In this document: positions 1 to 64,000 of the stretch, piece after piece
Numbering within the stretch: the stretch's first letter is position 1
Layout of the letters: each line of letters starts with the position of its first letter
Source of the DNA: Deltaproteobacteria bacterium
GTDB lineage: Bacteria; Desulfobacterota; Binatia; HRBIN30; JACQVA1
Assembly (NCBI GenBank): GCA_016178705.1
Contig: JACOST010000005.1
Span: 62,001-126,000, forward strand
Reading direction: 5' to 3'
DNA length: 64,000 nucleotides
Translations under genes and position numbers: made by a program
Notes under the pieces: model-generated
The model's database searches: none
What the model was told of the DNA's origin: nothing
What the model saw: the letters and a program-made list of their open reading frames with translations, nothing else

Positions 1-1044
1 GACGATGAACGTGCCGTGAATCAGGATGCCGAGATCGTGGCAATCTTTGGTGAAGCGGCGCGCGCGTTCGGTGCTGACGCCTTTCTTGATGTTCTTGAGA
101 ATCTGATCGTTGCCCGACTCGTAGCCGACCACGAACAAGCGCAGGCCGCCCTCCTTCAGCACCCGCAAGGTCTCGCGATCGACATTGGCGCGCGAGTTGG
201 TCGACCAGCACAGGCCGAGCGGCTTGATCAACTCGGCGATCTTGCGAGCGCGCGGCGGATCGGCGGTGAAGGTGTCATCGTCGAAGAAGATCTCCTTCAT
301 CTGCGGAAAGAGCCGCTTCATGTTCTTCACTTCTTCGAACACGTTCTCCGGGCTGCGCGTGCGGTACGAGTGGCCGGTGGTGACCTGCGGCCACAGGCAG
401 AACGTGCAGCGCGCCGGGCAGCCGCGCCCGGTGTAGAGCGACACGTACGGATACTGGCAGTACGGGCTGTTGTATTTCAGATAATTCAGATCGCGGGCGT
501 AGATCTCGGTGACAAACGGCAACGAGTCGAGGTCGCCGCCATCGAGCGGCAAGCGCTCGGGGTTATGGCGCACCTTGCCATCGACGCGGTAGCTGATGTT
601 GGAGATCCCCGCGCGGTCGCGTCCCTCCGCGAGGTCGCGCACGGCGTGATCGAACTCCTTGCGCACGATGACGTCGAGCGCCTCCGAGGCGAGCAGCGAC
701 TGATCCGGCTGCGCGGTCACGTGGCCACCGACGAAGGCGATGAGGCAGTCGGGATTCGCCGACTTGATCATCTCCGCGGTGCGCAGGTCGAGCTTGAAGG
801 AGGGCGTGCTGGTGTGCAGCACGACGAAGTCATAGTCCTTGGCGATGTCGACGACTTGCTGCTGATTGAGATGTTCCGGCGGTGCATCGAGCAGGCGCGT
901 GTTCGGCAGCATGCCCGCCGGGTAGGCGAGCCAGGTTGGATACCAAAACGACCACACCTCGCGCGTCGCCTGATAACGCGAGCCCGCCCCGCCATCGAAG
1001 TCGTCATACGACGGCGGATTCAGCAACAGCGTCTTCATCGACAT
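1..1044 (-). CDS. hpnJ: Hopanoid-associated radical SAM protein HpnJ (3' end outside window)
   Basis: The gene is read leftwards from an ATG at 1044 (a second in-frame ATG is at 1038) and stays open for 348 codons to the window edge, so the C-terminus is missing. The N-terminus (MSMKTLLLNPPSYDDF, then an AYPAGMLP segment) is the cobalamin-binding type of region found in B12-dependent radical SAM proteins. The radical SAM cluster motif CPARCTFC places its three cysteines at about residues 209, 213 and 216. The overall sequence matches what I recall of HpnJ, which is linked to side-chain maturation of bacteriohopanepolyols. The family assignment is firm; the exact reaction is inferred from the family. 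No other hopanoid gene is visible, so the rest of the pathway probably lies beyond position 1. Confidence 0.85.
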   Translation of the reverse strand, partial: MSMKTLLLNPPSYDDFDGGAGSRYQATREVWSFWYPTWLAYPAGMLPNTRLLDAPPEHLNQQQVVDIAKDYDFVVLHTSTPSFKLDLRTAEMIKSANPDCLIAFVGGHVTAQPDQSLLASEALDVIVRKEFDHAVRDLAEGRDRAGISNISYRVDGKVRHNPERLPLDGGDLDSLPFVTEIYARDLNYLKYNSPYCQYPYVSLYTGRGCPARCTFCLWPQVTTGHSYRTRSPENVFEEVKNMKRLFPQMKEIFFDDDTFTADPPRARKIAELIKPLGLCWSTNSRANVDRETLRVLKEGGLRLFVVGYESGNDQILKNIKKGVSTERARRFTKDCHDLGILIHGTFIV

Positions 1045-1166
1045 CAGACCCTCCCCCTTCGGCCAGTCGCGCCGGAGCCTATCCGCGAGCGCCAACGAAC
1101 GCAAGACTCTTTGAGTCCACGAAGCGCCCGGTGTGTTTTCGTGAACGGCGGAACGTCGCGACACCT

Positions 1167-1247
1167 GTAGGGTGGGCCCACCGCGCGGTCCGGTTCGAGC
1201 GACGGCGACTTCCCCCCGACGCACGGTGGGCAGTGTGCCCATCCTAC
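1167..1247. repeat. Intergenic inverted repeat, GTAGGGTGGG type
   Basis: The 238-base gap between hpnJ and the histidine kinase holds an imperfect palindrome. The left arm at 1167-1183 (GTAGGGTGGGCCCACCG) pairs with the right arm at 1224-1247 (CGGTGGGCAG...CATCCTAC). No gene is visible in the gap. It resembles mobile or REP-like hairpin repeats rather than a terminator, because no T-run follows either arm. Confidence 0.6.
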
Positions 1248-1282
1248 GCGCCGAACACGGCCCACTGAGCGAGAAATCCAAT

Positions 1283-2551
1283 CTAAGCCGGCGCAACGGG
1301 TTCGGCGTCATTGCGCAAGATCCGCCACCAGCGGGACGGTGGGGATGACCGCTCCGCCCGCAGCGCCGCAATTGGAAGCCGCACGGTCGCGGTCGTCCCT
1401 CGCCCCGGGTCACTTTCCATCTCAACCGCGCCGCCATGGGCGCTGACGATGGCCTGCACGATGAAGAGTCCAAACCCTGAGCCCTCCCGACTCGATTGTG
1501 CGCGGCGATGATCTCTCTCGAACAAGGAGGGTAGTTCCGCGGCCGCAATGCCGCGGCCCGTATCGGCGACCCTGAGGACGAGCTGGTCGCCCTCTCGAGA
1601 CACCGACGCATCCACCATCCCCCCGCGCGGCGTGAACTTGATGGCGTTGTCGAGCAGATTGGACACCACACGCTCGATGTACGCCGTATCGATCTGCACG
1701 ATCGGCAGATCGGTCGCCGCCGAACACTTGAGCGTGATGCCCTTGAGATCGCCGGCGCAGCGGGCGCGCTCCACGGCATTGGCAACGAGGTTTGCGAGGT
1801 CTTCTGGCGTCGGTTGCAGCGTCAGACGGCCGGCGTCGATGCGGGCCTTGTTTAACAGGTTGTGCGAAAGCGCGATGAGATGATGCGCGCTGGCGCGAAT
1901 GCGCTGGACCAGTTGCGCTTGGTCGTTCGTGAGTGCGCCAGCGGCGTCGTCGAGCAGCAGTTCGGCGATCGATTGAATCACCCCCAGCGGACTCTTGAGA
2001 TCGTGGCTGACGGTCGACACGAACTCCAGACGCGCGCGCTCGCGCGCCCGTCCTTCATCCTCGACGAGATGACCGAAAAACAGCGCCACGACGAGGAAGA
2101 AGGGGATGCGCAGAAGGTAGCCATTCGCGACCAAATCGCCGACCGCGACGAAACGCGACAGCGTCATCAAATGCACGAGGCAGGCAAGCACCGCCGCCCC
2201 AACCACCAGCCCCAGCCGTTCGGTGAGCGCGGCTATGAACATGATCAGGAAGTAGAGCAGGAAGAAGTCGTGGGTGACGTTGCCGGTAAGCACCAACCCG
2301 AAGCAAATCGCCACGGTGTCGAAGAGGACCACTGCGACGTCGATCACGCGACGCGAACGCATTCGCGGGAGCAGAGAAGTCAATGCCAGGTTGGACGCGA
2401 AATACCCGGCGACGAAGAGCGCGACCGCCGGAGTCGCTTGTTGGAGTCGACTGAACAGCAACAGATAGGATGTCGCAATGATGAGCACCCAGCGCAGCAG
2501 AAGCAGGGTCTGCACTCTGGATTCTTCGGGCGTCGGCTCAGCCTTGGTCAT
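1283..2551 (-). CDS. Membrane-bound sensor histidine kinase (HisKA / HATPase)
   Basis: A 422-residue protein. About six hydrophobic segments occupy residues 15-165 and form a membrane sensor region without a recognisable periplasmic domain. A HisKA domain follows, with phospho-acceptor His183 in STVSHDLKSPLG. The HATPase_c domain shows the N box (SNLLDNAIKF), the G1 box (VADTGRGI) and a G2-like SGFGLFIVQ. The reading frame is open much further upstream, but the ATG at 2551 is chosen because GGGAGG lies seven bases before it and the upstream extension has low-complexity, non-protein character. No response regulator gene is adjacent, so this is an orphan kinase in the window. It is divergent from the Omp85 gene; the stimulus is unknown. 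Confidence 0.85.
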   Translation of the reverse strand: MTKAEPTPEESRVQTLLLLRWVLIIATSYLLLFSRLQQATPAVALFVAGYFASNLALTSLLPRMRSRRVIDVAVVLFDTVAICFGLVLTGNVTHDFFLLYFLIMFIAALTERLGLVVGAAVLACLVHLMTLSRFVAVGDLVANGYLLRIPFFLVVALFFGHLVEDEGRARERARLEFVSTVSHDLKSPLGVIQSIAELLLDDAAGALTNDQAQLVQRIRASAHHLIALSHNLLNKARIDAGRLTLQPTPEDLANLVANAVERARCAGDLKGITLKCSAATDLPIVQIDTAYIERVVSNLLDNAIKFTPRGGMVDASVSREGDQLVLRVADTGRGIAAAELPSLFERDHRRAQSSREGSGFGLFIVQAIVSAHGGAVEMESDPGRGTTATVRLPIAALRAERSSPPSRWWRILRNDAEPVAPA

Positions 2552-2918
2552 GATCGCAACCTCCCGCCCCCTCCGCCTTCCCGACCCTGGGTGAGAACGG
2601 CGCGCAGCCCGCGTAAGCAGCGGGCCTCTCACACACAGCCCGGTACCGCATTGCGGTCGCATCATGTGACATTGCACTGGCCATGCCACGCATCTCTTGG
2701 TCCGTGCGCTTCGGCACTGACCCAGGCAACCGGCGGGACCGCCGCGTCGATGACGTGAGATGTTCGCCACCGCATCCCATACAGTCGGGACAGCGCCAAA
2801 CCGTTGCATCGCGATGCGTCGTGATCTCTCTGCAATCCACCACAGCACTCACATCATCGAGGTCTCCCTTCCTTCGGGCCAGCTTTCTTTGAGTCAGCGA
2901 TCGTGGTTTGAGCGAGCG

Positions 2919-4166
2919 GTGCGCACGGCATCTCGACATCCGCGCTGGTGGTCGCTGGCCGCAGCCGCAGTGCTGCTCAACCTCGCGGCGGCGTCTACCA
3001 CTCGGGCGTTCCTTGAATTGACGAAGAACGCCACCTTGGTGCCGGTTCCAGAGGTCACCACCGATCCGAACGAAGGCGTGACCGTCGGCGTCTTGCCCGT
3101 CGTGCTGATCTCCAACGACCAACAGCAACTGCGCAGCATCGTCGCCCCCGACATCCGCTACAACGACATCACCGGGGTGTATCCGTCGCTGCGGTTCTTC
3201 GACTACCCGACCGCCAAACAGAAACTCCTCCTGCAAGGCGGCAAGGCCACTAAGATCGGCGAGTACTTCGAGGCGATGTACTCCGGCGAGGATCTACTCG
3301 ACGGATGGCTCGACGCGCGCGTGCAAGGCCTCCACGAGAACGATCCCTTCGAACGATTCTTCGGCTTCGGCAACGAAACCACGCAGAGTGCCGAGACCAA
3401 TTACACGTCAGACACGGGCGGTCTCTCCGGCTCGCTCGGCGTGAACCTGCCGTATCATCTGCAAGCGACGACGCGCACGCGTTGGCGGGTGGTGCGTCTG
3501 CGCAAGGGCGGGATCGATAGCATCACGCAGTTGGTCGGCGATCCGCAGTACGCACAGACCCCGGGGATCGACGGGGCAACGGTGGTGGGCCAGCGCTTCG
3601 GCCTGCGCTACGACACGCGCGACTTCAGCGATATTCCCACCGAAGGCGTCTTGGCCGACAGCGGTATCGAAGTGATCGATCAGGCGCTCGGCAGTTCGGC
3701 GTCGTATGTGAAGTACGGACTCGAAGGCCGCTCGTTCTTACCGCTCAAGCGCGACAAGCAATTCGTCTTGGCCACCCAGGCGGTGCTCGACTACATCCAA
3801 GGGGGCGACCGCGCGCCGTTCTACGATCGCAGCCCGCTGGGCGGCATGCGCAGCTTTCGCGGCGCCGGCAGCAATCGCTACATCGACAACAATCGCTGCT
3901 TTCTGCGCAGCGAGCTACGCAGCAACGTGTGGCAGCCGGCGTTTCTGGTCGAGCAGTTCAAAGTCCACGGCCACATCGAGGTGGCGCCGTTCTTCGAGCT
4001 CGGGCGCGTGTTCAACTCCTCGCGCACGTTTCCGTTGCAAGACCCGCACGCCGCCGGCGGCCTCGGCTTCCGCGCCGTGATCGCGCCGCAAGTCGTCGCC
4101 TACGTCGACTTCGCCAGCACCGGCGGCGGCCCGAGCGTGTTTACGGGGGTGGATTATCCGTTCTGA
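2919..4166 (+). CDS. Omp85/BamA-type outer-membrane beta-barrel protein (surface antigen D15 family)
   Basis: The C-terminal half has the pattern of a Bac_surface_Ag barrel: alternating hydrophobic strands, GMRSFRGAGSNRY resembling the conserved (V/I)RGY/F lid-loop motif region, and a terminal aromatic residue (VDYPF) as in an outer-membrane beta-signal. No POTRA repeats are evident before the barrel, so it is a short Omp85-like protein, perhaps patatin- or TamA-associated, rather than BamA. The start is uncertain. An ATG at 2760 gives 468 residues, but a GTG at 2919 puts a signal peptide (PRWWSLAAAAVLLNLAAAS) right at the N-terminus, giving 415 residues. The last 40 codons recur at 4994-5109 beyond a toxin-antitoxin pair. 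Confidence 0.75.
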   Translation: MRTASRHPRWWSLAAAAVLLNLAAASTTRAFLELTKNATLVPVPEVTTDPNEGVTVGVLPVVLISNDQQQLRSIVAPDIRYNDITGVYPSLRFFDYPTAKQKLLLQGGKATKIGEYFEAMYSGEDLLDGWLDARVQGLHENDPFERFFGFGNETTQSAETNYTSDTGGLSGSLGVNLPYHLQATTRTRWRVVRLRKGGIDSITQLVGDPQYAQTPGIDGATVVGQRFGLRYDTRDFSDIPTEGVLADSGIEVIDQALGSSASYVKYGLEGRSFLPLKRDKQFVLATQAVLDYIQGGDRAPFYDRSPLGGMRSFRGAGSNRYIDNNRCFLRSELRSNVWQPAFLVEQFKVHGHIEVAPFFELGRVFNSSRTFPLQDPHAAGGLGFRAVIAPQVVAYVDFASTGGGPSVFTGVDYPF

Positions 4167-4188
4167 ATCCGTGAGGCGTGAGGCGTGA
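4051..4188 (+). repeat. Direct repeat, copy A: 3' end of the Omp85 gene
   Basis: Positions 4051-4188 match 4994-5131 at a constant offset of 943 bases, with about a dozen differences. A central stretch of roughly 70 bases is identical. The repeat covers the last ~38 codons, the stop codon and about 22 bases of downstream CGTGA-type sequence. Between the copies lies only the toxin-antitoxin pair. Confidence 0.9.
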
Positions 4189-4212
4189 AGTCGTGAGCCG
4201 TGAATCGTGAGT
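4164..4212. repeat. Degenerate CGTGA-unit repeat downstream of Omp85
   Basis: The sequence after the stop is a run of 7-10 base units of the form CGTGAGG, CGTGAAG, CGTGAGC, CGTGAATCGTGAG. The same units, in either orientation, recur at six other gene ends in this window. Confidence 0.7.
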
Positions 4213-4277
4213 GTTCGGGGCTTTGAGTAAACTGTCCTTTGATGCCACACTGCGTTCCAGCTCATGGGAGGTTCATC

Positions 4278-4517
4278 GTGACGACGCGCATCTCGCTTCA
4301 GGAGGCCCAGACCAAGCTACCCGAGTTGATCCACCATCTGCACGAAGGGGCGGAGGTGGTCATTACCGAGGACAGTCAGCCGGTGGCCCGCCTCCTTCCT
4401 GCCGTTGGTGCGGGCCCGCGAAAGCCACCGCGGCCCGGGACACTGCGCGGCACGGTGTTGTACATGGCCCCGGACTTCGATGCGCCGCTCGATGATTTCG
4501 AGGAATACATGGAGTGA
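4278..4517 (+). CDS. Phd/YefM-family antitoxin
   Basis: A 79-residue protein starting at a GTG with GGGAGG six bases upstream; the frame is open to an ATG at 4239, but that adds residues atypical of the family. The N-terminus (TRISLQEAQTKLPELI) followed by EVVITEDSQPVARLLP is the classical Phd/YefM fold: a DNA-binding N-terminal half and a toxin-binding C-terminal tail. Its stop overlaps the toxin start by four bases (GTGA), as expected for a translationally coupled type II pair. It would repress its own operon and neutralise the PIN toxin. Because the partner toxin carries a nonsense codon, the antitoxin may now act alone. Confidence 0.85.
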   Translation: MTTRISLQEAQTKLPELIHHLHEGAEVVITEDSQPVARLLPAVGAGPRKPPRPGTLRGTVLYMAPDFDAPLDDFEEYME

Positions 4518-4900
4518 GAGTCCTGCTCGACACCCACGCCGTCATCTGATGGGTCGATCAAGATCACCTGCTTGGCGCTGCAGCCCGTACCGCGATCATT
4601 GACCCGGCGAACGAGCTGTTCCTCAGTGCGGCAAGCGTCTGGGAGATCGCGATCAAAGTCAGCCTGGGGAAGCTCTCATTGTCGATGCCGTACCGGCAGT
4701 GGATGAACCAGGCGAGAATGGACCTCGGCGCGACGCTTCTGCCGATTACTGTGGAATACGCTGATGCGCAGACGCGTCTTCCTCTCCATCATCGCGACCC
4801 GTTCGATCGTTTGCTCATCGCTCAGGCCCAAGTGGACGGTGCACCCTTGATCAGCGGCGACGCGATATTCGATCGGTACGGCATCTCGCGCTTGTGGTAG
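4514..4900 (+). pseudogene. VapC-type PIN-domain toxin interrupted by an in-frame TGA
   Basis: Reading from the GTG at 4514 gives VRVLLDTHAVI, then TGA at 4547-4549, then WVDQDHLLG and an otherwise intact PIN domain to the TAG at 4898. PIN toxins of this type normally read LLDTHAVIWW here, so the TGA replaces a tryptophan TGG by one base. The acidic residues of the active site are otherwise present: Asp in LLDTH, Glu in SVWEIAIK, Asp in DPFDRLL and in SGDAIFD. There is no frameshift. Translation restarting at a downstream ATG (about 4685) would lack the first active-site aspartate. This is a very young inactivation, a sequencing error, or a site of readthrough. TGA is used as a normal stop throughout the window, so recoding is unlikely. 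Confidence 0.8.
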
Positions 4901-4993
4901 GTCCCCTGCGTTCGAATCGGGAGAACGTGCTGTTGGTGACGGGCTCTGTGCCTACAATAGTTGGAACTCAAAGAGGCATCGTGGGCGATGCCA

Positions 4994-5131
4994 CCGCCGG
5001 CGGTCTAGGGTTCCGTGCCGTGATCGCGCCGCAAGTCGTCGCCTACGTCGACTTCGCCAGCACCGGCGGCGGCCCGAGCGTGTTTACCGGAGTCGATCAT
5101 CCGTTTTGAGTCCGTGCGGCGTGAAGCGTGA
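4994..5131 (+). repeat. Direct repeat, copy B: orphan duplicate of the Omp85 3' end
   Basis: Copy B encodes AGGLGFRAVIAPQVVAYVDF through to FTGVDHPF and a stop, but has no barrel upstream; an ORF from 4894 only prefixes unrelated residues. Of about nine coding differences from copy A, eight are at synonymous third positions (for example GGC-CTC-GGC versus GGT-CTA-GGG); one changes Tyr to His. Such a pattern means copy B evolved under selection as part of a full gene before ending up here. Confidence 0.85.
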
Positions 5132-5218
5132 GACGTGAATCGTCGAATCGGAAGGCATCGACCGCTCACGACTCGCGCTTCACGGGCGTCTCACGACTCA
5201 CCTCTCACGACTCACCGT
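5107..5218. repeat. Palindromic TCACGA-unit repeat between Omp85 remnant and delta-60 gene
   Basis: The left arm is built from GTGAAGCGTGAGACGTGAAT-type units. The right arm contains the reverse complement units CTCACGACTCACCTCTCACG. The two arms face each other across about 40 bases, so the RNA could fold into a long imperfect hairpin. It ends exactly at the stop codon of the next gene. Confidence 0.65.
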
Positions 5219-7720
5219 CTAGAAATCGTTCTGATCAACCACGTCGATCGTCAATCGGGTCGTTTGTTGAGCCTCGGAATCAACCCCCGGCGATGTCGCG
5301 GTCACGAGCGCAGTGCAACGCGCTGGCGAGTTGGCTGAGGCCGCGTGAAAGCCATCCTTGCTCAACGTCAGGTTGACAAACTGGTGCGCGCGCGACCTGG
5401 GCGGGCGCCCGGCAATTGTGGTGCCCAAGGTCCCCAAAACGAAGGGACCGTTCTCAAGCATGCCTGACGGACAGGTCCCGTCTTGGATCGTGATGCTGAT
5501 CTCACGAGTCGGCTGGGGCGTGCCAACACCACTTTTCGCCGTGGTAACGTCAAGCGAAACAATAGCAGGCAGACTGTCCCAGCCTCGCAGAATCGTCGCA
5601 CGTATTGAGTTGAGGCTCCTAAGGACGAACCGGGTCTGCGTCGCCACCGATGGGACCGTGCCGTCGAGCACGTTGAGCTCCACACTTACGACATTGTTCT
5701 CCGGTGTCGGCTCTGTCACGTCTTGCGGTTCTGCGTGAACGCTGAACGTGAGCGTGCAGCGCTGGGGGATTTCTTTGGTCGCGTTGGGGAAGGCAGTTCG
5801 GGTCACGTGGATGCTGACACTATCGTTCGGAGATTGCGCAACGGTTCCAGCCGGGCAGTCTCCGTCGCTGCTCACCAGCCGAATCGTGTGCCCGCTCGGC
5901 AGTGGACCGGCGCCATCCCGCACCACTAGGCGGAGGTCCTTGTTGACCTCTGCACGCGTCGCCGTGAGTTGGATTGCAATCGGCATCCTGATTGACGAGA
6001 GCACCGCATCATAGACGAGCGACCAGGTACAGTTGGCCTGGCACCCGTCGCCGTCCACCGTATTGCCGTCGTCGCACGCCTCGTTCCCTTCGACTCGCCC
6101 GTTGCCGCATAGCTCGGTGCGACAGCTCGAGTCGCAACCGTCGCCGTTGACGGTGTTGCCGTCGTCACACTCTTCGGTGAGGCCGAGCACGCCGTCGCCG
6201 CAGCCGACGCGGACGCACACGGAGTTGCAGCCGTCGTCTTCGATCGCGTTGCCGTCGTCACACTGCTCGATCCCGGTGCGGACCACGGCGTCACCGCACG
6301 TATTCAGCGTGCAGTTGCTCTTGCACCCGTCGTGATCATCGTTGTTGCCGTCGTCGCATTCCTCACCCGCGGTCACAACGCCGTTGCCGCATCGCGTCAC
6401 CGTGCAGTTGGCATCGCAGCCGTCGGCGTCGGTCAGGTTACCGTCGTCGCACTCTTCTCCAGGGTCGACACTGCCACTACCGCAGTCACCGTCCTGATAG
6501 CGAACAAGCACCCAATCGCCGATCCCAGACCCAAGCCTCGATGTTCCGCCCGCGACGAGCTTGCCATCGGGCTGCTGCACGAGGGCGGTGGGCCAGTCCC
6601 AGTCGGTTCCGATGTTCGTTGTCATCACGCCATCGCTGCCATACAACGAGTCCCAGTTGCCGTCGGCCGTATAGCGGGAGAGACGGAAACTCGTATCGCG
6701 CGGGGTCAAGACGCTTGCAGACGTTCCAAGAACCGCAAAAGTTCCATTGGCCCGCCGCACCAACGCGTGGCCACCGCTCACAAAATTTGCGCTCGAAACA
6801 CCGCCCGCCCCGAAGGTCGTGTCGAGCGTTCCATCCGTGTTGTAGCGTTGCAGGTACCCTCCAACTCCCGACTCAGGTCCGAGTCCTACCAACTTGCCAT
6901 CCGGTTGCAGCACCAAATCCTCGATTCCGTTCGCAATCGATCTTACGATTCCGACGCGGCCAAATGTGTAGTCGCGGCGGCCAGCCGACGTCAGACGTTC
7001 GAGCGAGGAGGTACACCTTTTGGCGTCGCAAGAGGTTCCGGCTACGACGATTCGGCCATCGGGCTGGGCGACAATCGTCTCCGCATAGTCATTCAATCCA
7101 ATCTGGGTAAGGACGATTCCGCCTCTACCGAAGGATCGGTCTAGGCTGCCGTCTGGATTGTAGCGCACGACGCCAAACCTGAATCGCTTGGCAGGGGACA
7201 ATGCATATCCGGCCGCCAGCAGTTTGCCATCGGGTTGCAGCGCCAGAGTGGTCACATATTCCGCCTGACTTGTAATCGGCGTGACGACAACGCCGTTACT
7301 GCCAAACGTCGAGTCCAAGGTCCCATCGGGGTTGCAGCGAACGAGGGCAAAGTCTTGGTCAGTCTGACTTTTCCCTAGGGCCCCACCCGCGACGAGCTTG
7401 CCGTCCGGCTGAAGCACGAGTGCGCTCGCGAAGCCTCCATAGACTGGCGAACTGGGCAAGATCGCAAGCCCATTTGTGCCGAACGTCGTATCTACGCTGC
7501 CGTCCGCGTTGTAGCGACCAAGCGCAGTCCCTTCAGCCGTCGACCCGACCGCGACCACCTTGCCGTCGGGTTGAACGACAAGGGCTGCAATCCAGCCCGA
7601 TGTACCGCGAACGATCCCACCGTTGCCGAAGGTTGGGTCCAGGTCGCCCGCTGCCGCCCACGCGACCGCCGGCACAGCCAGCGTCAAGGAGATGAGTACC
7701 GCAGCGCTTCGTCGCCTCAT
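5219..7720 (-). CDS. Secreted delta-60 repeat protein with five myxobacterial Cys-rich repeats
   Basis: An 833-residue protein starting at the ATG at 7720, preceded by GGAGGGGGC; an ATG at 7738 is in frame but lacks a ribosome site. Residues 1-25 are a signal peptide (MRRRSAAVLISLTLAVPAVA). About seven delta-60 repeats follow (ALVVQPDGK...RYNADGSVDTTFG), a beta-propeller-like array. Next come five Cys-rich units of the DUF4215/myxo_disulf type, each with CGxG...EECDDGN...DGC...C. The C-terminus holds two copies of a ~110-residue domain marked by DGDCPAGT/DGTCPSG and a later RCT, the last ending VVDQNDF. The same ending closes the protein at 42395-43801. It is probably exported and surface-located; ligand unknown. 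It is flanked on both sides by TCACGA palindromes. Confidence 0.85.
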   Translation of the reverse strand: MRRRSAAVLISLTLAVPAVAWAAAGDLDPTFGNGGIVRGTSGWIAALVVQPDGKVVAVGSTAEGTALGRYNADGSVDTTFGTNGLAILPSSPVYGGFASALVLQPDGKLVAGGALGKSQTDQDFALVRCNPDGTLDSTFGSNGVVVTPITSQAEYVTTLALQPDGKLLAAGYALSPAKRFRFGVVRYNPDGSLDRSFGRGGIVLTQIGLNDYAETIVAQPDGRIVVAGTSCDAKRCTSSLERLTSAGRRDYTFGRVGIVRSIANGIEDLVLQPDGKLVGLGPESGVGGYLQRYNTDGTLDTTFGAGGVSSANFVSGGHALVRRANGTFAVLGTSASVLTPRDTSFRLSRYTADGNWDSLYGSDGVMTTNIGTDWDWPTALVQQPDGKLVAGGTSRLGSGIGDWVLVRYQDGDCGSGSVDPGEECDDGNLTDADGCDANCTVTRCGNGVVTAGEECDDGNNDDHDGCKSNCTLNTCGDAVVRTGIEQCDDGNAIEDDGCNSVCVRVGCGDGVLGLTEECDDGNTVNGDGCDSSCRTELCGNGRVEGNEACDDGNTVDGDGCQANCTWSLVYDAVLSSIRMPIAIQLTATRAEVNKDLRLVVRDGAGPLPSGHTIRLVSSDGDCPAGTVAQSPNDSVSIHVTRTAFPNATKEIPQRCTLTFSVHAEPQDVTEPTPENNVVSVELNVLDGTVPSVATQTRFVLRSLNSIRATILRGWDSLPAIVSLDVTTAKSGVGTPQPTREISITIQDGTCPSGMLENGPFVLGTLGTTIAGRPPRSRAHQFVNLTLSKDGFHAASANSPARCTALVTATSPGVDSEAQQTTRLTIDVVDQNDF

Positions 7721-7827
7721 TGCCCCCTCCTGCCGCATGCGAAGCGGCTTTCGCCTGTTGGCCTCCGACTACTGAACGAACGATGTCGTCAATAGCACGG
7801 GCTGAAACGCGCTGGCAAACACAAATG

Positions 7828-7949
7828 ACATCGTGACTCGTGATCTGTGACTTCGTGAATCGTGAATGGCCGGAGGCGACGGCGTCAATCTCTCGCGACT
7901 CACGTTTCACGAACTCACGACTCACCCTTCACGACTCACGCCTCACCGT
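7828..7949. repeat. Palindromic TCACGA-unit repeat array
   Basis: The left half reads CGTGACTCGTGATCTGTGAC and CGTGAATCGTGAATG. The right half reads CGACTCACGTTTCACGAACT, CACGACTCACCCTTCACGAC and related units. It fills the gap between the delta-60 gene and the stop of the oxidoreductase gene and could form a long imperfect hairpin. This is the longest member of the family in the window. Confidence 0.7.
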
Positions 7950-8915
7950 TCACCCCTCCGCTGCCTCCAGCAACTCGACTACGCGGGCTGAATACTCCCC
8001 GGCGCTGGGCGCGGGCGATCCTGATCGCACCGACTCGACAAACGCCGCGGCGGCGAGCGCCAGCGGCTCTTCGTCACCTCCGGCGATGACTTCACTGGGC
8101 TTGCAGTCAGAAGTTGGGATAACGTTGCCTTGCACGCTCGCCGGATCGGCGACGGCGTAGTCGAAGAACGTCAGCTTGCGCTGGCCGAAGCGGCCTTCGA
8201 AGTGCCACATGCCTCTCGAGCCAACGGCGACGACGCGCGCGGCTTTCACCGGCGACAGCCAGCTCAAGTACACATGCGCCGACACGCCGTCGCTCAACCG
8301 GATCGTCGCCACCGCCATGTCGGCGATCTTTGGTTGGATGTAACTGAACTGTTCGACACGAATCGTCGCAACATCCGTCGGTACTAGGTAGCGCAGGATA
8401 GCCAGATCGTGCGGCGCGGAGTTCCACCACACGTTCGAGTCGCGCCGAATGCGACCCATCCCCAATCGTTCGAATGAGAGATGGTACAGGCGACCGAGCC
8501 GGCCGGTGGTGATCCACTCTTTCGCGCGCCGCACCAGCGGGTCGTAGAGAAAGGTCTCGTCGACAAACAGCGTGACGCTGTGCGCAGCGGCGAGGGTCAC
8601 GAGTTCACGCGCCTCGACCGCACGCAGCGCCAGCGGCTTCTCGACCCAGCAATGTTTCCCCGCGCGCAACGCCATGCGCGCCAGCTCGAAGTGCGTCGCT
8701 GGCGGCGTGGCGACCGCCACCGCGGTCACTTCCGGGTCAGCACACAGCGCGGCGGCGTCGGCGCAGGCGCGCAGGTTGTCGCCCACCGCGCGTACGCGCG
8801 CCACATCGCCGTCGCAGACTGCCTCGACACGGAGCCCCGCCGTATTGCGAAAGGTTCGCAGCAGCTTTTCGCCCCAGTAGCCCAGCCCAATCAATCCGAT
8901 CGCCACGTCACTCAC
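7950..8915 (-). CDS. Gfo/Idh/MocA-family NAD(P)-dependent sugar oxidoreductase
   Basis: A 321-residue protein. The N-terminal Rossmann fold has GLIGLGYWGEKLLRTF (GxGxxG-type) near residue 10. The family signature EKPLAL near residue 95 carries the conserved lysine of the active site. The C-terminal half is the usual alpha/beta substrate domain. It is the last gene of the minus-strand aminosugar cluster and follows a DegT-type aminotransferase and a GT2 gene. An oxidoreductase plus DegT aminotransferase pair is typical of 3-amino-sugar synthesis (WbpB/WbpE, or GnnA/GnnB, which makes the diamino sugar of some lipid A molecules). I infer that this enzyme oxidises the 3-OH of a nucleotide sugar; the substrate is not shown by sequence. 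Confidence 0.8.
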   Translation of the reverse strand: MSDVAIGLIGLGYWGEKLLRTFRNTAGLRVEAVCDGDVARVRAVGDNLRACADAAALCADPEVTAVAVATPPATHFELARMALRAGKHCWVEKPLALRAVEARELVTLAAAHSVTLFVDETFLYDPLVRRAKEWITTGRLGRLYHLSFERLGMGRIRRDSNVWWNSAPHDLAILRYLVPTDVATIRVEQFSYIQPKIADMAVATIRLSDGVSAHVYLSWLSPVKAARVVAVGSRGMWHFEGRFGQRKLTFFDYAVADPASVQGNVIPTSDCKPSEVIAGGDEEPLALAAAAFVESVRSGSPAPSAGEYSARVVELLEAAEG

Positions 8916-8959
8916 TGCGACGCTCCTTCGGCCCGCGTTAGCCTTGATCTGACATGAAC

Positions 8960-9094
8960 TTCACCACCGAGAACGCAGAGATCGCAGAGGGAGAGTCGGC
9001 ACGAGAGTATTCGAGCACTTTCCTAAACCCATTGGCAATGGACTTTCGCTTTGCTCCTCCTTGGCTCGGTGCTCTCGGTGTGCTCTGTGGTGAA
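8960..9094. repeat. Inverted repeat of the CACCACAGAG / CTCTGTGGTG type
   Basis: The left arm at 8960-8990 begins TTCACCACCGAGAACGCAGA; the right arm at 9065-9094 is GCTCGGTGCTCTCGGTGTGC followed by TCTGTGGTGAA. They are inverted copies with a period of about 9-11 bases (GAGAACGCAGAG). This occupies the 184-base gap inside the cluster between the GT2 and oxidoreductase genes. No gene is visible in it. Confidence 0.65.
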
Positions 9095-9099
9095 TCCGT

Positions 9100-10029
9100 T
9101 CATATCGCTTCACGGACATACTCGCCGCGAACTCGGTAGACACCGATGCGTTGCGCGCGATTGAAGCGGCGCAAGTTCCACCAGTTCATCAGCGCGACGC
9201 TGGCTAACAGCAGCGCAATCAACGCTCCACCGGGCGCGGCTCGCCGCACCGCGACCGTCGCGACAGCGGCCGCAACGAACGTCAGCACGCCGAAGGCCGC
9301 CTCGAACAGCCTTGGGTGCGTGAGAATGAAGCGCAGCGCCAGCACGTCACGCAGCACGATCACCGTGCGGCTGATGCCGTAGTGCGACACGCCGTGCTGA
9401 CGGCGTCGATCGTTCACCGGCACCTCCGCAACCTCGTGCGCGCGCACGCCGAGAATCGCGGGCAGAAAACGGTGCAAGCCGGACGGCAGATGGAGGTCGC
9501 CCAACACCTCACGGTCGTACGCTTTCAAGCCACACCCGTTGTCGTGCACCGGCAGGCGCGTCACCGCCGCGATCAATCTATTGGCAATCATGGACGGCAG
9601 CACGCGCAGCAGCGTGCTCTCCTGGCGCTGCTGGCGCCAGCCGGTGACGACTCGCACTTCACCGTGCAGCGCGGCGAGCAAGCGCGGGATGTCGTGGGGA
9701 TCATTCTGCCCGTCGCCATCAAGGGTAACGACGCGGTCGCCACGGGCCGCGTGGAAGCCCGCCGACAGCGCGGCCGCTTCGCCGAAGTTGCCGTCGAGAT
9801 CGAGGACGCGCAGGCGCGGCTTCTCGGCATTCAATGCACACAACTCGGCGCGCAACTCAGTGAGCGTGCCGTCGCGGCTGCCGTCGTTGACGAAGATGAT
9901 CTCGAAGTCGGAGGTCATCGCACTCACCACTGCGCAAATTTCGCGACACAGCAGTCCCGCATTGCCTGCCTCGTTGAACACCGGCACCACCACCGACAAC
10001 GCCGGCAACGCCAAATGACCCGCGCTCAT
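9100..10029 (-). CDS. Family 2 glycosyltransferase, polyprenyl-phosphate sugar synthase (ArnC/DPM1-like)
   Basis: A 309-residue protein. The GT-A catalytic domain shows LSVVVPVFNEAGN, the metal-site motifs FVNDGSRDGT and LDGDGQNDPHDIPRLL, and GNFGEAAALSAGFHAARGD, all as in ArnC and dolichol-phosphate mannose synthases. Two hydrophobic C-terminal segments (about residues 245-285) anchor it in the membrane. It would transfer a sugar from a nucleotide to undecaprenyl phosphate. The true ArnC of this cluster is at 17652-18614, so this is a second, parallel enzyme, probably for a different sugar. Its start overlaps the aminotransferase stop by four bases, showing tight coupling to that gene. Confidence 0.85.
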   Translation of the reverse strand: MSAGHLALPALSVVVPVFNEAGNAGLLCREICAVVSAMTSDFEIIFVNDGSRDGTLTELRAELCALNAEKPRLRVLDLDGNFGEAAALSAGFHAARGDRVVTLDGDGQNDPHDIPRLLAALHGEVRVVTGWRQQRQESTLLRVLPSMIANRLIAAVTRLPVHDNGCGLKAYDREVLGDLHLPSGLHRFLPAILGVRAHEVAEVPVNDRRRQHGVSHYGISRTVIVLRDVLALRFILTHPRLFEAAFGVLTFVAAAVATVAVRRAAPGGALIALLLASVALMNWWNLRRFNRAQRIGVYRVRGEYVREAI

Positions 10030-11135
10030 CGGCGGAAGAACGCCACCACCGCGTCAGCCACCCGCTCGACTTCGGCGTCGGTGAGATCGGGAAACACCGG
10101 CAACGACAGAATCTCGCCCGCGAGTTGCTCCGCGCGGGGTAGCGCCGGCCCTTCGCCGTAGGCGCGCAGCCACGCCACCTGGCGGTGCAACGGCACCGGA
10201 TAGTGAATGCCGGTCTCGATCTGCGCGCGCTTCAAATGCGCGGCAAGCGCGTCGCGCTGCGGCGTGCGGATCACGTACTGGTGGTAGACGTGCACTTCGC
10301 CCGGCCGCTCTACCGGAACACCGACGCCCAACGGCGCAAACCGTTCGCTGTAAAACGCCGCGATGGCGCGCCGGCGTTGATTGCGCGTGTCGAGATGGCG
10401 CAGTTTCACCCGCAACACGGCGGCCTGCGCCTCGTCGAGCCGGTAGTTGCCGCCATAGATGACGTGATGATTCTTCCGTTCCTGGCCGTGGGTCTGCAGC
10501 AGACGCAGGCGCGTGACGATCGCATCGTCCGCGGTGGTCACGAACCCCGCATCGCCGTATGCGCCGAGGTTCTTCACCACGCCGGCGCTGAAGCAGCCGA
10601 CGGCGCCGAAGCTGCCGACGCGCCGCCCGTCGCGCGCGGCACCGTGCGCGTGCGATCCGTCCTCGATCACCGCGATGCCGCGCACCCGGGCCAGATCCAG
10701 CAATGGCTGCAAGCGCAGCGGCGCGCCGTAGAGGTGAATCGCCATCACCGCGCGTGTCCGCGGCGTCAGCGCGCGCGCGACCTGCTCGACATCGGGTCCG
10801 TAACCGTCGGCTTCCACGTCCACCACGACCGGCTGCGCGCCGGTGAATCGGATCGCTTCGACCGCGGCGATGAACCCGTTGGCGTGGACGATGACTTCGT
10901 CGCCGGCGCCGATCCCCAACGCCGCGACACCAAGGGCGAGAGCTTCGGTACCCGACGAAGTTCCCACCGCGTGCGGCACGCCAACATAGGCCGCGATCTC
11001 CTGTTCGAAGGCGCGCGTGTTGGGGCCCTTGAGCAAATGCATCTCCGCCAGCATCGCCGACCAGGCCGCGGCAATCTCGGTCGCCAACAGCGCGTGCTCG
11101 CGCTTCAGGTCCAGGAGAGGAATGGTTGTGCTCAT
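10026..11135 (-). CDS. DegT/DnrJ/EryC1/StrS-family sugar aminotransferase
   Basis: A 369-residue PLP enzyme. The Schiff-base lysine is Lys188 in FSAGVVKNLGAYGDAG, and Glu158-Asp159 (AVIEDGSHAHG) provides the pyridine-binding acid. The KNLGAYGDAG context and the late motif GIHYPVPLHRQ are typical of 3-aminotransferases such as QdtB, DesV, WbpE or GnnB. Classical ArnB has a different context after the lysine. It sits where ArnB would be expected in an arn operon, but sequence favours a 3-keto substrate made by the neighbouring Gfo/Idh oxidoreductase. It could still have taken over the ArnB role; if not, ArnB is elsewhere or missing. Confidence 0.85.
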   Translation of the reverse strand: MSTTIPLLDLKREHALLATEIAAAWSAMLAEMHLLKGPNTRAFEQEIAAYVGVPHAVGTSSGTEALALGVAALGIGAGDEVIVHANGFIAAVEAIRFTGAQPVVVDVEADGYGPDVEQVARALTPRTRAVMAIHLYGAPLRLQPLLDLARVRGIAVIEDGSHAHGAARDGRRVGSFGAVGCFSAGVVKNLGAYGDAGFVTTADDAIVTRLRLLQTHGQERKNHHVIYGGNYRLDEAQAAVLRVKLRHLDTRNQRRRAIAAFYSERFAPLGVGVPVERPGEVHVYHQYVIRTPQRDALAAHLKRAQIETGIHYPVPLHRQVAWLRAYGEGPALPRAEQLAGEILSLPVFPDLTDAEVERVADAVVAFFRR

Positions 11136-11176
11136 CCGATTGGCGGTGCGGTCCGCAACATGCTGGCAATGGGTCC

Positions 11177-11251
11177 GTCATACCGGCGAAAGCCGGTATC
11201 CAGCCGGGGGCTTGGGGCGCGATCCTGGATTCCGGCTTTCGCCGGAATGAC
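11177..11251. repeat. Palindromic repeat, GTCATACCGGCGAAAGCCGG type
   Basis: GTCATACCGGCGAAAGCCGG continues with TATCCAG, and after about 20 bases the inverse CTGGATTCCGGCTTTCGCCG then GAATGAC. This is the widespread GTCATTCCGGCGAAAGCCGG-type intergenic repeat. The 219-base gap between the aminotransferase and GT39 genes holds nothing else recognisable. Confidence 0.75.
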
Positions 11252-11354
11252 GAGTGGAGATGTCGCTCGACTTTTGGTGCAACGCGCCCCAGCCTGTGCC
11301 GGCTTGGCGTTCTTGGCGACTCGACGGTGAAGTTCTCTTCGCATCAAAGTTCGT

Positions 11355-13124
11355 TCAGCCATCAGCGCGCTTGCGCACCAAAACGAGGCGTTGCTCGTCG
11401 CCCTCTTCGACCGCGGCCGGCAGCGGCACGCGTTCGTAGAGATCGCGCGGCGCCGCCGGCAACTGCTCCCACTCGCGACGAGTCATCAGTAGGTAGCGCG
11501 GCGCCGCCGCCGAAAGATCCTTCCCATACACTCCAATGTGGCCGCCCCAATAGAAGGCCGCTTCATACTCAAAGGTCCGGTAGAAGAAAAGTGGAGTCTG
11601 CGTGCCGATCACCGCGCGCACCGCAGGCATGAAGGCACGATAGGTGAGATGACCCGCAATCGCCGGCATCACAACTTGCGATGTCAGCACCGCGCCGGCG
11701 CACTGGATCAGCAACAGCGCGACGACCACCGGCGGCCACGCCCGCGCCGCCAGCGCGCGCGCCAGCCACCATGCCGCAGCAGCCGCGACCCCGAGACAGC
11801 CGAGACTCACTAGCCACTGGCCGCGCAGTGCGGCCGCGATCCACGTGCCGTACGATCCGGCCTCAGTTCCAAAGCGCGCCGCAACCCACTCGACTAGCGG
11901 CATACCGAGCGCGGCGAAAATCGTCAGCGCGATGAGCGCGCCGATCAATCCGGCAAGCGTTAGAGCGAGCCCCCGCAGCACGATACGCCACCATCCCGGC
12001 ATCACATCGGTCGCACCCGAGCGCACAACATCGGCGACCCACGAACCCAGCAACAGGCCGAGCGCGGGATACAGCGCCAGCAGGTAGACGCTGCGCTTGC
12101 TGACGGCCAGCGAGTAGAGCGCAAAGACGATCACGATCCACAGCAGCATGTAGACGCGCGGGTCGCGGCTCGTCCATTCGGCGCGCGCACGCCACCACGC
12201 CGTCACCGCACCTGGTAGCAGCAACGTCCACGGTAGGAATCCCGCCGCCAGACTCCACAACAAATAGAAAGGTCCGTGGCGGTGGCCGCCTTCGAAGTCG
12301 TTGGCATCGAAGAGGCGAAACACGTTTTCGTTCAACAGTTGCTTGCCGACGAACGCGAAGCCGCCGACCCACATCGCCAGCAGGTACCACAGGCCGGCGA
12401 TGCAGGTTACTGCCGTCAATCCGCGCAGCAGCCGCAAGCGACGCAGCGGTTCGACGTCGCGCTGCACGGCGCAACTTGCGCCGATCAACAACGCCGGCAA
12501 CGCCACGCCCACGGGGCCTTTCGCCAACACCGCGAACGCCATCCCACCATAGAACGGCAGCAGCCAGCCCGGGCGGCCGTCGCGGCGCGCGAAGAACAAG
12601 TACGAACAGAACGCGACCACCAGGCCGAAGGTCAACGCCATGTCGACACGCGCGCCGGTGGCCGCGCGTTGCCACTCGAAGCTGGTCAGCGTGATGGTCG
12701 CCGCGCACAACCCGGCTCCGGCGCCCCACAGCGCGACGCCGGTGGCGTATGTCACCAACCCGCCCGCCAGCGACAGAGCTGCCGAGGGCAACCGAATGCT
12801 CCACTCGTCAGTGTCGCCGTGGATGACCGCGGTGAGTGCCGCGAGCCAATGAAACAACGGCGGCTTCGACGGGATCTCGCTGCCGCTCGGACCATCGCGG
12901 CGCGGAAGGATCCAGCCGCCGTCATGCGTCATCTGCCACACCACCAACGCCTCGCGCGCTTCACCGTGGGTGTGGAACGGATGCGCGCCCAGCCCCCACA
13001 GTTGCAGCAGCCACCACAAGCCGATGAGCAGCGCGGCGCCGCCCACTATCAGGAGCGGGGAGCGGCTCGGCTCCGCGCTCGGCCGCGCCGACTCGCCGAC
13101 AGCCGGCATCACGTCGTCGGTCAT
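11355..13124 (-). CDS. Family 39 membrane glycosyltransferase (ArnT/PMT-like), second copy in cluster
   Basis: A 589-residue multi-pass protein with about a dozen hydrophobic segments. The N-terminal loop, THGEAREALVVWQM then SGSEIPSKPPLFHWLAAL, matches the GT39/ArnT catalytic loop in layout (acidic residue, later KPPL...WL), but the usual DEARY signature is GEARE. It therefore belongs to the ArnT superfamily without being a standard ArnT. Its start overlaps the stop of arnT by four bases. With the second GT2 gene it would form a second donor-synthase plus transferase pair, moving another sugar from undecaprenyl phosphate onto lipid A, protein or a glycan. The acceptor is unknown. Confidence 0.8.
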   Translation of the reverse strand: MTDDVMPAVGESARPSAEPSRSPLLIVGGAALLIGLWWLLQLWGLGAHPFHTHGEAREALVVWQMTHDGGWILPRRDGPSGSEIPSKPPLFHWLAALTAVIHGDTDEWSIRLPSAALSLAGGLVTYATGVALWGAGAGLCAATITLTSFEWQRAATGARVDMALTFGLVVAFCSYLFFARRDGRPGWLLPFYGGMAFAVLAKGPVGVALPALLIGASCAVQRDVEPLRRLRLLRGLTAVTCIAGLWYLLAMWVGGFAFVGKQLLNENVFRLFDANDFEGGHRHGPFYLLWSLAAGFLPWTLLLPGAVTAWWRARAEWTSRDPRVYMLLWIVIVFALYSLAVSKRSVYLLALYPALGLLLGSWVADVVRSGATDVMPGWWRIVLRGLALTLAGLIGALIALTIFAALGMPLVEWVAARFGTEAGSYGTWIAAALRGQWLVSLGCLGVAAAAAWWLARALAARAWPPVVVALLLIQCAGAVLTSQVVMPAIAGHLTYRAFMPAVRAVIGTQTPLFFYRTFEYEAAFYWGGHIGVYGKDLSAAAPRYLLMTRREWEQLPAAPRDLYERVPLPAAVEEGDEQRLVLVRKRADG

Positions 13125-14785
13125 GACAACGGGTGGTTCACGACCACAACCTTCTTGCCTTCGGCCGCAATCTCAGTCGGCGGCGAGACCAGCTGCGGCT
13201 TCAATGTTTCCAACTCCGTACGATTGATGACGAGAAAGAGTCGTATCGGCGAGGCCCAGGCCTGCAACAAGCGATCGTCTTCGCGCCAAAAGAACGCGCG
13301 CTGATCGCCCTGCTCGCTGCCAAACGTCAGCTCGCCGCGCCCGCCAACCTGCACCACGCGACGCTCGGTGTAGAACGGCATGCCCTGCACGTAGTGATGA
13401 TAGATCACGATCTGATCGTCGGGACCCGCGTGGGCGTGAATCACACGGGCGAGTCCACGGTAGCTATTGGTCACATCGCGCCCGGCAATCGCCGCGCACA
13501 AGAGGAGCGACCATCCGACCGCGACCGCCACTAGCGCGCGCTGCGGCGTGGGCGCGCGCCGCGCCAGCCCGCCAGCCACCACCATCACCACACCGCCGAC
13601 ACCGAGCGAGGGGAGGATCCGCGGCACGATCGGGTCCGCGTGCAGCAACGCCGCGACGCCCCCGCCAATCACCATGATCCACCCGAGGTACGTAAAGACC
13701 ATCCCCATCCGGCGGCCGAGCGGTACGTCCTCGGCTAACGCGACTTGCAACGCGCGCGCCGTCAGCAGCGCCAGCGGCGGAAACGCCGGCAGAATGTAGG
13801 TGATCAGCTTCGAGGCCGATAAGCTGAAGAACCCAATCACGACACTCGCCCACAACACGCAGAACCAGGTGCCGTCCGACCACGTCGTCACGCGCGGCAG
13901 CGCCCGCCAGCGGTGCGGCAACAACGCGAGCGCCAAACTCCACGGCATCAACCCGAGCACCACGAACGGGAGAAAAAACCACCTCGACTCCTGATGCTCA
14001 TCCGGTGAGACGAACCGCTTCACATGTTGATCCATGATGAAGAAGTTCAGAAACTCCGAGTTGCGAGTGCTCACCAAGACGAACCAGGGTAACGCCACCA
14101 GGGCGAACAATCCGATCCCGATCGGATCGAGCAGCGGTACAATTGCACGCCAATCGCGCTGAGTGATCAGGAAGGCGACGACGATTCCACCGCTCAGCAC
14201 GACAGCCACCGGCCCTTTGGTGAGGACGCCGAGCGCCACCGCGACATACATCAGGCGATAGAATCGCGGCCGCCGCGCGGCGTCGTGGTAGCCGAACCAG
14301 AAGCACACCAGCGTCGCGGTCAAGCACGCCATCAGCGTGGCATCGAGAGTGAGGGTCTGTCCCAACGCAAAGAACAGCGGTGAGGTCGCCAACACCACCA
14401 CGCCGACCAACGTCGCCCATCGATCGTAGATGCGCCGAGCGATGATCCACGTGAGCGCGAGCGTCAGCAACGCCGACGCGACGGGCACGACGCGCGCCAC
14501 CCAGTCGGTGATGCCGAAGATGGTGAACGTCAGCATCGTCAGCCAGTACACCAGCGGCGGCTTCTCGAAGTACTTGACGAAGTTCAGCGTCGGCGTCACC
14601 CAATCGTGCCGCACCAGCATCTCGCGGGCGATCTCGGCGTAGCGCGCTTCGTCGGGTTCGGCGAGCGCGCCGAAAGCGAGCGAGAAGGTGTAGGCCACCA
14701 CCACCGCAGCCGCGAACACGAGTGTTACCCACGACGGAATCGCTCCCGCGGCTTCATCGAGAGCCGGGGCCGGTACAGCGGTCAT
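13121..14785 (-). CDS. arnT: Undecaprenyl-phosphate-sugar transferase ArnT (lipid A 4-amino-4-deoxy-L-arabinose transferase-like)
   Basis: A 554-residue integral membrane protein. The ArnT signature is clear: AEPDEARYAEIAREMLVRHD followed by VTPTLNFVKYFEKPPLVYWL, containing the Asp-Glu pair essential in this family. About twelve hydrophobic segments follow, with a periplasmic C-terminal domain. The frame is open far upstream, but the ATG at 14785 overlaps the arnD stop by four bases and gives a normal N-terminus (MTAVPAPALDEAAG). In the known pathway ArnT moves L-Ara4N from its undecaprenyl carrier to lipid A phosphates on the periplasmic side, conferring cationic peptide resistance. Context (arnC, arnA, arnD upstream) supports that role. 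Confidence 0.85.
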   Translation of the reverse strand: MTAVPAPALDEAAGAIPSWVTLVFAAAVVVAYTFSLAFGALAEPDEARYAEIAREMLVRHDWVTPTLNFVKYFEKPPLVYWLTMLTFTIFGITDWVARVVPVASALLTLALTWIIARRIYDRWATLVGVVVLATSPLFFALGQTLTLDATLMACLTATLVCFWFGYHDAARRPRFYRLMYVAVALGVLTKGPVAVVLSGGIVVAFLITQRDWRAIVPLLDPIGIGLFALVALPWFVLVSTRNSEFLNFFIMDQHVKRFVSPDEHQESRWFFLPFVVLGLMPWSLALALLPHRWRALPRVTTWSDGTWFCVLWASVVIGFFSLSASKLITYILPAFPPLALLTARALQVALAEDVPLGRRMGMVFTYLGWIMVIGGGVAALLHADPIVPRILPSLGVGGVVMVVAGGLARRAPTPQRALVAVAVGWSLLLCAAIAGRDVTNSYRGLARVIHAHAGPDDQIVIYHHYVQGMPFYTERRVVQVGGRGELTFGSEQGDQRAFFWREDDRLLQAWASPIRLFLVINRTELETLKPQLVSPPTEIAAEGKKVVVVNHPLS

Positions 14786-15669
14786 TGTTGGGTCGCAACC
14801 GTTCCGTGCCGGCCGGCGAGCGGGCGCGCGACGAGGTCGTGGATCGGCAACTCGGGGGCGCGCAGCTGCTTCGCCTCCGCGTCTAGGCGCACGAACTGGA
14901 CGTCGCGCTTGACCGCGGTGAGCAGCGCCCTGAACAAGTCGAGGTGCGGCATCCCCTCCATCTCCGCATGAATCGTGTGGACGTTGAGGCCCGCGTGCAC
15001 GCATCCCAAATAGTGACGCACCAGTTCGGGAGTCGTGGTCGCGACTTCGCCGTAGGTTTCATCCAGCGTCGGCCAGGTACTCGGGATCTCCGGCGTCGCA
15101 AAGACATGGCCGTCGACGCGCGGCCGGTACGGCGCCGCGCCGCGCGTGCAACTGTGATAGAGCAGCGCAGCTTCATCGAAGCAGGTCAGGCTGTTCGCCG
15201 TGCATTGCCATCCGGGCGCGGCGAACGAACGCGCCGGGTGACCGAGAATCTCTGCGTAGACATCGCAGCCGCGCCGAAACTCGGCGCGCACCGCAGCCAG
15301 CGGAAGGCGGGCGAGACGATCGTGCCAATAGACGTGATCGTAGCCGTGGACCCCGACCTCGTGTCCGGCCGCCTCCACTGCGCGCATGATCTCGGGGAAC
15401 GCGCGCGCGATCTGCGGCCCCGGCAGCAACGTGCCGTACAGCACCGTACGCCAGCCGTACATACCGACCGCGTTGGTGCGGCGCATCTTGCGTACAAACC
15501 CGGGATGGAACACCCGCCGAATGGCGCGCCCGGAGTGATCCGGACCGCACGAGATGAAGAACGACGCGCGCACGTCGAGGCGCTCGAACAGCGCCAACAG
15601 CGCGGGCACTCCGCGCTGCATGCCGACGTGCGTGTCGATATCAACCTTGAGAGCCAGTCGAGCGGACAC
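14782..15669 (-). CDS. arnD: ArnD-like undecaprenyl-phosphate 4-formamido-L-arabinose deformylase
   Basis: A 295-residue polysaccharide-deacetylase-fold protein. The metal-binding acid lies in ALKVDIDTHVGM, followed by GVPALLALFERLDVRASFF and then CGPDHSGRAI, RTNAVGMYGW and AGHEVGVHGYDHVYWHDRL. These are distinctive ArnD features rather than generic NodB ones. ArnD removes the formyl group from undecaprenyl-phosphate-L-Ara4FN so that ArnT can use it. The gene lies between the decarboxylase gene and arnT, as in the enterobacterial order arnA-arnD-arnT. The 52-base gap to the gene upstream has no visible signal. Confidence 0.9.
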   Translation of the reverse strand: MSARLALKVDIDTHVGMQRGVPALLALFERLDVRASFFISCGPDHSGRAIRRVFHPGFVRKMRRTNAVGMYGWRTVLYGTLLPGPQIARAFPEIMRAVEAAGHEVGVHGYDHVYWHDRLARLPLAAVRAEFRRGCDVYAEILGHPARSFAAPGWQCTANSLTCFDEAALLYHSCTRGAAPYRPRVDGHVFATPEIPSTWPTLDETYGEVATTTPELVRHYLGCVHAGLNVHTIHAEMEGMPHLDLFRALLTAVKRDVQFVRLDAEAKQLRAPELPIHDLVARPLAGRHGTVATQQ

Positions 15670-15721
15670 GATTCAGTTTTCGATGTGCGATGCGCGAGGC
15701 TTGATTGCTACCGCCGGGGCA

Positions 15722-16681
15722 TCAGGTCTGCGTCGTGCGGAACCACTCGATGGTTTTGCGCAAGCCATCGGCCAGCGTGGTCTCCGCCTTCACGCCGAGC
15801 ACCTCGTGCATCTTGGTGTTATCGGGCACCCGGCGCGGGATGTCCTCGTAACTGGTGCCGTAGACCGACTCCTGCGTAACGAACTTGATGGTCGACGACG
15901 AGCGGCCGATCGCGATCATCGTCTCGGCCAATTCCAGGATTGTGGTCTCGACCGCGGTGCCAATGTTGAACACGTCGCCTTCGGTGTTGGGGGCGGTGCC
16001 GGCTGCAATGGTGGCCTGGACCGCGTCGTCGACGTAGGTGAAGCAGCGCGTCTGCTTGCCGTCGCCGATCACCGTCAGCGGCTCGTTGCGCAGCACCTGC
16101 CCCATGAAGATGGTGATGATGCGGCCGACGTCGAGGCGGTCGAGGCGCGGACCGTAGACGTTGAAGTAGCGCGTGATCGTCACCGGCAACCCCATCTTGT
16201 GATAGGCGAAGCAGAAGTGTTCGCCAACCGCCTTCGAGGTCGAGTAGCACCAGCGATCGATGCGGGTCGACCCGAGCAAGCGGTCGTCATCCTCGCGCCA
16301 CGGCACTTTCGGATTGCGCCCGTAGACTTCCGAGGTCGAGCCGAACACCACCTTCTTGCCGTGCTTGAACGCCAGCTTCAGAACGTTCTGCGTGCCGTTC
16401 ACGTTGACGTTGAGCACTTCGTAGGGATCGCCGACGTAGTACTCGACGCCGACCACCGCCGCGAGGTGGTAGACGAGATCGGCGCGGGCAATCAGTCCTT
16501 CGAGGATCTCGACGTTGAAGATGCTGTCGCGGATGTAGTGAAAGCCCGGCTTGCCCATCAGGTGACGCACTTTGGCGACGGTGCCGGTGTCGAGAATGCT
16601 GACATCGTCGCCGCGGGCGAGAAAGGCTTCGGACAAATGTGAGCCGACGAAGCCGCCGCCCCCGGTAATGAGAATTTTCAT
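15722..16681 (-). CDS. UDP-glucuronate decarboxylase, separate ArnA C-domain homologue
   Basis: A 319-residue short-chain dehydrogenase. It has the glycine motif ITGGGGFVGSHL at the N-terminus and the Tyr146-xxx-Lys150 pair in WCYSTSK. Ser117-Glu118 in GSTSEVYG corresponds to the catalytic Ser-Glu of the ArnA decarboxylase domain. Arg283/284 in YEDIPRRVPD aligns with the key ArnA arginine (Arg619 in E. coli). It would oxidise and decarboxylate UDP-glucuronic acid to UDP-4-keto-pentose, the first step to L-Ara4N. In enterobacteria this domain is fused to the formyltransferase; here it is a separate gene overlapping it by four bases. A UDP-xylose synthase role is the main alternative. Confidence 0.85.
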   Translation of the reverse strand: MKILITGGGGFVGSHLSEAFLARGDDVSILDTGTVAKVRHLMGKPGFHYIRDSIFNVEILEGLIARADLVYHLAAVVGVEYYVGDPYEVLNVNVNGTQNVLKLAFKHGKKVVFGSTSEVYGRNPKVPWREDDDRLLGSTRIDRWCYSTSKAVGEHFCFAYHKMGLPVTITRYFNVYGPRLDRLDVGRIITIFMGQVLRNEPLTVIGDGKQTRCFTYVDDAVQATIAAGTAPNTEGDVFNIGTAVETTILELAETMIAIGRSSSTIKFVTQESVYGTSYEDIPRRVPDNTKMHEVLGVKAETTLADGLRKTIEWFRTTQT

Positions 16682-17631
16682 GTCAGCAGCGCTCCTTCGG
16701 TAATGTCGTAGCGGCGCGCCCCATCGCTCGCCGAGTGCTCGTGTGCTTCGCTCTCCAACTGCACGCGGGTCAGCCGCAGCACCCCGCCGCCGGTTTGGAC
16801 CACAATCCCGCCGTGCGCGCCAGCCTCGACCGCCAGCACTTGTCCGGGGCGCGGCACCGCGCCACCGCGGTCGACGGCCGGCGCTTCAACGCGCTGCGCC
16901 TCCCAAACGAACAGTTTGCGCCCGCGCCAGATGCCGAAGGCGCCGGGATAGGGGTGGGTTACCGCGCGCACGAGATTGCGGATCGTGGCGGCGTCCGCGC
17001 CCCACACGATGCGGCCATCGTCGGGCTTGCGGCCGCCGAAGTAGCTGGCCGCACGATGGTCTTGTGGGATGCGCGGGGCGCGGCCGTCGCGCAGCAACGG
17101 GTAGGTGTCGCGCATCAACACGGCCGCCGCCTCGGTGAGCTTGCGAAACAGCGTCAGGGCAGTGTCGTCGTCGCCGATCGGCACGGCGCGTTGCGCGACG
17201 ATGTCACCGCGATCCGGTTTCACCTCCATATAATGAAGGGTCACACCGGTCTCGCGCTCGCCGTGGATCAACACCCAGTTGACCGGACAGCGGCCGCGGT
17301 AGCGCGGCAGCAGCGAGCCGTGCAGATTGAGCGCCCCGCGCGGCGCCAGCGCCAGCAACTCGGCGCCCAGCAGTTTGCGATAGTAGAAGGAGAAGATGAA
17401 ATCCGGCGCCCAGCCGCGTACGCGCGCGATCCACTCGGGCGCGTTGACATTGTCGGGCGCGAACACCGGGATGCCGTGCGACGCGGCGAGCACGCGCGCC
17501 GAGCGGAACCAGACTTCTTCGCCGGGATCGTCATCGTGGGTAAACACGGCCGCCACCGTGGCGCCGCCTCGCAGTAGTTCCTCCAGGCAAACGTAGCCGA
17601 TGTCGTGATAGGCGAAGACTACCGCGCGCAT
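16678..17631 (-). CDS. UDP-4-amino-4-deoxy-L-arabinose formyltransferase, separate ArnA N-domain homologue
   Basis: A 317-residue protein. The N-terminal formyltransferase domain starts MRAVVFAYHDIG and contains LNLHGSLLPRYRGR with Asn102 and His104, plus Asp140 in EVKPDRGDI. These three catalytic residues fall at the same residue numbers as in E. coli ArnA. A C-terminal OB-like formyltransferase domain follows (PGAFGIWRGRKLFVWEA). The frame is open to 18069, but the ATG at 17631 gives the ArnA N-terminus directly. It uses 10-formyl-tetrahydrofolate to formylate UDP-L-Ara4N. The stand-alone length and a coupled decarboxylase gene show that ArnA is split here. Confidence 0.9.
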   Translation of the reverse strand: MRAVVFAYHDIGYVCLEELLRGGATVAAVFTHDDDPGEEVWFRSARVLAASHGIPVFAPDNVNAPEWIARVRGWAPDFIFSFYYRKLLGAELLALAPRGALNLHGSLLPRYRGRCPVNWVLIHGERETGVTLHYMEVKPDRGDIVAQRAVPIGDDDTALTLFRKLTEAAAVLMRDTYPLLRDGRAPRIPQDHRAASYFGGRKPDDGRIVWGADAATIRNLVRAVTHPYPGAFGIWRGRKLFVWEAQRVEAPAVDRGGAVPRPGQVLAVEAGAHGGIVVQTGGGVLRLTRVQLESEAHEHSASDGARRYDITEGALLT

Positions 17632-17651
17632 GGCATCATCACTCACAATCG

Positions 17652-18614
17652 TTAGAGCCGATGAATCGTGCGGATCCGATAGGTCGGACGGCGGCGCACT
17701 TCGAGATAAATTCGTCCGACGTATTCGCCAACCAGTCCCACCGCGAAAATCAGCACGCCGATGAACACGAACAGAATGGCGAACAGCGTGAACACGCCCT
17801 CGCTTTCCGGCCCGACGAAGAAGCGGCGGATTAGCAGGAACACACCGAAGCCGACGCCGGCGAAGGAGACAATCAATCCCGCCAGACTCACGATCTGGAT
17901 CGGCAACAGCGAAAAGCCGGTCATCAAATCGAACGACAGGCGCATGAGCTTGAGCAGCCCGTACTTCGACGTGCCGCTGAAGCGGTCGGCATGCCCGACC
18001 TCGATCTCCGCCGTGCGCTTGGCGATCGAGTTGGCGAGCGCCGGGATGAAACTCGATCGCTCGTCGCAATCGATGATCTGACGCACCACCGCGCGCCGAT
18101 AGGCGCGCAGCATGCAGCCGTAGTCCTTCATTTTGACGCCGACCGTGCGCGAGGTCAGTTCGTTGATCGCGCGCGACGCCAGTTTGCGGAAGGTCGGGTC
18201 CTGACGCGCCTCCCGCCAGCCACCAACGACCTCGAACCCCTCGTCGATCTTCGCCACCAGCCGAGGAATTTCTTCGGGCGGATTCTGCAGGTCGCCGTCG
18301 AGCGTGACGATGATCTCGCCGCGCGCGGCGGCAAAGCCGGCGAGCACAGCGGCATGCTGGCCGAAGTTGCGCGTCAGCTCGATGATGCCGACGTGCGCAT
18401 CGCTCGCGCTGATGCGCGTGAGCGCCTCGAGCGAACCGTCGGAGCTGCCGTCATCGACGTACCAGATCTCGTACGACCGCCCGAGTTCGCGCATCGACTG
18501 CACCAGCCGAGTGTGCAGCGTCTCGAGGTTCGCCACCTCATTGTAGATCGGGATCACCACCGACACGTCGATCGCGGCGGGCGTCGTCTCGGGAGGTGCG
18601 TCCATGACATCCAT
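17652..18614 (-). CDS. arnC: ArnC-like undecaprenyl-phosphate 4-formamido-L-arabinose transferase
   Basis: From the ATG at 18614 the protein is 320 residues, close to E. coli ArnC (322). A GTG at 18641 with AAAGGA upstream, and an ATG at 18605, are alternatives. The GT2 domain has VSVVIPIYNEVANLETL, WYVDDGSSDGS, RNFGQHAAVLAGFAAARGE and TLDGDLQNPPEEIPRL; the GQH and QNPPEEIP forms are ArnC-like. Two C-terminal membrane segments (roughly residues 235-300) precede a basic tail. It would load formyl-L-Ara4N onto undecaprenyl phosphate at the inner face of the inner membrane. It is the first gene of the minus-strand cluster, 20 bases before the formyltransferase gene. Confidence 0.9.
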   Translation of the reverse strand: MDVMDAPPETTPAAIDVSVVIPIYNEVANLETLHTRLVQSMRELGRSYEIWYVDDGSSDGSLEALTRISASDAHVGIIELTRNFGQHAAVLAGFAAARGEIIVTLDGDLQNPPEEIPRLVAKIDEGFEVVGGWREARQDPTFRKLASRAINELTSRTVGVKMKDYGCMLRAYRRAVVRQIIDCDERSSFIPALANSIAKRTAEIEVGHADRFSGTSKYGLLKLMRLSFDLMTGFSLLPIQIVSLAGLIVSFAGVGFGVFLLIRRFFVGPESEGVFTLFAILFVFIGVLIFAVGLVGEYVGRIYLEVRRRPTYRIRTIHRL

Positions 18615-18721
18615 GGCTGGTACGGAGCGGGCGGGTAACACCGCGAAGACATCCTTTCGGTTGGTCGAGTGCAGACCACAAACGGCTACGGAATTCAATT
18701 TGGTGAGCTTGACGCCTGCGG

Positions 18722-20995
18722 TTGCGGCCGTTATCACCAGCCGCGTTGCGGCTCACATTCCACCAATCGGCTCGCGCCGCGCGCCCAGGCATCCTGACCG
18801 CGCTCGTCGTGGTGGCCGTTGCCGGCTGCGCGCCGGTGCACGCGCGCAACCTGCCCGCGCATCCGTCCACGACGCCAGCGTCATCGTCAGCCACACTGAC
18901 CATTCACGAGCCGGTGGGTATGGCGCGCACGAGTTGGCCGGTAAGCACCGGCGTGCCGTTTCCTCGCGGCGTTCTACGCGAGGCTACGACGATCGCGGTG
19001 AAGACGAGCAAGGGCAGCGCGCTCCCGGTCCAGACTCGCGTGTTGAGTCGGTGGGACGATGGCAGCGTGCGCTGGTTGCTCGCGGACGTTGCCGTCACCA
19101 TCGCGGCGCACGACACCGCGAAGCTGACCGTCACGGCCAACGGAGCAGCTTCACCGGCGTCGAGATCGCGAATGCAGGTCGTCGAAGGCAGCGACGGCGT
19201 GGCCATCGACACTGGTCCGTTGCAGTTCACCGTGCCGCGAACGACCTTCGCGATCCTTGACGACATCCGTTTGCACGGACACCCATTGCGCGCCGGTCCG
19301 TTGCGCGCGTTCATGACGCTCGATCAACGAATCGAACCGCGGCCACCGCGTGCCGTCACCGTACGCGAGAACGGTCCGTTGCGCGCGCAAATCGAAATGC
19401 GCGGACAACTCGCGCCCGGCTTCGACTACTTGGTCCGCGTCCATGCGTACGCCGGTCAGCCGTTCGTGCGCATCTTCTTCACCTTCGTCGCCACCGGACC
19501 AGCTGAAACTACCGCCGTGCGTCAACTCGCCATCACGTCAGCGCTGCCTGCATCGACCTATCGACTCGGCCTCGAACATGCACCCAGCACCGGGCGTGTC
19601 CCCAAGGCGGGCGTCAAGTTGATCCAGCTCGACAACCAAGTCTTCCGCCTCAACGGCAAGCGGCACCAGGGCCACGCGGCAGGCTGGGTCGAAGCCAGCG
19701 GAGCGTCCGGCGGCATGGGCATCGCCAGCCGTTTCTTTTGGCAGGAGTACCCGCAGAGTTTCGAAGTCATGCCCACGACGCTCACCTACAATATGTGGGC
19801 GCCGAGCGCCGTGCCGGCGCAAATCGGCGTCGGCGCGGCGAAGACCCATGAGTTCGTCGTCAACTTCTTCGATACAATGCCGCCTGCGGAGACAGCCGCA
19901 GCGCTCGCCGAGCCGCTGACCGCGCAGATCGATCCGCTGTGGAGCGCCGCGACCGCGGCCTTGCCGAACGCGATCGCACCCGGCAAGGATACCGACGCCT
20001 TTCTCCATCGACTCAACAACGCCCTGCCGGACGTTGAATCCCACACCGCCGCGGAGCGATGGGACGAAGCGGCGCACGGCGATTGCCCGCCCGCCGGGAG
20101 CGAGCGTGTACGCATCGGCGCCTTCGGCATGCTCAACTGGGGCGATTGGAACTACCCCGGGCTGCACGACACCACGAAGGGCTGCGATGCGTGGGGCAAC
20201 CTCGAGTACGATCTGACGCAAGTCGCCGCGCTCGCGTTCGCCGCCACCGGTGCCGCGACCTACCACGAGTTGATGACCGCCGCCGCGCGCCACTTCATGG
20301 ATGTCGACGTCATCCACGCCCAGCCGCAGCAGCCGAAGTGGATCGGCATGAATCATCCCAAGAACCCGCTGCACTTCAGCTTCGCGCACAGCGGTGTCGA
20401 TCTCGGCCACACGTGGACGGAAGGTCTGATCTCCTACTTCTACTTGACCGGTGACGACCGCGCACTCGACACCGCGCGCGGCATTGCCGACTACCTCGTG
20501 CGCCGCCTGCAAGCCGGCGTCGTGCGCGGCAATCCGCGCCAATGGGGCTGGCCGGTGATCGCGTTGCTGGCGGTATCGCAGGCCACCGGCGAGCCGCGCT
20601 ACCTCACGGCCGCGCGTGACTACGCGCAGCGCGGGATGAAAGCGTTCGCTCCGACCGACCTCAGCAGCTGGAAGATCGGCATCCTCGCCGATGCGTTGGC
20701 CAACACGCACGCGGCGACACGCGATGCCGACATCGAACAGTGGCTGCGGACCTACGCAGGCGCTGTCGCAGCGAAACCTGACGGCGATCTACGCTTGTAC
20801 CCCGCCGTCGCCTACGTCGCGGCGCTGACACACGACGCTCGACTGGCGGCCAGCGCCCGCGCCGCGGCTGATCGCATCCAGTTCGGCAGTTGGGCCAAGC
20901 CCTTTACGATCGCCGGCCGCACCGGTTTTCGGATCTTGTCGTTGTTAGAAGCAGAAAGCGCAAAGTCGAAAGCAGAAAGCCAGATGCATAGATGA
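18722..20995 (+). CDS. Predicted lipoprotein, exo-rhamnogalacturonan-lyase-like (PcRGLX/YetA type)
   Basis: A 757-residue protein with a likely TTG start, divergent from arnC by about 100 bases. The N-terminus has a hydrophobic segment ending VVAVAGCAPV, a lipobox with the acylated cysteine. The N-terminal beta domain (WPVSTGVPFPRGVL, then QTRVLSRWDDGSVRWLLAD) and a C-terminal helical toroid-like region (NWGDWNYPG, LEYDLTQVAALAFAATG, LGHTWTEGLISYFYLTGD) resemble PcRGLX/YetA-type polysaccharide lyases. That assignment is from pattern memory and is moderate. It could act on a glycan at the outer membrane. The last dozen residues are encoded by AAAGC-rich repeats, so the C-terminus may be extended. 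Confidence 0.55.
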   Translation: MRPLSPAALRLTFHQSARAARPGILTALVVVAVAGCAPVHARNLPAHPSTTPASSSATLTIHEPVGMARTSWPVSTGVPFPRGVLREATTIAVKTSKGSALPVQTRVLSRWDDGSVRWLLADVAVTIAAHDTAKLTVTANGAASPASRSRMQVVEGSDGVAIDTGPLQFTVPRTTFAILDDIRLHGHPLRAGPLRAFMTLDQRIEPRPPRAVTVRENGPLRAQIEMRGQLAPGFDYLVRVHAYAGQPFVRIFFTFVATGPAETTAVRQLAITSALPASTYRLGLEHAPSTGRVPKAGVKLIQLDNQVFRLNGKRHQGHAAGWVEASGASGGMGIASRFFWQEYPQSFEVMPTTLTYNMWAPSAVPAQIGVGAAKTHEFVVNFFDTMPPAETAAALAEPLTAQIDPLWSAATAALPNAIAPGKDTDAFLHRLNNALPDVESHTAAERWDEAAHGDCPPAGSERVRIGAFGMLNWGDWNYPGLHDTTKGCDAWGNLEYDLTQVAALAFAATGAATYHELMTAAARHFMDVDVIHAQPQQPKWIGMNHPKNPLHFSFAHSGVDLGHTWTEGLISYFYLTGDDRALDTARGIADYLVRRLQAGVVRGNPRQWGWPVIALLAVSQATGEPRYLTAARDYAQRGMKAFAPTDLSSWKIGILADALANTHAATRDADIEQWLRTYAGAVAAKPDGDLRLYPAVAYVAALTHDARLAASARAAADRIQFGSWAKPFTIAGRTGFRILSLLEAESAKSKAESQMHR

Positions 20996-20999
20996 CGCG

Positions 21000-21053
21000 A
21001 CCGGTGCTCGTCTGTGCTCACGAATCACGACTCACGAATCACGGCCCACGACA
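21000..21053. repeat. TCACGA-unit repeat between convergent genes
   Basis: The gap between two convergent genes contains GCTCACGAATCACGACTCAC followed by GAATCACGGCCCACGAC. It belongs to the dispersed TCACGA family and ends at the Smr gene stop. Confidence 0.6.
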
Positions 21054-21773
21054 TCACCATTTCGCGCCGTTCAGTACGTGCACCGCCCGCTTGGCCTTGC
21101 GGTCGCGGCGCAGCAGAACATACAGCGCACCGGCACCGCCGTCGCACGCGCGGGCGCTGGCAAAGGCGAGGATGAATCGTGACCACCGCCCACGCGCCAG
21201 CCAAGTGGCGACGCGCTGCTTCAATACCGGGACGTGATCCTTCGAGTTGAGCCCGCGGCCGTGAATGATCAACACGCAGCGCTGCCCCGCTTGATGCGAT
21301 GCGAACAGGAAGCGATCGACAGCGACGCGCGCCTCAGCGGCGGTGAGGCCGTGCAGATCGAGGTGCGCTTGATACGCGAACTCCCCGGCGCGCAGCCGCT
21401 TGAGTAACCGCGGGTCGACACCGTCTGCGATCCCCTCCACGTGTTCATCGCTGTCGCTGATGTCGAAGTGACCGGTGCCGGCCACCAGTTCCGACAACTC
21501 CGCGAAAGCTTCCGCGTCGGCACTGACAACCGCGCGGGCAGCCGACGCCGGGGGTGGGACATCAACACGCGCGCGTTCGCGCTCGCCGAGTTGCCGAACG
21601 CCGGCCATCTCATTCAGAAACGCGCTCAGATCGTCGGCGGCGGCCAGCGGTTCCGGTTGTAGCTTCTGCACCGGTGCGACCGGCGTCACCGCAACCGCCC
21701 GCTTGCCGATTTGGCGAAACGGTTGGTACTTGAACTCTTTGGTCGCCGCCGGGCGCTTGTCTCGTCGCCGCAT
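21054..21773 (-). CDS. Smr-domain protein (MutS2-type nuclease domain)
   Basis: From the ATG at 21773 the protein is 239 residues; the frame is open to 21815 but the extra residues look non-coding. The C-terminal third is an Smr domain: HLDLHGLTAAEARVAV (LDxHG), VLIIHGRGLNSKDH (HGxG) and GGAGALYVLLRR. The N-terminal part is a basic, proline-rich linker (KRPAATKEFKYQPF). Stand-alone Smr proteins of this layout (SmrA/SmrB type) are nucleases; the E. coli homologue SmrB cleaves mRNA at collided ribosomes. Its role here is inferred from family only. It is convergent with the lyase-like gene, with a TCACGA repeat between. Confidence 0.8.
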   Translation of the reverse strand: MRRRDKRPAATKEFKYQPFRQIGKRAVAVTPVAPVQKLQPEPLAAADDLSAFLNEMAGVRQLGERERARVDVPPPASAARAVVSADAEAFAELSELVAGTGHFDISDSDEHVEGIADGVDPRLLKRLRAGEFAYQAHLDLHGLTAAEARVAVDRFLFASHQAGQRCVLIIHGRGLNSKDHVPVLKQRVATWLARGRWSRFILAFASARACDGGAGALYVLLRRDRKAKRAVHVLNGAKW

Positions 21774-21890
21774 GCCACACGTCGTCGCTGTGGCCAACGT
21801 TAGCCGTCCAACCATATCAATGGAAGGCAGCGCCCGTCAGTATTCTTATCGGTATTCTTCTTCTCGGCCGAGGCGGCTTTGCAGAAGCAG

Positions 21891-22009
21891 GCCCTCGATA
21901 CGATCGCTTCGCGATCTACTCGGGCAAACGGATTCGGAAGAAAGTGAAGAGAAACCGCATCCCCGAGTAGCCGGCCTGAGTAGCAGCCGCAGGCTTCATA
22001 TCGAAGGGC
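21891..22009. repeat. Inverted repeat pair of the CGATACG...CTACTCGGG type
   Basis: In the ~340-base gap before cmoA the left copy (21891-21931) reads GCCCTCGATACGATCGCTTC then GCGATCTACTCGGGCAAACG. The right copy (21955-22009) is its inverse, CCGCATCCCCGAGTAGCCGG through to ATATCGAAGGGC, with a short insertion. Both arms match the common GTATCGAAGGG...CTACTCGGG intergenic repeat. No gene is visible in this gap. Confidence 0.65.
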
Positions 22010-22115
22010 GGCGTATCAAGGGGCCACTTTTCGTGCAAGGACCCCGGGGCTGGCAACGAGGTGCAAGGTTCGCTATCTGAAGTCTCGCTCTGCCATCAGT
22101 ATAGAGGCGACGACC

Positions 22116-22838
22116 ATGGCCAAAGACAAATTGTACGCCGTCCCGCGCCCGCTGGTGACGGATTTCACCTTCAGCGCCGACACCGCTGCGGTGTTCGACG
22201 AGATGCTGATCCGTTCGGTACCCTTCTACACCGAGGTCCAGCGCATGATCAGCGAGATCGTCGGCGACTTCGCGGTGAGCGGCAGCAACATCTACGACTT
22301 GGGCTGCTCGACGGGCGCCACTTTTCGCATGCTCCAGTCGATCGAGCAGGACGTAAACTTCATCGGCATCGACTCCTCCGCCGACATGCTCGAGCGCGCC
22401 GCGGAAGAACTGCGCCAGGCGAATTTCACTCGCCGCCACGAATTGCGCCGCCAGGATATGCACGAGGGGCTGCACCTCGAGAACGCCTCGGTCGTCATCA
22501 TGAACCTCACCCTGCAGTTCGTGCGCCCGTTGTTTCGCGAGCGCGTGATGCAAGCGATCTTCGACGGGATGAACCATCAGGGCTGCCTCATCTTGGTCGA
22601 GAAAGTGTTGGCGGAGGAGTCGCTGATGAACCGGCTGTTCATCAAGTACTACTACGATTTGAAGCGGCGCAACGGCTACTCGGACATCGAGATTTCACAG
22701 AAGCGCGAGGCGCTTGAGAACGTTTTGATTCCGTATCACCTACGCGAGAACGAACTCTTGCTGCGCAATGCCGGCTTCCGCTGCACGGAAGTATTCTTCA
22801 AGTGGTACAACTTCTGCGGCCTGCTGGCACTGAAATGA
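22116..22838 (+). CDS. cmoA: Carboxy-S-adenosyl-L-methionine synthase CmoA
   Basis: A 240-residue SAM-fold protein. The start region (DFTFSADTAAVFDEMLIRSV, then PFYTEVQRMI) and the core (NIYDLGCSTGATF, ENASVVIMNLTLQFVRP, RRNGYSDIEISQKREALENV) follow E. coli CmoA closely. CmoA converts SAM and prephenate to carboxy-SAM, which CmoB uses to make 5-oxyacetyl-uridine at the tRNA wobble position. No cmoB is next to it; instead a membrane methyltransferase gene overlaps its stop by four bases. The upstream gap carries an inverted repeat and no clear promoter. Confidence 0.9.
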   Translation: MAKDKLYAVPRPLVTDFTFSADTAAVFDEMLIRSVPFYTEVQRMISEIVGDFAVSGSNIYDLGCSTGATFRMLQSIEQDVNFIGIDSSADMLERAAEELRQANFTRRHELRRQDMHEGLHLENASVVIMNLTLQFVRPLFRERVMQAIFDGMNHQGCLILVEKVLAEESLMNRLFIKYYYDLKRRNGYSDIEISQKREALENVLIPYHLRENELLLRNAGFRCTEVFFKWYNFCGLLALK

Positions 22839-23608
22839 GCATTACTCCCGAATCGCGGGCCAACGCGGCGCCACCGGCGAGCGGCGCCGTGCAAAGCATC
22901 GGCCGCTTTGTCTTTCGCTTCCGCGACTACTTGGCGCCGACCGGGCTCGTCGTGATCTTGCTGCTCACTCACCCGGAACACCTCTTCGGTAGCAAGGTGG
23001 CCAACATGTGGGCCGACCTGTTGGGGCTGCTGCTGTGTCTGACCGGCCAAATCGTGCGCGTCACCGTGATCGGCTACGCCTACATCGTGCGCGGCGGCGC
23101 GAACAAGCAACTGCACGCGCCCACGCTGGTGTGCGAGGGCTTCTACGCGCACAGTCGCAATCCGATGTATCTGGGCAACTTCCTGCTGCTCACCGGCTTG
23201 GCAGTCATCTACAACTCGCGCTGGGTCTATGCCTTCGCGCTGCCGGCCTACCTCGGCGGCATTCTGTCGATCATCCGGGCGGAGGAGTCTTTTCTGCACG
23301 AGAAGTTCGGGACGGACTATACCGACTATTGCCGGCGGGTGAATCGATTCTGGCCCCGACTTCACGGGCTGCGGGAGACCCTCGCGCCCATGACGTTCGA
23401 TTGGAAGCGGGTGTTGCGCAAAGAATACGGCACTACCTTCGCCTGGACGTCGGCCGCGATCGCCATGTTGATCTGGGAACGGCTGGTCCATTTCGGCTAC
23501 CACGCCGAGGCGGGGAAAATCATGTTCCTGGCGCTCGCTTACGTGCCGATACTCGTCGCGTACGGCACCGTGCGCTGGCTCAAAAAAACGCACCGGTTGG
23601 ATTCTTGA
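22835..23608 (+). CDS. Membrane methyltransferase of the isoprenylcysteine carboxyl methyltransferase/PEMT family
   Basis: A 257-residue protein with about six hydrophobic segments. The family signature is HSRNPMYLGNFLL (RNPxYxG) with a later RAEESFLHEKFGTDYTDYC, where the E..L...FG..Y pattern completes the SAM-binding site. Such enzymes methylate lipids, terminal carboxylates or small hydrophobic molecules; the substrate here is unknown. The ATG overlaps the cmoA stop (ATGA), so the two are translationally coupled. The C-terminal 70 residues extend beyond the usual core with two more hydrophobic stretches. Confidence 0.75.
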   Translation: MSITPESRANAAPPASGAVQSIGRFVFRFRDYLAPTGLVVILLLTHPEHLFGSKVANMWADLLGLLLCLTGQIVRVTVIGYAYIVRGGANKQLHAPTLVCEGFYAHSRNPMYLGNFLLLTGLAVIYNSRWVYAFALPAYLGGILSIIRAEESFLHEKFGTDYTDYCRRVNRFWPRLHGLRETLAPMTFDWKRVLRKEYGTTFAWTSAAIAMLIWERLVHFGYHAEAGKIMFLALAYVPILVAYGTVRWLKKTHRLDS

Positions 23609-23628
23609 ACCGGGCTTCACCGCTTCCA

Positions 23629-24423
23629 ATGAGTACTCCAACCGACGAGCTCCTGGTGCGGCGTGAGCCGCCGCTGGCGTGGGTGATTGTCAACCGACCG
23701 CAGGCGCGCAATGCCATGACTCGTGCGGTGTGGCAGGCGCTTGCGGCGCAGGTGAACACGCTCGGGCAGGATGCGGGCGTGCGAGTCATCATCGTCCGCG
23801 GCGCCGGCATCGACGCGTTCATCTCCGGCGCCGACATCTCGGAGTTCCCGGCGATCCGCGCCAACGCCGCGATGACCGCCGACTACGATCGCGATACCGC
23901 CGCCGCGTGGCAGGCGATCACGGCAGCACCGCAACCGGTGATTGCGATGATCAACGGGCTGTGCTTCGGCGGCGGCTGCGCGGTGGCGCTGGCGTGCGAC
24001 CTGCGCGTCGCCGCCGATCACGCGCGCATCGCCATCCCCGCCGCGCGCTTGGGCTTGGCGTATCCGCTCGACGCCATCGAGCGCTTGATCCACGTCGTCG
24101 GCTCGAGCGCCGCCGCTGACATCCTGCTATCGACCCGTACGATCGACGCGGCGGAGGCGCTGCGCATCGGTTTTGTCAGCCACGTGGTGCCACACGCGGA
24201 ATGCGAAGAGTGGACCCGCGATTACGCGCTGCGCATGGCCGCGAACGCGCCGCTGACGCTGGCCGCCCACAAACTCGCGATTCAAGAATCGCTCAAGCCG
24301 CCGAGCGCTCGCGACACTGCCGCGATCCGCGCTGCCGCCGTGCGCTGCTTCAACAGCGCCGACTACCAAGAAGGCATCACCGCGTTTCTGGCGAAGCGCA
24401 CGCCGCGGTTTGAAGGAAAGTGA
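23629..24423 (+). CDS. Enoyl-CoA hydratase/isomerase family protein
   Basis: From the ATG at 23629 the protein is 264 residues, typical for crotonases; the frame is open to 23008 but overlaps the methyltransferase gene. Crotonase features are the NRPQARNAMT start, the oxyanion-hole segment FISGADISEF (GAD) near residue 65, and INGLCFGGGCAVALACDLRV near residue 110. The second catalytic glutamate position holds ARLGLAYPLDA, so the two usual catalytic Glu residues are not obvious and the reaction may be isomerase- or hydrolase-like. It is followed closely by a CoA-transferase gene, suggesting shared use in acyl-CoA catabolism. Confidence 0.85.
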   Translation: MSTPTDELLVRREPPLAWVIVNRPQARNAMTRAVWQALAAQVNTLGQDAGVRVIIVRGAGIDAFISGADISEFPAIRANAAMTADYDRDTAAAWQAITAAPQPVIAMINGLCFGGGCAVALACDLRVAADHARIAIPAARLGLAYPLDAIERLIHVVGSSAAADILLSTRTIDAAEALRIGFVSHVVPHAECEEWTRDYALRMAANAPLTLAAHKLAIQESLKPPSARDTAAIRAAAVRCFNSADYQEGITAFLAKRTPRFEGK

Positions 24424-24472
24424 TGCGGCGCCCCTCCAAACGGGCTCGCAAGCCACTCGCCGAGCGGCGCTG

Positions 24473-25651
24473 ATGTCGGGACCACTCACGGGTCTTCGCG
24501 TCCTCGATCTGACCCGCTATCTCGCCGGGCCGTACTGCACGATGTTGCTCGGCGACATGGGCGCTGAGGTGATCAAGATCGAGCCGCCCGCTGGTGCCCG
24601 CGCGTTTGCGCAAACCGCGCGCGGCACCGATAGCTACTTTTTTCTCTCCGCCAATCGCAACAAGCGCAGCGTCACGCTCGACGTCAGGCGTGACGAGGGG
24701 AAACCGGTCTTCCGTCGATTGGTAGCCGCCGCCGACGTTGTCGTCGAAAATTTCCGGCCGTCGGTCATGCCGCGACTCGGGTTGGGCTATGGCGATCTCG
24801 CCACACTCAATCCGCGGCTGGTGTACTGTGGGATCTCCGGCTTCGGCGCCACCGGTCCGTACGCGGAACGACCGGGCTTCGATCAGATCGCGCAGGGCAT
24901 GTCGGGTCTGATGAGTGTGACCGGCACTGCGGAGAGCGGCCCGCTGCGCGTTGGCATCGCCATCGGCGATTTGCTCGCCGGCACCTTTGCGGCGTGGGGG
25001 ATCACGCTCGCGCTCTACCAGCGCACGCAGTCGGGCCGCGGTCAGGAAGTCACCACCTCCCTGCTCGAAGCGCTGGTTGGCGTGCTGTCGTGGAGTGCCG
25101 GAATGTACTTCGACAGTGGTCAGCCACCGCCGCCGGCCGGCAATCATCATCCGCTGGCATCGCCGTACGGCGTGTTTCAGGCACGCGATCGCGCGTTCAA
25201 CATCGCCTGCGGCAACGAGCGTCAATGGCAGCAACTGTGTCGCGCGCTCGATTGCCCCGCGCTGCTCGACGACCCGCGCTTCCGCGAGCCCGGCGGCCGA
25301 GTGAAGAACCGCGCCGCGCTGACCGCGTTGCTCAACGAGCGTCTGGCGACCCACGATGCGGCCGCGTGGGTGGTCCTGCTCAATCAACACAACGTGCCAT
25401 GCGGCCCGATCAACAACATCGCCGAGGTCTTCGCCGATCCGCAGATCCACGCCCGTGCGATGCTCGTCGAGTTGCTCCATCCCATACTTGGGACCTTCAA
25501 GACGACGGGCATTCCGGTCAAACTCAGCACGACACCGGGCGCCGTCGCGTCTCTGCCGCCGACACTTGGTGCCGACACCGACGACGTGTTGGCGACACTA
25601 GGATATAGCGGCGACGAAATCCGCGCCTTGCGCGCGGCGGGCACCATTTAG
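24473..25651 (+). CDS. CaiB/BaiF family CoA transferase (class III)
   Basis: A 392-residue protein from the ATG at 24473; a TTG at 24410 is possible but overlaps the upstream gene. The family N-terminus LTGLRVLDLTRYLAGPYCT and GDMGAEVIKIEPP are clear. The catalytic aspartate is in ERPGFDQIAQGMSGLMSVTG. NKRSVTLDVRRDEG and AWGITLALYQRTQSGRGQEV are also family-typical. Class III transferases move CoA between carboxylic acids through an aspartyl thioester. With the enoyl-CoA hydratase gene 50 bases upstream, it likely activates a carboxylic acid for degradation. The substrate is not predictable. Confidence 0.88.
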   Translation: MSGPLTGLRVLDLTRYLAGPYCTMLLGDMGAEVIKIEPPAGARAFAQTARGTDSYFFLSANRNKRSVTLDVRRDEGKPVFRRLVAAADVVVENFRPSVMPRLGLGYGDLATLNPRLVYCGISGFGATGPYAERPGFDQIAQGMSGLMSVTGTAESGPLRVGIAIGDLLAGTFAAWGITLALYQRTQSGRGQEVTTSLLEALVGVLSWSAGMYFDSGQPPPPAGNHHPLASPYGVFQARDRAFNIACGNERQWQQLCRALDCPALLDDPRFREPGGRVKNRAALTALLNERLATHDAAAWVVLLNQHNVPCGPINNIAEVFADPQIHARAMLVELLHPILGTFKTTGIPVKLSTTPGAVASLPPTLGADTDDVLATLGYSGDEIRALRAAGTI

Positions 25652-25757
25652 CCCTGATGAGACATAACATGGGCGGCGGGGTTGCGGTTTGTCCGCGCAA
25701 GCTGCGCGGTTGGGCAAGGTTTCGCGTGCATTCCTGACGTCATTGAGAATGAGGTCT

Positions 25758-25827
25758 TGGGAGGGCGAGGCTCCCGCCGAGCCGCGGCACCATCGTCGCG
25801 CGGCTCGCCGGAAGGCTCGCCCTCCCA
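25758..25827. repeat. Hairpin repeat, GGGAGGGCGAGGCTCC type
   Basis: Left arm 25758-25786 begins TGGGAGGGCGAGGCTCCCGC; right arm 25797-25827 ends GAAGGCTCGCCCTCCCA. They pair over about 28 bases with a few mismatches and a short loop. It lies in a 460-base gap (25652-26113) that otherwise holds no recognisable gene, RNA or terminator. Similar hairpins recur across unrelated bacterial genomes. Confidence 0.75.
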
Positions 25828-26113
25828 GATTCGCCCACCGATCTTTTGTCCCATCGGGGTTAGATCGGTGCTGTGCGGCCGCGCGCTTGCGCCAGCGCAA
25901 GTTGCTGCGCTATGAGCAGCAACATGACACGCAAGACGGACTCACACACGCGGGCCGTTATTGGGAGGTCCGCAACGAGTCGTTCGTAGTTCGCTGACGG
26001 ACCGCTTGATCAGTTGCGCAGCGTCAGTGGCGCGCTGAGTCTGACCGCTCGTCAGCGCTCCGGACTACACGTGCCGCCAAGGTCGTCAGCGAGCGACACG
26101 CCGAGGAAATGCT

Positions 26114-27160
26114 GTGAACTGTGCCAACTTCGTTGCAAACGGCGCCCACTGGCGCCACCTCGGCCCCGCAGTGCTGACACGCGGTCGGGCCGGCGGCTTC
26201 GACTGCGGCGTGGTTGGCGACCCGTGCATCGTGTGGGATCCTGAGATCGCCAACTGGCGCATGTTCTACTTCGCCGCCGGCGATCAGTTCAGCTCGGTCG
26301 CCACCGGCGTGGCCATCGCACGTTCCCCCAAACATGTCGACGCCGGCGATTGGGTGCGCACCGGGCGCCTCCCGATCGAAGGTCCTCACGCCGCGCTGTG
26401 CCACAAGTTCTGGGTACTGATGGATCCGCACACTCCCGGTCAAGCCGCGTGCGTCGGTGATGAGTACGTCGGATTCTTCACCAGCCTTTACGACGGCGCG
26501 AAGGTGATCTGCCGCGCACGCGCCCGCTCGCTGAGCGGCCCCTGGCACAGCGACGGAGCGCCGGTGATCGCCAAGGGCAGCCAGGCCGCGTTCGACGGAC
26601 GCGGCGCCGATGCAGTCACCGCCTACTGGTTTGCCGATCGTGGTCGCATTCTGCTTTTCTACATGGCGTACCCGGCCGAGCCGCAGAGCGAGCAACCGCT
26701 GTCACCGCTCGGCCCTTGCCAAGCCGTCGCGCTGCTCGACCCGATGCAGTCGGAAGCGGAGAAGCTCGGCCCCATCCTGCGGCCAGGCAGCGCGGCGCGC
26801 CATTGGTGCAGTGGATGGATTGGGGGCTTGCAGCTCTTGCCGACCGCTGATCCACAATGGGTGGCGTTAATCAATGGGTCGGCCACGCCAGTGTACGAAG
26901 GTCACGGCGAACCCGACCCGAGCGTCGGTGGTTGGGCGCGCTGCGACGAAGCGTTTCCGGTGTCGGGCTGGAAGTTCGACCTCAAGCAGAGCCCGATCGA
27001 ACTACCCTCGCAGCTCTCCATCGCGGCCAAGCAACACGGGGAGAGCACCAACCTGTGGCGCCACTATCTGCTCGTGCTGCCCGACGAGCGCGCCCGCATC
27101 TACTACAACTCGGGCACGTACGGCGCGGAGCAACTCTACGCTCGTGTATGGCACGTGTGA
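26114..27160 (+). CDS. Predicted five-bladed beta-propeller protein (GH43/GH32-like fold)
   Basis: A 348-residue protein with a GTG start about seven bases after GAGGAAA. Blade-like segments recur: GVVGDPCIVWDPEIANWRMF then YFAAG, GDEYVGFFTSLYDG, GAKVICRARARSLSGPW, GADAVTAYWFADRGRILLFY, RIYYNSGTYG. The DPCIVWD motif and the W-R-M-F-Y pattern are typical of glycosidase-type propellers (GH43, GH32, GH130). No signal peptide is seen, so it may be cytoplasmic. It may be an inverting glycosidase or phosphorylase, or only fold-related. No sugar transporter lies beside it. purB follows after 43 bases of TCACGA-like sequence. Confidence 0.5.
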   Translation: MNCANFVANGAHWRHLGPAVLTRGRAGGFDCGVVGDPCIVWDPEIANWRMFYFAAGDQFSSVATGVAIARSPKHVDAGDWVRTGRLPIEGPHAALCHKFWVLMDPHTPGQAACVGDEYVGFFTSLYDGAKVICRARARSLSGPWHSDGAPVIAKGSQAAFDGRGADAVTAYWFADRGRILLFYMAYPAEPQSEQPLSPLGPCQAVALLDPMQSEAEKLGPILRPGSAARHWCSGWIGGLQLLPTADPQWVALINGSATPVYEGHGEPDPSVGGWARCDEAFPVSGWKFDLKQSPIELPSQLSIAAKQHGESTNLWRHYLLVLPDERARIYYNSGTYGAEQLYARVWHV

Positions 27161-27203
27161 ACTCGTGATTCGGGCGCGTGACTCGTGCTAAGAGTGACGA
27201 GCC
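27161..27203. repeat. CGTGA-unit repeat between propeller gene and purB
   Basis: The gap reads ACTCGTGATTCGGGCGCGTG then ACTCGTGCTAAGAGTGACGAG. These are degenerate units of the dispersed CGTGA/TCACG family; this is one of its weakest members. Confidence 0.4.
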
Positions 27204-28664
27204 ATGCGTGAGAAGTCGTCCCGAATACGAGCCACGAGCACGCATCACGCCCCGACCGACATTCTCGCCGAGCGCTATGCCAGCGCCGCGATGGCGGCGT
27301 TCTGGTCGCCCGGCGGAAAGATCGTGCTCGAACGCGAGTACTGGATCGCGGTGCTGCGCGCGCAGCGCGCGCTGGGTATTGCGATCCCCGCCGCCGCCAT
27401 CGCCGCCTACGAACGCGTGAAGGACCACGTCGATCTCGACAGCATCCGCGCCCGCGAACGGGTCACGCGCCACGACGTGAAGGCGCGCATCGAGGAATTT
27501 TGCGCGCTCGCCGGCCACGAGCACATCCATAAGGGTCTGACCAGCCGCGACCTCACCGAGAACGTCGAGCAACTACAGATCCGCCGCTCGCTCGAACTCG
27601 TGCGCATCAAGTCGGCCGCGTGCCTCTACCGCCTGTCGCGGCGCGTGCGCGAGTTTCGCGACGTTGCCATCACCGGCCGCTCGCACAACGTCGCCGCTCA
27701 GCCGACCACCGTCGGCCGCCGCCTCGCCATGTTCGGCGAGGAGATGCTGCTGGCCTTTCGCCAACTCGACTCCGTGCTGCAGCGCTATCCCTTGCGCGGC
27801 CTAAAAGGACCCGTCGGGACGCAACTCGATCAGTTGACGCTCTTCAACGGCAACGCCAAGAAAGTCGCCAAGCTCGAAGCTGCGGTTGTGCGCTTCCTCG
27901 GCTTCACGCACGCACTGACCGCGACCGGGCAAGTGTATCCGCGCAGCCTCGACTTCGAAGTCGTCAGCGCGCTCTATCAGCTCGGCGCCGGACCCAGCAG
28001 CTTCGCGAAAACCTGGCGGCTGATGAGCGGCTTCGAACTGGCGTCCGAGGGTTTCCAGGAAGGCCAAGTCGGTTCGTCGGCGATGCCGCACAAGATGAAC
28101 GCCCGCAGCTGCGAGCGCCTCAACGGCTTGCACGTCGTGCTGCGCGGCTATCTCACCATGGTGACCGGACTGGCCGGCGATCAGTGGAACGAAGGCGACG
28201 TGTCATGCTCGGTAGTGCGACGGGTAGCGCTGCCGGGCGCGATGATGGCAGCCGATGGCTTGCTGGAGACGTTTTTGACGGTGCTCGATGAGTTGGTGAT
28301 TTTCCCCGACGCGATCGCCGCCGAGCGCGAGCGCTACCTGCCCTTTCTCGCCACCACGACGATCCTCATGGAAGCCGTGCGCCACGGCGCCGGACGCGAA
28401 CAAGCCCATGCCGCGATCCAGGCGCACACTCAAGCCGTCGTCCGCGCGCTGCGCCGAGGTCGGCGCGACAACGATCTGCTCGACCGGCTCGCCGCCGACC
28501 GACGCGTCGGATTGAGCCAGAAACAGCTCCAGTCGTTGCTCGGTGCCAAGAGCGCGTTCGTCGGCGCCGCCCGAACCCAAGCCGACGCGTTTGTCAGTGA
28601 AGTCGAAACACTGGTGAAGCAACTTCCCGAAGCCAAGCGCTACGTACCGCGCGAAATCATCTAG
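27204..28664 (+). CDS. purB: Adenylosuccinate lyase
   Basis: A 486-residue protein of the fumarase/aspartase superfamily. The signature loop GSSAMPHKMNARSCERL (residues about 290-306) carries the catalytic serine. GHEHIHKGLTSRDLTENV and SHNVAAQPTTVGRRLA supply the other active-site regions, including the conserved histidines. It cleaves SAICAR and adenylosuccinate in purine synthesis, giving fumarate. The N-terminal 15 residues are unusual; the true start could be a little later. The following gene is an unrelated regulator, so it is likely transcribed alone. Confidence 0.92.
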   Translation: MREKSSRIRATSTHHAPTDILAERYASAAMAAFWSPGGKIVLEREYWIAVLRAQRALGIAIPAAAIAAYERVKDHVDLDSIRARERVTRHDVKARIEEFCALAGHEHIHKGLTSRDLTENVEQLQIRRSLELVRIKSAACLYRLSRRVREFRDVAITGRSHNVAAQPTTVGRRLAMFGEEMLLAFRQLDSVLQRYPLRGLKGPVGTQLDQLTLFNGNAKKVAKLEAAVVRFLGFTHALTATGQVYPRSLDFEVVSALYQLGAGPSSFAKTWRLMSGFELASEGFQEGQVGSSAMPHKMNARSCERLNGLHVVLRGYLTMVTGLAGDQWNEGDVSCSVVRRVALPGAMMAADGLLETFLTVLDELVIFPDAIAAERERYLPFLATTTILMEAVRHGAGREQAHAAIQAHTQAVVRALRRGRRDNDLLDRLAADRRVGLSQKQLQSLLGAKSAFVGAARTQADAFVSEVETLVKQLPEAKRYVPREII

Positions 28665-28837
28665 CGAGCTGCCGACGCGCTATCTCAGCGGACAGCGGAG
28701 CAGCCTGGAGCCCAACACAATCGACTGGTAATGCAACTTTGGGGCTTCCGATGGGCTGCAGATTCGGTTAAACATGGACTCGTTGTGTGGTTTTCGTTCA
28801 CCGCGGGTCACCCCGCCGAAACTCGACGAGGATTCTG

Positions 28838-29272
28838 ATGGCCAAACGTCGCAGCAATGAACTCTCACTCGGCGCGGTGCTCAAGCGCCGACGCCGCCAA
28901 TTAGAAATGACCCAGTCGCAGGTGTCCGACAAAGTCGGCTGTCGCGCCAACTACATCGCGTACCTCGAAAGTGACGCGCGCCGGCCCAGTCATAGCGTGG
29001 TCGCCAAGCTCGCCCGCGCGCTCGATCTCGACCAGCAGGAGCTGTACTTTCTCGCCTACCCGCAGGCGAAGGCTCTGATGCGCCCCGAGCGCCCGGAGCC
29101 GGAGTCGGCATGGCTGCGCTTCAAGGCCAACAAGCGCCTGCACGTGCGCCACAGCATTACCCGCGGCGAGTTCTCCGCGCTCGAACGCGTCGCGTCACTC
29201 GGAGCGGTGCGCACACAGCGCGATTTCCTCTTCATCCTGCAAACGATTCGGCAAGCGCTCACGGACGAGTGA
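28838..29272 (+). CDS. XRE-family transcriptional regulator
   Basis: A 144-residue protein from the ATG at 28838, with GAGGA eight bases upstream. Residues about 10-65 form a Cro/CI helix-turn-helix: LGAVLKRRRRQLEMTQSQVS then DKVGCRANYIAYLESDARRP and LARALDLDQQELYFLAYPQA. The C-terminal half (RHSITRGEFSALERVASLG) is a small helical tail without a recognised domain. The 170-base upstream region shows no obvious dyad. Its targets are unknown. Confidence 0.85.
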   Translation: MAKRRSNELSLGAVLKRRRRQLEMTQSQVSDKVGCRANYIAYLESDARRPSHSVVAKLARALDLDQQELYFLAYPQAKALMRPERPEPESAWLRFKANKRLHVRHSITRGEFSALERVASLGAVRTQRDFLFILQTIRQALTDE

Positions 29273-29307
29273 CGCGGCACGACGGCGGACGGGATATCGT
29301 CCTCCGC

Positions 29308-29754
29308 CTACTTCGCGGGCGGCTGGTACTCCATCTTGATCTCGCCCTTGTTGTCGACGAACGGCGAGCGTGAGATCTGGACCCGCAAGCCCTTGAAGCG
29401 CGCCACGGCATCCGCCCGGGTGAAATCGAAGACGTGCATTTCGAACGGGCTGTCGGCGCCTAGAATCTGACCCTCGGCCCCGAACTGTTTCGCATAGTGG
29501 TCGGCCGCCGCTTTGATCTGATCGAGCGGGATGATGAACACAGCGATCTGCTTGGTGCCGCCGCGTTCGAGCGCAATCGCATCGGTGCTGAGCTTGCGAT
29601 TGAGCTGCGCGCCGGGAAATGGCTCCAACAGCATCGTCGCTGGATCGAATATGCGCGCCAGCCATTGCGCCGGACCTTCTTCAGCAGCCGCTCCGCGGAG
29701 GGCCACAGCTAAGCAGACGAGTATCGGCGCCACGCCTCTAGTGAACGTCCTCAT
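29308..29754 (-). CDS. Small exported protein of unknown function
   Basis: A 148-residue protein with a signal peptide (MRTFTRGVAPILVCLAVALR, cleavage near GAAAEEG). The mature part is about 125 residues, mixed charge, without cysteines, membrane segments or motifs I recognise. Its ATG overlaps the gloA stop by four bases, so it is co-translated with a glyoxalase. It is likely periplasmic. Confidence 0.7.
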   Translation of the reverse strand: MRTFTRGVAPILVCLAVALRGAAAEEGPAQWLARIFDPATMLLEPFPGAQLNRKLSTDAIALERGGTKQIAVFIIPLDQIKAAADHYAKQFGAEGQILGADSPFEMHVFDFTRADAVARFKGLRVQISRSPFVDNKGEIKMEYQPPAK

Positions 29755-30134
29755 GCGACTTGAATCAGCTCGATTCTGTAACCGTTGGGGTCCTCGACGA
29801 ACGCGATCTCTGTCCCGCCATGTTTCATCGGACCGGGCTCACGCACGATGTTCGCGCCCTTCGCCCGCAACTCGTCGCAGGTGCGATAGATGTCCCGCAC
29901 GCCGAGGGCGAGATGGCCAAAGCCGTTACCGACATCGTACTCGTGCGTATCCCAGTTGTGGGTCAGCTCGACCACGGCGGTCTTGTCTTCGCTGTCGTAG
30001 CCGACGAACGCCAACGTGAACCGGCCGCCGGGAAAGTCATGCTTGCGCAACAGCGTCATCCCGAGCGTGTCGCAGTAGAAACGCAACGACTCGTCGAGAT
30101 CGTTGACGCGGATCATGGTGTGCAGCAAACGCAT
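29751..30134 (-). CDS. gloA: Lactoylglutathione lyase (glyoxalase I)
   Basis: A 127-residue vicinal-oxygen-chelate protein. The start MRLLHTMIRVNDLDESLRFY gives His5; VVELTHNWDTHEYDVGNGFG gives the glutamate and the YDxGxGFGH block; HLALGV carries the second histidine and EDPNGYRIELIQ the last glutamate. All four metal ligands are therefore present. It converts the hemithioacetal of methylglyoxal and glutathione to lactoylglutathione; glutamate-cysteine ligase for glutathione-type thiols is at 40961. A small exported-protein gene is coupled downstream. Confidence 0.93.
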   Translation of the reverse strand: MRLLHTMIRVNDLDESLRFYCDTLGMTLLRKHDFPGGRFTLAFVGYDSEDKTAVVELTHNWDTHEYDVGNGFGHLALGVRDIYRTCDELRAKGANIVREPGPMKHGGTEIAFVEDPNGYRIELIQVA

Positions 30135-30223
30135 CGCAGCTCCTTCGCGCCGCGCACTATTGCGGTTGCCGTGCGCGGGTTCAAGAGCGGTCGCTTGCGC
30201 CCGGTCGCTCGCACCCGGTGGAC

Positions 30224-31837
30224 TTACGAGTTCAGCGACCGCAGCCAGCGCTCTTCAAAATCCGCCAACTCGCCCGGATAGACGGCGGCGAAGGCGGCCG
30301 GAAGCGGCTGACGACTCAACTCGCCGACCAGCTGCGGTAACTTACGCGCCCCATAGCGATCGATGAGCTCGCGCACCGCGAGGTAACTCTGGGCATAGGC
30401 CACCAACGCGCGCTGCGGCGGCAGCGACGTGAGCGGCCCGACCAAATCGCGCAAATGAAACAGGGCGGCACCGTGGAGCGCATCTTCCGCCCACGTCCGT
30501 CGTTCGCCGTCCTGCTCCTCCTCGGCCCACACCGCGAGGCCTTCGCTCAGCCACACCGGGCAGCGGTTGTGCGACAGCTCCGCTGCCGCGTGATGCATGT
30601 ACTCATGGCGCAGCAGGCGGGCGAGCGCGGCATCGTCGGCATCGAGTCCACGCACCGGCACTTTGATGCGGCCATCGTACGCCCCACCGGCCCAATCGGG
30701 CGTCTGCGTGACAGCATGAAAATCCTGCGCGGCATAGAGCACCACCTCGGCGCGTCCGTCCGGCAGCGCCCCGAACTTCGAGCCAACCGCGCGGCGCGCG
30801 TCCTCGAGTCCCTCCAACACCAATTGGGCGGCGCGGCGATTCTCGCCGTCGGCAAAGCTGGCCCGGAAGTGCGGGCTTTCGAGCGCCGTGAAGTCCCACT
30901 CGGCGTCGATCTCACGCCCGAGCCGCTCGACCAAGGCGTCGAGTTGCGGCCCGTGAGCGCCAGCGTCACGTGCATGTTGCAGACATTCGAGGGCGTGCGT
31001 CCGATCGTTCTCGTGCAAGTACGCTTCGCCGAGCGCGAGCCAGGTCGCGGCGTCCTTGGCCCCGTCGGCAACGGCGCGTTCAAGATCGGCGCGCGCTTCG
31101 CCGAACTCACCAGCCTGCAAGCGCGCCACTCCCATCGCCTGGCGAACGTCGCTGCGCTCACCGAGCGCGAGCGCCTCGCGCAGGGAGTTGAGCGCCTCGG
31201 CGGGGCGACCCGCGTCGAGCGCGCGGCGGCCGGCGTCCAGCAACACCGCTTGCAAATTCTGCCGCAGCACCGGTTGATCCGGCACGAGTCGCAACGCCTG
31301 GCGGAGGCGCTCTGCCGCCGACTCGAGCTCGCCGCGTTGCGCCATTTCGACCGCGGCCGCGTTGAGTTGCAGCGCCTCAGAGTCGGCGTGCAGTTGCGTC
31401 GCCGGTTGGTGCGGCGGCTCGATCGGTTGCAACGCGGCGGTGGTGAACGGCACGCCCAAGCGCGCCTCCGGACCAACTTGATTCGGTGGAGACGTTCGAC
31501 GCAAGGCCAGCGCCGTGAAGACGAGTAGGATAGCCAGCAGAGCCAGCGCCCCCGTCCGCAGTGCGGTCGCAACCGGTGGCACCGGCGGGTCGATGACGGG
31601 GGGATTCGGCGCGTTGAACGGCACGACACGGATTTGCGCACCGAGGGATTCGAGACGCAGGCGCAATTGGTGGGCGCGCTGCGCCGACAATTGCGCGTAC
31701 AAGCGCTGGGGTACCGGCGTGGTCCGATCGACTAGGGCGACATCCGGCAGCGTGGCGAGATACTCCAGCACCCGTTCGCGCGCGAGGTCGTTGCGATAGC
31801 CGAAGAGTACGAGATCACACTCGTCGCGCCCGTCCAT
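30224..31837 (-). CDS. Membrane-anchored TPR protein with a peptidase-MA (gluzincin) domain
   Basis: From the ATG at 31837 the protein is about 537 residues. Residues 1-85 form a small alpha/beta domain (LVLFGYRNDLARERVLEYLA ... LRLRLESLGAQIRVVP), like a ribosomal L7/L12-type C-domain. A single membrane segment follows near residue 100 (LALLAILLVFTALAL). Residues about 140-300 are TPR-like helical repeats. The C-terminal domain has the zinc motif RLLRHEYMHHAAAEL (HExxH) and WLSEGLAVWAEEEQ, where the glutamate is the third ligand, as in peptidase MA family members. The catalytic domain would be periplasmic. Its substrate is unknown. Confidence 0.8.
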   Translation of the reverse strand: MDGRDECDLVLFGYRNDLARERVLEYLATLPDVALVDRTTPVPQRLYAQLSAQRAHQLRLRLESLGAQIRVVPFNAPNPPVIDPPVPPVATALRTGALALLAILLVFTALALRRTSPPNQVGPEARLGVPFTTAALQPIEPPHQPATQLHADSEALQLNAAAVEMAQRGELESAAERLRQALRLVPDQPVLRQNLQAVLLDAGRRALDAGRPAEALNSLREALALGERSDVRQAMGVARLQAGEFGEARADLERAVADGAKDAATWLALGEAYLHENDRTHALECLQHARDAGAHGPQLDALVERLGREIDAEWDFTALESPHFRASFADGENRRAAQLVLEGLEDARRAVGSKFGALPDGRAEVVLYAAQDFHAVTQTPDWAGGAYDGRIKVPVRGLDADDAALARLLRHEYMHHAAAELSHNRCPVWLSEGLAVWAEEEQDGERRTWAEDALHGAALFHLRDLVGPLTSLPPQRALVAYAQSYLAVRELIDRYGARKLPQLVGELSRQPLPAAFAAVYPGELADFEERWLRSLNS

Positions 31838-31939
31838 CAGTCCACTCGTGCGCCCAACTCTAGCAGCGCTCTGCACCGCTCGCTACAACTCCCGCGACGG
31901 GTCGCCGGTCGGGCGAGCCGACGTCGTGCGCCGATGTCC

Positions 31940-31978
31940 GTTCCGACGAATCACGATTCACGAACACGATTCACGATC
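31940..31978. repeat. TCACGA-unit repeat after DUF3467 gene
   Basis: GACGAATCACGATTCACGAA is followed by CACGATTCACGATCTCA, ending at the stop of the DUF3467 gene. It belongs to the dispersed TCACGA family. Confidence 0.6.
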
Positions 31979-32287
31979 TCAGTGCATCACCTTGGGCATG
32001 TCGGTGGCTTCGTGAATCTCGCCGAAGGCACCTTCGTAGCGCCGGATGTTCTCTTCCAGCGCGCGCAGGATGCGCTTGGCGTGCTCGGGCGTGGTGATGA
32101 CGCGCGAGCGGAGATTGGCCAGGGCGCCCTGCGGCGCGCGCTGCGGCTGCACGAACAGGAAGTCGAGAATGAACTCTTCCTTGCGATGGCTCACCATCAT
32201 CAAGTTGGAGTACACGCCCAGCGCGTTGGCGGGGTCGATCTGAATTTGAATTTGTTGCTCGGGAACCGGCTTGATCTCATCGGCCAT
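31979..32287 (-). CDS. DUF3467 protein
   Basis: A 102-residue protein. The pattern IQIDPANALGVYSNLMMVSH followed by EEFILDFLFVQP and LRSRVITTPEHAKRILRALE is DUF3467, a small conserved bacterial family of unknown function. It overlaps the upstream hydrolase gene by 11 bases. Family context gives no function. Confidence 0.85.
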   Translation of the reverse strand: MADEIKPVPEQQIQIQIDPANALGVYSNLMMVSHRKEEFILDFLFVQPQRAPQGALANLRSRVITTPEHAKRILRALEENIRRYEGAFGEIHEATDMPKVMH

Positions 32288-32990
32288 GACGAACCTCCGT
32301 TGTCGCGGGCGGCACGATCTCGTGCAGCCAGCGCGTACTGGCGCTCACCAACTCGTCGATCACCTCGGCGGGCGACCGCTTGAGCGCCTTGGGAAGATTG
32401 AATGAGTGGTCGCCGCCGTCAACGACGTGCAACGTCGCGCGCGGCAACGACCGCAAGGTATGTTTGAGCAAATCGAGCGAGCACAGCGCGTCGCGCGTAC
32501 CGGCGAAGAACAACATCGGCGCCGTGATCGCGCTGAGATGCGCCACGCGCAGCTTGGTCGGCTGGCCGGCGGGATGGAGCGGATAGCCGAGCAACAACAG
32601 GCCGTGCACCGCTTCGCCTTGCGCTGCGAGGTGCGTCGCCATCCGCCCGCCCATCGACTTGCCGCCGATGATGAGCGCAGCCGGCGCCAACGTGGAATCA
32701 TTGCGAACCGCGGCGAGCACCCGCCGATAACAGTCTTCCAGCACCGGTGCCGGATCGGGCGCGCGCCGGCCGCGCTCGGTGTACAGGAAGTTGAACTTGA
32801 CGCTGAGGAATCCGCGCCCGGCCAGCCCTTCGTGCACTGCGCTGAGCAACGGATTGGTCATGTCGTTGCCGGCGCCGTGCGCGAGGATCACCGCGGTCCT
32901 GTGACCGGCCTCGAACTGATCGGGGTACGCGATGACGACGGACACCGCGCCGCGTTCGCCACAATCAACCTTGCGTGGTTCGATGCGCAT
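32277..32990 (-). CDS. Alpha/beta hydrolase (KANSL3/Tex30-like dienelactone-hydrolase group)
   Basis: A 237-residue protein. The nucleophile elbow is GGKSMGGRMA with Ser; the oxyanion segment is AVILAHGAGNDMTNPLL; the acid is probably in FFAGTRDALCS and the base in VDGGDHSFNLPK. LSVKFNFLYTERGRRAPDP is also typical of the Tex30-like subgroup. It is soluble. Substrate unknown, likely a carboxylic ester. It overlaps DUF3467 by 11 bases. Confidence 0.82.
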   Translation of the reverse strand: MRIEPRKVDCGERGAVSVVIAYPDQFEAGHRTAVILAHGAGNDMTNPLLSAVHEGLAGRGFLSVKFNFLYTERGRRAPDPAPVLEDCYRRVLAAVRNDSTLAPAALIIGGKSMGGRMATHLAAQGEAVHGLLLLGYPLHPAGQPTKLRVAHLSAITAPMLFFAGTRDALCSLDLLKHTLRSLPRATLHVVDGGDHSFNLPKALKRSPAEVIDELVSASTRWLHEIVPPATTEVRHGR

Positions 32991-33017
32991 GCGCGCCGCG
33001 GGCGAAGTCGCGACGGC

Positions 33018-33758
33018 TCAGCCGCCCTTGGCCGACACCAACGGCTCGGCGGCGCCGTCGAGCAGCGTGCGCATGCGAGCAGCGAGCTGCGGACCTTTAC
33101 CGGCTGACTCGTGCTTGAAGTACACGTACGCGTCCTTCCACTGCCCCTCGACTGCCTGCATCCGGCGCGTCCACTCGGCGAGTTCGTCGTCGCTGTATTC
33201 GGGTTTGCGCAGGCGGAAGTAGCCGAAGTCGGCGGTGACTTCGAGCGGCGTGTTGCGGTCTTCGGTCTCCGCGACGCAGATCGCGACGCCGAAACGACGC
33301 AGGCATTCGTACACATCGTCGGCAAACCAACTCTGATTGCGGAACTCGAAGGCGGCGCGACAGCCCGGTGGCAGTTGGTGGAGAAAATCCTCCAAGCGCG
33401 ACGTATCCTTCTTCAAGAACGGCGGTAACTGGAACAGCATGGCACCCAGCCGGTGTTTGAGCGCCTGCGCGACATCGCAGAAGTCGCTCACCGCGTCGGC
33501 GGCGTCACGCAGCCGTAGATCATGGGTGATCCGCCGCGGCGCCTTCAAAGTGAAGGCGAAATGCTCCGGCACTTCCTTACCCCAAGCCTGCAACACCCGC
33601 ACAGTCGGCATCCGGTAGAAGGTGTAGTTGATCTCCACCGAGGTGAACCGCTCGGCATAGTAACGCAGCATCTGCTGCTCCGAGAGCCCGGCCGGATAAA
33701 ACGGCCCCAGCCACTCCTTGTAGCTATACCCGGACGTGCCGACCCAAAACGTTGCCAT
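33018..33758 (-). CDS. DUF72 family protein
   Basis: A 246-residue protein with the full DUF72 pattern: FWVGTSGYSYKEWLGPFYP, MLRYYAERFTSVEINYTFYR, LGAMLFQLPP, AFEFRNQSWF and AYVYFKHESAG. The fold is a TIM barrel like endonuclease IV, but the biochemical role is not known. It is 28 bases upstream of the hydrolase gene. Confidence 0.9.
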   Translation of the reverse strand: MATFWVGTSGYSYKEWLGPFYPAGLSEQQMLRYYAERFTSVEINYTFYRMPTVRVLQAWGKEVPEHFAFTLKAPRRITHDLRLRDAADAVSDFCDVAQALKHRLGAMLFQLPPFLKKDTSRLEDFLHQLPPGCRAAFEFRNQSWFADDVYECLRRFGVAICVAETEDRNTPLEVTADFGYFRLRKPEYSDDELAEWTRRMQAVEGQWKDAYVYFKHESAGKGPQLAARMRTLLDGAAEPLVSAKGG

Positions 33759-33834
33759 CGGGGAGCCTCTATCACGCCGTTCAGCGAGAGAACAACCGAG
33801 TCGACTGGGTGTGCCGTTGGTGATTTGCGGTGGT

Positions 33835-33884
33835 GAATCGTGCCGCGGTCTTCACCAGCACGATTCACGATTCACGACTCACGA
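33835..33884. repeat. TCACGA-unit repeat before the amidohydrolase stop
   Basis: GTGAATCGTGCC, then CAGCACGATTCACGATTCAC and GACTCACGACTAAA. It is a member of the dispersed TCACGA family, directly at the stop of the amidohydrolase gene, with the inverse GTGAATCGTG on its left. Confidence 0.6.
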
Positions 33885-35543
33885 CTAAACAATCCGGCCC
33901 GGCCGCGCGGCAGTGTAGGCGCCGTGCTCGACGACGACCTGACCGTTGACGACGACCTGATCGATACCCACCGCGCTGCGGACGTAGCGATTGGCGTCGC
34001 CGGGAAAGTCATGGACGAAGACTTCCTCGCCGCGGTCGATTGTCGCCTGGTCAAACACCACCAGATCGGCCGCGTAACCCGCCTGCAGCAGGCCACGGTT
34101 GGCAATACCCCACGCCTGCGCGGGTTCGAAGGTGAGGCGATGGACGGCACGTTCCAGAGTGAAGTCCCCGCGCTCGCGCACGAAGCGAGCCAGCAAGTAT
34201 GCGGTGTCGCCGGCGCCGCAGAACTGCGAGATGTGCGCGCCCGCATCAGACGCGCCGATCAACACGCGGGGGTGATCGAGAATCTGCGCGACGATGGTCG
34301 GGTCGGCGTGGATCGCGCCGCGGATCTGGAATTCCGTGCGCAGTCCGTCCTTGATCGCGATGTCGAGCACCGCTTCGCTGAGTTGCACGCCGCGCTCTTC
34401 GGCGATCTCCGCCAAGCGCCGGCCACGCAGCGGCGCGTTCTCAGCACAGAACGTTTCGCCAATGGTGGTGAACATCCACAGGCCGAAGAGGAACATCCCC
34501 TGCTGGACGAGTTCTTCGCGCTTCGACGGATCGGCAAAGGCGGCGAGGCGTTCGCGCAACGGCAACTTCATCAGCGCGTTCCACGCCGGCAAGCCGAAGA
34601 GTAGGAAGGAAGTCTCGGACAGGCGCATGTTGAGATCGAACGTGCGCGGCATCGACTGGCCGTAGACGCGCGCCCCGCGCACCTGCTGCTCTTCCAGCTT
34701 CGCGATCGAGTCCTTCCACAAGTCGGGGCTCTGCGGACTGAAGACGATCGGCGCCAGCGTACACATGATGCCGCTGGCGAGCGAAATCTCGCCCAGCTCT
34801 TCGATGCAGCGCAGTTGCTCGGCCGGGTCGTAGAAGACCGGCACCGTTTGCATCACGCCGCGGCCGGCCTCGGCCATCGCTTGTGCCAGCGCGATGCGCT
34901 CGCGCGTGTCGGCAAAGCGGCTCGGGACCGGACGCATGTCCTCGTCGATGTCGACGTACGACGTCGAGAGCCCGCCCGCACCCGCCGCGATCGCTTCCTT
35001 CAACACGCGGCACATCTCCCTCAACTCGTCGTCGGTCGCCGTGCGTTCTTGCGCCGCGTCGCCCATCACGTAGAGGCGCAGGGCGGAGTGCCCGACCAGC
35101 GTCGACACGTTGATGCCGAGGTTCGGGCGAATCGTATCGAGGTACTCGGCGAAGGTCTCCCACGTCCACGGCACACCGGCATCGAACGTGGCGAGCGGAA
35201 TGTCTTCGATCTGTTTGAACATCATGGCGAGCTTGCGCGACTTGCCCTTGTGCACCGGCGCCAGCGACAGCGAGCAGTTGCCGAGCACGACGGTGGTTAC
35301 GCCGTGCAGCAACGACGGCGTCGCCAGCCGGTCCCAGCAGATCTGCGGATCGTAGTGCGTATGGATGTCGAGGAAGCCGGGTGCGACCACCTTGCCGGTG
35401 GCGTCGATCGTCCGCGCCGCCGCGCCCGCGCTGGGGCCAACCGACACAATGCGATCGCCGGCCACGGCGACATCGCCGACAAACGACGGCTTGCCGGAAC
35501 CATCCACAATGCGCGCGTTCTTGATCACCAGATCCAAGCTCAT
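33885..35543 (-). CDS. N-acyl-D-amino-acid deacylase family amidohydrolase
   Basis: A 552-residue protein from the ATG at 35543, with GGAG upstream; the frame stays open to 35738 without coding character. The amidohydrolase metal site is GFLDIHTHYDPQICWD (HxH) near residue 65. VVLGNCSLSLAP and GASDAGAHISQFCGAG (late aspartate) are typical of D-aminoacylase/N-acyl-D-amino-acid deacylase proteins. The C-terminus carries the beta-sandwich VVFDQATIDRGEEVF. It hydrolyses N-acyl amides or related cyclic amides; the exact substrate is not shown. A 500-base non-coding stretch lies upstream. Confidence 0.85.
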   Translation of the reverse strand: MSLDLVIKNARIVDGSGKPSFVGDVAVAGDRIVSVGPSAGAAARTIDATGKVVAPGFLDIHTHYDPQICWDRLATPSLLHGVTTVVLGNCSLSLAPVHKGKSRKLAMMFKQIEDIPLATFDAGVPWTWETFAEYLDTIRPNLGINVSTLVGHSALRLYVMGDAAQERTATDDELREMCRVLKEAIAAGAGGLSTSYVDIDEDMRPVPSRFADTRERIALAQAMAEAGRGVMQTVPVFYDPAEQLRCIEELGEISLASGIMCTLAPIVFSPQSPDLWKDSIAKLEEQQVRGARVYGQSMPRTFDLNMRLSETSFLLFGLPAWNALMKLPLRERLAAFADPSKREELVQQGMFLFGLWMFTTIGETFCAENAPLRGRRLAEIAEERGVQLSEAVLDIAIKDGLRTEFQIRGAIHADPTIVAQILDHPRVLIGASDAGAHISQFCGAGDTAYLLARFVRERGDFTLERAVHRLTFEPAQAWGIANRGLLQAGYAADLVVFDQATIDRGEEVFVHDFPGDANRYVRSAVGIDQVVVNGQVVVEHGAYTAARPGRIV

Positions 35544-35735
35544 GGGTTTCTCCTGCGACAGTGATTCTTGGAAGGGACTCCACTGCGATATGTCGGAAGC
35601 AAGCGTTGAGTCAACCGAGACGAGGCAAATTGAACCGAGGATCACCGGTATCGCGCGACTTTGCGCCGTCACCGAAGCTTCGCAATCCACTTGTCGCTCC
35701 AGGAGCTGCTGAGAGCCTGTCGATAGGCGCGAAGA

Positions 35736-35817
35736 CACCCTTCAGGCTCGGGGTGAACGGATGAAGACTTTGAAATCGTTTGATCGTCCGTTCGTGCTGA
35801 GCTTGTCGAAGCACGTC
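35736..35817. repeat. Palindromic repeat of the TTCGTGCTGAGCTTGTCGAA type
   Basis: Left arm 35736-35760 contains CTTCAGGCTCGGGGTGAACG; right arm 35786-35817 contains CGTTCGTGCTGAGCTTGTCG then AAGCACG. These are two inverted, partly degraded copies of the common CCTTCGACAAGCTCAGGGTG-type intergenic repeat. They lie in the 500-base gap 35544-36059, which has no other recognisable gene. Confidence 0.65.
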
Positions 35818-35854
35818 TTGGGCGAAAGGCGATGGCCTCCATACGAGCAGAGGC

Positions 35855-35876
35855 GGACAGGCAGGGACGCCTGTCC
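35855..35876. repeat. Short perfect hairpin GGACAGGC / GCCTGTCC
   Basis: GGACAGGC at 35855-35862 pairs perfectly with GCCTGTCC at 35869-35876 over a six-base loop. No T-run follows, so it is not an obvious terminator. Confidence 0.55.
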
Positions 35877-36059
35877 CCACCGATGATGGGGGAGGGGCGA
35901 TATCGGCAGCGGCGCGCTCTCAGCGCTGCAGACAACAACCCTGCCAATTCCGCGTGGCAGGGTGCTACGGCGAGTTGGCACCCGCGCGTCAACCGCGCTC
36001 TCGTAGAACGACTCACCGTCAACCGCAGCCCTTCGGCATAGAAGTTGGACTGCTCCGCG

Positions 36060-39000
36060 ATGATGGACTTTCAGTTCCCTCACGCGGCCGCGGCTGGTGG
36101 GGCGTCGCTTCTCACTGCGGCGGCGCGCACCGAGACCACGACGATCCTGTTCACCGATCTGGTGAACTCGACCGAGTTGCTGCAACGCGTTGGTGACGAA
36201 AGCGCGCAGCGCTTGCTCAAAGCCCATCACGCGGTCTTGCGTGACGCGGTGGCGGCCCATGGCGGGCAAGAGGTGAAGTGGTTGGGCGATGGACTGATGG
36301 TCGCGTTCCCCTCCGCCGCCGACGCGGTGCGCTGCGCCATCGCCATACAGCAAGCGCCGCACAACGCGGCGGCGGGTGAGCGGCTCGCCATTCGTATTGG
36401 TCTCAACACCGGCGAAGCGTTGCGCGATGAATCAGATTACTTCGGCATGCCGGTGGTGATCGCCAAGCGGCTGTGCGATCGCGCCGCCGCCGGTCAGATT
36501 CTGTGCGCGAGCGCGGTCGCGCACCTGCTCGCCGGGCGCAACGGGTTCCGCTTTCGCGACGCCGGGCTTCTCGAACTGAAGGGCATCAGCACGCCGCTGC
36601 CCGCGTGCGCCGTCGAGTTCGAGCGCGCCGAAGGCGTGGCGCTCACCACGACGCCGTTCGTCGGTCGCGCGGCGGAGATCGCCAAGCTGCGGCAGAAGTT
36701 CGACGACGCGCGCGCTGGACACGGGGCATTGGTCCTACTCGCCGGCGAACCCGGGATCGGCAAGACGCGCACCGCCGACGAACTCGTCGACTACGCACGC
36801 GCGGCCGGCGCGCGGGTGTGGCAAGGTCGCTGCGTCGAAGGCAACTGGGCGCCACCCTACGGTCCTTTCGCCGAAGCGATCAGCAACCATCTACGAGAAA
36901 CTGATCCGCAAGCGCTGCAGCAGCAACTCGGCTACGGCGCGGCGCCGCTCGCGCGGCTCACTCCCTCGCTGCGCGAGCGGCTGCCGGATCTGCCCGAACC
37001 CGCGCCGCTGCAACCCGACGAAGAGCGCTTCCGTCTGTTCGACGCGGTGACGCAACTGGTGATCGCGGTCGCGCGATCGCAACCGCTCGTGCTCGTGCTG
37101 GACGATCTGCACTGGGCCGACAAAGGCACCATCGCGTTGCTGCAGCATGTCGCCCACTTCATCCGTCAGCACCGTCTGCTCATCATCGGGACGTATCGCG
37201 ACGGCGAAATCGACCGCCAGCATCCGCTCGCCGATGCGCTCGCCGCGTTGCGCCGCGTCACCGAGTACGAATGCATCACGCTCAGCGGACTCGCGCGGGC
37301 CGAGGTCGGCACGTTGATAGACGCGCTGGCGGCGCGCGCCGTTTCAGCGGCGGCGGTCGACGCGATCAGCGCCGAGACCGACGGCAATCCTTTCTTCATC
37401 CGCGAAGTGCTGCTTCACTTCGGAGAGGAAGGCGCGCTGGCACACACCAACGGCAACGGGTCGAATCATCACGCGGTGATCGAGCTGAACATCCCCGAAG
37501 GCGTGCGCCAGGTGATCTTGCGGCGCGTGGCGCGGCTAGCGGAGCCGGCGACTCGGCTCGTGTCGATCGCGTCGGCGTTCAGCGGGCGCTTCCGTTTCGA
37601 CCTCGCCGCGCGCGTCGCCGGACTCGACGAAGCCACGGCGCTCGACGCCATCGACGCCGCCCTGACGGCGCAACTGATTCGAGCGGGCGAGCAACTCGAC
37701 AGCTACGAGTTCACCCACGCTCTCATCCGCCACACGCTCTACAGCGAACTCAGCCCGTCGCGGCAACTGCGCATCCACCGCGAGATCGCCGAAGCGATGG
37801 AGCGTGCCTACGCCGATCAACTCCCGCAGCACGCCGCGGAACTGGCGCAGCAGTACTGCCGCAGCGCGGCGCTGCCCGGCGCGGAGCGCGGGGTGCCGCA
37901 CGCGCTCGCGGCCGCGGATCGTGCCGAACGCGCGGCGGCGTGGGACGAAGCCGTCCAATTCATCCGCATCGCGCTCGAACTCCTGCCCGCCAACAGTCCG
38001 CAACACCCGCGCACGCTGGCGCGCCTCGGCTTGGTGCTGCCGTGGACGCTGGCATACGACGAGGCGGCAAGCGTTGCCCGCGAGGCGGCGCGCGCGCTGG
38101 CGACGCACGAAACGGCGCAGGCCGCCACCGAGTACCTCGCCGCGACTACCTGGGCGTTGGCGGGCGCCGGCTGCGAGCGCGGCGCCTGGACCCTGGCCCG
38201 CGAAGGGTTGCGCTATGCAGGCAATCGCCGCGACGCCACCTGGGCGCGCCTCAAGATGTTCGATATCGTTCGCCGCGAAGCCGAAGACCCCGACAATCCC
38301 GGCATTCCGCTCGACACACCGGAACGCCGCGAGGTGATCGGCTCGGTCACGCAACTGGTGCAGCAAGGCGACGCGGCGCTCATCTTCTACTTGGGCACGC
38401 CGCCGTTCGCGACGCGCGCCGATGTCCTGCAGAGTCTCGTAGCCGGTCATGGTGGATGGAGCGATGCGTTCACGATCATGTTCTACGCGGGCGACCTGCG
38501 CGCCAGCGCGCGCGTGTTCACCGAGTTGGCCGCACGCGCCGAACAGCACGGGCAGATCGGATTCGCGGTTAGCGGCTGGGCGCACGCCTCGCGCGCGTAC
38601 CTGGCACTCGGAGCCTTCGACCGCGCGCAGCGCGCCTACGAACGCGCGCGCGCGCTCAAGCAGCGGCTCACCGGTTCGTCGTCGCACTTGATCGCCGTGA
38701 TTGCCGCCACCGACGAGCGCTGCCGCGTCTTCGACGAAGGTTGGGACACCATCCTGCAGGACGAGGACATCGCCACCGCTGCCAGTCAGCCGCCCGCCGA
38801 GCACAAATGGGCGGCCGCCGCGGCCCAAGCCGGGTTCGCGCGCTTCTTCGGAGTTACCGGACAAGCCGACATGGCCGTCGCGGCGGTGGCGAAGCTCCTG
38901 GCTCCGATCGAACGCGCGTCGGGCTGGGCGGCCAACTACACTCGATTGGTGTGTGACGCGGCCGATGCGCTGTGGTTCGCTGTCCGCGCTGACCACGCCG

Positions 39001-39329
39001 ACGTCATCGAGCGCAACTTGCGCGCGAAAGTGGTCGAACCCGATTTTCGCTATCCGAATGTCGACGCGCGGACCTCGCTCGCACGCGTGTGCGCGTTGCA
39101 AGGCCGGTGCGACGAAGCGAGCCAGTGGTTCGCGGCGGCGCGCACTGTGCTCGACGAGCAAGGCGCGCGCCCGCTGCGCGCGATTGTCGATTACGACGAG
39201 GCGTTGATGTACGCCCGCCGCGCCGTGGCTGGCGACAACGAACGAATCCGCGCACTGCGAGCGGCAGCCCTCGCGCGGTTCCGTCGTCTCGGCATGCCCG
39301 GCTGGGCCCGCCGCGCCGAAGCGCTGTAG
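36060..39329 (+). CDS. Class III nucleotide cyclase fused to AAA ATPase and TPR-like repeats
   Basis: About 1089 residues from the ATG at 36060 (an ATG at 36063 and a TTG at 36045 are alternatives). Residues ~28-190 are a class III cyclase domain: TTTILFTDLVNSTELLQRVG with a metal aspartate, and VKWLGDGLMVAFPSAADAV with the second aspartate. Residues ~210-480 form an AAA/STAND-type ATPase with Walker A LAGEPGIGKTRTADE and Walker B LVLVLDDLHWAD. The remaining ~600 residues are alanine-rich TPR-like helices. No C-terminal DNA-binding domain is seen. The layout resembles actinobacterial and deltaproteobacterial cyclase-ATPase sensors, in which ATP binding and repeats may tune cyclase output. Substrate (ATP or GTP) is not settled. 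No partner is adjacent. Confidence 0.85.
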   Translation: MMDFQFPHAAAAGGASLLTAAARTETTTILFTDLVNSTELLQRVGDESAQRLLKAHHAVLRDAVAAHGGQEVKWLGDGLMVAFPSAADAVRCAIAIQQAPHNAAAGERLAIRIGLNTGEALRDESDYFGMPVVIAKRLCDRAAAGQILCASAVAHLLAGRNGFRFRDAGLLELKGISTPLPACAVEFERAEGVALTTTPFVGRAAEIAKLRQKFDDARAGHGALVLLAGEPGIGKTRTADELVDYARAAGARVWQGRCVEGNWAPPYGPFAEAISNHLRETDPQALQQQLGYGAAPLARLTPSLRERLPDLPEPAPLQPDEERFRLFDAVTQLVIAVARSQPLVLVLDDLHWADKGTIALLQHVAHFIRQHRLLIIGTYRDGEIDRQHPLADALAALRRVTEYECITLSGLARAEVGTLIDALAARAVSAAAVDAISAETDGNPFFIREVLLHFGEEGALAHTNGNGSNHHAVIELNIPEGVRQVILRRVARLAEPATRLVSIASAFSGRFRFDLAARVAGLDEATALDAIDAALTAQLIRAGEQLDSYEFTHALIRHTLYSELSPSRQLRIHREIAEAMERAYADQLPQHAAELAQQYCRSAALPGAERGVPHALAAADRAERAAAWDEAVQFIRIALELLPANSPQHPRTLARLGLVLPWTLAYDEAASVAREAARALATHETAQAATEYLAATTWALAGAGCERGAWTLAREGLRYAGNRRDATWARLKMFDIVRREAEDPDNPGIPLDTPERREVIGSVTQLVQQGDAALIFYLGTPPFATRADVLQSLVAGHGGWSDAFTIMFYAGDLRASARVFTELAARAEQHGQIGFAVSGWAHASRAYLALGAFDRAQRAYERARALKQRLTGSSSHLIAVIAATDERCRVFDEGWDTILQDEDIATAASQPPAEHKWAAAAAQAGFARFFGVTGQADMAVAAVAKLLAPIERASGWAANYTRLVCDAADALWFAVRADHADVIERNLRAKVVEPDFRYPNVDARTSLARVCALQGRCDEASQWFAAARTVLDEQGARPLRAIVDYDEALMYARRAVAGDNERIRALRAAALARFRRLGMPGWARRAEAL

Positions 39330-39392
39330 TTCGCAAGCTCATCCCACATCCGCTTGCCGCCACGGCATCGAGCAGCGTAAGCGTGCGGGGCC

Positions 39393-40877
39393 ATGAAGCG
39401 CGCGCTGACCATCGTTGCGATCGCGGGGCTTTCGGGCGCCGCGCTGGCGCTGCGACTGTGGCACATCGATTTCGGGTTGCCGGAATTTTTTCATCCTGAC
39501 GAGCCGATCAAAGCGCAGAAGGCGCTGGCCATCGCCGCTGGCGATCTCAACCCGCACTACTTCTGGCACCCGAGCTTCATGCTCTACACCACCGCCGTCG
39601 CGGTGCGACTGTTCGCGTGGAACGACGGGCCAGTTGATCCCACGCGTGTCGTGCTGATCGGACGTGTTGTCAATGCGACCTTCGGTGCGCTGACCATTCC
39701 GCTCACCTTTCTCCTCGGCCGCGCGATTGCCGGCAGCGCGGTCGGGCTCGGCGCGGCCGCGCTGCTTACGGTCGCGCCGCTGCCGGTGTTCTGCTCGCAC
39801 TATCTGAAGGAAGATGCGCCGCTCACGTTCTGGATCGTCGCGGCCGCGGTGGCGGCGCTGCGTCTGACGCGTCGTGGAACCACGCGCGACTACATAGTCG
39901 CCGGGCTGCTCTGTGGCGCGGCGATCGCGACCAAGTACACGGGGCTGCTGGCGCTGCTGCTGCCGTTCCTCGCGCATCGCGAGCGGCCGGGCCACGAACC
40001 GCGGCAGTTGCGTTGGCTCGGGTTCGCGGCGATGATCGCCTTCATCACGCTGACACCCTTCGCGGTGTTGGACACGTGGCAATTCGCGCGCGGCGTCGGC
40101 CACGAAGGCAGCAACGTGGTCACCGGCATGGCGACCTCGGCGTTGTCTCCGCTGCCCTTCCTGTGGACGTTTCATTTGCGCTACAGCATCGCACCGGGTC
40201 TCGGCTGGCTCGCGACCGCGCTCGCGCTCGTCGGCTTCGTCTGGGCGCTGCGGCAACCGACCGCGTCGTATCGCGTGGTGACGGCGTTCGTCGCGCTCGG
40301 CTACACGATCTTCGAGAACTCGCCCTACAAGCCGCCGCCGAATTTCGATCGTTACGTGCTGCCGCTGCTGCCGTTTCTCGCGGTGTTGGCGATGGTGGGC
40401 GTGCGCGCGTTGCGCCGTCGCGTTCCGCTACTCGCGGTGGCGGTACTCGCCGCGCTCCTCATCGAACCGACGGTACGTTCGCTGCAACTCCTGACGACGA
40501 TGACGCCCGACACGCGCGAGCGCGCGGCCGAATGGTTGCGCGCGAATCTGCCGCCCGGCGCGCGCATCATCCTCGAGGGTCAACTCGTCGACGACGAAGG
40601 GCACCCGGTCGTCGCCTATGCGCCGCACCTCACTAAGGCGAACGCAACGTACGTGTTCTCCTTGGCGCAGCGGCCTGAGCGGCTCGGCGAATTCGACTAC
40701 GCGGTGGCCAGCAGTTTCATGTACGACCGCTTCGTCCGTTTCGGCGCCGGCGACCCGAGCGCCGCGGCCTTCTATCGCACGCTGTTCGCGCGCCCACTCG
40801 CCGCCGAGTTTGCGCCACCCACGAGTAGCTATGGGTTCCACAACCCAACCTTGCGGGTCTATCGTCTCGGACCGTAG
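39393..40877 (+). CDS. GT39-family (PMT_2) membrane glycosyltransferase
   Basis: A 494-residue protein with about eleven hydrophobic segments. The first loop has PEFFHPDEPIKAQKALAIAA with the Asp-Glu pair typical of GT39, then HYFWHPSFMLY. A hydrophilic C-terminal domain (residues ~370-494) is probably periplasmic. It is not in the arn cluster and shares no close motif with ArnT beyond the family loop. It probably transfers a sugar from a polyprenyl phosphate to a cell-envelope acceptor. Its stop is 83 bases from the glutamate-cysteine ligase start. Confidence 0.78.
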   Translation: MKRALTIVAIAGLSGAALALRLWHIDFGLPEFFHPDEPIKAQKALAIAAGDLNPHYFWHPSFMLYTTAVAVRLFAWNDGPVDPTRVVLIGRVVNATFGALTIPLTFLLGRAIAGSAVGLGAAALLTVAPLPVFCSHYLKEDAPLTFWIVAAAVAALRLTRRGTTRDYIVAGLLCGAAIATKYTGLLALLLPFLAHRERPGHEPRQLRWLGFAAMIAFITLTPFAVLDTWQFARGVGHEGSNVVTGMATSALSPLPFLWTFHLRYSIAPGLGWLATALALVGFVWALRQPTASYRVVTAFVALGYTIFENSPYKPPPNFDRYVLPLLPFLAVLAMVGVRALRRRVPLLAVAVLAALLIEPTVRSLQLLTTMTPDTRERAAEWLRANLPPGARIILEGQLVDDEGHPVVAYAPHLTKANATYVFSLAQRPERLGEFDYAVASSFMYDRFVRFGAGDPSAAAFYRTLFARPLAAEFAPPTSSYGFHNPTLRVYRLGP

Positions 40878-40960
40878 TGTCTGGCAGCGTTGCGGCGTCC
40901 CTCTTGCCACGGCGCCGCGCTCTGGTAGCGTGCGCGAGCCTGCGGGTGGATCTACCAACC

Positions 40961-42337
40961 ATGTCCCAGTACATCCCTGACGCCACGGCGCCCGTGCTGC
41001 TCGAACGCTACGACCAATTGGTCGAGTACTTCGAGTCGTCCTGCAAGCCGCGCAGCGAGTGGCGCATCGGCACCGAGTACGAGAAGGTCGCGGTGCGGCT
41101 CGACGACGGCACCGCCGTGCCGTTTTCCGGCCCGCACGGCATCGAAGCGGTGCTAAAATCACTCGCCAGCCGCTACGGCTGGGAACCGGTCATCGAAGAC
41201 GGACGCGTGGTCGCCCTCAGCGGCCTCAAGGCGGCGATCACACTTGAGCCGGGCGGACAGCTCGAACTCAGCGGTGAGAAGTGCGAGAGCGTCCACTGCG
41301 CCCAGCGCGAGTTCGCCGAACACATCGAACAGATCGTCACCGTCGCCGAGGCGCACGGGATCGTGTTTCTCGGCCTCGGCATGCAGCCTGTTAGTCGCAT
41401 CGAGGAGATCGAGTGGGTCCCCAAGCGGCGCTACCGCATCATGGGGCCGTACATGACGAAGGTCGGCACGCTCGGTGAGCGCATGATGAAGCAGACGGCG
41501 ACGGTGCAAGTGAACCTCGACTTCGGCAGCGAGGCCGACGCGGTGCTGAAGATGCGCGTCGGCATGGGCACCGGCGCGCTGTTGAACGCGATGTTCGCCA
41601 ACTCGCCGATCTGCGATGGGCGACTCAACGGCTACCAGTCGTTTCGCGGCCACATTTGGAGCGACACCGACAACCGGCGCTCGGGGCTGCTACCGTTCGT
41701 GTTCAAACCGTCGTGGGGCTTCACCGACTACATCGAATACGCTCTCGATGTGCCGATGTACTTCATTGTGCGCGACGGCGCATGGCTCGACATGACGCAC
41801 CTCACGTTCCGCCGCTTTTGGGAAGACGGATACCAAGGACATCGCGCGACGCTGGCCGACTGGAACGTTCACCTCACCACGCTGTTCCCCGAGACGCGCA
41901 TGAAGGGCTACATCGAGCTGCGCTCGGTCGACAGTCAGGAACCGGAGTTGATGATGGCGCTGCCCGCGCTCGCCAAGGGGATCTTCTACGAGAACGACTG
42001 CCTGTTGGCGGCATGGGACCTGGTGAAGCGGTGGAGCTGGGAGCAACGCGTCGAGCTGTGGCACGCCACGCATAAGCAAGGACTGCACGCGCGCGTCGGC
42101 GGCATTCCGGTCGCCGAGCTGGCGCGCGAATTGGTGGCGATCGCGGTCACCGGCTGCGAGCGGCAGCGCGTGCTCGATGCGCGCGGTGAAGACGAGTCGC
42201 TGCACTTGGAGCGATTGGAGGAACTCGTCGCCCGCAGTCTATCGCCAGCGGATCTGTTGGTCGAGCAATGGACCGGCGCCTGGGATCGCGAAATCCGTCA
42301 CCTCATCGCCGCGCGCGCGTATCGACTGGCCGCGTGA
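40961..42337 (+). CDS. gshA: Glutamate-cysteine ligase (plant/proteobacterial GCS2 type)
   Basis: A 458-residue protein; the ATG at 40961 gives MSQYIPDATAPVLLERYDQL. Family motifs include RIGTEYEKVAVRL, LEPGGQLELSGEK (EPGGQxELS), LGLGMQPVSRIEEIEWVPKR, RRYRIMGPYM and TATVQVNLDFGSEADAVLKM. These match the GshA type found in plants, alphaproteobacteria and related groups. It ligates glutamate and cysteine, the first step to glutathione, in line with the gloA gene at 29751. No gshB is in the window. Confidence 0.9.
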   Translation: MSQYIPDATAPVLLERYDQLVEYFESSCKPRSEWRIGTEYEKVAVRLDDGTAVPFSGPHGIEAVLKSLASRYGWEPVIEDGRVVALSGLKAAITLEPGGQLELSGEKCESVHCAQREFAEHIEQIVTVAEAHGIVFLGLGMQPVSRIEEIEWVPKRRYRIMGPYMTKVGTLGERMMKQTATVQVNLDFGSEADAVLKMRVGMGTGALLNAMFANSPICDGRLNGYQSFRGHIWSDTDNRRSGLLPFVFKPSWGFTDYIEYALDVPMYFIVRDGAWLDMTHLTFRRFWEDGYQGHRATLADWNVHLTTLFPETRMKGYIELRSVDSQEPELMMALPALAKGIFYENDCLLAAWDLVKRWSWEQRVELWHATHKQGLHARVGGIPVAELARELVAIAVTGCERQRVLDARGEDESLHLERLEELVARSLSPADLLVEQWTGAWDREIRHLIAARAYRLAA

Positions 42338-42394
42338 ACCGGCCAGACTGATTCCTCGCTTGACAGACGGAAGCGTACCGGCCAGCTTCCGCCC

Positions 42395-43801
42395 ATGCAT
42401 GAAGTGAATCGCACCGTGCGACGGGTGGCGGCGTGCGGCTTGGCGCTGTTGATGATTGTGCTCGAGAGTCAACGTGCCGGGGCACAACCCTTCACCGAAT
42501 TCTCACTGCCGTTTGCGAATAGCGAACCCTACACCATCACGGCGGGGCCCGATGGCAATCTGTGGTTCACTGAGTTTGCGACCCATCGTATCGGCCGCAT
42601 CACGCCGCAAGGCAACATCACCGAGTTCCCGTTGCTCACCGGCAACGGACGCTGGGGAATCACCAGCGGCCCCGATCACAATCTGTGGTTCACCGACTTC
42701 GCGGGTAACCAAGTCGAGCGCATCACTCCCATCGGTGGAGTCACCACCTTTCCGCTCGTCACCGCGGACAGTAAACCCACCGCCATCACCGCAGGGCCCG
42801 ACGGTAATCTGTGGTTCACCGAATTTGCGAAGAACCAAATCGGCCGGATCACGCCGACCGGCGTCATCGCCGAGTTCTCGTTGCCGGGCCCGCAGTCGCG
42901 TAAGTGTACCGCGATCGCAGCGGGCCCCGATGGCAATCTCTGGTTCACCGAGAGCAACGGCAATCAAATCGGCCGCATCACGCCGGCCGGATCATTGGTC
43001 GAGTTTACGCTGCCGACTCCGGCGAGCGGACCGCAGGGCATCACTGCGGGGGCAGACGGCAGCTTGTGGTTCACTGAGCAGACCACAAGCCGTATCGGGC
43101 GGATCGCGCCGAACGGTGCTATCAGCGAATTTCCGTTGCCCAGCGCGAGCGGGCCGTTAGCGATCACGACCGGCCCAGACGGCAATCTCTGGTTCACTGA
43201 GTTGAGCGGGCACAGCATCGGACGCATCACCCCGTTCAGTCATCAGATCACCGAGTTTCCGTTGCCGAACACTCACGGCACGCCCCAGAGCATCACCGCC
43301 GGACCGGACGGCAACCTCTGGTACACCGATCGCGCCGGCAACAAAATCGGCCGCCTGACCACACCGCCGACACACGACAGTGCGGTGCGACGGTTGCGGC
43401 CGATCACCGTCACCATACCCCTCGGGTTCGCGCTGACGCGACGTCTCGTCCCCGTAGTCGTGCGCAACGCGGACATCGTGCCGGTGCCCGAACGGCCCGG
43501 ACATCTCATTCAACTCGTGGCCAGCGATGGCGATTGTCCGCCGGGGACCGTCAGCACGCCCGACTTCGACCCGGCGATCGCCGGCGCGCAGAATATGGTG
43601 ATGCTCGCCGGCGGCGAGTCGAAAGCGGCGATGGTCATGGTCACGTTACCGAGCAAGGCGTTCAAGACCTTCAACGAACTCGCGCCGCATCGTTGCACGG
43701 CGAGCTTTACCGCGACCGCAGGCGATCCCGCAGCGGCCGACCCCAGTCCGAACAATACCACGACGCTCGTCATCGATGTGATCGATCAAAATGACTACTG
43801 A
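42395..43801 (+). CDS. Secreted streptogramin-lyase (Vgb)-like beta-propeller protein with shared C-terminal domain
   Basis: A 468-residue protein. A signal peptide of about 30 residues ends near SQRAGAQPF. Seven or so repeats follow, each of the form ITAGPDGNLWFTE...NQIGRITP, as in virginiamycin B lyase. They probably form a seven-bladed propeller. Whether the streptogramin-lyase active site is kept is not clear. Residues ~345-468 form a separate domain with ASDGDCPPGTV and a later HRCTASFTATAG, ending VIDVIDQNDY. Domains with the same marks end the delta-60 protein at 5219-7720. It is likely exported. Confidence 0.8.
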   Translation: MHEVNRTVRRVAACGLALLMIVLESQRAGAQPFTEFSLPFANSEPYTITAGPDGNLWFTEFATHRIGRITPQGNITEFPLLTGNGRWGITSGPDHNLWFTDFAGNQVERITPIGGVTTFPLVTADSKPTAITAGPDGNLWFTEFAKNQIGRITPTGVIAEFSLPGPQSRKCTAIAAGPDGNLWFTESNGNQIGRITPAGSLVEFTLPTPASGPQGITAGADGSLWFTEQTTSRIGRIAPNGAISEFPLPSASGPLAITTGPDGNLWFTELSGHSIGRITPFSHQITEFPLPNTHGTPQSITAGPDGNLWYTDRAGNKIGRLTTPPTHDSAVRRLRPITVTIPLGFALTRRLVPVVVRNADIVPVPERPGHLIQLVASDGDCPPGTVSTPDFDPAIAGAQNMVMLAGGESKAAMVMVTLPSKAFKTFNELAPHRCTASFTATAGDPAAADPSPNNTTTLVIDVIDQNDY

Positions 43802-43851
43802 TCCGCCGCCGGTTGACTCATCGCCAGCGCTGCGGCACACGCCAAGACCGT

Positions 43852-44712
43852 ATGGCCGGACGCGTCTCCTCCGCGAGCAGCGGGATCATTACGCTGCTCA
43901 CCGACTTCGGTACGTGCAACGCCTTCGTCGGCATCATGAAGGGCGTCATTCTTGGCGCCTACCCGCGTGCGCGGCTCGTCGATCTGACGCATGATCTCGA
44001 TTCGCAAGACGTGCTCGGGGGCGCGCTGCTACTGCGCAGCGCGGTGCCGTACTTTCCGTGCGGGACCGTCCATCTCGCGGTGGTCGACCCAGGGGTTGGC
44101 AGTTCGCGCCGCGGCCTAGTGATCGCCACGCGGACAGCCCTCTTGGTCGGACCCGACAACGGGATACTGTCGCTGGCGGCGCGCGCGCTCGGTGGTGGGC
44201 GGGCGCAGGCGCTGGACATCGATCAGCTGGTCGCTCGACGGATCGTGCGCGCACCGGTGAGCCAAACCTTTCACGGACGCGACGTGTTCGCGCCGATTGC
44301 GGCGCACCTGGCGAAGGGTCGGCCGTTGAGATCGCTCGGCCCGGCGGTGGATCGGATTGTGGAGCTCGCGCTGCCGGCGTGTCGGATCACGCGTACCCAG
44401 ATCGTGGGGGAAGTGATCTACATCGACCGCTTCGGCAATCTCATCACCAACATCGGGGCCGAAGACCTCAACGAACTGGCTTCCTATTCTCCTGCATCGC
44501 TTTCCGTTAGCATCGGGCGCGTGCGCAGCGATGATATCGACGGACTGGTTCCGGCATACGCGAGCGTGCCGCAAGGAACCCCGTTGGCGATCCTCGGCAG
44601 CTGGGGACAGCTCGAAATCGCGGTGCGCGACGGCAACGCGCGGCAGCGGCTCAGCGCCCGCTGCGGTACACCGGTGCGAGTCACGGTGAACGGCAACGCG
44701 CTGAAGCGTTGA
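43852..44712 (+). CDS. SAM hydroxide adenosyltransferase family protein (DUF62)
   Basis: A 286-residue protein from the ATG at 43852, which avoids the overlap of the longer reading frame. Family marks are IITLLTDFGTCNAFVGIMKG, VHLAVVDPGVGSSRRGLVI, LLVGPDNGILS, then IYIDRFGNLITNI and a C-terminal beta barrel. The family includes SAM hydrolases that split SAM into adenosine and methionine, and the fluorinase and chlorinase of secondary metabolism. Hydrolase activity is the most likely role here. The next gene starts within four bases of its stop if its TTG start is used. Confidence 0.85.
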   Translation: MAGRVSSASSGIITLLTDFGTCNAFVGIMKGVILGAYPRARLVDLTHDLDSQDVLGGALLLRSAVPYFPCGTVHLAVVDPGVGSSRRGLVIATRTALLVGPDNGILSLAARALGGGRAQALDIDQLVARRIVRAPVSQTFHGRDVFAPIAAHLAKGRPLRSLGPAVDRIVELALPACRITRTQIVGEVIYIDRFGNLITNIGAEDLNELASYSPASLSVSIGRVRSDDIDGLVPAYASVPQGTPLAILGSWGQLEIAVRDGNARQRLSARCGTPVRVTVNGNALKR

Positions 44713-44735
44713 GCGAAGGAGAGTCGGAATCTCAG

Positions 44736-45809
44736 ATGCGGGTATTTCGCAGGCAACCAGCTGTCGACGAGTACTACTCGACCACCGCGCCGGCACCAAC
44801 CTGGGCGCCACCAGCAGCACGCGTGCGGCGACAGCGCGGGCCGTGGCTGCACGTCATCTTGTTTGCGGCGACCTTCGTGACCACGTCGATGGCGGGAGCG
44901 CGCGAAGCCGGCGTCGACCCGTTCGCGGCCGTCGGCAACCTCCGTGCCGGTTTTCCGTTTTCGATCACGTTGATGTCGATCCTGTTGTTTCACGAGATGG
45001 GGCATTACATGCTGTCGCGCGCTCACGGCGTGCGGGCGAGCTTGCCGTATTTCATTCCGGCGCCGCCGATTTTCATCGCCGGCACGTTTGGGGCATTCAT
45101 CCGCATGGAATCGGCGCCACGTAGCCGGCGGGCGCTGTTTGATGTCGGCGCCGCCGGACCGTGGGCGGGCTTCATGGTCGCGGTCCCGGCCATCGTCGTG
45201 GGGTTGAGGATGTCGCAGATCGTGCCCCTCGGCGCCAATGCGGGCGGCGACATGTTGGGCGAATCGGTGATCTTCTCGCTGCTCAGCCGGTTGACGCTCG
45301 GAGTGCTGCCCGACGACGTGATGATTCAGCTCCATCCGATCGCGATGGCGGGATGGTTCGGCTTGTTCGTCACATCGCTGAATCTCCTGCCGGTCGGGCA
45401 ACTCGATGGCGGACACGTGACCTACGCCATGTTCGGCCCGCGGCACCGCTGGGTGGCGCGGGCGTTTCTCGCGGTGATTTTGTTCCTGTCCACGCAGGGG
45501 TGGCCCGGCTGGCTGTTCTGGGCTGTGCTCGTGACTTTTCTCGGCCTCGATCATCCGCCCACGATGGATTGGTGGACGCCGCTCGACGGCCGGCGGCGCT
45601 TGGCGGCCTGGTTGACCGTCGCCTTGTTCGTGCTCACGTTCATGCCAGCACCGTTCTGGTTCAGCGCGGCGAAGTCACAGTTTGAAGGGGAGAAGACACC
45701 GGTGGCATTCAACCTGCGGACGCCGCGACGGCACGGGCCACGGTACGTCTTCGGCGGCCATCCGATCGTGCCGCTTCAACCCACGGTAGCGAAAGGCATC
45801 CGGCTATGA
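44736..45809 (+). CDS. Site-2 protease family (M50) membrane metalloprotease
   Basis: From the ATG at 44736 the protein is about 357 residues; a TTG at 44709 overlapping the SAM hydrolase stop is an alternative. It is multi-pass. The zinc motif is ILLFHEMGHYMLSR (HExxH) and the third ligand lies in NLLPVGQLDGGHV (NxxPxxxLDG), which settles the family. No PDZ domain is evident, so it differs from RseP and resembles the short M50 proteins of plants and cyanobacteria. It could cleave membrane-bound substrates. Its stop overlaps the dCMP deaminase start by four bases. Confidence 0.88.
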   Translation: MRVFRRQPAVDEYYSTTAPAPTWAPPAARVRRQRGPWLHVILFAATFVTTSMAGAREAGVDPFAAVGNLRAGFPFSITLMSILLFHEMGHYMLSRAHGVRASLPYFIPAPPIFIAGTFGAFIRMESAPRSRRALFDVGAAGPWAGFMVAVPAIVVGLRMSQIVPLGANAGGDMLGESVIFSLLSRLTLGVLPDDVMIQLHPIAMAGWFGLFVTSLNLLPVGQLDGGHVTYAMFGPRHRWVARAFLAVILFLSTQGWPGWLFWAVLVTFLGLDHPPTMDWWTPLDGRRRLAAWLTVALFVLTFMPAPFWFSAAKSQFEGEKTPVAFNLRTPRRHGPRYVFGGHPIVPLQPTVAKGIRL

Positions 45810-46258
45810 GCGAGCGTCCAAGTTGGGATCAGTACTTCATGACCATCACTCGGCAAGTGGCCGAGCGGTCGACCTGCGCGCGCGCCAAGGTAGGTGCGGT
45901 CATCGTGCGCGACCGTAGCATTCTCGCCACCGGCTACAACGGCTCGCCGGCGGGTCTACCTCACTGCCTCGACGTTGGCTGCTTGATCTACCGCTCACAG
46001 ACCCCGAGCGGTGACAGCGAGGAGAACTGCTTCCGCACCATTCACGCCGAGATCAACGCCATCGCGCAAGCGGCGAAAAATGGCGTCTCGATCCGCGACG
46101 CGTCGATCTACATCACTCACACACCCTGCATTCACTGCTTCAAGGTCTTGATCAATACCGGCATCACCCGCATCTGCTATGAGCGCGCGTACAAGCTGGC
46201 GACCATCGAGGAGCTCCTTCGCTTTACCAACGTCGCGCTGGAACAGATTTCCTCGTAG
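45806..46258 (+). CDS. dCMP deaminase (ComEB/cytidine deaminase-like)
   Basis: A 150-residue protein. The zinc site is complete: IHAEINAI (HAE) and THTPCIHCFKVL (PCxxC). SWDQYFMTITRQVAERSTCA and KVGAVIVRDRSILATGYNGS are typical of dCMP/deoxycytidylate deaminases. It makes dUMP for dTMP synthesis. It is coupled to the M50 protease gene. The stop codon sits in the left arm of a perfect 13-base hairpin. Confidence 0.92.
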   Translation: MSERPSWDQYFMTITRQVAERSTCARAKVGAVIVRDRSILATGYNGSPAGLPHCLDVGCLIYRSQTPSGDSEENCFRTIHAEINAIAQAAKNGVSIRDASIYITHTPCIHCFKVLINTGITRICYERAYKLATIEELLRFTNVALEQISS

Positions 46259-46289
46259 GAGCGCGACGGGAGTCGACGCTCCTACGAGG
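46251..46289. terminator. Perfect 13-bp hairpin spanning the dCMP deaminase stop
   Basis: CCTCGTAGGAGCG at 46251-46263 pairs exactly with CGCTCCTACGAGG at 46277-46289 across a 13-base loop. The TAG stop of the deaminase is at 46256-46258, inside the left arm. No T-run follows, so it is terminator-like or a copy of the GTAGGAGCG intergenic repeat. Confidence 0.6.
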
Positions 46290-46328
46290 TGCGCATCGCC
46301 CTAGGAGGGGGGGCGGGCGGCGCAATGA

Positions 46329-46718
46329 TCAACCGGCAACGGCCTGGCTAACGGCAGCCGACCCCTGATACTCGCGTCGCTGCCGGAGCCATACCTCTTC
46401 GGCGCGGGCGGTGTAGCGGCGCACCCGTATTGGCCGCTGTCCGTCCGTGGGCCGAAGGACGACCCGGCGGACGTAGTCCGCATTCAGGCCGAGCGCCTCG
46501 CAAATGCTGCTGAACGCGAACGGGGCAGCTTGATCGTTGGATGCAAACCACGCTCGCTCGCGTAACCACGCGCGATACGACCGGATGTTGGGGGTGGTCG
46601 GCCGGTCGTTCGTGTAGGACCGGATCGCGTCAATCAGGACCGCCAGCATCAGACGGCGTTCACCGTCTTCTGGCAGCACGTTGAGAAACTCGATGCCTCG
46701 TCCTCGGGTCCTGGCCAT
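46329..46718 (-). CDS. Small putative DNA-binding protein, deltaproteobacterial-type
   Basis: A 129-residue protein from the ATG at 46718, preceded by GAGGAGGATGAC. It has VLPEDGERRLMLAVLIDAIR, then AWLRERAWF and PFAFSSICEALGLNADYVRR; the last looks like a helix-turn-helix. Similar small proteins with this order are common in deltaproteobacteria, but I cannot name a family with confidence. A perfect 8-bp palindrome 82 bases upstream could be its own operator. It is flanked by the response regulator and the dCMP deaminase hairpin. Confidence 0.65.
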   Translation of the reverse strand: MARTRGRGIEFLNVLPEDGERRLMLAVLIDAIRSYTNDRPTTPNIRSYRAWLRERAWFASNDQAAPFAFSSICEALGLNADYVRRVVLRPTDGQRPIRVRRYTARAEEVWLRQRREYQGSAAVSQAVAG

Positions 46719-46775
46719 GTCATCCTCCTCGCGCTTCGAGGATAGCGACGACGCGCAGGGATCGACAATCGCGTC

Positions 46776-46796
46776 TTTTGGGCATTTTGCCCCAAA
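46776..46796. promoter_or_regulatory. Hairpin TTTTGGGCA/TGCCCCAAA upstream of the small regulator
   Basis: TTTTGGGCA at 46776-46784 pairs with TGCCCCAAA at 46788-46796 (one mismatch) around a three-base loop. It lies between the response-regulator stop and the small regulator, on the minus-strand path. No T-run follows on the minus strand. It may be a weak terminator of the two-component genes or an operator half. Confidence 0.4.
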
Positions 46797-46799
46797 CAA

Positions 46800-46817
46800 C
46801 AGGTGATGGATCACCTG
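46800..46817. promoter_or_regulatory. Perfect palindrome CAGGTGAT-GG-ATCACCTG, operator-like
   Basis: Eight-base perfect arms with a two-base spacer, 82 bases before the ATG of the small HTH-like protein and 36 bases beyond the response-regulator stop. The size and symmetry fit a dimeric regulator site. Confidence 0.5.
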
Positions 46818-46852
46818 CCGCGTGCGACAGTAGGGGATACCCTGGGATTGGG

Positions 46853-47476
46853 CTAGTTAACCATCCCGTGCCGGATCGCGTAGCGAACCAGCTCGGCGGT
46901 GGAGTGCAGGTCGAGCTTATCGATGATGTGTTTGCGGTGGGTCTCGACGGTGTTGACGCTGAGCCCAAGAACCTCGGCAACTTCCCGATTGGTGCGACCG
47001 GAACAGATCATGGCGAGGACTTCGCGCTCGCGTGGGCTGAGGACATCAGGGGAGCGGCTCCCTTCCACCGACACCGCGCGCGCCAGCGTGCCGCTATAGT
47101 AGGTTTCGCCACGACGGACGGCGAGCACGGCCTCGACCAAGTCTTCGTCGTCGGTATCCTTAAGAAGATAGCCCTTGGCGCCCGCACTGATACTCTGACG
47201 CACGTACTGTTCGTCGGCATGCATCGAGAGCATCAGCACCTGGGTACCGGGCGTGGCGGTGGTAATCCGCCGCGTCGCCTCGATGCCGTTGAGACCCGGC
47301 AGGCTCACGTCCATGAGCACGACATCGGGGTGCAACGCCGAGGTCACAGTGACCGCCTCGGCGCCGTCACCGACTTCACCGACGACCTCGATCTCCCTGG
47401 TTGATTCCAGGATCTTGCGCAGCCCTCGCCGCACCACGGTGTGGTCGTCGACCAGCAGCACACGCACCTTATCCAT
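46853..47476 (-). CDS. NarL/FixJ-family response regulator (first of two)
   Basis: A 207-residue protein from the ATG at 47476 (47494 also possible). The receiver domain has the acidic pair in VLLVDDHTVVRRGL, the phospho-acceptor aspartate in VVLMDVSLPGLNGIE and the lysine in GYLLKDTDDEDL. A LuxR-type helix-turn-helix follows: LSPREREVLAMICSGRTNRE and LGLSVNTVETHRKHIIDKL. It is about half identical by eye to the neighbouring regulator at 47580, so the two arose by duplication. It is 103 bases from that gene and co-directional. Confidence 0.9.
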   Translation of the reverse strand: MDKVRVLLVDDHTVVRRGLRKILESTREIEVVGEVGDGAEAVTVTSALHPDVVLMDVSLPGLNGIEATRRITTATPGTQVLMLSMHADEQYVRQSISAGAKGYLLKDTDDEDLVEAVLAVRRGETYYSGTLARAVSVEGSRSPDVLSPREREVLAMICSGRTNREVAEVLGLSVNTVETHRKHIIDKLDLHSTAELVRYAIRHGMVN

Positions 47477-47579
47477 GGCGAGATCCTGTTGCATCCGATC
47501 AGACGCAGTCTACGGCCGACCAGCGGCCTCAACAATACCGTGAACTAGTGAATTCACCCACCCAAGGCAGGGGAGCCGC

Positions 47580-48227
47580 CTACTGGACCATGCCCTTGCG
47601 CACGGCAAAGCGAACGATCTCGGCGGTGTTGTGCAAGTCGAGCTTGTCCATGATGTGCTTGCGATGGCTCTCTACCGTGCTGACCGCCACGCTCAAGACC
47701 TGCGCGACCTCCTTGTTGCTTTTGCCCTCGGCAACCAACTGCAGCACCTCCCGCTCGCGGTCGGAAAGCCCGCCCATCTCTTCATCAGCCGGCGGCGCAC
47801 CGTCCTGCAGATATCCGTTGAGCAATATCTTCGACACCGCAGGACTGAAGTACGATCCGCCGGCGTCGAGCGCCGTCACCGCCTTGAGCAGATCGTTGTC
47901 ATCCGCGTCCTTGAGCAGGTACCCCTGGGCGCCCGCGCGTAGACTCTGGCGAATGTAGGCGTCGTCGGCGTGCATCGACAGGATCAGCACTTTGGTAGCC
48001 GGTGCGGCTTTGGCAAGCTGGCGGGTGACCTCTATTCCATTCAGTTCCGGCAAGCTGATGTCGATGACCGCCACCCCTGGCTTGAGCCGCTGCACCGCGT
48101 CGAGCGCCGCGCGGCCATCGCCAACCTCGCCGACGATCTCGACCGCCGGATCCAACTCGAGGATGCGCCGCAGCCCCTGGCGCACCACCGTATGATCCTC
48201 AACCAACAAGACGCGAATCTTCGCCAT
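47580..48227 (-). CDS. NarL/FixJ-family response regulator (second, kinase-linked)
   Basis: A 215-residue protein from the ATG at 48227 (48248 possible). It has VLLVEDHTVVRQGLRRILEL, a phospho-acceptor in VAVIDISLPELNGIEV, and a LuxR-type DNA-binding domain (LSDREREVLQLVAEGKSNKE, then STVESHRKHIMDKLDLHNTA). Its start lies inside the end of the sensor kinase gene (29 bases overlap), so this regulator is the direct partner of that kinase. The first regulator may be a second output of the same kinase. Confidence 0.92.
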   Translation of the reverse strand: MAKIRVLLVEDHTVVRQGLRRILELDPAVEIVGEVGDGRAALDAVQRLKPGVAVIDISLPELNGIEVTRQLAKAAPATKVLILSMHADDAYIRQSLRAGAQGYLLKDADDNDLLKAVTALDAGGSYFSPAVSKILLNGYLQDGAPPADEEMGGLSDREREVLQLVAEGKSNKEVAQVLSVAVSTVESHRKHIMDKLDLHNTAEIVRFAVRKGMVQ

Positions 48228-49554
48228 ACTCTTCGTCACTGTCCTCAATGGCCGCTGTGAGCGGAATCGTCAATGCCACGCGAGTGCCCGCCCCTCGCTG
48301 CGATTCGACGGTAAACTCTCCGCGATAGGTCGCCACACGCTCGCGCATCCCAATCACGCCCATGCCGTGATCGACCGGCGGGCGGGCGAGAAATGCAGTG
48401 GCATCGAAGCCGACCCCGTCATCGTGGATCTCCAGGCGCGCGACCGCAGGATCCACCGTGAACCGCACAGTAACGTGCTGCGCGTTGGCATGACGCGCCA
48501 CGTTGGTGAGTGCCTCCTGCAGGACGCGGTAGAGCGCTACTTCGATCGTCCGCGGTAAGCGGGTTTCCGCCGGCGGAGCTTCCAACGCGATGGCGACCTG
48601 CGTGCGCTGGCTGAAGCGCGCGATATAGGACTGCACCGCAGGTACTAACCCGAGGTCGTCGAGCACCGCCGGGCGCAACAGCTGCGACAGATTGCGTACG
48701 CTCTGGAGCACGGTGCCGATCTGCTCGCGCGCTTCGTGGACGCGGCTGCGGACCGGACTGTCCGGACCCAGTTCCCGTTCGATCAAACCGAGATCCATAC
48801 GTACTGCCGTGAGGGCTTGGCCGAGGTCGTCGTGCAGCTCGCGCGCCAACCGGCGCAACGTCCGCTCGCTCACCTGCATCACGGTCTGCGACAGTCGACG
48901 GAGATGATCTTGATCGACCAGCGACGCTTGGTACAGGGAATTCTTCTCCTCGACCGTGACCGCCAGCCGCGTCTCTCGTTCTTGTAAGATCCGAAAGAAC
49001 CGCAGGCCCCCGAGTAGGAGGATGGCAAAAATCAGCCCTTCGAAGGCGAGCGTCAAGCGTTGGCGCGCTAGCATCGGCACTTGATCGAGCGCGCCTGTCG
49101 GCGCGTAGCCCGCCTGTTCGATTGCGATCAGACTCAGCGCGATCACGGTCGTCGCGGCTAGGCATTGGATGCCAATGTCCGCACCGAAGATCAGGCCGTA
49201 GCTCGTGACCTTGAGGACGAAGGTCGGAACCAGCGGGCTGTACACGCCCCCGGACCAGTACGCGGCCGCCGCCATCGGCAACAGATTCGCCGCGATGTCA
49301 AACCACATCCAATTCGGTGTCAGCGCCTCGCGGCGCTGCTGCCGGAACGAGAGGACGTTGGCCACAGCGTAGGCGGCGAAGGTGAAGTGAACCGCCCAGG
49401 CGGCGACGGTCACCCCGCTGTACAGGTGCAACAGAATCGCCCAGCACCCAGCGCCTTCGAGGGCACGCACCAGCAGCACGACTCCCGCCGCGGCGCGAAC
49501 GCGGCGATGCTGAACTTGCCCGCGCAGCACAATCTGCGTCAGATGTGACCACAT
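48199..49554 (-). CDS. NarX-like sensor histidine kinase (HisKA_3)
   Basis: A 451-residue protein. Six or so hydrophobic segments fill residues ~20-200 without a large extracytoplasmic loop. The dimerisation domain has LARELHDDLGQALTAVRMDL with the phospho-acceptor histidine. The ATPase domain shows EALTNVARHANAQHV (N box), IHDDGVGFD (G1) and GMGVIGMRERVATYRGEF. It is the HisKA_3 type that pairs with NarL-like regulators. The ligand is unknown. Overlap with the regulator gene shows a single operon of kinase plus two regulators. Confidence 0.9.
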   Translation of the reverse strand: MWSHLTQIVLRGQVQHRRVRAAAGVVLLVRALEGAGCWAILLHLYSGVTVAAWAVHFTFAAYAVANVLSFRQQRREALTPNWMWFDIAANLLPMAAAAYWSGGVYSPLVPTFVLKVTSYGLIFGADIGIQCLAATTVIALSLIAIEQAGYAPTGALDQVPMLARQRLTLAFEGLIFAILLLGGLRFFRILQERETRLAVTVEEKNSLYQASLVDQDHLRRLSQTVMQVSERTLRRLARELHDDLGQALTAVRMDLGLIERELGPDSPVRSRVHEAREQIGTVLQSVRNLSQLLRPAVLDDLGLVPAVQSYIARFSQRTQVAIALEAPPAETRLPRTIEVALYRVLQEALTNVARHANAQHVTVRFTVDPAVARLEIHDDGVGFDATAFLARPPVDHGMGVIGMRERVATYRGEFTVESQRGAGTRVALTIPLTAAIEDSDEEYGEDSRLVG

Positions 49555-49629
49555 GCACCGACTCCCCCGACACCCCGGCGGCGCGCGCCTTATAGACCGA
49601 AAGGCGAGTGATTGGAAAGACTCGCGCGC

Positions 49630-51585
49630 TCAGACGCCGCCGAGGAAGCGGCGTCGCGCTGCCTCACTGATTCCGAGGAGCTGGCCCACACGCGCCGCGA
49701 CGATCAGGCCGTAGAGATTGCTGTCGCCGACGATCTCGCGCTGCACCGGCCAGTCAGTCCCGTCCAAGTGCAACGCCGATCGACCGCCGTGCACAACCAG
49801 TTGCCCGCGATCAAAGTGGTACGCCTTGGGCAACTCGGCGGCGAGCGCGGCCAGCGACGGATCATCACCGCAGAGCAGCAACGTGCCAGCGCGACGGGTC
49901 ACGTCGTCGCACAACACCGCGATCTCCGCGCGCAACAGGGCCAAGGCCTGATGATCCTCGCTGAAGCTCGGGCTCACACTGGCGATCACCGCGATGTCCG
50001 GCCGCACGACGCGGAGATGCGCCGCCATCTCATCGGCATGGCGCACGCCGAACTCGACCACCAGCACGTCAATCGGCTTGCGGCTACATATCGCGGTCCA
50101 CACCGCGCGGCCGAATCCGCGCGTCAATGACGGCAAGCTCCGCGTGTCCATGGTGGTATCGAGAATCGCCAGCGGCAGTCCAACCTCCGTGTTGTACGAA
50201 AGCGGGTTGGCGCGCACATGCCGCTCGCCACTGAGGGCTTCGACCAGCAGGCGTTTGATCACCGTCTTGCCGCGACTGCCGGCCAGCGCGACAACCCGCG
50301 GCCGGCGCCGCGTCAGATACAAGCGCGCCAGCAGGCGCACCACCCCGACCCCGACACGGCGCCAAAGGGGACGACGTCGTCCCGCGGCAGGCAGCGGCGC
50401 CGCTGCGATCCGTGGCCCAGCGGCTGGCAGCCTTCGCGGGCCTTGGAAATACTCAGCGAGCCGTTCGAAGGCCACGTCAATGTCGCGATCGTCGCGCGCA
50501 TAGCACAGCCGGAGGTGGGCTTCGCCGGTCGGCCCAAACGCCACACCTGGCACCAGCGCGACATGGGCGCGATCCAAGATGTCGGCTGCCAGCCGACGCG
50601 AATCGCGCGCCAACGGCACGGTGTCCTTCACCCGCGGAAACACAAAGTATGAGGCGTTCGGTCGCTGGTAGTCGAACACGTCCGCCAACTCATCGAGGTA
50701 ACCGATGACGCGATCGCGCCGGCGATGAAACTGCGCGCGAAACTCCGCCACATACGGTGCCGCCAACGTCAGCGCCGCGATCGCCGCGTACTGCGACACC
50801 ACCGGCGCGCAGGTCACGAGCGTGTCGTGGACCTTGAGAATCTCCGACACCCGCTCGCGTGCCGCGTGCAAGAAGCCCACCCGCCACCCGGTCATGCCGT
50901 ACGACTTCGAGAACGACACCACCCGTACCACCCGCGGCCGCGCACTTGACTCCGCTGCCGGACTAAACGGTAGCGTGTCGCTGTACACGAAATCCTTGTA
51001 CACCTCGTCGGTCACCACCAGCAGGTTATGGCGCTCGGCGACGTCAAGCATCCGCAACGTCTGCGCCCGCGAGAAGATGGTGCCCGTCGGGTTGTTCGGG
51101 TTGCAGAGGAGAATGGCGGCGGTGCGGCGCGTCACCGCCGCCGCGATGGCATCGGGATCGAGATCGAAGTTGGCATCCTCGTTGAGCGCTACGAAGCGGG
51201 GCACGCCGCCGGCCAACCGGATGGCCGGGATATAGGACGCGTAGGTCGGCGAGGTCACCAACACTTCATCGCCGGGATTGATTGAGGTCAGCAACGTTGC
51301 GGCGATCGCTTCGATTGCACCACAGGTAATGATGATCTCGGTATCCGGATCGTAGCGCATGCCCTCGTGCAGCAGCGTTTCGGCGATCAACTCGCGCAAC
51401 TCAGGCAGGCCGGGGGTAACCGAGTATTTCGCGCACGCACCCGCGGCGAGTTTCTCGGCGACAAATTGTTTGATTGGCTCCGGCGTGTCGAAGCTCGGAA
51501 TGCCTTGCGCCAGCGAGACGACGCCGGGAATGCGGCTGGCACGCAACTCCACCGCCTTGATCGGAGACAAGTCGACCTCCGCCAT
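49630..51585 (-). CDS. Class I/II PLP aminotransferase fused to a truncated MurF-like ATP-binding domain
   Basis: A single 651-residue open frame. Residues 1-385 are a complete class I/II aminotransferase: NPNNPTGT (Asn166), VTDEVYKDF, the PLP lysine Lys227 in SFSKSYGMTGWRVGF, and the carboxylate-binding Arg359 in EAHLRLCYA. A basic proline- and arginine-rich linker (390-430) leads to residues 431-651, a Mur ligase central domain: P-loop ALAGSRGKTVIKRL (436-441), NPLSYNTEVGLPLAILDT and EIVGDSNLYGLIVAARVGQL. The MurF-like NxxNxxGxP motif reads SYNTEVGLP here. The Mur N-terminal and C-terminal domains are absent, so ligase activity is doubtful. No frameshift is seen at the junction or the end. 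Confidence 0.85.
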   Translation of the reverse strand: MAEVDLSPIKAVELRASRIPGVVSLAQGIPSFDTPEPIKQFVAEKLAAGACAKYSVTPGLPELRELIAETLLHEGMRYDPDTEIIITCGAIEAIAATLLTSINPGDEVLVTSPTYASYIPAIRLAGGVPRFVALNEDANFDLDPDAIAAAVTRRTAAILLCNPNNPTGTIFSRAQTLRMLDVAERHNLLVVTDEVYKDFVYSDTLPFSPAAESSARPRVVRVVSFSKSYGMTGWRVGFLHAARERVSEILKVHDTLVTCAPVVSQYAAIAALTLAAPYVAEFRAQFHRRRDRVIGYLDELADVFDYQRPNASYFVFPRVKDTVPLARDSRRLAADILDRAHVALVPGVAFGPTGEAHLRLCYARDDRDIDVAFERLAEYFQGPRRLPAAGPRIAAAPLPAAGRRRPLWRRVGVGVVRLLARLYLTRRRPRVVALAGSRGKTVIKRLLVEALSGERHVRANPLSYNTEVGLPLAILDTTMDTRSLPSLTRGFGRAVWTAICSRKPIDVLVVEFGVRHADEMAAHLRVVRPDIAVIASVSPSFSEDHQALALLRAEIAVLCDDVTRRAGTLLLCGDDPSLAALAAELPKAYHFDRGQLVVHGGRSALHLDGTDWPVQREIVGDSNLYGLIVAARVGQLLGISEAARRRFLGGV

Positions 51586-51640
51586 CCGCGCCGCCGCGGC
51601 AGGAACGCGCGCGCACCGAAGCTCGGCAATCGCAGCGCCA

Positions 51641-52264
51641 TCAGCGAGTCTCCGCGATCGTCAGGTGATCGACGCGATCGAGTACCTCCGCGCGCCATCG
51701 GCCATCGCGCGCGGCAACGACGTGAATCGATCCGAGATCGAGTGCCAGGTGGCTGCGGTCAGGGGTGTCGAGTTGCAGCAACTCGCTGAGGATCGTGCGA
51801 ATCACGCCCTTGTGCAGCACCATCAGCAGGGCACCGCGCGGTGCGACGTCCAGCAGCGCATGCAGCGTCGCCGCGACGCGGCGGCGAAAAGCCGCCGTCG
51901 AATCGCCGGCCGGATACTGGAAGTCGCGACGCGCCGCCAGGTGTGCCCGCCACTCGGCGTGACGCGCCGGGTCATGCGCCCGAATCTCATCGTCAGTGAG
52001 GCCCTCCCATTCACCGAAATCCACCTCGTTGAATCCGGGCAGGGCGATCACCGGTTCGCGACAAACCGAGACGATGCGCGCGCCCTCGCGCGCCCGTGAC
52101 AGGTTGCTCGCATAGACCGCCGCGAACCGCTCGCCAGCCAGCGCTGCCGCGGCGCAGCGCATCTGTGCGCGGCCGAGGTCGCTCAACCCCACGTCGGTCG
52201 CACCGTAGTAGCGAATGCTGGATTGGCCGTCCGTCTCTCCATGACGGACGAGCACGAGGCGCAT
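51641..52264 (-). CDS. Histidine phosphatase (phosphoglycerate mutase / CobC-like)
   Basis: A 207-residue protein from the ATG at 52264. RLVLVRHGETDGQSSIRYYG carries the phospho-histidine (RHGET); VDFGEWEGLTDDEI and MVLHKGVIRTIL provide the conserved acid and the second histidine region. It could be an alpha-ribazole phosphatase or a general phosphomonoesterase. The upstream MFS gene stops two bases before its start. Confidence 0.87.
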   Translation of the reverse strand: MRLVLVRHGETDGQSSIRYYGATDVGLSDLGRAQMRCAAAALAGERFAAVYASNLSRAREGARIVSVCREPVIALPGFNEVDFGEWEGLTDDEIRAHDPARHAEWRAHLAARRDFQYPAGDSTAAFRRRVAATLHALLDVAPRGALLMVLHKGVIRTILSELLQLDTPDRSHLALDLGSIHVVAARDGRWRAEVLDRVDHLTIAETR

Positions 52265-52266
52265 AG

Positions 52267-53493
52267 TCACACCGCGGGTTCGCCGATCGGCACCTTCGCC
52301 TCCGCGGGTCGGTTGCGGATACGCGCGCCGGCGGAGGCGGTCACAAAGATCGCGATCCCCACGACGAGCGCCGCCACCACCCCGGCGAAGTACACAAACA
52401 CCGCGCTGAGGTCGCCGCCCGGTTTCGTCCAAGGCACCAGCCACATCGCCAGTGAACCCGCGCCGAATGTCAGCCCGCGCTGCAGACTAGACCCCATGAC
52501 GCGCCAACGCGGCGGCACAAAGCGGGCGAACAGCGTGGTTTCGATCGGCTGCATACCGAAGCTGATCAAGGCGAACGGCATCGCCGTGAGGACCAAGGCG
52601 ACGCCGGCAGTGCGACTCATCAACAACAACAGCGGGACACTGGCCGCGTGCAGCGCGAGAGACAGCATGCGCAACTCGTAGCGATCCGCCAGCCGGCTGC
52701 CGGCGTAGTGACCGACGACTCCGACTGCGTAGACCAGCGCAGTCACAGCTCCGAAGTACAGTAGCGACACTCGCTCGGCAAAATACGCCGGCGCGACCAA
52801 CGTAAAGCCGCGATAGCTGATACCGGCGAGCATGGCGCAGGCACACAGAATGGCGAACAGCAGACCCCGGTTGGGTAGGTTGTTCAGATCGAGCGCGCGG
52901 TCGAACTGAGTGACCCGCGGCGTCCGCGACTCATCGACATGCAGAAAACCCAGTGCGGCTGCCAATCCGCACACCACCAGCCCGGCAACTTGAAACGCGT
53001 GCCGGGTTCCGAACTGGTCCAGCAACACGATGGTGAGCAGCGGAGTCAGCGCAATCGCCAGATTGCCGACAAGGCTCTGCACGGCCAACGCTCGTCGCTG
53101 CGGCGCTGTGGTGTGCGCGATCAAACACAGCCCGGCGGGATAGCAGCAACTGGCCGACAGCCCGAGGCTTGCCAGGCACACGCTCAAGCCGCGCCCCGGC
53201 GCCGCTTCGGCGGCGGCCAACGCGGACACGCCGATTCCCGCCAGGCCGATTAGCAACACGCGGCGTGCGCCAACGCGATTGGCAATCACCGCCGCCGGCA
53301 GCGCGCCAAGCCCGAGAAGCAAGTACCCGAGAAAGCTCCAGCGCATTACCTCCGCCACCGGCAAGTGCATCTCCCGGGTCATCTGCACCGCCAGGATCGG
53401 AAACATCAGCTCGAAGAAGCGCGCGGTGAAGTGGCCGACTCCGGCTAGTAGTGCCGCGTTGCGCGTGTTGGCCTGTGAAGTGCGCGCCGCCAT
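52267..53493 (-). CDS. Major facilitator superfamily transporter
   Basis: A 408-residue protein from the ATG at 53493 (GTG at 53544 possible). Twelve hydrophobic segments are visible, with the loop 2-3 motif AVIANRVGARRVLLIGLAGI and a matching ADRYELRMLS in the second half. No substrate hint; the neighbouring phosphatase gene is coupled. The N-terminal half resembles sugar- and drug-type MFS members. Confidence 0.85.
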   Translation of the reverse strand: MAARTSQANTRNAALLAGVGHFTARFFELMFPILAVQMTREMHLPVAEVMRWSFLGYLLLGLGALPAAVIANRVGARRVLLIGLAGIGVSALAAAEAAPGRGLSVCLASLGLSASCCYPAGLCLIAHTTAPQRRALAVQSLVGNLAIALTPLLTIVLLDQFGTRHAFQVAGLVVCGLAAALGFLHVDESRTPRVTQFDRALDLNNLPNRGLLFAILCACAMLAGISYRGFTLVAPAYFAERVSLLYFGAVTALVYAVGVVGHYAGSRLADRYELRMLSLALHAASVPLLLLMSRTAGVALVLTAMPFALISFGMQPIETTLFARFVPPRWRVMGSSLQRGLTFGAGSLAMWLVPWTKPGGDLSAVFVYFAGVVAALVVGIAIFVTASAGARIRNRPAEAKVPIGEPAV

Positions 53494-53562
53494 CGTGTCA
53501 ACAGTATCGGACAGGTCCGGCACGAACAAGTATGATTTTCCCACGACGCAAAACGTGGAACT

Positions 53563-54825
53563 TCAGTTGAACTCGCTCGCGACCCCAAACATTTCGCGTG
53601 CGGCGGCCGCAGCCGACGCCGCAAACTCCGCCGGGACCAAAACGTACAAGCGCCACAATCCCGCGTAACGCGCCTCCAGCGCGGTGATCTCGGAACCGCC
53701 GCCGTCTGCTTCTTGATTGAGCGGCGCCAACCCGCTCGGACGTCGCACCAGCACGGCCGCTTCCTTCATGACCGTGAGCGCGGGACAGTAGATGATCAGC
53801 TCGTGCGCTTGGCAGCCGACCGCGCGCGCCAACGCAGCCTCGGCCGCCGCCCGAACCGGTGGCGACTCGTGATACTGGGCGACCAACCGCGCGCGATCGT
53901 CCTCACCGACGGTGCGTGCCGAAATGGCATAGCCGCGTTTGTAGAGCGCGCGCCGGCGCAGGCGCTCGATCAGGTTCTGAATACCGGCATCGGGCAGCCG
54001 CCCGAGCGCCTCGATCAGCGTCCAGTCGTTGTAGGTGAGCAGCGACGCGTCGGTGATCCCGAGCGGCAGCGCCAGTTCGACCGCCTTCGACACCATCGCT
54101 CCGGCCGCCACCTTGCTGTGGTGATAGTAGACACGCTCGGTCAGGAAGTAGCGCAGGCGCAACAGCGCGACGGTTTCGGAGCGCGCGTCGGGCCGCTCCA
54201 TGCCGTGCTTGGTCATGTTGATTGCGAGCTGGCCCTCGTCGACCGTGAAGTAGCGGAACACGCGATCGTCGTAGTCCTGATTGAGTCCGGCGAAGTACGC
54301 ATCCCGGCGCAAGTAGTCGAGCAAGTCGGCGTCGATCGTGCTCGCCACGATCTGTTGCGCCCAGCGTGGCACGTCCGGAGTCGATTGCGCGCCGAGCAGC
54401 GCCGCAATCGTGGCCTTGATGCCGAGTTGGCTGAGCTGATCGCCGAGCGCGCCGCCGAGCATGTGGGCCAAGCGCGCGCCTTTGTCGTGGCGCGGAAATA
54501 GGCGCCGTTCATCCTCCAGCGTGTGGCCGAACGGAACGTGCGTCACGTCGTGCAGCAGCGCCGCGCAACCGATCGCAGTCTCCAACTCGTCGTCGATCGT
54601 GGCGCCGTGATCGCGCAATGAAGCGATGATCCCGTGCGCCATCGCGCACGCGCCGAGCGAATGATCGAAGCGCGTGTGCACGCAGCCCGGATACACCAGG
54701 CTCGCGGTGCCGAGCTGCTTAATCCCGCGCAGCCGCTGCACGTCCGGCAGATCCAACACGCGGGCTTCGAGCGGCCGCAGGTTGATGTCGCCGTGGATGG
54801 GGTCGCGGATGACCATTGGGCGCAT
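53563..54825 (-). CDS. HD-domain phosphohydrolase (SAMHD1/dGTPase-like)
   Basis: A 420-residue protein from the ATG at 54825, with GAGG upstream. HD residues are all present: HTRFDHSLGACAMAHG, AALLHDVTHVPFGHTLED (HD), and ASTIDADLLDYLRRDAYFAG (late Asp). VIRDPIHGDINLRPLEARVL is the typical N-terminus of this group. It could hydrolyse dNTPs or another nucleotide. It is divergent from the FadR-like gene, sharing 82 bases of upstream DNA. Confidence 0.87.
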   Translation of the reverse strand: MRPMVIRDPIHGDINLRPLEARVLDLPDVQRLRGIKQLGTASLVYPGCVHTRFDHSLGACAMAHGIIASLRDHGATIDDELETAIGCAALLHDVTHVPFGHTLEDERRLFPRHDKGARLAHMLGGALGDQLSQLGIKATIAALLGAQSTPDVPRWAQQIVASTIDADLLDYLRRDAYFAGLNQDYDDRVFRYFTVDEGQLAINMTKHGMERPDARSETVALLRLRYFLTERVYYHHSKVAAGAMVSKAVELALPLGITDASLLTYNDWTLIEALGRLPDAGIQNLIERLRRRALYKRGYAISARTVGEDDRARLVAQYHESPPVRAAAEAALARAVGCQAHELIIYCPALTVMKEAAVLVRRPSGLAPLNQEADGGGSEITALEARYAGLWRLYVLVPAEFAASAAAAAREMFGVASEFN

Positions 54826-54868
54826 CTTAGCCTCGATCGAGTGGAAAGATGAATTGCGTGGGGGGTGA

Positions 54869-54896
54869 TTGACAATTGGTTGGACCATTGGATAAG
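54869..54896 (+). promoter_or_regulatory. Sigma-70-type promoter for the FadR-like gene
   Basis: TTGACA at 54869-54874 is followed, after a 16-base spacer, by GATAAG at 54891-54896 (4 of 6 to TATAAT). The start site would be near 54903, leaving about five bases before the ATG at 54908; no ribosome site is seen, so the mRNA may be leaderless. Confidence 0.5.
54876..54889. promoter_or_regulatory. FadR-type operator TGGTTGGACCA
   Basis: TGGT-TGG-ACCA (54877-54887) fits the FadR/GntR consensus TGGTNNNACCA. It lies exactly between the -35 and -10 elements, so binding would block transcription. It points to autoregulation of the GntR gene and the diiron gene behind it. Confidence 0.6.
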
Positions 54897-54907
54897 TAGA
54901 TCCCTCC

Positions 54908-55666
54908 ATGACGACCACGCGCAGCAAGGTCACCGCCTTTCGACCACCCCAGCGGCGGCGCATTCATCAAGATGTCGCCGAGCAGTTGCGCGATGCGATC
55001 CTCGATGGCCGCTTGCGCACGGGGCAGAAGTTGCCGCCCGAGCGCGAGTTGGCGGAAGAGTTTCGTGTCAACCGCACTTCAGTGCGCGAAGCCATCAAGG
55101 TGCTCGAAGGCCTCGGCCTCGTCAGCGTGCGCCAGGGCGACGGCGCCACGGTACAGCCGTTGATCGAAGGCTCACTCGATCTGCTGGCGCCGATGATCTT
55201 CCACGGCGGGCGCGTCAACCCCGATGTAGTTACCGAAATGGCCGAAGTGCTCATGCCACTGCTGTTCGAGATGGCGCGCCTCGCCATCGAGCGCCGCCGC
55301 GCAGCGCAACTCGACGACCTCCGCCGACTGCGCGACCTCATCGCCGACGAGGCGCGACGGCGCGAAGACCGGTTCGCCTCGGCGCGCGATGTGATCGTAT
55401 TGGTGTCCGACATGACCCGCAACCGCGTGTGGCAAATGCTGGGGCGCCGCCTGCGCGCCCTCCTCGCCTCCGAGCCGATGCGCGAAGCCCGCCAGCGTCT
55501 GCGCCGTGATCCCGGTCGCATCGTGCCGATCATCGATGCCTGCCTCGCCGCAATCGACGCCGGGCGGCCGCGCGAAGCCATCGCGGCGCTCCGGCGCATG
55601 ATCAGTTTCGTCAACGACACGGAGCTGCGCAGCAATGGTCGCCTGCGCATCGCCGCGCGTGTGTAA
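54908..55666 (+). CDS. FadR/GntR-family transcriptional regulator
   Basis: A 252-residue protein. The N-terminal winged helix (HQDVAEQLRDAILDGRLRTG then QKLPPERELAEEFRVNRTSV and REAIKVLEGLGLVSVRQGDG) is the GntR type; the C-terminal FCD-like helical domain has no clear metal-site histidines. The ATG is near 54908 with a very short leader. A TGGTNNNACCA palindrome overlaps its promoter. The adjacent diiron gene 28 bases downstream suggests it controls a lipid or aliphatic substrate pathway. An acyl-CoA ligand is possible but not shown. Confidence 0.85.
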   Translation: MTTTRSKVTAFRPPQRRRIHQDVAEQLRDAILDGRLRTGQKLPPERELAEEFRVNRTSVREAIKVLEGLGLVSVRQGDGATVQPLIEGSLDLLAPMIFHGGRVNPDVVTEMAEVLMPLLFEMARLAIERRRAAQLDDLRRLRDLIADEARRREDRFASARDVIVLVSDMTRNRVWQMLGRRLRALLASEPMREARQRLRRDPGRIVPIIDACLAAIDAGRPREAIAALRRMISFVNDTELRSNGRLRIAARV

Positions 55667-55693
55667 TTGATCGATACCAAAAGGGAGCAACCC

Positions 55694-56794
55694 ATGAGTG
55701 ACTTCGCCCTCCGCACGAGCACACAAGAGCCTGACCTCGATACGTCGATGAAGGTCATCTACCAGTGGAACTACGAGCCCGAGCTGGAGGAACTGCGCCG
55801 GCTCTACGTCAAGGGCGCCGAGGCGCAGTGGGTGGCCGAGCGCGATCTCGATTGGGAGCGGCCGATCGATCAGCAGAAATTCGCCACCACGCCGCTCGGT
55901 GCCGCGATCCCGGTCGAGCAGTGTTCGTACTGGAAATCACTGCCGGAGGAAAAGCAGTGGCAAGCCTCGCGCGCGGCCGCCGCCTTCCGGCTCAGCAATT
56001 TCTTGCACGGCGAACAGGGCGCACTGATGGTGGCCGCGCAGCTGGTCAATTGCGTGCCCCACACCGACGCCAAGTTTTACGCTGCAACCCAAACGATGGA
56101 CGAAGCACGGCACGTCGAAGTGTTTGCCAAGTACATCAAGAAGCTCGACGAGGTGCGCCCGATTGCGTCGGCACTGCGCACCATCCTCGACGCCACCCTG
56201 GAGACCGACAACTGGATGAAGAAGTTGGTCGGCATGCAAATCGTGGTCGAGGGACTCGCGCTGTACAGCTTCCGCGAGATGCGCAACCTCACCGAAGAGC
56301 CGCTGCTCAAGGACTTGCTCACCTACGTGGCGCGGGACGAGGCGCGCCATCACGCCTACGGCGTGCAGTACATCGAGCGCTGCGCGCCACTGCTGAGCGA
56401 ATCCGAACGCGGGGAGTTGGAAGACTTTGCCCTCGAGTGCGCCCGCAGCCTGATCGATCAGCGCAATCAACAGACGTTCCAAGCCGCGATCTTCGAGATC
56501 TGGATGGAGATCGGCATCGATCCGGTCGCGCTGATCACCTCGGTGCGCGAAGAACGCGAGCAACTCACCCAGGGGCTGGGCAGAGGCCGGCGACTCGGCC
56601 CAGTGCAGGGGTTCGTGATCCCGACGCTGCGTCGCTGCGGCCTGCTCAGCGAACGCGTTGCCGCGCGCTACCACGAATTCTTGCGCGAGAACCTGACCGG
56701 TAGCCTAGTCGGCGAGAACGTCGAAGAATTCCTCAAGCGCATCCCCGAGCTCCCCGAAGATACGGCGGCGTGGGTGCTCGGCGCGCTGCAATAG
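55694..56794 (+). CDS. Ferritin-like diiron protein (AurF / acyl-desaturase-like)
   Basis: A 366-residue protein from the ATG at 55694, with AAAAGGGAG upstream. Diiron ligands are visible: the Glu of LHGEQGALM, DEARHVEVF (ExxH), a glutamate in IVVEGLALYSF, and RDEARHHAYGV (ExxH). The layout resembles aliphatic and aromatic oxygenases of the ferritin-like superfamily and acyl-ACP desaturase-like proteins. It probably oxidises a hydrophobic substrate with O2. The GntR regulator gene 28 bases upstream and the FadR-type site suggest control by a fatty-acyl-like signal. Confidence 0.78.
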   Translation: MSDFALRTSTQEPDLDTSMKVIYQWNYEPELEELRRLYVKGAEAQWVAERDLDWERPIDQQKFATTPLGAAIPVEQCSYWKSLPEEKQWQASRAAAAFRLSNFLHGEQGALMVAAQLVNCVPHTDAKFYAATQTMDEARHVEVFAKYIKKLDEVRPIASALRTILDATLETDNWMKKLVGMQIVVEGLALYSFREMRNLTEEPLLKDLLTYVARDEARHHAYGVQYIERCAPLLSESERGELEDFALECARSLIDQRNQQTFQAAIFEIWMEIGIDPVALITSVREEREQLTQGLGRGRRLGPVQGFVIPTLRRCGLLSERVAARYHEFLRENLTGSLVGENVEEFLKRIPELPEDTAAWVLGALQ

Positions 56795-56820
56795 CCAGCG
56801 GACCGCCATCGGCACCGCGT

Positions 56821-57762
56821 TCACAAGGCACAGACTGCGTCAAAAGCGGCAGGAAGATCTCGCTTCGCGTCGAACCACCGGACCGTCGCATCGCCGCGGA
56901 ACCAGGTGAGTTGGCGCTTGGCCAACCGGCAGGTCGCGGTCGTCATCGCCGCGAGGGCGGCGTCGAGAGTTGAGTCGCCGGCCACCACCGCGCCGAGTTC
57001 GCGATAGCCGATGGTCTGCAGAATCGGCAGATCGCGCCCGTATCCGCGCGCCCACAAGCTGCGGATCTCGTCGAGCAATCCGCGTTCAGCCATCGCCCTA
57101 CAACGCACCACAAGACGCGTGCGCAGGTAGGCGCGGTCAAGCGAGAGGCCGACCACGGTCATCGGTACCACTTCCGCGCGAAACCCGTGCTCGGCGTGCC
57201 ACGCGCTCAGCGGTCGGCCAGTGAGTTGATGCACTTCGAGCGCGCGGATCAAGCGCACGCGATCGTGCGGGTGCAGTCGCGCCGCAATCACCACATCGAT
57301 CTCCGACAACCGGCGATGCAAGCTACCCGGTTCTGCGTCCTCCTCCGCCTCGAGCTGCGTCCGCAAGGCCACATCGCGCGGCGGCCCTGGCGCCAGGCCG
57401 TAGTGCAACGTCTTCACGTACAGCCCAGTGCCGCCGACCACCAGCACGCGCCGCCCACGCCGCTGAATGTCGGCGATCGCGGCGAGCGCCCGCTCGCGAT
57501 AGCGCGCGCAGTCAAATGATTCGTCCGGGTCCACCACGTCGAAAACGTGATGCGCTACCCGCGCACGTTCTGCGGTAGTTGGCTTGGCGGTGCCAATGTC
57601 GAGGTAGCGATAGACCTGGCGTGAGTCGGCGTTGACGATCTCGGCGCCGAGTCGCTCCGCCAATTCAAGCGCCAGCGCGCTCTTGCCGACGCCGGTCGGG
57701 CCGACGATGGCGACGACGGGGGATTGAGGTTCACACACGCTTGAACAACCGCTCCAGCTCAC
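56821..57762 (-). CDS. miaA: tRNA dimethylallyltransferase
   Basis: A 313-residue protein; the start is either the ATG at 57762 or the GTG at 57738, both overlapping the mutL 3' end. The P-loop is AIVGPTGVGKSALALELAER, followed by IVNADSRQVYRYLDIGTAKP, VVGGTGLYVKTLHYGLAPGP and RLIRALEVHQLTGRPLS, all MiaA motifs. TCRLAKRQLTWFRGD is the tRNA-binding C-terminal signature. It prenylates A37 of tRNAs reading UNN codons. mutL-miaA order is common in bacteria. Confidence 0.95.
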   Translation of the reverse strand: MSWSGCSSVCEPQSPVVAIVGPTGVGKSALALELAERLGAEIVNADSRQVYRYLDIGTAKPTTAERARVAHHVFDVVDPDESFDCARYRERALAAIADIQRRGRRVLVVGGTGLYVKTLHYGLAPGPPRDVALRTQLEAEEDAEPGSLHRRLSEIDVVIAARLHPHDRVRLIRALEVHQLTGRPLSAWHAEHGFRAEVVPMTVVGLSLDRAYLRTRLVVRCRAMAERGLLDEIRSLWARGYGRDLPILQTIGYRELGAVVAGDSTLDAALAAMTTATCRLAKRQLTWFRGDATVRWFDAKRDLPAAFDAVCAL

Positions 57763-59539
57763 CGCGCGTCAGGGTCACGTGCGTCGGGCGGCCGTGCGGG
57801 CAATTGCCAGAGTAGGGAATGGTGTCCATCGCCACCAGCAGCGCGCGGATCTGGTCGAAGCTGAGAGACTGCCCGACGCGGACGACGCTGTGACAAGCGA
57901 GCCGTGCAAGCACCGCTTCGGCGGCGTCGGTTAGGCGGCGCGAACCGCCGATCTCCACGCACTCGTCGATCACGTCGCGGACCAACGACGCCGGGTTGGC
58001 GTCGGCGAGCAGCGCGGGCACGGCGCGCACCGCGAAGCTTCCGCCACCGAACGGCTCGAGTTCGAAGCCGAGCGCGTGCAACTCATCGAGCCGGTCACTC
58101 AATAGCCCGGCTTCGCGCGGACCGAGATCGACGACTGCGGGCACGAGCAAACGTTGTTGCGGAATGCTGCCGGCGCCGTAGGCGCGCCGCAGGCGCTCGA
58201 ACGCCACGCGCTCGTGCGCCGCGTGTTGATCGATCAGCACCAGCGTGTCGTCGTGCTGGCACACCAGATAGCCCTCGAACACTTGGCCGAGGATGCGCAT
58301 GCCGCCGAAGAAGTCGCTGTCATCAGGCGCCGGCGGCGAGTCCGGCGCGATCGGCGGCGACGAAGGTGGTCGCAAGCGAATGATATCGAGGGGTGGGGCG
58401 GTCGCCGTACCCGCCGGCGCGCTCATCGCAGTCGCCATCGCGTGCAAGGCAATCGGCAACTGACGCGCGGTCGAGGTTGTTGATGAAGTCGGCGTCGTCA
58501 ACTCCGCCGGTGGCGGTCCTTGTTGGCGCAGCCGTTCTTGGACCGCGCGCGACAACAGCTCATGGACCGCGCCGCCGCGGCGGAAGCGCACTTCGTGCTT
58601 GGCCGGGTGGACGTTTACATCCACTTCGTCGGGGGGCAGCTCCAGATGCACGACCGCGGCGGGGTAGCGACCATGCATCAGCAACGTGCTGTAGCCGGCC
58701 ACCAACGCGTGACTCACCAACTTGTCGCGCACGTAGCGGCGGTTGACGAAGGTGTAAATCTGTCGCGCGGTTGGAAAACTCAGGTGCGAGCTGGTGAGCC
58801 AGCCGTGGACGCTGCCCACGGCCGTGTGCGCACTGAAGGCGAGCATCGCGCCAGCGCGCGGCCGACCGAAGACTTGCGCGATGCGCTCGGCGGGATCGCG
58901 GGTGGCCGGCAACTCGACGAGCCCGCGCGTGCCGTGGCGCGCCGTGAAGCCGACCTCGGGAAACGCCAAGGCGATGCGCGTCACCAGCTCGGTGACGTGA
59001 CCCACCTCAGTGGCCGGCGCCTTCAGAAACTTGCGACGTGCGGGCGTATTGCCGAACAGGTCCGCAACCTCGACGCGAGTGCCCGGCGCGCTGCCGGCTT
59101 CGCGCACCGCGAGAACGCTCCCGCCGCGAATCTCCACACAAGTGCCGGCGAGCTCGCGCGCCCGCCGTGTCGTCAAGGTCGTGTTCGACACGGCGGCGAT
59201 GCTGGCGAGTGCTTCCCCGCGAAACCCGAGCGTACGGATCTGAAACAGATCGTCGGCCGTGCTGACCTTGCTGGTGGCGTGGCGCGAGAACGCCGTCACC
59301 GCGTCGGCCGGCGACATCCCCTCGCCATCGTCGACGACCGCGATCAACGCGAGACCAGCATCTTCGATTGTCACGTCGATCTGGCGCGCGCCGGCATCGA
59401 TAGCGTTCTCGACCAATTCCTTCACCACCGCTGCCGGCCGCTCGATCACTTCGCCAGCGGCGATCTTGTTCGCGACTTCGGGTGACAACACCCGAACCCG
59501 TCCAGCTTCCGCTGTGTCGGTGCGTGCGATTGCTTCCAT
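57731..59539 (-). CDS. mutL: DNA mismatch repair protein MutL
   Basis: A 602-residue protein. The N-terminal GHKL ATPase has KIAAGEVIERPAAVVKELVE then NAIDAG, VDDGEGMSPAD, TLGFRGEALASIAAVS and a conserved lysine region. The C-terminal dimerisation domain (LGQVFEGYLVCQHDDTLVLI then DQHAAHERV, and CHSVVRVGQ) lies after a proline-rich linker at ~345-400. The endonuclease motif DQHA(X)2E(X)4E appears as DQHAAHERVAFERL, so MutL may have nicking activity, as in species without MutH. It overlaps miaA by 32 bases. Confidence 0.95.
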   Translation of the reverse strand: MEAIARTDTAEAGRVRVLSPEVANKIAAGEVIERPAAVVKELVENAIDAGARQIDVTIEDAGLALIAVVDDGEGMSPADAVTAFSRHATSKVSTADDLFQIRTLGFRGEALASIAAVSNTTLTTRRARELAGTCVEIRGGSVLAVREAGSAPGTRVEVADLFGNTPARRKFLKAPATEVGHVTELVTRIALAFPEVGFTARHGTRGLVELPATRDPAERIAQVFGRPRAGAMLAFSAHTAVGSVHGWLTSSHLSFPTARQIYTFVNRRYVRDKLVSHALVAGYSTLLMHGRYPAAVVHLELPPDEVDVNVHPAKHEVRFRRGGAVHELLSRAVQERLRQQGPPPAELTTPTSSTTSTARQLPIALHAMATAMSAPAGTATAPPLDIIRLRPPSSPPIAPDSPPAPDDSDFFGGMRILGQVFEGYLVCQHDDTLVLIDQHAAHERVAFERLRRAYGAGSIPQQRLLVPAVVDLGPREAGLLSDRLDELHALGFELEPFGGGSFAVRAVPALLADANPASLVRDVIDECVEIGGSRRLTDAAEAVLARLACHSVVRVGQSLSFDQIRALLVAMDTIPYSGNCPHGRPTHVTLTRGELERLFKRV

Positions 59540-59574
59540 CGCCTTAGCCGTCCCTACCCCGAGTGTCCCCGCCG

Positions 59575-61005
59575 CTACAACACGTACTCCGGCCGCTTGC
59601 GCGCCTCCCAGGCGTCGACTTCGGCGCGCTGCGCTTCGAACCCCTTACGTCCGGCGAGGCCATAGGTGAGTCGTTTGCTGCGCTCGACGCCGGGTTGATC
59701 GAGCGGGTTGATGCGGTGCAATCCGCCTGCAAACACGGTGGCGACCTCGAACAGGTAGAAGAGTTGTCCAAGCGTGAACGCATTGAGCTGCGGCAACGTG
59801 AGCGTCATCACCGGGCGTTGCTGTTGCACGAGCGCCAGCTCGGTCGCCCGTTGCTCCATGTTGAGCAGCGCCCCCATGCCGTTGCCGCCGAGATAGCCCA
59901 CGCCCTCGAGATCACTGTAGGCGGTTGGAATACTGATTTCGCGGCCGTGATCGTCGACGCGGATCAGGATCACCACCTTGTCGGGCGGACCTTCCATCAG
60001 CAGCTGCAGCAACGAGTGTTGATCGGTGGCGCCGCGCGCCGCCACCGGCGTCTGGCCGCAGCGGATGGGCTGGCCATCGACGGTCTCCGCTTTCCCCAGA
60101 CTCTCGCCCCACAGCTGCACGAACCAATCGGCGAAGCACGCCAGGCGATCGCTGTACGGCATCAGCACCACCACATTGCGGCCCCGCTTCGTTTCCGCGA
60201 GGTAGAGCAACGCGGCGAGCAAGTGTGCCGGGTTCTGCCAAAGCTCGACCGACTGCGTGCGGCTATCCATCCACGCCGCGCCGGCAAGCAACTCGTCGAC
60301 GCGCACGCCCGCGACTGCGGCGGGGAACAGACCGACCGGCGTGAGCACAGAGAAGCGTCCGCCGACGCCGGCGGGCACGATCAGATCGTGAAAGCCTTCA
60401 TCGTTGACGATCTGGCGCAAATGACCCGACTCGGCGTCGGTGGTGATGACGACGCGTTGCTTGTAGTCGATCGCGCCAAGTTCGCGCAGCAGGCGTTCGC
60501 GGATGACGAGAAACTGCGCCATGGTTTCCGCAGTCTCGCCGCCCTTGCTGACGACGTTGAAAACGGTGCGCCGCAGATCGAGCGAATCGATGAGGCCGCC
60601 GACGCTGACGGGATCGATGTTATCGACGACGACGACGCGCGGGCTGGGAGTGCCGACCGCTTCCACCAGGGTACGCGTGCCGAGCGCGGAGCCCCCGATA
60701 CCGAGCACCACCAGCGTGTCGAGGCCGTCGCGCACTTTGGCCGCGACCGTCTTGATTGCTTGAACCGACTCACGTTGCTGGGGCAAGTCGTAGAAGGGTA
60801 ATTCACTCGCCGCGCGGCGCGCCTGCAGCACGCGCGCAATCTCGGCGGCACGCGGCGCCAGCGCCTCGACCTCTTCCCGCAGCACGCCGGCGGGTAGTGC
60901 GCCCGCCTCCGGCTCGCGGTGGCCGATGGCCTCTGCCATCATGCCGTTCACGTCGAGCCGCACGCTCATCGCTTCGCGCGCCGCTCGGCGGCGATAGTCC
61001 GGCAT
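59575..61005 (-). CDS. pgi: Glucose-6-phosphate isomerase
   Basis: A 476-residue protein; the ATG at 61005 has AGGA seven bases upstream (60969 is possible). The two SIS domains show VVLGIGGSALGTRTLVEA and NVVSKGGETAETMAQFLVIR. GQTPVAARGATDQHSLLQLL carries the catalytic histidine region and EVATVFAGGLHRINPLDQPG the lysine-region context. It interconverts glucose-6-phosphate and fructose-6-phosphate. Its neighbours are mutL (36 bases downstream) and the heptose adenylyltransferase gene. Confidence 0.93.
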   Translation of the reverse strand: MPDYRRRAAREAMSVRLDVNGMMAEAIGHREPEAGALPAGVLREEVEALAPRAAEIARVLQARRAASELPFYDLPQQRESVQAIKTVAAKVRDGLDTLVVLGIGGSALGTRTLVEAVGTPSPRVVVVDNIDPVSVGGLIDSLDLRRTVFNVVSKGGETAETMAQFLVIRERLLRELGAIDYKQRVVITTDAESGHLRQIVNDEGFHDLIVPAGVGGRFSVLTPVGLFPAAVAGVRVDELLAGAAWMDSRTQSVELWQNPAHLLAALLYLAETKRGRNVVVLMPYSDRLACFADWFVQLWGESLGKAETVDGQPIRCGQTPVAARGATDQHSLLQLLMEGPPDKVVILIRVDDHGREISIPTAYSDLEGVGYLGGNGMGALLNMEQRATELALVQQQRPVMTLTLPQLNAFTLGQLFYLFEVATVFAGGLHRINPLDQPGVERSKRLTYGLAGRKGFEAQRAEVDAWEARKRPEYVL

Positions 61006-61060
61006 GCGAATTTCCTAACACAAGCGGATCGAAAGGGGAACGTGGAGGCAGTGACGCTAG

Positions 61061-61546
61061 TTACCCGTTCTGGCTCTGCGCAATCCGTTTCACCAGGGCG
61101 GTTGTGGAGTAGCCACGCGCAAACGACAATGAACGCACCATGCCGCCGCGCGCGCGCACCACGTCGGCACCGACGATCTGGTCGGGTGTCCAGTCGCCGC
61201 CCTTCACCAGCACGTCGGGTTGCACCATCTTGATCAACGCCAGCGGGGTGTCCTGCGCAAACACGGTCACGGCGTCAACCATCTCCAGCGCCGCGAGCAC
61301 TTCGGCGCGCGCCGCTTGCGCCACCAATGGACGACCGGGGGCTTTGTCGAGTCGGCGCACGGACGCGTCGCTGTTGAGGCCGACGACGAGCACATCGCCG
61401 AGCCGTTTGGCCGCGCGCAAGTAGCGGACGTGACCCGGATGGATCAGATCGAAGCATCCGTTGGTAAAGACCACGCGCTGTCCCGCGCGTCGCCAGGCCA
61501 TCACGCGGCGCTTGAGCGCGGGCCAAGTGAGAAGCTTGCGCGCCAT
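61061..61546 (-). CDS. D-glycero-beta-D-manno-heptose 1-phosphate adenylyltransferase (HldE C-domain, stand-alone)
   Basis: A 161-residue protein from the ATG at 61546 (a GTG at 61564 is an alternative). The nucleotidyltransferase motifs are [20 protein letters not shown] and [13 protein letters not shown], then [20 protein letters not shown]. In E. coli this is the C-terminal half of HldE; here it is a separate gene (RfaE2). It makes ADP-heptose for lipopolysaccharide inner core, confirming an LPS-type envelope. The SCP2-like gene is 17 bases upstream. Confidence 0.9.
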
Positions 61547-61563
61547 GAGGGTCGACGGGTTGC

Positions 61564-62178
61564 TCACAGGAACAGCGCCATGCCAAGCTGCATCGCCAGC
61601 CCGGCATCGCCAGCGATCTTCACCTGCCCCTGCATGAATGCAAGCTGCGGGTTGATTTCGCCGCTCTGCATCTGGCGCATGACGGCGGCATCGAGGGTCA
61701 CCGTCGTTTGCGGCTCGGCCAAAAATGGCCCGCTGCCGAAACGAGTGACGAGCGCCCATTCGCCGCCGTCGGGCAGGCTGGTGATGACGAAGCGGACCGA
61801 TCCCTTGATCGTCTTGAGGCGATCGATGCGAGTCTTGCCGAAGGCGCGCCCGCTGTTGCTGCCACCGAGGAAGCCGGGGGTCGTCGCCCCTGCAGCAAAG
61901 CGCTGCCAGTCGGCCAGCGACTGGACCACGTGCATGACCGGCGGCTCAATGGGCGCGGTATCGACCGCCATCGCACCGTCGGCGATGTTGAGGTACCAGG
62001 TGCCGCCGCCGGGGCCGTCGATCTCCCACGCGATGCTGCCGCGCGCTGCGCGGAGGTCGGCGACCTCGCGCTGCAGCGCCTCAAGCCGGGTAGCCGCGTC
62101 GCCAACGATTTGCGCGAAGCGGGGCGCCACCTGGTTGCGCAGATACAATTCGATCGCGATCGATTCAGCGTCGGGCAT
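61564..62178 (-). CDS. SCP2 sterol-carrier-domain protein
   Basis: A 204-residue protein. Residues ~40-204 form an SCP2-like domain, with [20 protein letters not shown] and [15 protein letters not shown] as its signature. It probably binds a hydrophobic ligand. Operon position with the heptose gene is not readily explained. Confidence 0.7.
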
Positions 62179-62239
62179 AGCGTTGCGCCACCGAGATCAC
62201 TGTGCTAGCTGTCTTCGCCTCTCGCGTAAAGGAGTTTCC

Positions 62240-62431
62240 ATGGCACGGACATGTGAAGTGTGCGGTAAGCATCCCTCAACCGGAAATCGGGTCAGCCACG
62301 CGAATAACAAGTCGAAGCGCCTGTGGCGTCCCAATTTGCAGCGCGTGCGCGCGAATCTGAAGGGCACAGTTCGTCATATTCTTGCGTGCACCCGTTGCAT
62401 CCGCTCGGGCAAGGTCCTCAAGGCCGCCTAG
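62240..62431 (+). CDS. rpmB: 50S ribosomal protein L28
   Basis: A 63-residue protein from the ATG at 62240, with AAAGGAG seven bases upstream. [20 protein letters not shown] and [17 protein letters not shown] are L28 motifs. Two CxxC pairs (CEVC and CTRC) show a zinc-ribbon form. The gene is convergent with ridA, overlapping its stop by four bases. Confidence 0.95.
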
Positions 62432-62838
62432 CCGCGCGCGGATTCACCACCCACCATCGCACCCATAATCGCCACCGCCTCGATCTCGATCTTCGCGCCG
62501 CGCGGGAGGGCCGCAACCCCCACGGTCGCCCGAGCGGGAAACGGCGCCGCAAAGCGCGACGCGTAGCGCTCGTTGACGCGCGTGAAGTCGGCGAGGTCCG
62601 TCAGATAGATCGTCGTCCGCACCACGTCGGCAAGAGAACCGCCGGCCGCGCTGAGCACGGCATCTAAGTTCGCCAACGCGCGTTCGGTCTCGGCGTCGAC
62701 ACCGCCGCTGACGAGCTGCCCGGTGGACGGATCGAGCCCGATCTGGCCCGAGCAGAACAACCAGTCACCGACGCGCACCGCTTGCGAGTACGGACCGATG
62801 GCTTGCGGGGCTTCCGCCGTTTGCACCGCTGTCTTCAT
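62428..62838 (-). CDS. ridA: RidA-family reactive intermediate deaminase
   Basis: A 136-residue protein. [20 protein letters not shown] and [20 protein letters not shown], then [20 protein letters not shown] (conserved arginine and glutamate), match RidA/YjgF. It removes toxic enamine/imine intermediates from PLP enzymes such as threonine dehydratase. It is 18 bases downstream of the relA/spoT gene. Confidence 0.93.
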
Positions 62839-62856
62839 CCGTCCAGCCTCCTGCTC

Positions 62857-64000
62857 CTATCCTCGCGCACGCGCCACGCGGGTCACGCCGCGCACTTTTC
62901 CGAGGGCACGGATGACGCGATTGAGTTGCGTGGCATCGCCGACCATCACTTCGAAAGTGTTGATGGCGTGCTTGTCGGGCACGCTCTTCACTTGCGCCCG
63001 GCTGATGTTGACGCCCGCACCGCTGATGGCCTTGCTCATCGCGGCCAGCAACCCGGGCTCGTCGACGCACGTGACCTCGACCGTAACCGGGCGCAACGCC
63101 ACCTGCGCCGCATCGTCCCACACCACTTCAACCCGCCGCTGCGGATCGCTCTCGAGCACGCGCGGGCAATCGATCGAGTGCACCGTGACCCCACGGCCAC
63201 GGGTGATGAATCCGAGGATGCGTTCCCCCGGCAACGGATCGCAGCACTTGCCGAAGCGCACCAACATGTCTTCGACGCCGCTGACGCGCACACCACCGGG
63301 CGTCTGCCGCCGAACCATGCGGAAGAGCCGGCGCAGCGTCCCTTCCTCCTGGGTCGGCTGGCCCTGGTCGAGCACATCGGCCGGCAGCAGGTGCGCCAGC
63401 ACCTGATGCGAGGTGAGCTTGCCGTAGCCCACTGCCGCCAGCAGCGTCTCTTCATCGCGCACCGACAACGCCTTCGTCGCCGCGGCGAGTTGGCCGTCCT
63501 TGCGCAGCTTGCCCAGGTCGATGTGGTAGCGCCCCAAGTCGCGCTCGAGGATCTCGCGGCCGATGGCAATGCTGCGCGACCGTTGCTGGTACTTGATCCA
63601 ACTACGGATGCGCGCTTTGGCGCGGCTGGTCTTGACGAAGTTGAGCCAATCCTGACTCGGCGTCTGCGTCGCGGTGCTGACGATCTCGACCGTGTCGCCA
63701 TTGCGCAAGCGGTACCGCAACGGCACCAAGCGACTGTTGACGCGGGCGCCGGCGCAATGATGGCCGACCTCCGAGTGAATGCGATAGGCGAAGTCGATCA
63801 CCGAGGCACCCTCGGGAAAATTCAGCAGGTCGCCACGCGGCGTGAACACGAAGACTTCGTCGCTGAACAGATCGTCTTTCACCGAGCGCAGGAAGTCCTG
63901 TGGATCGGGCAGGTTCTGCTGCCATTCGAGCAACTGGCGCAACCACGCAAAACGCTGCGCTTCTTCTGAAGGCGTGCCGGGGCCTTTGTATTTCCAATGG
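62857..64000 (-). CDS. RelA/SpoT-type (p)ppGpp synthetase/hydrolase, C-terminal part (start outside window)
   Basis: The gene enters from the right edge; the sequence there (HWKYKGPGTPSEEAQRFAWL then RQLLEWQ) is the end of the synthetase domain. The TGS domain (DEVFVFTPRGDLLNFPEGAS and VIDFAYRIHSEVGHHCAGA) follows, then a helical region, a zinc-finger/CC-like region (MLVRFGKCCDPLPGERILGF then ITRGRGVTVHSIDCP) and a C-terminal ACT domain (VEVTCVDEPGLLAAMSKAIS). These confer regulation on the stringent-response alarmone enzymes. The HD hydrolase domain, if any, lies beyond the window. Confidence 0.95.
   Translation of the reverse strand, partial: HWKYKGPGTPSEEAQRFAWLRQLLEWQQNLPDPQDFLRSVKDDLFSDEVFVFTPRGDLLNFPEGASVIDFAYRIHSEVGHHCAGARVNSRLVPLRYRLRNGDTVEIVSTATQTPSQDWLNFVKTSRAKARIRSWIKYQQRSRSIAIGREILERDLGRYHIDLGKLRKDGQLAAATKALSVRDEETLLAAVGYGKLTSHQVLAHLLPADVLDQGQPTQEEGTLRRLFRMVRRQTPGGVRVSGVEDMLVRFGKCCDPLPGERILGFITRGRGVTVHSIDCPRVLESDPQRRVEVVWDDAAQVALRPVTVEVTCVDEPGLLAAMSKAISGAGVNISRAQVKSVPDKHAINTFEVMVGDATQLNRVIRALGKVRGVTRVARARG

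Follow-up and report, generated by a model that had tools for sequence, protein, structure and literature searches.

The cluster comprises nine open reading frames at positions 7950–18614 of a window of 64 kb, the whole stretch of DNA analysed, from a relative of Candidatus Binatota. All nine genes lie on the minus strand. Overlaps of 4 bases (ATGA) join arnAf/arnAd, arnD/gt39a, gt39a/gt39b and degT/gt2b, so that the co-directional, partly overlapping layout described in an earlier note on this DNA holds. Owing to gaps of 219 bp ahead of degT and 184 bp ahead of gfo, the cluster may consist of two or three transcription units; the gt39b–degT gap is only about 20 bp in relative L045 (ORF coordinates). 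The identical gene order is present in G001, G004, G006 and G010, and in G013 up to the contig end; the cluster is therefore no chance arrangement. The arrangement is conserved in two families of the taxonomic order.

Five genes form the Arn core. The gene arnC (17652–18614), for a polyprenyl-phosphate Ara4FN transferase (GT2), scores 370 bits against the NCBIfam ArnC model (cut-off 529) and shares its part of the GT2 tree with E. coli ArnC, outside the clade of cassette GT2s. The stand-alone UDP-Ara4N formyltransferase gene arnAf (16678–17631) scores 370.8 bits against NF005414 (cut-off 316). Its nearest solved chains are those of ArnA, and N102, H104 and D140 of ArnA are conserved, as had been claimed. 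The gene arnAd (15722–16681), for a stand-alone ArnA-type UDP-GlcA decarboxylase, is under the cut-offs of NF008872 (173.5 bits, cut-off 294) and of the ArnA model (153.8 bits); its solved relatives are UXS1 (181 bits) and ArnA (139 bits). T432/S433/E434, Y463/K467 and R619 of ArnA are conserved. The Ser-Glu/Arg triad of the decarboxylase is therefore kept on a separate gene, as the earlier note held, but is not diagnostic of ArnA, because human UXS1 has the same residues. An R-W-x-Y-x-x-x-K stretch is common to arnAd and E. coli ArnA and was not found in the row of human UXS1. Residues do not separate ArnA decarboxylases from UXS, and the decarboxylase/UXS tree (built without rows L127, L128, L172, L222 and L225) fails to place the rows of E. 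coli ArnA (end branch 10) and human UXS1 (end branch 4.8). The product of arnAd is probably a UDP-4-keto-pentose. The deformylase gene arnD (14782–15669) scores 227.6 bits against NF011923 (cut-off 382) and matches Pfam Polysacc_deac_1. The ArnT-type GT39 gene gt39a (13121–14785) matches Pfam Arnt_C with 49 bits (cut-off 26.5) and carries PDE-x-RY and FEKP motifs like those of E. coli ArnT. ArnC, both ArnA halves, ArnD and ArnT are thus all present, NF005414 being the only strict NCBIfam cut-off exceeded.

The splitting of ArnA, given prominence earlier, is ordinary. Of 37 class relatives whose loci were fetched, 32 have all four split-core genes, and each ArnA half is known as a family of its own. 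The 37 loci were chosen from the top of the formyltransferase matches: in a search of 98 genomes (own included), 43 others reached about 288 bits or more, and all of these but G042, G060, G075, G080, G091 and G094 are represented. The interesting part of the cluster is the cassette half: gt39b, degT, gt2b and gfo.

A second GT2 plus GT39 pair is present in addition to ArnC and ArnT, as first noticed. The second GT39, gt39b (11355–13124), is predicted to have a full-length GT-C/ArnT fold: its model (pLDDT 90.4) matches ArnT 5f15 (Z 37.5, rmsd 3.7, 507 residues aligned, C-terminal domain included; next family 27.4). It has GE-x-RE and SKPP where ArnT has the PDE and FEKP motifs, and gives no Pfam Arnt_C match at E ≤ 0.001; by motifs and domain gt39a is an ArnT and gt39b is not. 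In 8 of 8 GT39b rows, the window's included, the Asp of PDE is replaced by G and the Glu of FEKPP by S or A, so that activity is not assured. An Asp (VDM) and a Lys (SKPP) of ArnT are conserved in rows of this type. The GE-x-RE/SKPP type occurs in many loci, often as the sole GT39 found, in counts biased toward these motifs, from which the two search patterns were drawn.

The gene degT (10026–11135) appears from its sequence to encode a 3-amino-type sugar aminotransferase, presumably acting at C3. In a quick, bootstrap-free tree the 17 cassette DegTs included make up a single clade (SH-aLRT 99), which sides with DesV, QdtB and 7b0d; ArnB, Per and Arn-linked DegTs stand opposite (split 100). 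DesV, which we take to be structure 2oga, and QdtB act at C3. The motif KNLxxxGD[AG]G is present in 17 of 17 cassette DegTs, the window's included. Tree and motif reject the reading of this DegT as simply ArnB. The tree leaves out duplicate loci (L126, L127, L128, L172, L225) and matches below 140 bits or 200 residues. The second polyprenyl-phosphate sugar synthase gene, gt2b (9100–10029), has a GT2 Pfam match. All 19 cassette GT2s in the GT2 tree group together (99) and apart from ArnC, so that the two GT2s of the window separate in the tree that the earlier note had proposed; the same three sub-groups appear as in the DegT tree. L126, L127, L128, L172, L222 and L225 are left out of the GT2 tree, as are matches below 130 bits or 170 residues, and hence the L154 fragment and the weak L220 match. 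The gene gfo (7950–8915) encodes a Gfo/Idh/MocA sugar dehydrogenase by Pfam, putatively oxidising C3. Its predicted model (pLDDT 89.4) matches GnnA 7bvk (Z 34.3, rmsd 2.0, 292 residues aligned), tied with several sugar oxidoreductases. DegT and Gfo look like 3-aminosugar enzymes, and the earlier suggestion to this effect is supported by tree, motif and fold.

The set DegT-GT2-Gfo, mostly with a GT39, recurs in other genomes. In L141, L142, L154, L155, L213, L214, L216, L217, L218 and L219 it is present while the DNA fetched around it contains no Arn core. A gfo search of 395 phylum genomes gave eight matches outside the own genome at E ≤ 1e-60; degT and gt2b adjoin gfo in six, gt2b is followed by the contig end in L215, and L220 has a weak gt2b match only, without degT. 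L144 has gt2b, gfo and gt39b without a degT match. G008 keeps gt2b and gt39b without orthologues of degT and gfo, and G012 has gt39b alone of the cassette genes beside its Arn core; the transferase genes can thus persist without the 3-amino enzymes. In L042 the cassette sits on another contig than the class locus. In two annotated alphaproteobacterial plasmids examined, a Gfo homologue is followed directly by a DegT. Cassette GT39s are of more than one type, a PDE-type GT39 lying beside the cassette in L216 and L218. No description of the cassette, and nothing on the envelope chemistry of the Binatota/Binatia lineage, was found in the open PMC literature, where the papers retrieved dealt with sponge microbiomes, antimicrobial peptides, E. 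coli serotypes and Hafnia O-antigens, and nothing decisive turned up on split ArnA; as far as these searches go, the cassette is undescribed.

Two findings had been named that would speak against the earlier note: both GT39 proteins outside ArnT, or a genome without UDP-glucose dehydrogenase and lipid A genes. Neither was found, since gt39a has both the domain and the motifs of an ArnT, and the own genome has LpxC (278 bits) and nucleotide-sugar dehydrogenases (4 of 5 matches over cut-off, a class-level assignment). The search for arnB proposed at the same time gave no ArnB-clade aminotransferase in the own genome by model scan and tree. All its DegTs are under the ArnB cut-off of 631 bits, a strict value passed by 1 of 14 control genomes only; the best (393.6 bits) has ArnB as its nearest solved relative but lies in a clade beside, and outside, that of E. 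coli ArnB and the linked ArnBs. A candidate for the ArnB step is the unlinked 4-aminotransferase (G000, contig C9, 188718–189842), whose nearest solved relative is ArnB. In 9 of 11 genomes the gene for the nearest 4-aminotransferase lies next to one for a PglC-like sugar transferase, an arrangement also seen in two genomes with linked ArnB, and the enzyme so looks dedicated to another polysaccharide. The ArnB model was run on 11 genomes, seven of them with the cassette (G000, G001, G004, G006, G010, G013, G014); none of the seven contributed an ArnB-clade member to the tree, which holds one L099-type copy per genome (further ones dropped) and omits weaker locus-less DegT matches, e.g. in G001, G003, G012, G013 and G014. 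Among the 37 class loci, 14 have a linked ArnB-type DegT, 5 a cassette DegT and none both. Eighteen, L042 among them, have neither, so it is common for ArnB to be unlinked or borrowed.

What the analysis establishes is the gene content and its conservation, the clades, the predicted folds and the motifs; from these we infer every substrate, the regiochemistry at C3, which acceptor is used and where the ArnB activity comes from. The favoured reading, judged somewhat more likely than not, is that two donor pathways lie in one cluster, one for Ara4N and one for a polyprenyl-phosphate-linked 3-amino-3-deoxy sugar. In the Arn core, ArnAd would decarboxylate UDP-GlcA, an aminotransferase encoded outside the cluster would aminate the product, ArnAf would formylate the aminated sugar, ArnC would load it onto undecaprenyl phosphate, ArnD would deformylate it and ArnT (gt39a) would transfer it to lipid A, the likely acceptor. 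In the cassette, Gfo would oxidise a nucleotide sugar at C3 (UDP-GlcNAc is the leading guess), DegT would aminate C3, GT2b would pass the 3-amino-3-deoxy sugar to undecaprenyl phosphate and gt39b would move it in the periplasm, plausibly onto LPS. Several points stand against this reading: the gene losses in G008, G012 and L144, the residues lost from gt39b, the tied Gfo fold and the mixed GT39 types. Products of such 3-amino enzymes are often acylated, yet for the second sugar there is no gene for N-acylation or formylation.

A single pathway, in which the cassette DegT has replaced ArnB and makes UDP-Ara4N for the Arn core, or Gfo and DegT supply a 3-amino pentose to ArnC, ArnD and ArnT, would account for the lack of class loci with both a cassette DegT and a linked ArnB, for the ArnB-clade gap in the seven cassette genomes and for the PglC-like neighbour of the nearest 4-aminotransferase. 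It is nonetheless quite improbable: the same DegT clade exists elsewhere without an Arn core, nearly half of the class loci have neither aminotransferase, G008 lacks both an ArnB-clade and a cassette DegT, the cassette DegT falls on the 3-amino side, and the own unlinked 4-aminotransferase is closest to solved ArnB.

Somewhat less improbable, though still unlikely, is a cassette whose sugar goes elsewhere (to protein, exopolysaccharide, hopanoid or S-layer) and which came to lie beside the Arn core by an accident of genome history. LPG_synthase_TM proteins lie near stand-alone cassettes in L141, L216 and L219, LPS genes were not recognised by eye among the ORFs listed for L141 and L216, and gt39b is without an Arnt_C match; the nine-gene order shared by two families and the gt39b alignment to ArnT through its C-terminal domain speak the other way. 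That gt39b has no catalytic activity or only assists gt39a, with one sugar transferred, is very hard to credit. The uniform replacement of the PDE Asp and FEKPP Glu would agree with it, as would the recurrence of tandem GT39 pairs (e.g. L126, L131–L141), but because the VDM Asp and SKPP Lys are retained and the type is often the sole GT39 at a locus, in searches favouring its motifs, a Glu-based site is equally likely.

Within the two-pathway reading, a further claim is put forward tentatively, at somewhat under even confidence: the cassette may be an undescribed, self-contained, transferable 3-amino-sugar pathway of Binatota-like and other Deltaproteobacteria-type lineages, joined in this taxonomic order to the Arn operon so that the envelope receives two different cationic sugars. 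If so, a 3-amino sugar would join the cationic decorations delivered by ArnT-like enzymes. The cassette is a defined four-gene set amenable to in vitro work, and the cluster poses the puzzle of which aminotransferase serves UDP-Ara4N where linked ArnB is gone.

The cluster resembles ArnBCADT (pmrHFIJKLM) of E. coli K-12 in ArnC, both ArnA activities, ArnD, ArnT and their catalytic residues. It differs in having ArnA as two genes, in lacking an ArnB gene of its own and in the added DegT-GT2-Gfo-GT39 cassette. Separate genes for the ArnA halves are typical of Burkholderia and Ralstonia; both counterparts (NF005414 and the UDP-4-keto-pentose/UDP-xylose synthase NF008872) are separate genes here also, the window's decarboxylase being distant from the latter (173 bits, cut-off 294). 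GnnA and GnnB, a UDP-GlcNAc 3-dehydrogenase and 3-aminotransferase, make UDP-GlcNAc3N for the lipid A backbone. The cassette shares with them a Gfo/Idh protein, whose tied best fold matches include GnnA, and a 3-amino-type DegT, but its partners are a polyprenyl-phosphate GT2 and a GT39 in place of a backbone-building acyltransferase. Lipid A GT2 and GT39 pairs are FlmF2/NaxD/FlmK of Francisella, LgmABCD of Bordetella and RgtE/RgtA-D of Rhizobium; common to these and the cassette are a GT2-made polyprenyl-phosphate sugar and transfer by an ArnT-like GT39, whereas the cassette includes its own putative C3-amination genes.

Two donor pathways in one gene cluster are the best reading of the locus, and a fairly probable one; gene content, conservation and predicted folds are direct results, whereas the substrates are putative, and lipid A would be the acceptor. 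Nine genes on the minus strand of contig C5 of genome G000 (6.1 Mb, 98% complete), from 18614 down to 7950, in the order arnC, arnAf, arnAd, arnD, gt39a, gt39b, degT, gt2b, gfo, with four ATGA overlaps. The gene content given in the earlier note is borne out by the open reading frames and by family scans, which assign largely identical names. Larger gaps of 219 bp (11136-11354) and 184 bp (8916-9099) lie ahead of degT and gfo, respectively. Both contain DNA that resembles repeats: the former a TTCCGGCGAAAGCCGGAATCC-type element plus an inverted version related to it, the latter a CACCGAGAGCACCGAG-type stretch. At least the gt39b-degT gap looks like an insertion, since it is only ~20 bp in the related locus L045. 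Directly downstream of gfo, an 839-residue protein with repeated Cys-rich ECDDGN units is encoded on the minus strand (5219-7738). A large ORF divergent from arnC (18722-20995, plus strand) begins like a lipoprotein and looks like an enzyme acting on polysaccharides.

The Arn core is unremarkable. Among 98 genomes searched, G000 included, 44 have an arnAf match of at least about 288 bits; surroundings were fetched for 37, and 32 of these 37 loci contain arnC, arnAf, arnAd and arnD together. Sound ArnT candidate in gt39a, because of its Arnt_C domain and PDE/FEKP motifs. ArnA halves as separate proteins have NCBIfam models of their own, and arnAf scores above its cut-off; the ArnA catalytic residues are retained in arnAf and arnAd, as had been claimed. 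Least certain assignment in the core is arnAd: among solved structures it comes closest to UXS1 (181 bits), certain other SDRs and ArnA (139 bits), an R-W-x-Y-x-x-x-K stretch is common to arnAd and ArnA, and no placement by tree was obtained. Arn clusters of family f5 (L053, L055, L068) have arnC, arnAf and arnD; a close arnAd was not found in the fetched stretch. In genus g5 (genomes G004, G006 and G010), the gene in the place of arnC (L045 8224, L046 9246, L049 11197) shares just 43-46% identity with arnC of the window, and in the GT2 tree it does not group with the ArnC portion; the other genes of the nine-gene cluster are retained.

The second half of the cluster is a cassette. The nine-gene order is complete in G001, G004, G006 and G010, and in G013 as far as the contig end; G014 carries the Arn core on one contig and the cassette on another. 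Partial sets occur in G008 (gt39b and gt2b only) and G012 (gt39b only). A gt39b scan of named genomes gave 79 loci, 8 of them with a gfo match of at least 250 bits, accompanied by gt2b in 8/8 and degT in 7/8; three of the eight (L126, L128, L172), and L127, where the contig end falls within degT, duplicate contigs of G014, G006, G010 and G013. L141, L142, L154 and L155 contain degT, gt2b and gfo, the Arn core being absent from the fetched DNA. In a phylum draw of 395 genomes, gfo was found at E<=1e-60 in nine, G000 included. At the eight places outside G000, degT and gt2b lie alongside in six, a contig edge follows gt2b in one, and L220 has a weak gt2b match only; matches to arnAf, arnAd or arnD are absent from all eight fetched stretches. 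An Arn core beyond the fetched stretch of L217 is possible because of an ArnC-like match at its end and a weak match to E. coli ArnA. LPG_synthase_TM genes are close to the cassette in L141, L216 and L219; that their products are flippases is a guess.

Cassette DegTs (n=17) and GT2s (n=19) each form a single clade (SH-aLRT 99 in both quick trees, which carry no bootstrap values). Both clades divide into the same three sub-groups: L141/L142/L155, the distant members of the phylum, and L213 together with the taxonomic order of the window. On these topologies the cassette is inherited as a unit. The window's arnC product does not join the cassette GT2s; it groups in the region of the tree that includes E. 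coli ArnC (91).

The view of DegT and Gfo as 3-aminosugar-type enzymes is supported. Nearest solved relatives of DegT are 7b0d (labelled glutamine--scyllo-inositol transaminase, 328 bits), 2oga (DesV, 288), QdtB (250), 7n63 (242) and WbpE (232), with ArnB far below (164). DesV, QdtB and WbpE act at C3, and C3 would be the position aminated by DegT. The motif KNLxxxGD[AG]G is present in 17/17 cassette DegTs and in the three references of the same tree side. An EGG form is seen instead in ArnB, Per and 4lc3 and, among the 14 linked ArnBs, in 13 (no motif printed for L053). L039, of G000 and on the ArnB side of the tree, has GDGG. For Gfo, the sequence search against solved structures gives an unnamed oxidoreductase first (3c1a, 75 bits) and GnnA fifth (7bvj, 62 bits). 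Its predicted model (pLDDT 89.4) matches solved folds at Z 34.5 to 31.8 over the best 50, with GnnA among the tied best (Z 34.3, rmsd 2.0, 292 aligned, 24% identity) and GenD2, KijD10, KanD2 and WlbA slightly below. A Gfo homologue (32-36% identity) is followed directly by a DegT on Aureimonas and Rhizobium plasmids (2 of 150 matching records examined). Contig C24 of G000 carries a second Gfo-DegT pair (L038 4078-7147), at 34% and 44% to its cassette counterparts, and a nucleotide-sugar dehydrogenase (C24:36076); this may be an O-antigen locus of the WbpB/WbpE type.

The predicted gt39b model (pLDDT 90.4) resembles ArnT with undecaprenyl phosphate (Z 37.5 over 507 residues; next family 10 units lower). 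In 8/8 rows, the window's included, D of PDE is replaced by G, and E of FEKPP by S or A. Tandem GT39 pairs, the first LKPP-type and the second SKPP-type, recur in L130 to L140 without cassette matches. A gt39b relative (40%) in L129, of a kind met in these lineages, comes from a MAG labelled Klebsiella pneumoniae, probably wrongly.

The ArnB role in G000 would be filled by a second-clade ArnB-like DegT also serving the Arn core, by the cassette DegT, or by an ArnB that was missed. None of its own DegTs exceeds the ArnB cut-off, which only 1/14 control genomes reaches. A tree of 45 DegTs groups E. coli ArnB with the linked ArnBs and G012_b (99/95). A second clade (100/98) contains the best ArnB-like DegTs from genomes with the cassette, along with those of G008 and G012 and additional copies from G003 and G007, two genomes that also have a linked ArnB. 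The two clades are weakly sisters (82/56). A PglC-like gene lies beside the second-clade DegT in 9/11 cases (1.5 kb flanks), so this enzyme seems dedicated to another polysaccharide. Linked ArnB is present in 14/37 class loci, together with a cassette DegT in 0/37. Neither is present in 18/37, among them L042, where the cassette lies on a separate contig; linkage of an aminotransferase to the Arn core is therefore not required. G008 has no ArnB-clade DegT and no cassette degT or gfo.

In Francisella, Bordetella and Rhizobium, decoration by a GT2 and a GT39 that come with dedicated sugar genes is already known. Searches of the open PMC literature found neither such a set joined to 3-amination genes nor its fusion to Arn. 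The proposed two-pathway cluster of the window is of the same general kind as those systems, to which it adds the 3-amination genes and the fusion to Arn.
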